In this document: piece after piece, positions 1-20,098 of the stretch
Numbering within the stretch: position 1 is the stretch's first letter
Layout: each line of letters opens with the position of its first letter
Source of the DNA: Rhodococcus sp. IITR03
GTDB taxonomy: Bacteria; Actinomycetota; Actinomycetes; Mycobacteriales; Mycobacteriaceae
Reading direction: 5' to 3'
NCBI GenBank assembly: GCA_001017865.1
Contig: LATQ01000129.1
Coordinates: 1 to 20,098, forward strand
DNA length: 20,098 nt
Notes under the pieces: generated by a model
Databases searched by the model: none
Seen by the model: the letters and a program-made list of their open reading frames with translations, nothing else
What the model was told of the DNA's origin: nothing
Translations under genes and position numbers: made by a program

Positions 1-340
1 CCGGCCCGCGCACACCGGCACCGCCGACTTCGGTGTTCGGCCCCGCCGAGCCTAGGGTGATCGCGCCCTGCGTCAAGGCGATCCGCTCCGCGGTGGCCTG
101 CCGGCCAGCCCTGACTTCGGGACACGATCACACCCTCGATGAGCACATGCCCGCACCACCGTCCTCAACAAGGCGAAACCCACCGAAACCTGCAGAACCC
201 TTGACGATTACATCCGTCGAGCAGATCACCCGGCGGATCTCGGCGTCGTAGAGGCTGTCGCAGAATCGATGGCGGAGCTGTCGCAGCGAATCTTTCCGAT
301 GGTGCGTTCTTCGGGAAGATCGGCGCCGGCGATCTCGACC
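1..340. other. Left-edge stretch without a recognised gene
   Basis: I recognise no gene here. On the plus strand one frame stays open from about position 142 into the transposase remnant and reads like coding sequence (TTVLNKAKPTETC, then a stretch ending MAELSQRI), but it has no start codon and I cannot assign a family. It may be the tail of a gene interrupted by the IS insertions that follow. Confidence 0.3.
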
Positions 341-655
341 TTATTGCATCGTGGCCCGGTGGATTTTCATCAGGTTGAACGCGCTGGCCGCTAGATTGAG
401 TTCACTGTGGACACTGTGTAATCCGCGACCGGAGAACCGGTTGAGGATCTTCTTCAGGTTGCCGATGCCGGGTTCGACGGTTGCTGCTCGGCGTTTGTAG
501 AGTTGGGATCCTTCCGGCGTGCGTAGTCGGTGAGACATCGCCTGTCGCGGGCTCGCTCCATCCGGAGGTGGCCCTGTCACAGGCTGTTCCATCTCCGATT
601 TCGCGTGGTCGCGTGTTTTGTTCAGGGCGATCAATCGTTCCGGTCCCGGAGCAGC
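341..655 (-). pseudogene. IS1182-type transposase, C-terminal fragment
   Basis: This is the last hundred or so residues of a DDE transposase. The readable part contains LRTPEGSQLYKRRAATVEP, then a GxxK-type turn and a basic RFSGRGLHSVHSELNL stretch, ending in FNLMKIHRA before a TAA stop. This is the usual C-terminus of IS1182/IS5-like transposases (VEPVFGxIK, then RRFxxRGL and NLxKLH). The N-terminal two thirds and catalytic core are missing. Upstream the same frame runs into the truncated IS3 orfB, so the longest open frame is a meaningless chimera of two elements. Family assignment comes from remembered motifs; exact borders are approximate. Confidence 0.7.
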
Positions 656-1332
656 AAGATTGCTGTCGCTGCAGTATCCGGCTTGAGGTGGCTGAAGAAT
701 CCCTCCATGACGGCGTTGTCGAGGCACGTGCCTTTGCGGGACATCGACTGGGTGAGCCCTGCCTCGCGCACCGTGTCCCGCCAGAGAGCGTGGTGGTACT
801 GAAATCCTTGGTCGGAGTGCACGAGTGGTTTCTCGCCCGGCGTTGAGAGTGTCGATGGCCATGCGGAGCTGTCGGTGACCATCTTCACGCTCGGAGAGGG
901 CCCGGCCGTGGCAGAGATGATCCGGTTGTCATGGAGATCGAGGATGGGCGAAAGGTAGACCTTGGAACTGCCGATGTTGAACTCGGTGACGTCCGTTGCC
1001 CATTTGGTGTGCGCCATCTCTGCCGCGAACTGGCGGTTCAACACGTTATCGGCTGCCTCACCGACTTCTCCTCGGAAGGAGTTGTACCGTTTGCGACGAC
1101 GCACCAGGCACTGCAGTCCGAGGGTGCGCATCAGTGTGAGCACGGTCTTCTTCGACACCCTCCGTCCCTGCCGTCGAAGGATAGCGAGGATACGTCGGTG
1201 CCCGTAGGCGCCCTTCGCATCGTCGAAGGTCTCACGAATGGCTTCTTTGAGCTCAGCATGCCGATCCGCGCGACGGAGTCGATTCCGATGGTCGTAGAAC
1301 GTCGCTCTGGGGAGGTGCGCGATCTGCAGCAA
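631..1332 (-). pseudogene. IS3-family transposase orfB, truncated
   Basis: DDE transposase (rve integrase core). An HTH_21-like N-terminus has YGHRRILAILRRQGRRVSKK. The catalytic residues lie in WATDVTEF (Asp, about residue 114 of this frame), LVHSDQGFQYH (Asp174) and DNAVMEGFFSHLK (Glu210). After FFSHLK the homology ends and the remaining 16 residues are out of family, so about 60 C-terminal residues are gone. Between roughly 830 and 870 a dozen residues (SAWPSTLSTPG) are out of frame; the family-like reading LRMAIDTLNAG lies in the next frame, so two compensating indels flank it. The frame continues upstream of the first ATG and overlaps orfA, as expected for translation by -1 frameshifting. 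Confidence 0.8.
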
Positions 1333-1379
1333 GAGGGGTAGCGGGTAGTGCGCCTTGAGATCGTTGACAGCTCGAACTC

Positions 1380-1861
1380 TCAGCGTCGTTCCTGTGACCT
1401 CAAGGCCCGCAATTTTCCCAGATACGCGACCTCGGCGCGAAGTCGTTCGTTCTCCGTGCGCAGTGTCTCGAGCTCGCTTTTCGGAGGGGAGTCCCCGCGA
1501 TCGGTTGGTGGCCTGCCACGCTTCTTCGGGCGCAACCCGTCCTCGCCGTCGCGTCGGTAGATGACCGTCCAGTTCGCTACCGTCGTGGGCGAGGGTAAGT
1601 CGTACTCTTCGGCCAGAGCCTTCCGGACTCTCCGTTAACGTGGCGACGCACGATCTCGAGTTTGGTCTCGAAATCGTACTGTCTTCGGTCTCTGGTCACC
1701 AGCGCACCTGCTCCCCGTAGTTGCCATCGTTGATACAACATTTGGACGGGGTTCGGGGCGAGGTCAAAAGTCAACGCGACGGATTTCGCAGTGAAGCCTT
1801 CCTCGAACAACTCAACGGCCGAGACGGCATCAGAATGGCTTAATGTGCTTCGCAAGTACAC
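1380..1861 (-). pseudogene. IS3-family transposase orfA, frameshifted
   Basis: DNA-binding orfA of the IS3-type element. The best start is GTG at 1861, preceded by AGAGGAG eight bases upstream. The first part shows a helix-turn-helix (VELFEEGFTAKSVALTF) and then RRQYDFETKLEIVRRHVNGES. At about 1627 one base is missing; the family sequence resumes in the next frame as KALAEEYDLPSPTTVANW, then GLRPKKRGRPP and a leucine-zipper-like ELETLRTENERLRAEVAYLG. The stop is TGA at 1380-1382. The lesion lies between the helix-turn-helix and the coiled coil, so no full OrfA can be made as sequenced. Confidence 0.75.
1413..1419 (-). promoter_or_regulatory. Slippery heptamer GGGAAAA (programmed -1 frameshift)
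   Basis: Read on the minus strand the heptamer is G GGA AAA in the orfA frame (codons CTG GGA AAA TTG), the canonical X XXY YYZ arrangement. It sits about 30 bases before the orfA stop, in the orfA/orfB overlap, and a -1 shift here enters the orfB frame (GGG AAA ATT GCG). IS3 elements are known to make OrfAB transposase this way. No downstream stimulatory hairpin was checked in detail. Confidence 0.65.
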
Positions 1862-1876
1862 AAGCGGACTCCTCTG

Positions 1877-1909
1877 AAAGTTGGACACGTAGTTACGTAG
1901 TCCAACTTT
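1877..1909. repeat. Inverted repeat near the IS3 terminus
   Basis: Ten-base perfect arms AAAGTTGGAC (1877-1886) and GTCCAACTTT (1900-1909) are separated by 13 bases that themselves contain ACGT twice. One arm overlaps the terminal repeat of the IS3 element. It lies just upstream of the orfA ribosome binding site. It may be a transposase binding site, or may hinder expression from outside transcripts as in other IS elements. Confidence 0.55.
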
Positions 1910-1920
1910 TGGGGTCCACT

Positions 1921-2106
1921 CCATTGCTGCGCCAGTACTTCCCAAAGGGAACCGATCTGTCCCGCTGGACCGCCGAGGACCTCGAAGCAATTGCGCTGAC
2001 TGTCAACAACCGACCGCGAAAAGTGCTCGGCTGGAAGACCCCGGCTGAAGTGTTCACCGAGCAGCTACAGTTGCTCCAACAACGCGGTGTTGCATCGACC
2101 GGTTGA
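1921..2106 (+). pseudogene. IS30-family transposase, C-terminal fragment
   Basis: About 60 residues from the end of an IS30-type transposase. The sequence LLRQYFPKGTDLSRW is followed by LEAIALTVNNRPRKVLGWKTP and a short tail ending in TGA at 2104-2106. The LRQYFPKGTDL and NxRPRKxLGWKTPAE motifs are typical of this family. Everything N-terminal, including the first two catalytic acids, is missing because the IS3 terminus abuts at about 1918. The C-terminus looks natural, so the lesion is a 5' truncation. A different IS3-type fragment begins at or just after the stop. Confidence 0.8.
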
Positions 2107-2403
2107 ATCCGCCCAATACACCTCGAAGGATTTCGCTTCCCTCTGCACCGACCTCGGCGTCACCCAGTCAATGGGTAAAGTCGGCACGAGCGCCGACAAC
2201 AGTCTCGCCGAATCCTTCAACGCCGCCCTCAAACGAGAAGTCCTCCAGAACGCGAACGTCTGGTCGGACGAGGCGACGTGCCGGCGTCAGGTGTTCCGTT
2301 GGGTCACCCGTTACAACACCCGACGACGACATTCCTGGTGCGGACACCGGTCCCGAACACCTACGAGACCCTCTGCATCGCTACGCTGGCATCCGCGGCG
2401 TAA
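2097..2403 (+). pseudogene. Second IS3-family orfB, C-terminal fragment
   Basis: Final hundred residues of an IS3-type OrfB from a group different from the element at 682-1918. It starts in SAQYTSKDFASLCTDLGVTQS, has the last catalytic motif ADNSLAESFNAALKRE with its glutamate, and ends with the FRWVTRYNTRRRHSWCG motif. At about 2351 one base is missing. The natural C-terminus PNTYETLCIATLASAA and a TAA at 2401-2403 lie in the next frame. The first two catalytic aspartates are absent. The join to the IS30 stop codon is within about ten bases, which suggests recombination or nested insertion with loss of ends. Confidence 0.8.
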
Positions 2404-2436
2404 TCCACCACCCGTGTCCATTTGTTGGAGGTAAGG

Positions 2437-2864
2437 CCCGAGGTCGTCGAACCCGACGAGCACGCCGAGCTCGGCCAGCGCTTCGTCACCGACATCGACC
2501 TGACGCAGCGTGTGCGGCATCGTGCGGGCGGTATCGGCGATGATGAACGCATCTCGCGCATCGGTCTTGGCCTGGCGGGGTAGAGGTCGGCGACGCGGCG
2601 CATCGTCAACCCGGGCAGGTACGCCACGGCATGACCGCAGGAGCGGGCGACGGTGACCGGCAGCGCGCCGATGGTGTTCGGTTGGTCGACGATCACCAGT
2701 ACCGGACCGTGTACGGCCAGGCGGTCGAACACAGCGCGGAGTCTGGGCTCGTCGTTGGGCAGGGCTTTGGCGAACAGTCGGGTGCCGTTGGGATCGAGTC
2801 CTCCGGCGTGATGTTCGCCTTTGCCCACGTCGATGCCGCAGAACACGTCGTAGGTCGGGTCCAT
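2437..2864 (-). pseudogene. IS110-family transposase, N-terminal fragment
   Basis: DEDD (RuvC-like) transposase of the IS110 family, start ATG at 2864. The N-terminus carries FCGIDVGKGEHH (first Asp), then KALPNDEPRLRAVFDRL, VLVIVDQPNTIGALPV and AYLPGLTMRRVADLYP. At about 2580 one base is missing, and the conserved QAKTDARDAFIIADTARTMP continues in the next frame, followed by LAELGVLVGFDD. Homology stops there at about 2440, next to the IS3-type fragment, so the C-terminal half is lost. It is inactive as sequenced. Confidence 0.8.
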
Positions 2865-3478
2865 GAAGCGTGCCTTTCGTTCCGCTCCGGACGGTCACCG
2901 ATCCGACGTCGACACCCGACACCCACGTTACGAGGAGACCTACCGCAAATCCGGTGGCCGTGTCCCTATCAGCGGTCCATCGACGTCACCAGGTTCGGCG
3001 ACACCACCCCGGATCATTCGAGAGACAGGGGCGAGAAGTCATACCGAACTTGGCGACCGTGGCCCCGCGGGTGCGGGACTACGAAGAAGCTAACGGGGCG
3101 TTGGCGCGGCCGGGGCTGATGATGCTGGTCAGTGTGTCCGTCGGATACGGCGAGCGGAGTGACGGTCCGTTGAGGCTGTTCTCCGTGATCGCCGACGGCG
3201 CCAGCGCAACGGGGTGGTGAATCTCCGCGGAATCCGGCAGCGGTGTCCACATCGGCCGAGGAGTAGTAGCGCAGGATGTCCGGCGCTCATGCTGATTGAG
3301 AGAATGGCATCTGTCCCATCTCCTAACGATGTTCTCACCCTGGGCAATCGACATGGCAGGTTCGATCCATAGCGATCGATTGAAAGTGCATGATCAGACA
3401 GTTATTGAGTGATCGAATCGAGGTGTCTCTGTGTAGTAGACACAGTGATGGATGAGTCGTAGCTCCAGCGCTCTTCGG
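2865..3478. other. Intergenic stretch, no recognised gene
   Basis: About 600 bases between the IS110 remnant and the LLM gene. Several short open frames exist on both strands but none shows a recognisable motif. The part next to 2865 may be the non-coding end of the IS110 element. A small perfect hairpin, CTGTGT-AGTAG-ACACAG, lies at 3429-3445, downstream of the LLM stop codon, and may act as a weak terminator for that operon. Confidence 0.5.
3429..3445 (-). terminator. Possible weak terminator hairpin after the LLM gene
   Basis: Six-base perfect arms CTGTGT and ACACAG with a five-base loop, about 34 bases beyond the stop codon of the minus-strand LLM gene. There is no clear U-tract, so termination is only a suggestion. 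Confidence 0.3.
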
Positions 3479-4547
3479 CTATCCTGTGCGGCAGTACTTC
3501 TGGGTATAGGACTTGATCACTGACTCTAATTCGCTGGGAGTTGCGCCGTGCATGATGACTCCGTCGACCCCTAGATCGAACTGGTGACGAACCTTCTGTG
3601 CGCACTGCTGGGCACTGCCGGCGGCAGCGCAGTCCAACCATTCTGCGGGCAGAACTTCGCGTAGGCGTTCGAGCTGTTCGGGTGTGGCGACGGTATCGGC
3701 CCAACCATCGAGCTCGTTGACTACCTCTGATGCTCGGAATTTTTCGAGCGAAGCAGGGTCCCACCGATTGGTCGAAACCAGGAGGTCGCCGTACACCTGA
3801 AGGTAGGTTGCCAGACGTCCTACCGTCTTCTTTACGAATGCCTGTTCTCCGACATCCGCGACGACGGTGGCGTAACAGGACCAGATTTTGACACGGCCAG
3901 GATCGCGTCCTGCGCGTTCGGCTGCTTCCTTGATCGTCTGCACGCACCTTTCGACGGTTTCATCGGCGAAGAAGGTGTGGAGAACAACCACATCGAAGGC
4001 TCTACCTGCCAGTGCGAGAGTGGCAGGGCCGAACGCGGTGGTACCGAGACGGATTTCCTCGTTGAAGTCCGGTCCGAGAGCGAGTTTGGGAAAGCGACCT
4101 AGCGGACCTTCGTAGTCCACGATTATCTCGCCCCTCCACAATCGACGCATGAGGTGGGCGAACTCCTCCATCTGTGCCGTCGTCGTCTGGTTGAGTCCCA
4201 TGGATGCAATCTGAGGGCGGAGGCTCGGCCGATCCCGAGGGTGAAGCGTCCGTTCGTCAGCCGATGCATCGTCGTAGCGAAGGCCGCGGTCACCAGAGGG
4301 TGGCGAGTGTTGATGTTTGTGGCAGCGGTGGTGATATCGATTTTGCGAGTTGCGGCACCGGCTGCACCTGATAGGGCGCACGCTTCCTTCACGTTGAATC
4401 TTTCCGAGATGAAGCATTGCCGAGTCCCAACTCCTCCGCCAATCGGAGTTCATCGAGCATCTCTGCTGGTGATTCGATATGTCCGGCAAGGGTGTAGAAC
4501 CCGAGAGCTTCCACACCTTTGGTGACCTTGTCGCCCTGCTCAGGCAT
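3479..4547 (-). pseudogene. LLM-class F420-dependent oxidoreductase (two frameshifts)
   Basis: Luciferase-like oxidoreductase, expected to use F420 for hydride transfer on an unknown substrate. Start ATG at 4547 has GGAGG upstream and overlaps the stop of the phosphotransferase gene by 8 nt (ATGCCTGA). Restored length is 356 residues, normal for the family. The N-terminus GVEALGFYTLAGHIESP, then FNVKEACALSGAAG and TAATNINTRHPLV, then TNGRFTLGIGRGLRPQ and SMGL, match the F420 subfamily that begins GFYTLAG (the TIGR03857 type, from memory). The C-terminus has GVDGVIMHGATPSEL. One base is missing at about 4412 (GCTTCATC, expected GCTTTCATC) and one at about 4225 (CGAGCC, expected CGAGGCC). Outside these sites the reading is clean, so sequencing error is plausible. 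It is probably in one operon with the kinase-like gene, behind an operator shared with the P450 cluster. Confidence 0.8.
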
Positions 4548-5627
4548 CGAATCCCTCCTCGGTGACACCAATAGCTGCCAAGCCTTTGCGGTCGCGTGCA
4601 TGGTCGACGGCGTTGGCGACCATGGAAATGAACAGTTCGTCTCCACGTTCGGATCTCTCTACCAGCATTGCCGCTGCTACGCCGATGATGAGATTTGCAA
4701 ATGTGGCAGCCGCGTAATCACTGGTGAGTTGGTCAAGCGAATAGTCCTTCACGCCGAACTCGACCAATTTCGTGTGGTAGCCGCGCAGTAGTTTGTCCTC
4801 GTGTGTGCGGCGCGTGGTGATGTCGAGCGCACCACCGATGAAGTAGCAACATCGATGGCGGCGGGTCCGAGGATCACCGTTTGCCAATCGACCACTGCCA
4901 GCGTTCCTCCTTCGCCCTGCACGTCGAACAAGATGTTGTCGGGTCGAAAATCGCCGTGCTGAATGGTGTAGGGCGCCTGGCGCAGTCGGGCATAGTATCG
5001 ATCGATGTTTGCGACGAACTTGTCGGCGAACTTGAGGTCGTCAGCGGCGATGCGGGTTTCGTAGCGTTGCGTGAATCCGTCGAACCAGACGGGCATCATC
5101 TCCTCGAACCGCTTCCAGTAGGTCTCCGAGATGTCCAGCCAGCCGAGACCCCGGAGCTCGTCGCCGCCCCAGTAGGGGGCGTGGAAGCCGGCTGCCTGTT
5201 CCAGCGCGCGTGTGGTCTCGTGGACTGTGCATCCGGCGAGCTGATTTCCGGCGCGGGCAGGAGTGAGGTCCTCGAGAAGGAGGATGAACTCGGTGTCGTT
5301 GGAGTCGATCTCCGAGTAGTAGCAATGTGGGATGCGTGCATGCAGATGGTGAGCGATCTGCTCGTAGAAGCGAACCTCTCGCAGATAGTTCAGTTCACTG
5401 CGGCCGGCACTTCGGCTCTGCTCCGAATCCGATGTGAACTTCGCGACGAGAGATGTGGGTGTTTGCGCGGTGGTGGGCTGGGTGTACGTCAAGGACACGC
5501 GGTAGCTGTCGGCGACTTGACCAGTGCCGATCCGCGTGAGATCGATGCTTTCCACGCGGTTCGTTGCTTCGGAATCGAGTCCGAGTGCTTTGCGGATCCA
5601 TGAGGACGTGAGATCGCTGGCGTGCAT
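4540..5627 (-). pseudogene. APH/ecdysteroid-kinase-like phosphotransferase (frameshifted)
   Basis: Protein-kinase-fold phosphotransferase that should move phosphate from ATP to a hydroxyl group of a small molecule. Restored length is 362 residues. An N-terminal nucleotide-binding part has IGTGQVADSYRVSL and SLVAKF (probable ATP lysine), then LLLEDL. The Brenner-type catalytic loop is IQHGDFRPDNILFD (Asp about residue 226) and the metal site is VVDWQ. HGDFxPDN with DWQ is typical of the EcKinase/CHK-like branch. One base is missing at about 4846: AIDV is followed by TSS in frame, while the expected YFIGGALD and the rest (ending TEEGFDA, TGA) lie in the next frame. GTTGCTAC for GTTGCCTAC would explain it. 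It is the first gene of a two-gene operon with the LLM oxidoreductase. The substrate is unknown. Confidence 0.8.
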
Positions 5628-5665
5628 AGAGTCTCCTGGGTGCAGGTGCTTGAGAGAACTCGAAC

Positions 5666-5683
5666 TGTGAACTGAGAGTCACA
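5666..5683. promoter_or_regulatory. Operator A, TGTGA-N8-TCACA, upstream of the phosphotransferase gene
   Basis: On the minus strand it reads TGTGACTCTCAGTTCACA. Fourteen of its 18 positions equal operator D upstream of surE. It lies 39 bases before the ATG at 5627, directly after an AT-rich CATATTTT that could be the -10 box. A second palindrome-like stretch, TGTGGTCGATCACA, lies just upstream at 5690-5703. Part of a six-member motif family in this window. Confidence 0.65.
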
Positions 5684-5703
5684 AAATATGTGTGGTCGAT
5701 CAC

Positions 5704-6242
5704 ATTAGCCTCGGGCGGGGTGGGCGTCAACTGCCCGCCCCCTCTCGCTGTAGGTATCAGTCGCCCTGTTGGCAGTGGAGTACCTTGAGGCGAAGAGGCG
5801 CCCAAAAGGTTTCGAACAGCCAAGCTCTAGCTGCTGAGTAAGGTTGGGGCCGCAGTACGGCGGGGGTGACTCGCACGTGATCCTATGTGGACTAATCGAT
5901 GCTTTTATGCGAACATCCAGTCACTAAATATCGTGTAACCTTCCGCTCTGTCGTGAGATTGTGCTGCTGAAGGTGTGTAGTGCAGTTTGTTGCCGCGGCA
6001 CCGGTGCGCTGCACCGTTCTTCCGCGAGGCGAGTCGGTCTTTTGCCGCGGGACCAACCGCGATTTTTGGACGCTCAGTTGCGAAACATTCGTCGAGGAGG
6101 CAAGTGAGAGTGACTGGTTCTCGAGTGCAGACATCAGTGCTTGTGGGAGTCGAGCAGCTGTTCGGTGTTTTCGTGATGCGGGCCTTGTGCGCCGACCGGA
6201 CGAGTTGGGGGACATCTTTGTCGAGCCGATCAAAACAGGCAG
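5704..6242. other. Intergenic stretch, no recognised gene
   Basis: Between the promoter region of the minus-strand phosphotransferase gene and the decayed phosphotransferase on the plus strand. Open frames of 110-140 codons exist on both strands around 5890-6310 but none has a motif I recognise, and GC content and third-position bias are weaker than in the neighbouring genes. It is probably degenerate or non-coding. Confidence 0.5.
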
Positions 6243-6760
6243 ATGCCGACACTGTGCGCTGTCGGTTCCAGAACGCCGTGGCCTCCGCCCTATCGTCCTC
6301 GTGCGTCGTCAAGCTACCGATTCGTGAAGGGTAGACAGCCGAAACGGCCAGCCATGCAGCGGTGTATGAGCGTGAGCTGCGGTTCTACGAGAAGCTTCGT
6401 CCGGAGTTGCCTGGGCAGAGGTGCCCGAAGTTCTACGGTGCCTTCGATATCGGAGACCAACCTGCATTCGTTCTGGAGGATGTTCAGGGTGCTTCACAAG
6501 GTGACCAGATCATCGATGGCACGAGGAACCAAGCCGTCCTTGCGGTCACCCAACTGGCCAGACTTCAGGGCGCTGGTGGAACGACGACGGGTTCGGAGCG
6601 CAGCTGTGGCTGCAGCGATGTACCGGCGCCCTCATCCCCGATAGGCAACGCCGATACCTCGCCAGCTGGGAGGAGGTCAAGGACTGGGTGCTCGACGACC
6701 TCGTTCCCGGCGCCGTCGATGGACTTCACGGTCGAGGTCGAACCGCGGTCTGTGTTCCAG
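6243..6760 (+). pseudogene. Second phosphotransferase (APH-like), decayed
   Basis: Fragments of a kinase-like phosphotransferase in several plus-strand frames. An N-terminal piece ends SSCVVKLPIREG before TAG. The next frame gives TAETASHAAVYERELRFYEKL, then CPKFYGAFDIGDQPAFVLEDV (the hinge region of the fold) and VTQLARLQ. After a further shift near 6570 another frame reads WLQRCTGALIPDRQRRYLAS and SWEEVKDWVLDDLVPGAVDGL. The catalytic HGDxxxxN loop and the C-terminal third were not found. It is a different copy from the gene at 4540-5627. At least two frameshifts plus a missing C-terminus make this a true pseudogene rather than a sequencing artefact. Confidence 0.65.
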
Positions 6761-7029
6761 ATGAAGGGTCTGGGTTACTACCATCCGCACGTGGCAGGGT
6801 CGAGATCATGGACGCGAATCCGTGCTCCGTGAGCAATGGAGAATCGCAGACCTCGATCCGATAGCGAGGGAAAACGTCCATGCACAACAGCTCTCCGTGG
6901 TAAGACCCTCGGACGGCATCGAAGGCATCGGCATCTTCGAGCACATTGCGATGGGACGCGCGTCCCGTCGTCGCTTCCCGATGGCCTGGCGCCTCCCACG
7001 AATAGCTGACCACCGGACAATCGTGTCGA
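6761..7029. other. Unassigned stretch between the pseudogene and the ferredoxin reductase terminator
   Basis: No gene recognised. On the minus strand one frame gives a plausible-looking run (SYHGELLCMDVFPRYRIEV, then SPLLTEHGFASM) that I cannot place. It could be a relic of a further gene or coincidence. Confidence 0.35.
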
Positions 7030-7060
7030 CGAACCGAACCAGGACTCCTGGTTCGGTTCG
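7030..7060. terminator. Strong hairpin terminator after the ferredoxin reductase
   Basis: Near-perfect palindrome with 15-base arms: the left arm 7030-7044 reads CGAACCGAACCAGGA, the right arm 7046-7060 is its complement, and one base separates them (the real loop must be a few bases larger). It lies about 30 bases beyond the ferredoxin reductase stop at 7091 on the minus strand and would end the P450 operon. Confidence 0.75.
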
Positions 7061-7090
7061 CCGACGGTCCGCGAAAGGCTGTCTTGCGTC

Positions 7091-8128
7091 TCAGAACTCG
7101 ACTCGCAAACTGGCTGGTAGGCCTCGCCTGGCATCCGAGGATGTAACCGTCGGCGACGTCGTCGGGGTCGAGCGCTTCGGTGTTCCCCGGATTCACGGTG
7201 CCTTCGACGAGGGTGCAGGCACACGATCCGCATTCTCCTTCGCGGCAGGAATAGGGGCATCGATGCCGGCATTGACCATGACGTCGATCAAGGTGGCATC
7301 GGCGGGCCAGTTCAACGTGTGAGTATCTCCGTCGAGCGTGACGTCGACTGTGGAGGCGTTGGCGTCCGTGGTCGCCAGTTGTGCGATGGGAGCGAAGGGG
7401 TCGCCGTCGAGGGAGCGGAATTCCTCGATGTGGATGCTGTGTCGGTCGTATCCGCAGGTGACGAGTGTGTTCTTGACCAACGACATGAACGGGGCCGGAC
7501 CGCAGATGAATACCTCGCAGTCGACCGCGTCGGCGGCGAAGGACGCAATGCTGTCCTTGGTGGGCAGGCCGTGCTCGTCCTCAAGTCGGTGCTCGATGGT
7601 GAGGCGGTGCGGGTAGCGCTGTGCCAGTTCGGTCAATTCGGTGTCGAAGATGATCGAATCGCGGTCGCGGTTGGCGTAGTACAACGCGATTGTGCCGGTC
7701 GAGGTGGCCAGCGCGGACTTGAGGATCGACATCACCGGAGTGATTCCGCTGCCGGCTGCGAACAGCCGAAGGTGGCCGTCGAGCCGATCGGGTACGAACG
7801 TTCCGGAAGGGGGAAGCAGGTGGAGGGTGTCCCCGGCGGCGATGTGATCGCAGAGCCAGTTCGACCCGTAGCCGTCGGCGGTGCGTTTGACGGTGATCTT
7901 GATGTGTTCGTCGGTCGCGGGGGTGGTGGCGATCGAGTAACACCGCGCGACGGAACCGGTTCGCTCACTGGGAATACGGACGGTGACGAACTGCCCCGGC
8001 TTGTAGGTGAATCGTTCGGTCAGATCGGCCGGGACGTCCAGGACGAACGAACAGGCGTCGGATGTTTCCTGAATTACCTGTCGCACACCGACAGTGTGTC
8101 CGAGGAGTTGGGGGGCGAGAGAGGTCAT
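7091..8128 (-). pseudogene. KshB-type FAD/[2Fe-2S] ferredoxin reductase (frameshifted)
   Basis: Electron-transfer protein passing electrons from NAD(P)H through FAD to a C-terminal plant-type [2Fe-2S] cluster. Start ATG at 8128 has AAGGA upstream; the upstream ATG at 8149 lacks such a site. Restored length is 345 residues. Order: FAD domain with RCYSIATTP (62-70), NAD domain with AAGSGITPVMSIL (about 125-136) and CGPAPFM, then ferredoxin domain with CREGECGSCACTL and GYILGCQARPTS. Cluster ligands would be Cys295, 300, 303 and 333. One base is missing at about 7251 (before the first Cys) and one extra at about 7113 (AGCCAGT, expected AGCAGT), after which the natural end RVEF follows. Layout matches KshB/PaaE-type reductases. 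Last gene of the P450 operon, 46 bases after TetR; probably the redox partner of the P450. Confidence 0.85.
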
Positions 8129-8146
8129 GGTGGTTCCTTCGGCTGG

Positions 8147-8166
8147 CACTACCGCGGGAGGTAGTG
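8147..8166. promoter_or_regulatory. Inverted repeat between tetR-like gene and ferredoxin reductase
   Basis: Seven-base perfect arms CACTACC and GGTAGTG with a six-base spacer GCGGGA, in the gap between the TetR stop (8175) and the ferredoxin reductase start (8128). Its sequence differs from the TGTGA-type operators. It may be an operator, an attenuating hairpin or an mRNA-processing hairpin; nothing distinguishes these. Confidence 0.4.
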
Positions 8167-8174
8167 CTGTCGAG

Positions 8175-8852
8175 TTACGACTCGAGCGCGGCGGCGGAGC
8201 GCGAGTCGAGTTGGGTGTCCTTGATGGCGGGCGGTAGAGATCGGTACCAGAACTCGCCGAGCGCGCGGCCGAGTTCGTCGATACGTTCCCGTCGGGGTGT
8301 CGAGGCGGGAAGACCGACGTGGACGTAGGCCATCTGCTCGGTCATGCACCCCAAGGCTTCGGCCAGTAGATCGAAGTCGGTGTAACCGATCTCGCCATGA
8401 TCGTAGAGTCGCTGGAGCCAGCGCCGGGTACGAGCAACGAAGTCTCCGCGCAGTTGCAGCCACAGCTGTTGGAAACCCTCGTTGGCGCTGGCCGCGGCCG
8501 CTTCGCGCAACAAGCGCAGGATGTGCCGGTGGCGGGAGTAGGCGTGCAGGTACGTGATGTTGACGTCGATCAGGGCCTCGAGTTCGCCGCTGTTGTTGGT
8601 TCGCCGGGCGGTTGCTTCGGCAAGCTCCTGCAGACCGGTGTGCAACGCTGCCAGGAACACGTCGTCGAGGTCGTTGAAGTGTCGGTAGAAGTTGCCTTGT
8701 GCGGTCTTGGCGCGATGCGTGATGTCGGAAATGCGGGTACGGGTGTAGCCGTATTCGCTGAAGCACTCGACAGCCGCTTGCACGATGCGTTCGCGAGTGG
8801 CTTCACCGCGCTTGTTCGGCCTCTTGCCGCTGCTGATACCGCGGTCGGTCAA
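8175..8852 (-). CDS. TetR-family transcriptional regulator
   Basis: One-component regulator. The TetR DNA-binding domain is near the N-terminus: TRERIVQAAVECFSEYGYTR, then ISDITHRAKTAQGNFYRHF (helix-turn-helix about residues 19-63), followed by an all-helical ligand-binding domain of about 150 residues. The open frame starts at TTG 8852 (225 residues). A better start may be ATG at 8920, preceded by GAGGAAG: it gives MAATTPPGRSEPRTLTEP in a frame that joins this one if one base is restored at about 8855, where GGGGTT is a homopolymer context. That protein would have 248 residues. It lies inside the P450 operon between the PpdK-like and ferredoxin reductase genes. By position it is the best local candidate to bind the TGTGA-N8-TCRCA operators; that is inference. 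Confidence 0.85.
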   Translation of the reverse strand: MTDRGISSGKRPNKRGEATRERIVQAAVECFSEYGYTRTRISDITHRAKTAQGNFYRHFNDLDDVFLAALHTGLQELAEATARRTNNSGELEALIDVNITYLHAYSRHRHILRLLREAAAASANEGFQQLWLQLRGDFVARTRRWLQRLYDHGEIGYTDFDLLAEALGCMTEQMAYVHVGLPASTPRRERIDELGRALGEFWYRSLPPAIKDTQLDSRSAAALES

Positions 8853-9108
8853 CCCCGCGTGGGTGTAGGCTCGGTGAGTGTGCGTGGTTCGCTGCGGCCT
8901 GGCGGAGTGGTAGCGGCCATCGTTGCTTCCTCGTCTTCCCGATTATGAACAGGTCATCGCGTCTGTGATGGACCCGCGCGCAGATCCTAGGCGCGCTCCT
9001 GATGCGCGTTGGTCAAAGGGGCAAGTGGGTGTTCGGCTGGGACCGGGGTCGGCAAGTAACTCAACAGTTCGTCGAGATGCTCGTCTTGCGCGCCGGAGTG
9101 GTCGGTGT

Positions 9109-10497
9109 TCAGCGCGTCGCGTCGTAGACGGTCCCGGCGGTGCCGTCGACAGTGACCACGCGTCCGGCTAGGGCGGTCATCGTGCCTGCTCCGGCGCCGA
9201 CGACACACGGAAGACCGATCTCGCGGCACACCAGCGCTGCATGGGAGGTGCTGCCGCCGAGTTCGGTGACCACGGCGACGGACTCGAACATTGCGGGCAC
9301 GTCGTCGGGCGCTGTCGACGGCCGGACCAGCACAACCGGTGTGCCGGCTTCGGCGAGGGCGCGTGCTTGGTCGACATCGGTGACGGCCTGCCCCACCGCG
9401 GCACCCGGGCCCGCGCCGATACCGGATGCGAGTACCGGATGATGCTCGTGCACCCCGTGACTGTCGGCCAGCGCGGTTGCCTGCTCCGGCGAGATGCGGG
9501 CGAGGGCTTCGTTCGGTTCGATGATGCCTTCTCGTACCAGATCGACCGCGATACGCACAGCGGCGCGAGGAGAGCGCTTGCCGGCGCGGCACTGCAGGAC
9601 ATACAGGCGGCCACTTTCGACCGTGAATTCGATGTCCACCAGGTCACGGTGTTCTTGCTCGAGGATCGTCGCTACCTGCTCGAGTTGCGGATAGATCTCC
9701 GGCAGAATTTCGGAGACCGTGGGAAGCGGGGAGGGGGTCTTCTCGCCGGAGACGACGTCTTCGCCTTGTGCTCGGGTCAGCCACTCGCCGTAGAGCGTGT
9801 TCTCGCCGGTGGCGGGGTCGCGGCTGAACATCACGCCGGTGCCGGAGTGTTCGTCGCGATTGCCGAAGACCATCGCTTGTACCGTCACGGCGGTCCCCGC
9901 TCCGCTGCCGAGGTTGTGGCGGGCGCGGTAGGCCTTGACCCGGTCGTTGGTCCACGAGTCGAATACTGCCCCGATCGCGGCGCGCAGCTGTTCGAGTGGA
10001 TCGGTCGGTGGTTCGGCGGTGGGATCGCCGGCGACGATGGAGGCGTAACTGTGCCGGAAGCGCTGCCAGGTGTCGTCGGCCCACTGCTGGTCGCCGGTCT
10101 CGTCGGCAAGGACCCGGCAGAGCTCGGGGGTCAGGCCGAGGTTGAGGACGGTGTCCATCATGCCGGGCATGGACTGGGCAGCACCCGAGCGCACGGAGAC
10201 CAGCAGCGGCGACGGTCCCGCCCCGAAGGTACGTCCGGTGTCGGCTTCGAGTCGGCGCAACTGCTCGAGGACGTCCTGCCAGATCGATTCGGGCAGAGCC
10301 CGGCCGTTGTCGTGGTAGATCGCGCATACGTGGGTCGGCAGTGCAAAAGCGGGAGGAACCGGCAGCCCCATCGCTTGCATCTTGTTGACGCTGTATGCCT
10401 TGCCGCCGAGCACGTCTCGGCTACCGGGGAAGGTGCCGTCGAGGAAGATCACATCGGACACGGAAGTCACCGGTGAGGTCGGTGCGGAGGGAGTCAT
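9109..10497 (-). CDS. ppdK: Short PpdK-like protein: ATP-grasp plus phosphohistidine domain
   Basis: N-terminal two thirds of a pyruvate phosphate dikinase, 462 residues from ATG 10497, which overlaps the SDR stop by ATGA. The ATP-binding domain shows DVLGGKAYSVNKMQAMGLPV (28-47), LLVSVRSGAAQSMPGMMDTV (98-117), MVFGNRDEHSGTGVMFSRDP (209-228) and LYVLQCRAGKRS. The swivelling domain has TELGGSTSHAALVCREIGLP, with phospho-acceptor His419. The C-terminal PEP/pyruvate barrel of true PpdK (about 870 residues) is absent, as in the short PpdK of mycobacteria (about 490 residues). It therefore probably takes phosphate from ATP onto His419 and hands it to another acceptor or subunit. Beyond the TGA at 9109 a GC-rich frame continues to TAG at 8987 (LNTDHSGAQDEHLDELLSYL onward) if one base is restored at about 9112, giving 503 residues. 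Confidence 0.85.
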   Translation of the reverse strand: MTPSAPTSPVTSVSDVIFLDGTFPGSRDVLGGKAYSVNKMQAMGLPVPPAFALPTHVCAIYHDNGRALPESIWQDVLEQLRRLEADTGRTFGAGPSPLLVSVRSGAAQSMPGMMDTVLNLGLTPELCRVLADETGDQQWADDTWQRFRHSYASIVAGDPTAEPPTDPLEQLRAAIGAVFDSWTNDRVKAYRARHNLGSGAGTAVTVQAMVFGNRDEHSGTGVMFSRDPATGENTLYGEWLTRAQGEDVVSGEKTPSPLPTVSEILPEIYPQLEQVATILEQEHRDLVDIEFTVESGRLYVLQCRAGKRSPRAAVRIAVDLVREGIIEPNEALARISPEQATALADSHGVHEHHPVLASGIGAGPGAAVGQAVTDVDQARALAEAGTPVVLVRPSTAPDDVPAMFESVAVVTELGGSTSHAALVCREIGLPCVVGAGAGTMTALAGRVVTVDGTAGTVYDATR

Positions 10498-11285
10498 AGT
10501 GTGAGTCCTTCGAATACGGGGGAATTGGCGGCGGCGCGCGTGGCGTACAAGCCGCCTTCGACGGGGATGTCGATGCCGTTGAGCCAGGACGCGGCGGGGG
10601 AGAGCGCGAACGCGACGACGGCCGCGATCTCGTGCGGATATCCGTGTCGGCCCACGGCGGCCTGGGATCGTTGCATCGCTTCGGTGCCCATGCTGGCCTC
10701 GAAGTCGGCGAGGATGGGTGTTTCGACGGGGCCGGGGCTGACGGACAACGCGCGGATTCCGCGCCCGGTCAGCTTCGCGGCGAGAAGTTGGGTCCAGTTG
10801 ACGAGTGCGCGTTTGGAGGTGTCGTAGGCGGCGGGCCCGTCGAGCGGATGTGCGCGCAGCCAGTGCTCCAACGCTTCGGTGTCCCGTACTCGCAGGAGTT
10901 CGTCGATCGCTTCGGGGGATTGGGTATTGCGGTTGGCTGCAACCGAAGCGACGTTGACGACGGCGGAACCGCCGGTCATCCGCGGGAGCAGCGTCTCGGT
11001 CAATCGGCGGGCTCCGAGCAGATTGACTGCAAGTACCGTCTGCGCCGGGACGGTGCCGGGTACCCCTGCGACATTCGCCAGTGCTGCGATCGACGAGGGC
11101 AGTTCTGCTGCTGCGGCATCGATCGACGTCGGGTCGGAAAGATTGCACTCGACGGTGTGCACACCGTCGAGCGGGCAGCTACGCCGATCCAGCCCGATGA
11201 CCGGTGTGCCGGCCCGGTGCAGTTGTTCGGCCACGGCGAGACCGATCCCGGAGCCGGCTCCGGTGACGACGACGGGGGCGTTCAT
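10494..11285 (-). CDS. Short-chain dehydrogenase/reductase, 3-alpha-HSD/coniferyl-alcohol type
   Basis: Intact 263-residue Rossmann oxidoreductase. The cofactor motif TGAGSGIG is at 8-15, and Asp33 after the second strand favours NAD. NVAG is at 71-74, catalytic Ser114 is in VNVASVAA, and YDTSK gives Tyr154 and Lys158. About 40 residues lie between Ser and Tyr (RNTQSPEAIDELLRVRDTEA and beyond), longer than in most SDRs and typical of the branch with 3-alpha-hydroxysteroid and coniferyl-alcohol dehydrogenases. The expected reaction is oxidation of a primary or secondary alcohol. It starts at ATG 11285, overlapping the ALDH stop by ATGA, and its own stop overlaps the PpdK-like start in the same way, so all three should be translated together. 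In context it would turn a P450-made alcohol into the aldehyde for the ALDH. Confidence 0.85.
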   Translation of the reverse strand: MNAPVVVTGAGSGIGLAVAEQLHRAGTPVIGLDRRSCPLDGVHTVECNLSDPTSIDAAAAELPSSIAALANVAGVPGTVPAQTVLAVNLLGARRLTETLLPRMTGGSAVVNVASVAANRNTQSPEAIDELLRVRDTEALEHWLRAHPLDGPAAYDTSKRALVNWTQLLAAKLTGRGIRALSVSPGPVETPILADFEASMGTEAMQRSQAAVGRHGYPHEIAAVVAFALSPAASWLNGIDIPVEGGLYATRAAANSPVFEGLTL

Positions 11286-12712
11286 GCCATCACCGCCGTG
11301 ACGTCGGTGAACTCTTCGATTCCCAGGGCACCGAGTTCGCGGCCGTAGCCGGAGTTCTTGACGCCGCCGAACGGCACCGCAGGGCGTGTGCGGGTGCGCA
11401 CCCCGTTGATCTTGACCTGGCCGACGTCGAGGTGGTTCGCGACGGCGCGGGCCCGGTCGGTATCACCCGACCAGACTTCCGCGGACAGTCCGTAGGCGCT
11501 GTCGTTGGCGATCCGTACGGCGTCATCGATGTCGGTGTAGGTCTGCAGTGCGATCACGGGACCGAAGATCTCCTCTCGGACGGCCCGGGCGTTCTCGTCC
11601 AGTCCGGTGATGACGGTCGGCTCGACGAAGAAACCGGTGGCCGATCCGTCGTAGGGCTTGCCCGTCCCGGTGAGCAGTTCTCCGCCTGCGTCGACAGCGC
11701 CAGCGACGTAGTCGAGGACTCGGTCTCGCTGGCGGGCGGAGGCCAGTGGTCCTTGCTTGGTCGTCGGATCGGTGGGATCGCCGAGGGTGTGCTCGGCGAC
11801 CGCAGCGCGGATGAGGTCGGTGACCTCGGCGACCAGAGACTGCGGCACCAGCAGACGTGTGGGGGCATTGCAGGCCTGACCGGAGTTGACCAGACCGGAA
11901 GCGATGGCGCTCGGAATGGCGGTGTCGAGGTCTGCATCCGGCAGGATCACGGCGGGGGACTTGCCGCCGAGTTCCAAGGTGCAGCGGGTCAACGCCTGCC
12001 CGGCGAGCGCGGCGACGGCGCGGCCGGCGGTGACGCTGCCGGTGAACGACATGTGTGCCAGGGTGTCGTGTCCGGCCAGCGCCGCCCCGGTGGTCGGACC
12101 GACGCCGGTGACGAGGTTGAACGCGCCGGCGGGTAGTCCCGCCTCGAGGAACAGTCCCGCCAGCATCTCGGCGTCGTAGGGAGTCATCTCCGATGCCTTG
12201 AGTACCACGGTCGAACCGGCGGCCAGGGCGGCGGACACTTTGGCGACGATCTGGTGGACGGGCATGTTCCACGGGGTGATGGCGCCGACGACGCCGCTGC
12301 CGCGGCGCAGCAGGGCGGCGCCGTCGATGTCGGTGTTCCAGTCGAGGGTGCGTGCTGCTCGGGCGGTCGCGCGCAGCACCGCGGCCGGCAATTCCGCCTG
12401 TGTGGCGCGTGCCAGAGAGATCGGCATGCCCATCTCCCGGGTCACCACCGCGGCGATCGTCTCTCCGTCGCGTTCGAGCAGGTCTGCAGTCCGTTCGAGG
12501 ACGGCAGCGCGTTCGTCGACGTCGGTGCGGCACCACAACCGGTGCGCCGATTGAGCAGAGCGCACCGCGGAGTCCACGAGTTCGGCGCCGGCATCGGCGA
12601 CCTGTCCGATGGTCGTCTCGGTGAAGGGGTCGATCACCTCGACCACTGGTCCTGGGGGAGTGGACCAGTGACCGTCGATCAGGCAGCGGGCAGGGGCGAA
12701 TGTGTCAGCCAT
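11282..12712 (-). CDS. NAD(P)-dependent aldehyde dehydrogenase
   Basis: Intact 476-residue member of the ALDH superfamily, oxidising an aldehyde to its acid. The oxyanion-site PWNMP has Asn149. The cofactor-binding stretch has VVLKASEMTPYDAEMLAGLF and FTGSVTAGR. The general base is Glu247 in TLELGGKSP and the nucleophile is Cys281 in NSGQACNAPTRLLVP. The C-terminus has EEIFGPVIALQTY and PFGGVKNSGYGRELG. Length and motifs are complete. Start ATG 12712 overlaps the P450 stop by 8 nt (ATGGCTGA). Its place between a P450 and an alcohol-dehydrogenase-like SDR, and the CoA ligase divergent from the operon, suggest a linear alcohol - aldehyde - acid - CoA-ester sequence. The substrate cannot be read from sequence. 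Confidence 0.9.
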   Translation of the reverse strand: MADTFAPARCLIDGHWSTPPGPVVEVIDPFTETTIGQVADAGAELVDSAVRSAQSAHRLWCRTDVDERAAVLERTADLLERDGETIAAVVTREMGMPISLARATQAELPAAVLRATARAARTLDWNTDIDGAALLRRGSGVVGAITPWNMPVHQIVAKVSAALAAGSTVVLKASEMTPYDAEMLAGLFLEAGLPAGAFNLVTGVGPTTGAALAGHDTLAHMSFTGSVTAGRAVAALAGQALTRCTLELGGKSPAVILPDADLDTAIPSAIASGLVNSGQACNAPTRLLVPQSLVAEVTDLIRAAVAEHTLGDPTDPTTKQGPLASARQRDRVLDYVAGAVDAGGELLTGTGKPYDGSATGFFVEPTVITGLDENARAVREEIFGPVIALQTYTDIDDAVRIANDSAYGLSAEVWSGDTDRARAVANHLDVGQVKINGVRTRTRPAVPFGGVKNSGYGRELGALGIEEFTDVTAVMA

Positions 12713-13906
12713 GGGTCTGCTCCAGGGTTACCGGCAGGGTCTTGATGCCCCGGAAGAAGTTGCTCTGCAGCCGCTTCGGCTCGCCGACCACCGAGATGTC
12801 GATGCCGCGCTCGACGAGTTTGGTGAAGAACAGCTTGGCTTCCAGGCGGGCGAGGTTCGCGCCGAGGCAGGCATGTTCACCCCAGCCGAATCCCACGTGT
12901 TCGTTGGGGAATCGGTCCGGTCGAAAGATATGAGGATCGTCGAAGGCGCGTTCGTCGCGGTTGGCCGAGCAGAACCACATGACGACCTTGTCGCCGGCTT
13001 TGATGGTCTTGCCGTGCATCTCGACGTCCCGGGTAGCGGTGCGGCGCATCGACAGGACCGGGGAGACCCAGCGCACCATCTCCTCGACAGCGGTACGGAC
13101 CTTGCCGGGGTTTTCCCGGAGCATCTGCCACCACTGGGGGTTCTCGTGCAACGCGAGCACGCCACCGGAGAGCAGATTGCGGGTGGTTTCGTTGCCGGCG
13201 ACCATCAGGATGAGGTAGTAGGCGTCGAGGTAGCCGCGGAGAGGGGAACGCCGTCGATCTCGGCGGCGGTCAGGATGCTGACCAGGTCATCGGCGGGGCA
13301 GGCTCGGCGTTGTTGCTCGAGGCCGCGGAAGTAGGTGAAGACCTCGTCGCGGGCGCGCACCGCCGTCTCGGGGCCTTCGGAATAGTCGGGGTCTTCCGAG
13401 GCCATCTGGTTGGTCCAGCGCAGCAGGTGCGGGCAGTCCTCGAGGGGGGCGCCGAGCAGGCGGCCGATCATCACCAGTGGGAGCTGGGAGGAGATTTCGG
13501 CGACGAAGTCGAGCGGGCCTGCGCCGATGGTCTTGTCGAGCAATTCGTCGATGACGGCTTCGATGTCCGGGGTCAGGTTCTTGACCTTGGCCGGGCGTAC
13601 CGAGGGGGTGACGATCTTGCGCAATGGCCCGTGTTCCGGGGGGTCGACGTGGTGAATGCTGCGCGCGCCCTCGCCTTCGGCCCGGCGACTGGCGATTTGG
13701 GTGCCTTCGGTGACGGTGAAGGTGGCGTAATCGGAGGCGACGGCCTTGACATCGGCATAGCGGGTGACAGACCAGAAGCCGGGACCGTCCGGTTCGGTGT
13801 TCCAGTGCAGCGGATCGTGGTCGCGGAGGTCTTTGAAGATCTCGTCGGCGTATCCGGTTGCGAAAGGATGCAGGTTCATCAAGTCGATGTCGCTGCTGGT
13901 GGTCAT
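12705..13906 (-). pseudogene. Cytochrome P450 (frameshifted)
   Basis: Soluble bacterial P450 monooxygenase, 400 residues when one base is restored. Start ATG 13906 has GGGAGG six bases upstream. Seen: SIHHVDPPEHGPLRKIVTPS (helix C region), the I-helix oxygen-activation motif MVAGNETT (about 235-242), the E-x-x-R pair Glu276/Arg279 in EEMVRW, and the heme loop FGWGEHACLG with Cys347 as thiolate ligand. The lesion is at about 13234: the frame breaks after PLSA, and GYLDAYYLIL continues in the next frame, so GCGGCTAC stands for GCGGGCTAC. By general look it resembles the CYP125/CYP142/CYP111 group (sterol side chain, linalool), which hydroxylates terminal methyl groups. It is first in the operon with ALDH, SDR, PpdK-like, TetR and ferredoxin reductase. 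No separate ferredoxin gene is visible. Confidence 0.85.
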
Positions 13907-13939
13907 GTGGATACCTCCCGTGGCCGAGGTCACGCGGTT

Positions 13940-13957
13940 TGTGACGACAACGTCACT
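13940..13957. promoter_or_regulatory. Operator B, TGTGA-N8-TCACT, upstream of the P450 operon
   Basis: Plus strand reads TGTGACGACAACGTCACT; the core GTGACG-ACAA-CGTCAC is a perfect palindrome with six-base arms. It lies 34-51 bases before the P450 ATG. On the minus strand it directly follows a TTTAGT stretch that may be the -10 box. Confidence 0.6.
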
Positions 13958-13978
13958 AAACCACAAGTTGAGTGGTTT
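13958..13978. promoter_or_regulatory. Inverted repeat AAACCAC-N7-GTGGTTT in the divergent promoter region
   Basis: Perfect seven-base arms with spacer AAGTTGA, immediately next to operator B in the 151-base gap between the divergent P450 and acyl-CoA ligase genes. It differs from the TGTGA motif, so it could bind a second regulator; no family is suggested by the sequence. Confidence 0.45.
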
Positions 13979-14028
13979 GAGAACACCCCTTGTAAGACTA
14001 TGAATCCGCTTGTAGCCTGAACTCGATA

Positions 14029-14046
14029 TGTGACGGATCGTTCGCA
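14029..14046. promoter_or_regulatory. Operator C, TGTGA-N8-TCGCA, upstream of the acyl-CoA ligase
   Basis: Reads TGTGACGGATCGTTCGCA, ending 11 bases before the GTG start. It overlaps the end of a possible -10 box (CGATAT at 14024-14029), the same placement as in operators E and F. Binding here would block transcription start, and possibly ribosome access. Confidence 0.6.
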
Positions 14047-14057
14047 AAAGAGGTGCC

Positions 14058-15564
14058 GTGTATCCACCCACCATCGCAGCCGACCACCCCGACTCGCTCG
14101 CCTTCGTCATGGCGGGCTCGGGAGCGTCACTGACGTACCGCCAGCTCGACGAACAATCCAACCAGCTCGCCCACCTGTTGCGCACGCGCGGTGTGCGCAC
14201 CGGGGACAGCATCGTGCTCATGATGGAGAACCGCATCGAATGGCCCGTCGTCGTGGCCGCCGGGATGCGCTCCGGACTGTTCGTGACCCCGGTCAACTGG
14301 CATCTGACCGCAGACGAGCTGGCGGCCATCCTCGTGGAGGCTGCGCCGGCGGCAGTGGTCACCAGTGCGATGCTCGCGGACACCGTGGCCACCGCATTGC
14401 CCGAGGGGCACGACACGCTGGTGCTGTGTACCGACTCCGGCACCGACTTCGACCACTTGGCCGCAGCGCTCGCCGAACAGCCACGCACTCCTATCGCCGA
14501 CGAGCGTTTCGGTGCGCGGGTGCTCTACAGCGGTGGCACCACCGGTCGACCCAAGGCGTTTCGGCAGAAGCTCCTCGATGTCCATCCCTCCCAGGCCCCG
14601 GTGCGGCACGCGGGGCTTGCTGCCGAGTTGGGTATCGGCGGCACGACGGTCCTGCTCTCACCCGCACCCAACTATCACGCCGCCCCTTTCACCTTCCAGC
14701 TGATGACCATGCTGCCGGTGGAACGGTCGTGTGCATGGAGCGGTTCGATCCCGCGGCCGCACTGGAGGCCATCAGGGTGCACAGAGTCACCCACTCGCAA
14801 TGGGTCCCGACCATGCTGCTGCGCATGCTGCGCCTGCCCGACCGGGACTCGATCGAACTTTCACCCACTCATACCACGGCGGTCACCTCCGGCGCCCCCT
14901 GCCCGGTGGACGTCAAAGACCGGATCAACCAGTGGTGGGGACCGATCCTGCACGAGTACTACGGCGCTTCCGAGGGCTACGGGCACACCTACATCTCCGC
15001 TCGGGAATCCGCCGAGCGCCCGGGCTCTGTCGGCCGTCCCCTCGGTGGGACCAAGGTTCACATCACCGACGAGGAGGGAAACCCGCTCGCACCCCATGAA
15101 ATCGGACGCGTCTGGTTCGAACCGCCGACATCGAATGCCTACGTCAACGACCGGGACGCAACCGCGCCCAGTACCTGGAAGAGCATGGGCGATCGGGGGT
15201 ACCTCGACGAGGACGGATATCTCTACCTCGTGGGCCGTGAGAGTTTCATGATCATCTCCGGCGGGGTCAACATCTACCCCGAAGAGGTCGAAGAGGCGCT
15301 CTTGCGTCACCCCGCAGTCGCCGACGCAGCGGTGTTCGGCATTCCGGACCCGGAATTCGGCGAACAGGTCAAGGCCGTGGTGGAGTTGCACGAGAACGTG
15401 CCTGCGGACGACGACACCACCGCGGCCTGATCGACCACTGCAAGGCTGTGCTGGCAACCTACAAGGCACCGAAGTCGATCGACTTCGTCGACGACCTTCC
15501 CCGCCTTCCGACAGGAAAACTCAACAAGAAGGCACTTCGCTCGCCGTATCTGGTCGGTTCTTAA
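14058..15564 (+). pseudogene. Acyl-CoA synthetase/ligase, AMP-forming (two frameshifts)
   Basis: ANL-superfamily ligase activating a carboxylic acid through an acyl-adenylate to its CoA ester. Start GTG 14058 follows AGAGG. Restored length is 502 residues. Motifs in order: TYRQLDEQSNQLAH; the P-loop-like YSGGTTGRPK at about 157; EYYGASEGYGHTYIS (A5); MGDRGYLDEDGYLYLVGR (A7); SGGVNIYPEEVE (A8); and YKAPKSIDFV with LPTGKLNKKAL, whose PTGK lysine is the adenylation catalyst. One base is missing at about 14714 (CTGCCG, expected CTGGCCG) and one at about 15427 (GCGGCCTG, expected GCGGCCCTG). The last 45 residues, with the catalytic lysine, are therefore cut off as sequenced. Divergent from the P450 operon and 58 bases ahead of the winged-helix gene. 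It probably activates the acid made by the ALDH. Confidence 0.85.
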
Positions 15565-15622
15565 GTCACCGAGTCGTATTGTGCCGACCGGCCACCCCCC
15601 GATGATCAACAGGAGCTTCGAG

Positions 15623-16255
15623 ATGGTCCACACCCAACATCAGCCGTCGACGTTCGACATCGTTCACTCGCTGCGCGTGAAAGGGCTGGCCAGCGACGCT
15701 GTTCTCAGTGCTCTGTCCGGGGCGCCCGTGAACGATCTGCCGGAGTTGGTGACGCCCCTGGTCGAACAGGGGCTCGTCGTGCGCAGGGAAGGTCGCATGG
15801 CCGGTTCGATGCTCACGCCCGCCGGTAAGGAAGAACATCGCCGGCTCCTCGCCGAGAACGACGAAACCCGTTCGGCGGCGGGTGCCCTCGACGAGTTCTA
15901 CACCGCCTTCCTGCCGATCAATTCCGAGTTCAAGCAAGTGTGCCAGCGCTGGCAGATGCGCAGTGACGACCAGCCCAACGATCACACCGACCCGGCATAC
16001 GACGCGCAGATCATCGATCAGCTCGCCACCACCGATGCCGCGCTGCGTCCGCCGCTGCAGCAACTGGCGGAATCACTGCCCCGGTTCGGTCGGTACCTGC
16101 CGCGGCTGTCCGCTGCCCTCGAGCGGATCCGGGGTGGGGACAACGCCGCGTTCGCCCGCCCGCTCTACGACAGCTACCACGACATCTGGATGGAACTGCA
16201 CGAAGATCTCATCTTGAGCTCGGGTCGCGTCCGCGGTGCGGCAGACGAAGCCTGA
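15623..16255 (+). CDS. Winged-helix protein of unknown function
   Basis: Intact, 210 residues from ATG 15623 (AGGAG eight bases upstream); earlier in-frame ATGs at 15581 and 15602 lack such a site. The N-terminal 70 residues look like a MarR-type winged helix: FDIVHSLRVKGLASDAVLSA, then ELVTPLVEQGLVVRREGR and SMLTPAGKEEH. The C-terminal part is all-helical with acidic and aromatic positions (FLPINSEFKQVCQRWQMRSD, then DSYHDIWMELHEDLI). I do not recognise a named family. The LRVKG and LTPAG pattern recalls small modules found next to, or fused with, short PpdK-like proteins in actinobacteria; this is memory, not a search. It follows the CoA ligase and ends at a strong terminator. It could be a DNA-binding regulator or an accessory subunit of the phosphotransfer system. 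Confidence 0.7.
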   Translation: MVHTQHQPSTFDIVHSLRVKGLASDAVLSALSGAPVNDLPELVTPLVEQGLVVRREGRMAGSMLTPAGKEEHRRLLAENDETRSAAGALDEFYTAFLPINSEFKQVCQRWQMRSDDQPNDHTDPAYDAQIIDQLATTDAALRPPLQQLAESLPRFGRYLPRLSAALERIRGGDNAAFARPLYDSYHDIWMELHEDLILSSGRVRGAADEA

Positions 16256-16269
16256 GCTGCTACGACCAG

Positions 16270-16307
16270 GGTGCGGGGTCGGTCCGGCAAGGGACCGACC
16301 CCGCACC
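16270..16307. terminator. Strong terminator hairpin after the winged-helix gene
   Basis: Sixteen-base perfect arms: 16270-16285 reads GGTGCGGGGTCGGTCC, the six-base loop is GGCAAG, and 16292-16307 is the exact complement, followed by TTCTCGTT. It starts 15 bases after the TGA at 16255, between convergent genes, and may work in both directions. Confidence 0.85.
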
Positions 16308-16346
16308 TTCTCGTTCGCCGAAGGCAAGTGGTCTCCAGGACCGGTC

Positions 16347-16382
16347 TGCCGACCACGTACGTCGTGTCGTATGTGGTCGGCA
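16347..16382. terminator. Second hairpin between convergent genes
   Basis: Fifteen-base arms with one mismatch: TGCCGACCACGTACG (16347-16361) and CGTATGTGGTCGGCA (16368-16382), with loop TCGTGT. It lies about 85 bases beyond the surE stop on the minus strand and is the likely terminator for surE. Confidence 0.65.
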
Positions 16383-16465
16383 CGGCAGGGGGCGCTGCTG
16401 GCTGCGGGCGCCACGCCGGGCCGGCCTTCCGGCAGGCGACCTGCCCGGCGCGCCGAGCGCACCGA

Positions 16466-17251
16466 TCAGATCTCGACTGCCGAGGCGATGGGCAAACCTG
16501 CTTCGAGATAGTCGGCGACATCCGGAATCGGCTCGCGCACATCGATTGTCCCGAGGGCACTGACCGCGACGTAACCGTCCCGGACCAATGCGGAATCGGT
16601 AGTCGTCCCCAGCCGTTCGGTATTGGCGTAGCGCAACAGTCGGATCGACTCCGGTCCCTTGTCGAAGGACAGGCCGAGAAGACCTCGTGAGGCCAGGGGA
16701 GCCATTCGCACGCCCTTCACCTCGCTGAGGTCGACATCCGGCACGTTGATGTTGAGTACGGTCCGCGGCGCGCTGCGATCGACCATCCATCGCACCGCTT
16801 CTGCCGCGATCGTCGCTGCGGTGTCGAAGCGGTGGTCGGGGGGAAACCCGCAGCTGACCGCAAGGCCGCGCACGTTGAACCCTGCTGCGCTCAGCGCCGA
16901 GGCCACCGTGCTCGAATACATGATCATCTTGCCCGTGTTGTGACCGGGATTGATTCCGCTGACGACCAGTTCCGGCGGCGGTCCGAAGATCCCGGCGCAG
17001 GCGCAGAACACAGCGAAGGCCGGAGGCGCCTCGAGGCTGATCGCCGGCACATTCGGTAGCGCAGCGAAGCTGCGTTGGGTGTAGGCGATCTCAGCGCCGT
17101 GTTCGAGTGTCCCGAGCGACGAACCGCTTCCGCTGTACTCCACGTCCGGCGCCGCAATCATCAGTTCGTGTCCGTCCGCGGCGAGGGCCTGAGCCAGCGC
17201 ATGCAACCCCGGCGCATCGATCCCATCATCGTTGGTCACCAAAATGCGCAT
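16466..17251 (-). CDS. surE: SurE-family 5'-nucleotidase/phosphatase
   Basis: Intact, 261 residues from ATG 17251, which has AAGGAG eight bases upstream; the longer frame to 17281 lacks a comparable site. SurE proteins are divalent-metal phosphomonoesterases acting on nucleoside monophosphates and other phosphoesters. The metal site is clear in MRILVTNDDGIDAPGL (Asp8, Asp9), followed by APDVEYSGSGSSLG (metal-binding Ser) and VVSGINPGHNTG with its Asn; SSTVASALSA completes the family signature. Bacterial surE usually sits beside pcm, nlpD or rpoS. Here it is alone, convergent to a catabolic operon and divergent from a PEP-utilising enzyme, behind a copy of the shared operator. That suggests a specialised phosphatase for a phosphorylated pathway intermediate rather than a housekeeping role. 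The family call is firm; the role is inference. Confidence 0.9.
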   Translation of the reverse strand: MRILVTNDDGIDAPGLHALAQALAADGHELMIAAPDVEYSGSGSSLGTLEHGAEIAYTQRSFAALPNVPAISLEAPPAFAVFCACAGIFGPPPELVVSGINPGHNTGKMIMYSSTVASALSAAGFNVRGLAVSCGFPPDHRFDTAATIAAEAVRWMVDRSAPRTVLNINVPDVDLSEVKGVRMAPLASRGLLGLSFDKGPESIRLLRYANTERLGTTTDSALVRDGYVAVSALGTIDVREPIPDVADYLEAGLPIASAVEI

Positions 17252-17313
17252 CCGAGCGCTCTCCTTCCCGCCGACCTCCACGCTCGGACGTCAGCAATCA
17301 GCACTGTCTAGAT

Positions 17314-17331
17314 TGTGACTGACCATTCACA
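17314..17331. promoter_or_regulatory. Operator D, TGTGA-N8-TCACA, upstream of surE
   Basis: Plus strand reads TGTGACTGACCATTCACA, with perfect five-base outer arms. It is located 63-80 bases before the surE ATG in the 376-base region between surE and the divergent PEP-utilising gene. Confidence 0.65.
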
Positions 17332-17505
17332 CTTTTGTCCATACCCGCTCAACCGGAACGGTTCGATGCTGCTGCAGAACGATGTGCGCATACTGAGCTC
17401 CTCGGATGTGAAATACGGGACGAATACGGCTCATGGCGCTTCCAGTTGCGGGCGTCCACGCCAGGTGGAACCGCATCGGCCTCTACGGTCGCGACATCTA
17501 ACGTC
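17332..17505. other. Middle of the divergent promoter region
   Basis: No gene recognised between operators D and E. A small palindrome AACCG-GAA-CGGTT lies near 17350. A short plus-strand frame (GCEIRDEYGSWRFQLRAST) looks weakly protein-like but is not supported. Confidence 0.4.
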
Positions 17506-17534
17506 TTGACATCGTGATTCGACTCACATAAGAA
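17506..17534 (+). promoter_or_regulatory. Promoter of the PEP-utilising gene
   Basis: TTGACA (17506-17511), a 17-base spacer, then TAAGAA (17529-17534), a good sigma-70-type pair. The spacer and -10 box also carry CGTGA-N6-TCACA and TCACAT-AAGA-ATGTGA, so the promoter is packed with overlapping palindromes. Confidence 0.65.
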
Positions 17535-17552
17535 TGTGAATACTGAGTCGCT
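17535..17552. promoter_or_regulatory. Operator E, TGTGA-N8-TCGCT, at the start of the PEP-utilising transcript
   Basis: Reads TGTGAATACTGAGTCGCT and begins one base after the -10 box, so a bound protein would cover the transcription start. It is the weakest match in its right arm, but its placement is the same as operator F. Confidence 0.6.
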
Positions 17553-17627
17553 AATAAGTTGAGATCGGCACGAGTGCCGACGCTGGTCGAACCCTCCCAA
17601 CACTCCTGTCCTGGAAGAAGGAATCGC

Positions 17628-19367
17628 ATGGCTGAGTGGCCCGTCAACGACACCGTCTCGAAGGTGTTCCCGCTGTACTCGCGAGCAACGTGGGCGAGAT
17701 CTTTCCCGACCCCATCAGCCCGCTCAATGCCTCGGCAGGCTTCCAGCACAACCTCGAACCCGGATGGCGCGATGCCTTCGTCGCATGCCGGGTGTGGAAT
17801 CACGATCTCTACGACGCCACCGTGGACAAGAACATCCTCCCGGCCTTCGGCAGCTACCTCTACATCAACATGTCGCTCATGCGCCTGTTCGGTGTCCGCG
17901 TACCCGGCATGTCCCCCGAATCCGTCGACCTGCAGTACTTCGGAGACATGCCCGGTATCCCCAGCTACGACAGCGAAAAACGTGATTTCGACCAGGATCC
18001 CGCTTTCGAGGAGACGGCCGGCGCCTGGCTGCTCGAAGAGGTGATCGGGGCAACCGGCCTCCCCGCATACGACGCAGACCGCGACGAGGTCCTCAAGCTC
18101 CGTGCCGAACGCCCGGACATGACGACCCTGAGCGATCAGCAGCTGCGCGAGCGCATCTGCTCGTTCAATCCTCTCCTGCGACGACTGTTCAAGCACCACA
18201 TCGAGGCCAGCCTCAAATCGGGCGTCGGCCTGGGGGCGATCGCCCAGGTCGCCGCGGAGCTCGGCAAGCCCGAACTCGCCCTCACCCTGGTCAGTGGCAT
18301 CGGCGATGTCGACTCGACAGTCCCCTCCCAGCGCATGTGGACCCTCAGCCGCACCGCCCAGGAACCCGAAGTCGCTGCACTGTTCGACCAGGGCATCGAC
18401 GGGCTCTACCAGCGGTTGACGGACAACAACGACCCGGTCGTCGCTGCCTTCCGCTCCGACCTCGACGACTTCCTGGCCGACTGGGACTTCCGCGGCCCGG
18501 CCGAGTGGGAGATCCGGGCCCAGACCTGGGGCGTCAAACCGGAACTGGCACTGGGCACCATCGACCGGATGCGCCGGGTCGACGATGCCGAAGCCCCCGA
18601 CGGCAAGAACACGATTCGAGCCCAGGAACGCGAGACCGCGGCGGCTGCGATCCGCGAGGTCCTGTCCGCCGACCCCGAGGCGTCGGTGCAGTTCGAGGCG
18701 ACCCTCAACGCCGCTGCCCTCTGGCAGCGCGGACGCGAACGCGCACGCACACAGCGGCCATGGTGATCCACGAGATTCGCCTTCCCGCACGGGAGCTGGG
18801 TCGACGGGGAGTCGAATCAGGAGCGCTCGACAGCATCGAACAGATCTTCATGCTTTTCGCGGACGAACTCGATGACTATCTGGGCGATCCCACCCGATTC
18901 ACCGACATCGTGCGTGAACGCGAACGCAGCTATCTGGAGCTGTTCGACTTCAAGCCTCCCTTCGTCGTGGCCGGGGACGTGCCGGCGCTCGACACCTGGG
19001 AGCGGCGCTCTGCAGCCACGAGTACCGCAGTGACGGTGGGGGAGACGATCACCGGCGTCTCCGGTTGCACCGGTACCGTACGGGGTCGTGCCCGCGTGTT
19101 GACCACACCCGACGATCCGTCCGCACTCGAGCCCGGTGAGATTCTCGTCGCTCCGATCACCGATCCGTCCTGGACTCCGCTGTTCGTCGCCGCCTCGGCA
19201 GTGGTCGTCGACGTGGGAGCCCCGTTCTCGCATGCAGCGATCGTCAGTCGCGAAATCGGCATCCCATGCGTCGTCTCGGCGACCGATGCGACCAAACGTA
19301 TCCCCGACGGTGCCTGATCGAAGTCGACGGCGCGACCGGTGTGGTGACCGTTCTCGATCTCGACTGA
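17628..19367 (+). pseudogene. PEP-utilising phosphotransferase subunit: substrate domain plus phosphohistidine domain (three frameshifts)
   Basis: Start ATG 17628 follows GAAGAAGGA. Restored length is 580 residues. The first 460 or so have no ATP-grasp and contain SKVFPLYSRANVGEIFPDPI, SPLNASAGFQHNLEPGWRDA and MHEVR-like MVIHEIRLPARELGRRGVES, resembling the substrate-binding middle domain of rifampin-phosphotransferase-like enzymes. The end is a swivelling phosphohistidine domain: VVVDVGAPFSHAAIVSREIG with His536, then a natural tail LIEVDGATGVVTVLDLD. A nucleotide-binding partner is needed; the PpdK-like protein of the P450 operon has one. This split recalls phenylphosphate synthase and the CreH/CreI pair for 4-cresol. 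One base is missing at about 17685 (GAGCAACG), 18745 and 19312 (GGTGCCTGA, expected GGTGCCCTGA). The ATG at 18761 is not taken as a separate start because the domain runs across it. Confidence 0.75.
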
Positions 19368-19373
19368 CCATCG

Positions 19374-19411
19374 TTCGGGTGGGTCGGCGAGGAATCGTCG
19401 GCCCACCCGAA
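19374..19411. terminator. Terminator hairpin after the PEP-utilising gene
   Basis: Arms TTCGGGTGGG (19374-19383) and CCCACCCGAA (19402-19411) match perfectly; the inner part extends pairing with one mismatch. It starts seven bases beyond the restored stop codon (19365-19367) and is followed by AAACGACTTTT. Its position supports 19367 as the true gene end. Confidence 0.75.
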
Positions 19412-19539
19412 AACGACTTTTCGAAGACTGTCGTACATGCTCGCCTCGCCGTGGCCGCTTCGGTCACGCGCCTTGGCATGTCCGAAAGGTGTTGAAAAGA
19501 CGGTGAATCGGTGGAAAATCGCGAATGTCGCCGCGAACC
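19412..19539. other. Intergenic stretch upstream of the HpaB-family promoter
   Basis: No gene, RNA or repeat recognised; short open frames on both strands lack motifs. With the promoter and leader it makes a gap of about 400 bases between genes. Confidence 0.45.
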
Positions 19540-19568
19540 TTGACACCTCGGACGGCACCCCGCATTAT
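19540..19568 (+). promoter_or_regulatory. Promoter of the HpaB-family gene
   Basis: TTGACA (19540-19545), a 17-base spacer, then CATTAT (19563-19568). This would give a leader of roughly 200 bases before the GTG at 19774. I saw no clear riboswitch fold in that leader. Confidence 0.65.
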
Positions 19569-19585
19569 GTGAACGGGAAGTCGCA
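19568..19585. promoter_or_regulatory. Operator F, TGTGA-N8-TCGCA, at the start of the HpaB-family transcript
   Basis: Reads TGTGAACGGGAAGTCGCA and starts at the last base of the -10 box, nearly the same geometry as operator E. This links the right-edge gene to the regulon. Confidence 0.6.
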
Positions 19586-19773
19586 AAATCGTCTTTGTGC
19601 CGGATCTGGCTCCGAACCTCCAGTCTCGCCGATGTAAATCATTGCGCTGCTCCAACTCCGATTTCTCAGCCAGGATCGGGCGCGACGCAGCCCGCCCGAC
19701 GGCCCCAGACACTCATCCCCGTTCGTACGCCCTGTCGTGTCGTGTCGTACATCTTTTCTCTAGGAGGAAACTC

Positions 19774-20098
19774 GTGGCCATCCGCTCCTCGGACGAATAC
19801 CGCAAGGGCCTGTCGGATAACCGACGCGTCTTCTATCGCGGCACGCAGATCGCCGACGTCACGACGCACCCGGAACTGGCCTTAGCGATCGAGCACTCGG
19901 CGATCTGCTTCGATATCGCCGCCGACCGTCCCGACCTGGCCGTCACCGAGGTCGACGGCGAGGCGGTCAGTACCTTCTACATCGCCCCCACCACCGCAGA
20001 CGATCTCGTGCGCCGCGGCACCCTGATCGAAGAAGTCTCCCGCCGCGGCGGCGGCACCATCGTGCTCAAGGAGGTCGGCAGCGACGCACTGTTCGCGC
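19774..20098 (+). CDS. HpaB-family flavin-dependent hydroxylase, N-terminus (cut by window edge)
   Basis: The first 108 residues are visible; the frame is open at the window end. Start GTG 19774 has a perfect AGGAGG seven bases upstream. The sequence MAIRSSDEYRKGLSDNRRVF is followed by YRGTQIADVTTHPELALAIE and then VDGEAVSTFYIAPTTADDLV. The pattern of a Y-x-x-x-L segment, R-x-V-[FY]-x-x-G and DVTTHP is that of the HpaB N-terminal domain, shared by FADH2-dependent 4-hydroxyphenylacetate 3-monooxygenase-type enzymes and 4-hydroxybutyryl-CoA dehydratase-type enzymes. Which of the two cannot be told from the N-terminus. The monooxygenase type would need a flavin reductase, perhaps encoded beyond the edge. 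The leader carries operator F, so it belongs to the same regulon. Confidence 0.7.
   Translation, partial: MAIRSSDEYRKGLSDNRRVFYRGTQIADVTTHPELALAIEHSAICFDIAADRPDLAVTEVDGEAVSTFYIAPTTADDLVRRGTLIEEVSRRGGGTIVLKEVGSDALFA

Follow-up and report, generated by a model that had tools for sequence, protein, structure and literature searches.

The 20,098-nucleotide stretch of Rhodococcus sp. IITR03 DNA analyzed here (contig LATQ01000129.1; hereafter the window) raises the question of whether a split phosphotransferase, a cytochrome P450 and a phosphatase encoded close together serve a single catabolic route, in which a substrate is phosphorylated, oxidized and dephosphorylated. The initial annotation proposed such a route by analogy with 4-cresol degradation, and we located in the window every gene that it named: both kinase halves, the P450 with its reductase, an SDR alcohol dehydrogenase, an aldehyde dehydrogenase (ALDH), a CoA ligase and SurE.

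Gene content and a shared operator

We compared the window with plasmid pA of Rhodococcus pyridinivorans P23, which carries a copy of the cluster annotated as whole. Seven window genes (LLM, APH, APH2, reductase, P450, CoA ligase and PEPut) show frame changes relative to the P23 proteins, while the TetR, PPDK, SDR, ALDH, 'MarR' and surE genes match theirs in a single frame. Because of these frame changes, the anatomy described below was taken mostly from relatives, chiefly P23.

In the window, six sites match the operator consensus TGYGA-N8-TCRC-NAA exactly where 0.01 would be expected, and none of 100 shuffled sequences reached that number. All six read on the plus strand: directly upstream of an EcKL/APH-family kinase gene (5666..5685), on the side of the APH2 remnant (5908..5927), twice between the P450 and CoA ligase genes (13940..13959 and 14029..14048), upstream of PEPut (17535..17554) and upstream of an HpaB-like gene (19568..19587). 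A further site upstream of surE (17312..17331, minus strand) has one mismatch. When up to two mismatches were allowed the excess was weak (28 sites against 18.0 expected, with 4 of 100 shuffles reaching 28). Among relatives, the exact core operator precedes surE in 22 of 22 upstream regions and PEPut in 29 of 33, the genes being those with an identity of at least 45% and a match that begins within 40 residues; these counts are not independent, as the P450/CoA ligase and surE/PEPut pairs each have a common intergenic region. A stricter form of the operator was scanned across 13 whole genomes, and 31 of its 32 matches fall inside the cluster. The claim that one operator family joins the kinase parts, P450, SDR, ALDH, CoA ligase and SurE is thus borne out, and the gene set is supported as one regulon.

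The operator family also reaches beyond the region annotated initially, to the kinase-LLM pair (3491-5651) and the HpaB-like gene. The pair comprises an LLM-class F420-dependent oxidoreductase gene (3491..4520, minus strand, in three frames; TIGR03857-like according to the NCBIfam match of its P23 homologue) and the EcKL/APH-family kinase gene (4552..5651, minus strand, in two frames), and is followed by APH2, the broken remnant of a second APH-like kinase (6245..6741, plus strand), recognized through the Pfam assignment of the whole P23 homologue. Several observations count against the proposed regulon or qualify it. The exact core operator was found in none of 16 LLM upstream regions and in only 3 of 23 TetR upstream regions from relatives, and two of the three exact sites in APH upstream regions resemble PEPut coding sequence. 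The window's own TetR-family gene (8202..8906, minus strand) has no upstream site of this pattern. The shared operator would be the target of a regulator, most likely this TetR-family protein; we infer both the regulator and its sign.

Composition of the putative kinase

The ATP-grasp subunit (9121..10506, minus strand) contains a PPDK_N and a PEP-utilizers domain, and its closest sequences and folds are PPDKs. It is a truncated PPDK, with the ATP-grasp domain and a swivel domain carrying the conserved histidine and without the PEP-binding domain. The P23 protein scores 603.5 against the NCBIfam model PRK05878 (cut-off 456), a model that presumably also covers VadK (Rv1127c). The swivel histidine is kept in 23 of 24 sequences, the remaining one ending short of its position; a separate alignment of 11 PPDK sequences omitted L004, L007, L009, L013, L014 and others. 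PEPut (17628..19367, plus strand, with frame changes here) pairs an RPH-like substrate-binding domain with a C-terminal swivel domain, as in the two-component small-molecule dikinases. In models of the P23 protein these domains adopt a predicted rifampin phosphotransferase (RPH) fold at about 20% identity, and the catalytic His536 is kept in 28 of 28 sequences.

In the HpeHI, CreHI and PpsAB dikinases, the ATP-grasp subunit has no swivel of its own, and its motif resembles PEP synthase more than PPDK (PMC12167813). The window subunit differs from this type in its domains, nearest sequences and folds, and HpeI matches it far more weakly than true PPDKs do (9goj, Foldseek E 1.9e-10, TMq 0.36; sequence E 6.6e-4). 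Judged from sequence comparison and models, the ATP-grasp partner is PPDK/VadK-like and not HpeI-like. The split phosphotransferase of the initial annotation is present as PPDK-like and PEPut subunits. These are not a CreHI/HpeHI-type pair, because the former belongs to the PPDK type and has a swivel histidine of its own, and they seem to have a third protein as partner.

This third protein, of 210 residues (15623..16255, plus strand), is annotated as MarR in P23. We initially read it as a plain regulator and dropped that reading since relatives neighbour PPDK in two loci, L046 and L048, and are fused both to AMP ligases (for example in L041) and to PPDKs of the truncated kind. Its N-terminus is wHTH-like, with weak Pfam matches in two distant relatives; among the 120 homologues listed, one has MarR Pfam domains and one PF02082. 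Across seven members, 9 of 12 invariant residues are C-terminal (F96, N100, W110, Q111, N119, H121, D123, D127 and A165). The protein seems to belong with the kinase, which looks like a three-part enzyme made of the truncated PPDK, the RPH-like substrate-binding/swivel subunit and this protein. Two results count against such an assembly: a profile search for the 'MarR' protein gave no match in L034, L026, L030, L042 or L047, and no PEPut was seen within about 8-10 kb in six of eight extended loci with a fused PPDK.

Phosphatase exchange and co-conservation

The predicted SurE-family phosphatase (16469..17251, minus strand) has a P23 homologue that scores 153.4 against Pfam SurE (cut-off 22.1) and 122.9 bits against the 5'/3'-nucleotidase SurE equivalog TIGR00087, under its cut-off of 135.1. 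N7, D8, D9 and G10, S40 and G41, N101 and N105 (P23 numbering) are kept in 22 of 22 homologues. Phosphatase matches occur in 31 of 32 related loci: SurE in 21, and in 10 of the other 11 a histidine phosphatase unrelated to it. This swap argues that dephosphorylation is needed, so that the dephosphorylation proposed initially, with SurE as its enzyme, has the best support among the putative steps. Counting against the proposed pathway, two distant PPDK/PEPut clusters, L041 and L048, gave no SurE, histidine phosphatase or tyrosine-phosphatase family match in the 21 and 13 kb examined.

The kinase subunits, P450, SDR, ALDH and CoA ligase stay together across genera. Counting matches of at least 38% identity in 25 of the 32 loci, picked by their left flank only, PPDK and P450 co-occur in 24 of 25 and the CoA ligase is present in all 25. 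Because of this choice of flank, APH and LLM are undercounted, these genes often lying on the right. Against the model, ALDH is absent from L020, L024, L028 and L032, the last of which also lacks P450 and SDR. For L026, which was not among the counted loci, the PPDK figure may be a swivel-domain cross-match, another search having given no PPDK there. The homologue set (at least 38% identity over 60% of length) held 24 PPDK, 28 PEPut, 22 SurE and 27 P450 sequences.

The P450 (12708..13906, minus strand, one frame change) is a relative of CYP125, CYP124 and CYP268 as judged from its P23 homologue, for which the best 60 of 599 solved-structure matches are headed by CYP125, CYP124, CYP126 and CYP268 chains. 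Its Arg-rich B-C loop was considered as a phosphate anchor and rejected, as the aligned part of CYP125 contains arginines too. The adjoining ALDH (11285..12712, minus strand) and SDR (10497..11285, minus strand; coniferyl-alcohol dehydrogenase subfamily by its P23 homologue) precede a PaaE-like FAD/NAD/2Fe-2S oxidoreductase (7113..8128, minus strand, one frame change), whose domains were taken from P23 and whose score lies below the model cut-off. The AMP-forming acyl-CoA ligase (14058..15561, plus strand, two frame changes) is nearest to the NCBIfam model FadD4, also below cut-off.

Neither accessory nor flanking genes served to identify the substrate. The HpaB-like flavoprotein gene, an accessory member (19774..20098, plus strand, running off the window end), was rejected as proof of a phenolic substrate: its P23 homologue scores 179 bits as vinylacetyl-CoA isomerase, slightly above 144 bits as HpaB, and in our reading of the alignments keeps neither the Fe-S cysteines of the former family nor the Arg/Tyr pair of the latter. 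Flanking genes were rejected as a guide because they vary between genomes. A second P23 copy is flanked by acyl-CoA carboxylases, and the R. koreensis cluster by a BVMO-like protein and flavin oxidases.

A proposed phosphate-handle pathway and its alternatives

We infer enzyme activities, step order and substrate class as follows. ATP would charge the swivel histidine of the truncated PPDK, and the phosphoryl group would pass to the PEPut swivel histidine, either in a relay or because PEPut itself visits the ATP-grasp domain, with the 210-residue protein as third component. PEPut would then phosphorylate a hydrophobic alcohol or phenol, bound in its RPH-like pocket, on the hydroxyl group. The P450 would hydroxylate an alkyl group, with the FAD/2Fe-2S reductase as probable electron source; SDR and then ALDH would oxidize the product to an acid, SurE or a histidine phosphatase encoded elsewhere would remove the phosphate, and the CoA ligase would activate the acid. 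The best explanation, with a probability of roughly 60%, is a regulon dedicated to catabolism by these steps, with phosphate serving as a removable handle.

The Cre pathway for 4-cresol in Corynebacterium glutamicum fits as a working model, since there too kinase subunits, a P450 with redox partners, a phosphohydrolase and alcohol and aldehyde dehydrogenases are clustered (gene cluster table in PMC7764795, enzyme list in PMC8796525). The proposed logic is supported by the single regulon, the co-conserved genes and the phosphatase exchange but not as regards its kinase type, the ATP-grasp subunit here being PPDK-type with a swivel and accompanied by the additional 210-residue component. The present cluster also differs in its SurE or histidine phosphatase, its CYP125-like P450 and its one-piece FAD/2Fe-2S reductase, where PMC9549646 gives CreE reductase and CreF ferredoxin. 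Its constant CoA ligase (25/25 loci) has no counterpart in the cre table, which covers only indole-changed genes (PMC7764795). In Rhodococcus rhodochrous GD02, the Hpe pathway (HpeHI, HpeCBA, HpeD, HpeE) likewise runs through phosphorylation, modification, dephosphorylation and CoA ligation (PMC9618137), but has a carboxylase in place of the P450, and HpeI is a bare ATP-grasp domain. RPH, similar in predicted fold to PEPut, is a single chain, whereas here the ATP-grasp part is on a separate PPDK-type protein. VadK is a truncated PPDK likened to the window protein by its two-domain architecture; it is described as a methylcitrate cycle regulator (PMC13400623), whereas the PPDK here adjoins a phosphotransferase subunit.

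Phosphorylation might instead trap the compound for scavenging or detoxification, with the phosphatase freeing it and the P450 using the free form. Trapping is a role that the HpeHI authors suggest (PMC12167813), and the CYP125 comparison gave no direct sign of phosphate binding by the P450; nevertheless, the pairing of PPDK with P450 in 24 of 25 loci and the operator common with PEPut fit ordered use without proving it, and we consider a trap unlikely. Still less probable is that the P450 acts before the kinases and that the molecule is then dehydrated through elimination of a phosphoester, a route suggested for 25-hydroxysteroid kinase. The EcKL/APH kinase does belong to the regulon, and the hydroxysteroid enzyme is related to putative actinobacterial phosphotransferases (PMC8449060), yet a phosphatase, matched in 31 of 32 loci, would be useless if elimination expelled the phosphate.

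The third alternative, which we rate lowest, makes the truncated PPDK a VadK-like regulatory histidine kinase controlling a DNA-binding 'MarR' protein, with PEPut a separate enzyme. It would account for the fusion of that wHTH-like protein (weak matches) to PPDK, and VadK autophosphorylates and is a proposed enzyme regulator (PMC13400623). However, most residues invariant across the seven 'MarR' members sit C-terminally, relatives are fused to AMP ligases too, and the P23 cluster has no other visible ATP-grasp kinase subunit able to serve PEPut.

Within the preferred phosphate-handle reading, a bolder version, which we hold tentatively and at somewhat less than even odds, sees a second class of small-molecule dikinase used in the catabolism of hydrophobic alcohols or phenols. 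A PPDK-derived donor would phosphorylate itself on histidine, an adaptor (the protein labelled MarR) might stand in for the PEP-binding domain that was lost, and the phosphate might pass by histidine-to-histidine relay to interchangeable substrate-binding swivel proteins. The users would be Actinobacteria and at least one beta-proteobacterium, with exchangeable phosphatases of the SurE, histidine phosphatase and tyrosine-phosphatase families.

The gene set seems to be conserved but uncharacterized in actinobacteria: a literature search at title and abstract level, with subscription journals largely outside its scope, recognized no description of the combination. What looks new beyond the initial annotation is the three-part kinase with its 210-residue 'MarR' component and PPDK/VadK-like ATP-grasp partner. 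If the proposed pathway is right, phosphate-first catabolism, known from a few cases, would become a wider strategy with a recognizable gene signature, the truncated PPDK family would gain a concrete partner, a regulator annotation ('MarR') would be corrected, and the cluster-specific operator would offer a means of finding the inducing substrate.

Gene content, operators and distribution

Frame translation of the window and comparison with relatives gave the gene order LLM oxidoreductase, EcKL/APH kinase, APH2 remnant, FAD/2Fe-2S reductase (FNR) and TetR, followed by truncated PPDK (ATP-grasp plus swivel), SDR, ALDH and P450. Divergent from the P450 are a CoA ligase and a 210-aa wHTH-like protein annotated MarR in Rhodococcus pyridinivorans P23 ('MarR'). 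Last come surE, divergent from PEPut (an RPH-like substrate-binding plus swivel subunit), and an HpaB-like gene interrupted by the window end. The gene set proposed in the initial annotation (kinase subunits, P450 with reductase, SDR, ALDH, CoA ligase and SurE) was located in full by frame translation and comparison with P23, whose plasmid pA was the top record in the plasmid collection (80.2% identity, 91% of the query) and carries the core genes annotated as whole. A second core copy, with the HpaB-like gene and a PEPut that is 81% identical, lies on pA at about 31.8–49.9 kb. Seven window genes carry frame changes, for which sequencing indels and decay are both possible causes. Degraded transposase-like remnants, judged by eye, occupy window 341–2434, and IS genes also occur on the corresponding P23 side. 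The HpaB-like family (window 19774–20098; positions 3850–5247 of locus L045) apparently lacks both monooxygenase and Fe-S dehydratase residues; other fetched loci with matches are L011, L019, L021 (an end fragment), L022, L023, L028, L046 and L047.

The single operator family posited for these genes is borne out: TGYGA-N8-TCRC-NAA occurs exactly six times in the window versus 0.01 expected, a count reached by 0 of 100 shuffles. In the relatives, with the window left out, the exact core TGYGA-N8-TCRC was present upstream of surE (22/22), PEPut (29/33), CoA ligase (23/26) and P450 (20/26), with 0.2 to 1.0 expected, and was rare or absent upstream of ALDH (0/22), SDR (0/25), MarR (1/21), FNR (1/14) and PPDK (1/21). 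These five genes and LLM (0/16 exact) stayed at or near chance with one mismatch allowed, while APH rose from 3/8 to 7/8 (2.7 by chance). The corresponding counts for TetR, 3/23 and 11/23 versus 7.8, do not establish self-regulation. When 13 cluster-holding genomes were searched whole with a stricter form, 31 of 32 matches fell at the cluster (reversed control pattern, six matches), as did 7/7 on the P23 plasmid, inside its two copies (control, zero). With nearly all operator matches at the cluster, the regulon looks local and dedicated.

Scanning with 25 aligned PEPut proteins returned 32 loci from Rhodococcus, Rhodococcoides, Nocardia, Gordonia, Aldersonia, Nocardioides, Kribbia, Microbacterium, Pseudonocardia, Prauserella, Actinomycetospora and some MAGs. 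Where the left flank reached 9.9 kb or more (25 loci), PPDK, CoA ligase and 'MarR' were present in all, P450 and SDR in 24, ALDH in 21, TetR in 20, SurE in 18, FNR and LLM in 13 and APH in eight, some stretches ending near or before FNR and TetR. For each of seven partners, pairwise divergence correlated with PEPut divergence (r 0.60 to 0.94; 0/999 permutations as high), a pattern to which shared descent of the hosts also contributes. The cluster is accessory, since among 151 genomes sampled from the family of genome G001, just 5, G001 counted, have a PEPut (E 1e-150).

Proposed composition of the kinase

The predicted model of P23 PEPut (mean pLDDT 72.8; residues 1–29, 59–78 and 92–120 poor) resembles RPH over the rifampin-binding and swivel domains, and that of the window PPDK (mean pLDDT 84.1) gave TMq 0.80 to PPDK and 0.36 to HpeI. 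HpeI has no swivel, whereas the ATP-grasp subunit here is PPDK-like with one, and PMC12167813 describes ATP-grasp subunits of phenolic dikinases as having a motif closer to PEP synthase than to PPDK; the present kinase therefore differs from the HpeHI type. The swivel histidine is present in 28/28 PEPut and 23/24 PPDK sequences, the remaining one stopping short of that position, and this conservation would allow a histidine relay from PPDK to PEPut. VadK, a truncated PPDK, is described in PMC13400623 as autophosphorylating at His422.

Elsewhere on P23 pA (locus L046, 20530–22169 and 26494–28791), two small proteins (148 and 238 aa) carry swivel domains (PF00391), and each precedes a larger protein without a Pfam match, so that the swivel may be split there from the substrate-binding part; neighbors include PPDK, biotin carboxylase, thiolase and a tyrosine-phosphatase-family gene. 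On Rhodococcus sp. ZPP plasmid pRZP2 (L034), a 38% PEPut paralogue lies close to a histidine phosphatase, an APH-family gene and acyl-CoA dehydrogenases.

The 210-aa protein of P23, the candidate third part of the kinase, has no match in Pfam. A profile of 28 family members, searched against the reading frames of 17 loci, located the protein adjacent to PPDK in Diaphorobacter (L048, E 3.9e-49) and in the third PPDK system of P23 pA (L046, E 1.9e-33). In Rhodococcus sp. LW-XY12 (L041, E 2.8e-41) the match was part of an AMP-ligase fusion, and further matches came from the second P23 copy and locus L032. A second L048 frame matched weakly (E 0.006) and looks unrelated; the rest of the 17 loci gave no match. 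On the L048 plasmid, PEPut, the 210-aa protein and PPDK are consecutive, and ring-hydroxylating dioxygenase genes adjoin. Queried against a database, the fused region returned ten proteins, comprising eight PPDK-domain fusions and two AMP-ligase fusions, one of the latter nearly identical to the query. Fusions of PPDK to the 210-aa wHTH-like domain (L053–L070) occur in the genus of the Nocardia nova genome (G002), where the fused protein matched at E 1e-120 in 43 of 78 genomes and 28 places align across nearly the whole fusion. A tyrosine-phosphatase-family match lies beside the fusion in 10/10 fetched fused loci; among eight extended loci, an AMP-ligase match is nearby in seven and a PEPut-like gene in two. 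Seven 'MarR' members share 12 invariant residues, nine of them outside the wHTH-like part.

Phosphatase, candidate substrates and proposed function

A tblastn survey (E 1e-5) found SurE in 21 of the 32 loci and a histidine-phosphatase match in 10 of the 11 SurE-less loci (38 to 100% identity to the queries); seven loci carry both, and the short contig L021 gave neither. The PF00300 check covered the L009 protein among these loci, whose gene sits between those for 'MarR' and CoA ligase. Five adjoining stretches from five of the same genomes (L036–L040, 77 kb) gave no match to SurE, to histidine phosphatases or to the tyrosine-phosphatase family. Because one phosphatase family appears to be replaced by an unrelated one, this exchange offers the strongest inferential support for a putative dephosphorylation step. 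Against that step, L041 and L048, each with homologues of PPDK and PEPut, show no match to SurE or to the histidine- and tyrosine-phosphatase families in the fetched stretch.

Among solved-structure chains, the P23 P450 came closest to those named CYP125MRCA, a name that points to an ancestral reconstruction, followed by CYP125, CYP124, CYP126 and CYP268. P450s of these families act on branched lipids or on the side chains of sterols, and this kinship leans towards a substrate bearing an isoprenoid or branched alkyl group. The kinship of the kinase leans towards a phenol. Candidate substrates are an alkylphenol, a terpenoid alcohol and a steroid.

The 4-cresol (Cre) and Hpe systems share the proposed logic of this regulon and differ in their kinase; the Cre scheme is backed here by published gene tables and passages. 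The Cre-like logic suggested by the initial annotation is partly supported: a putative phosphatase, SurE or a histidine phosphatase, is present in most loci, and the predicted ATP-grasp subunit of the kinase is PPDK-like. These results indicate that the regulon is real, conserved and dedicated, that phosphate-handle catabolism is the best explanation of its function, and that its kinase is probably a three-part enzyme different from those of Cre and Hpe.
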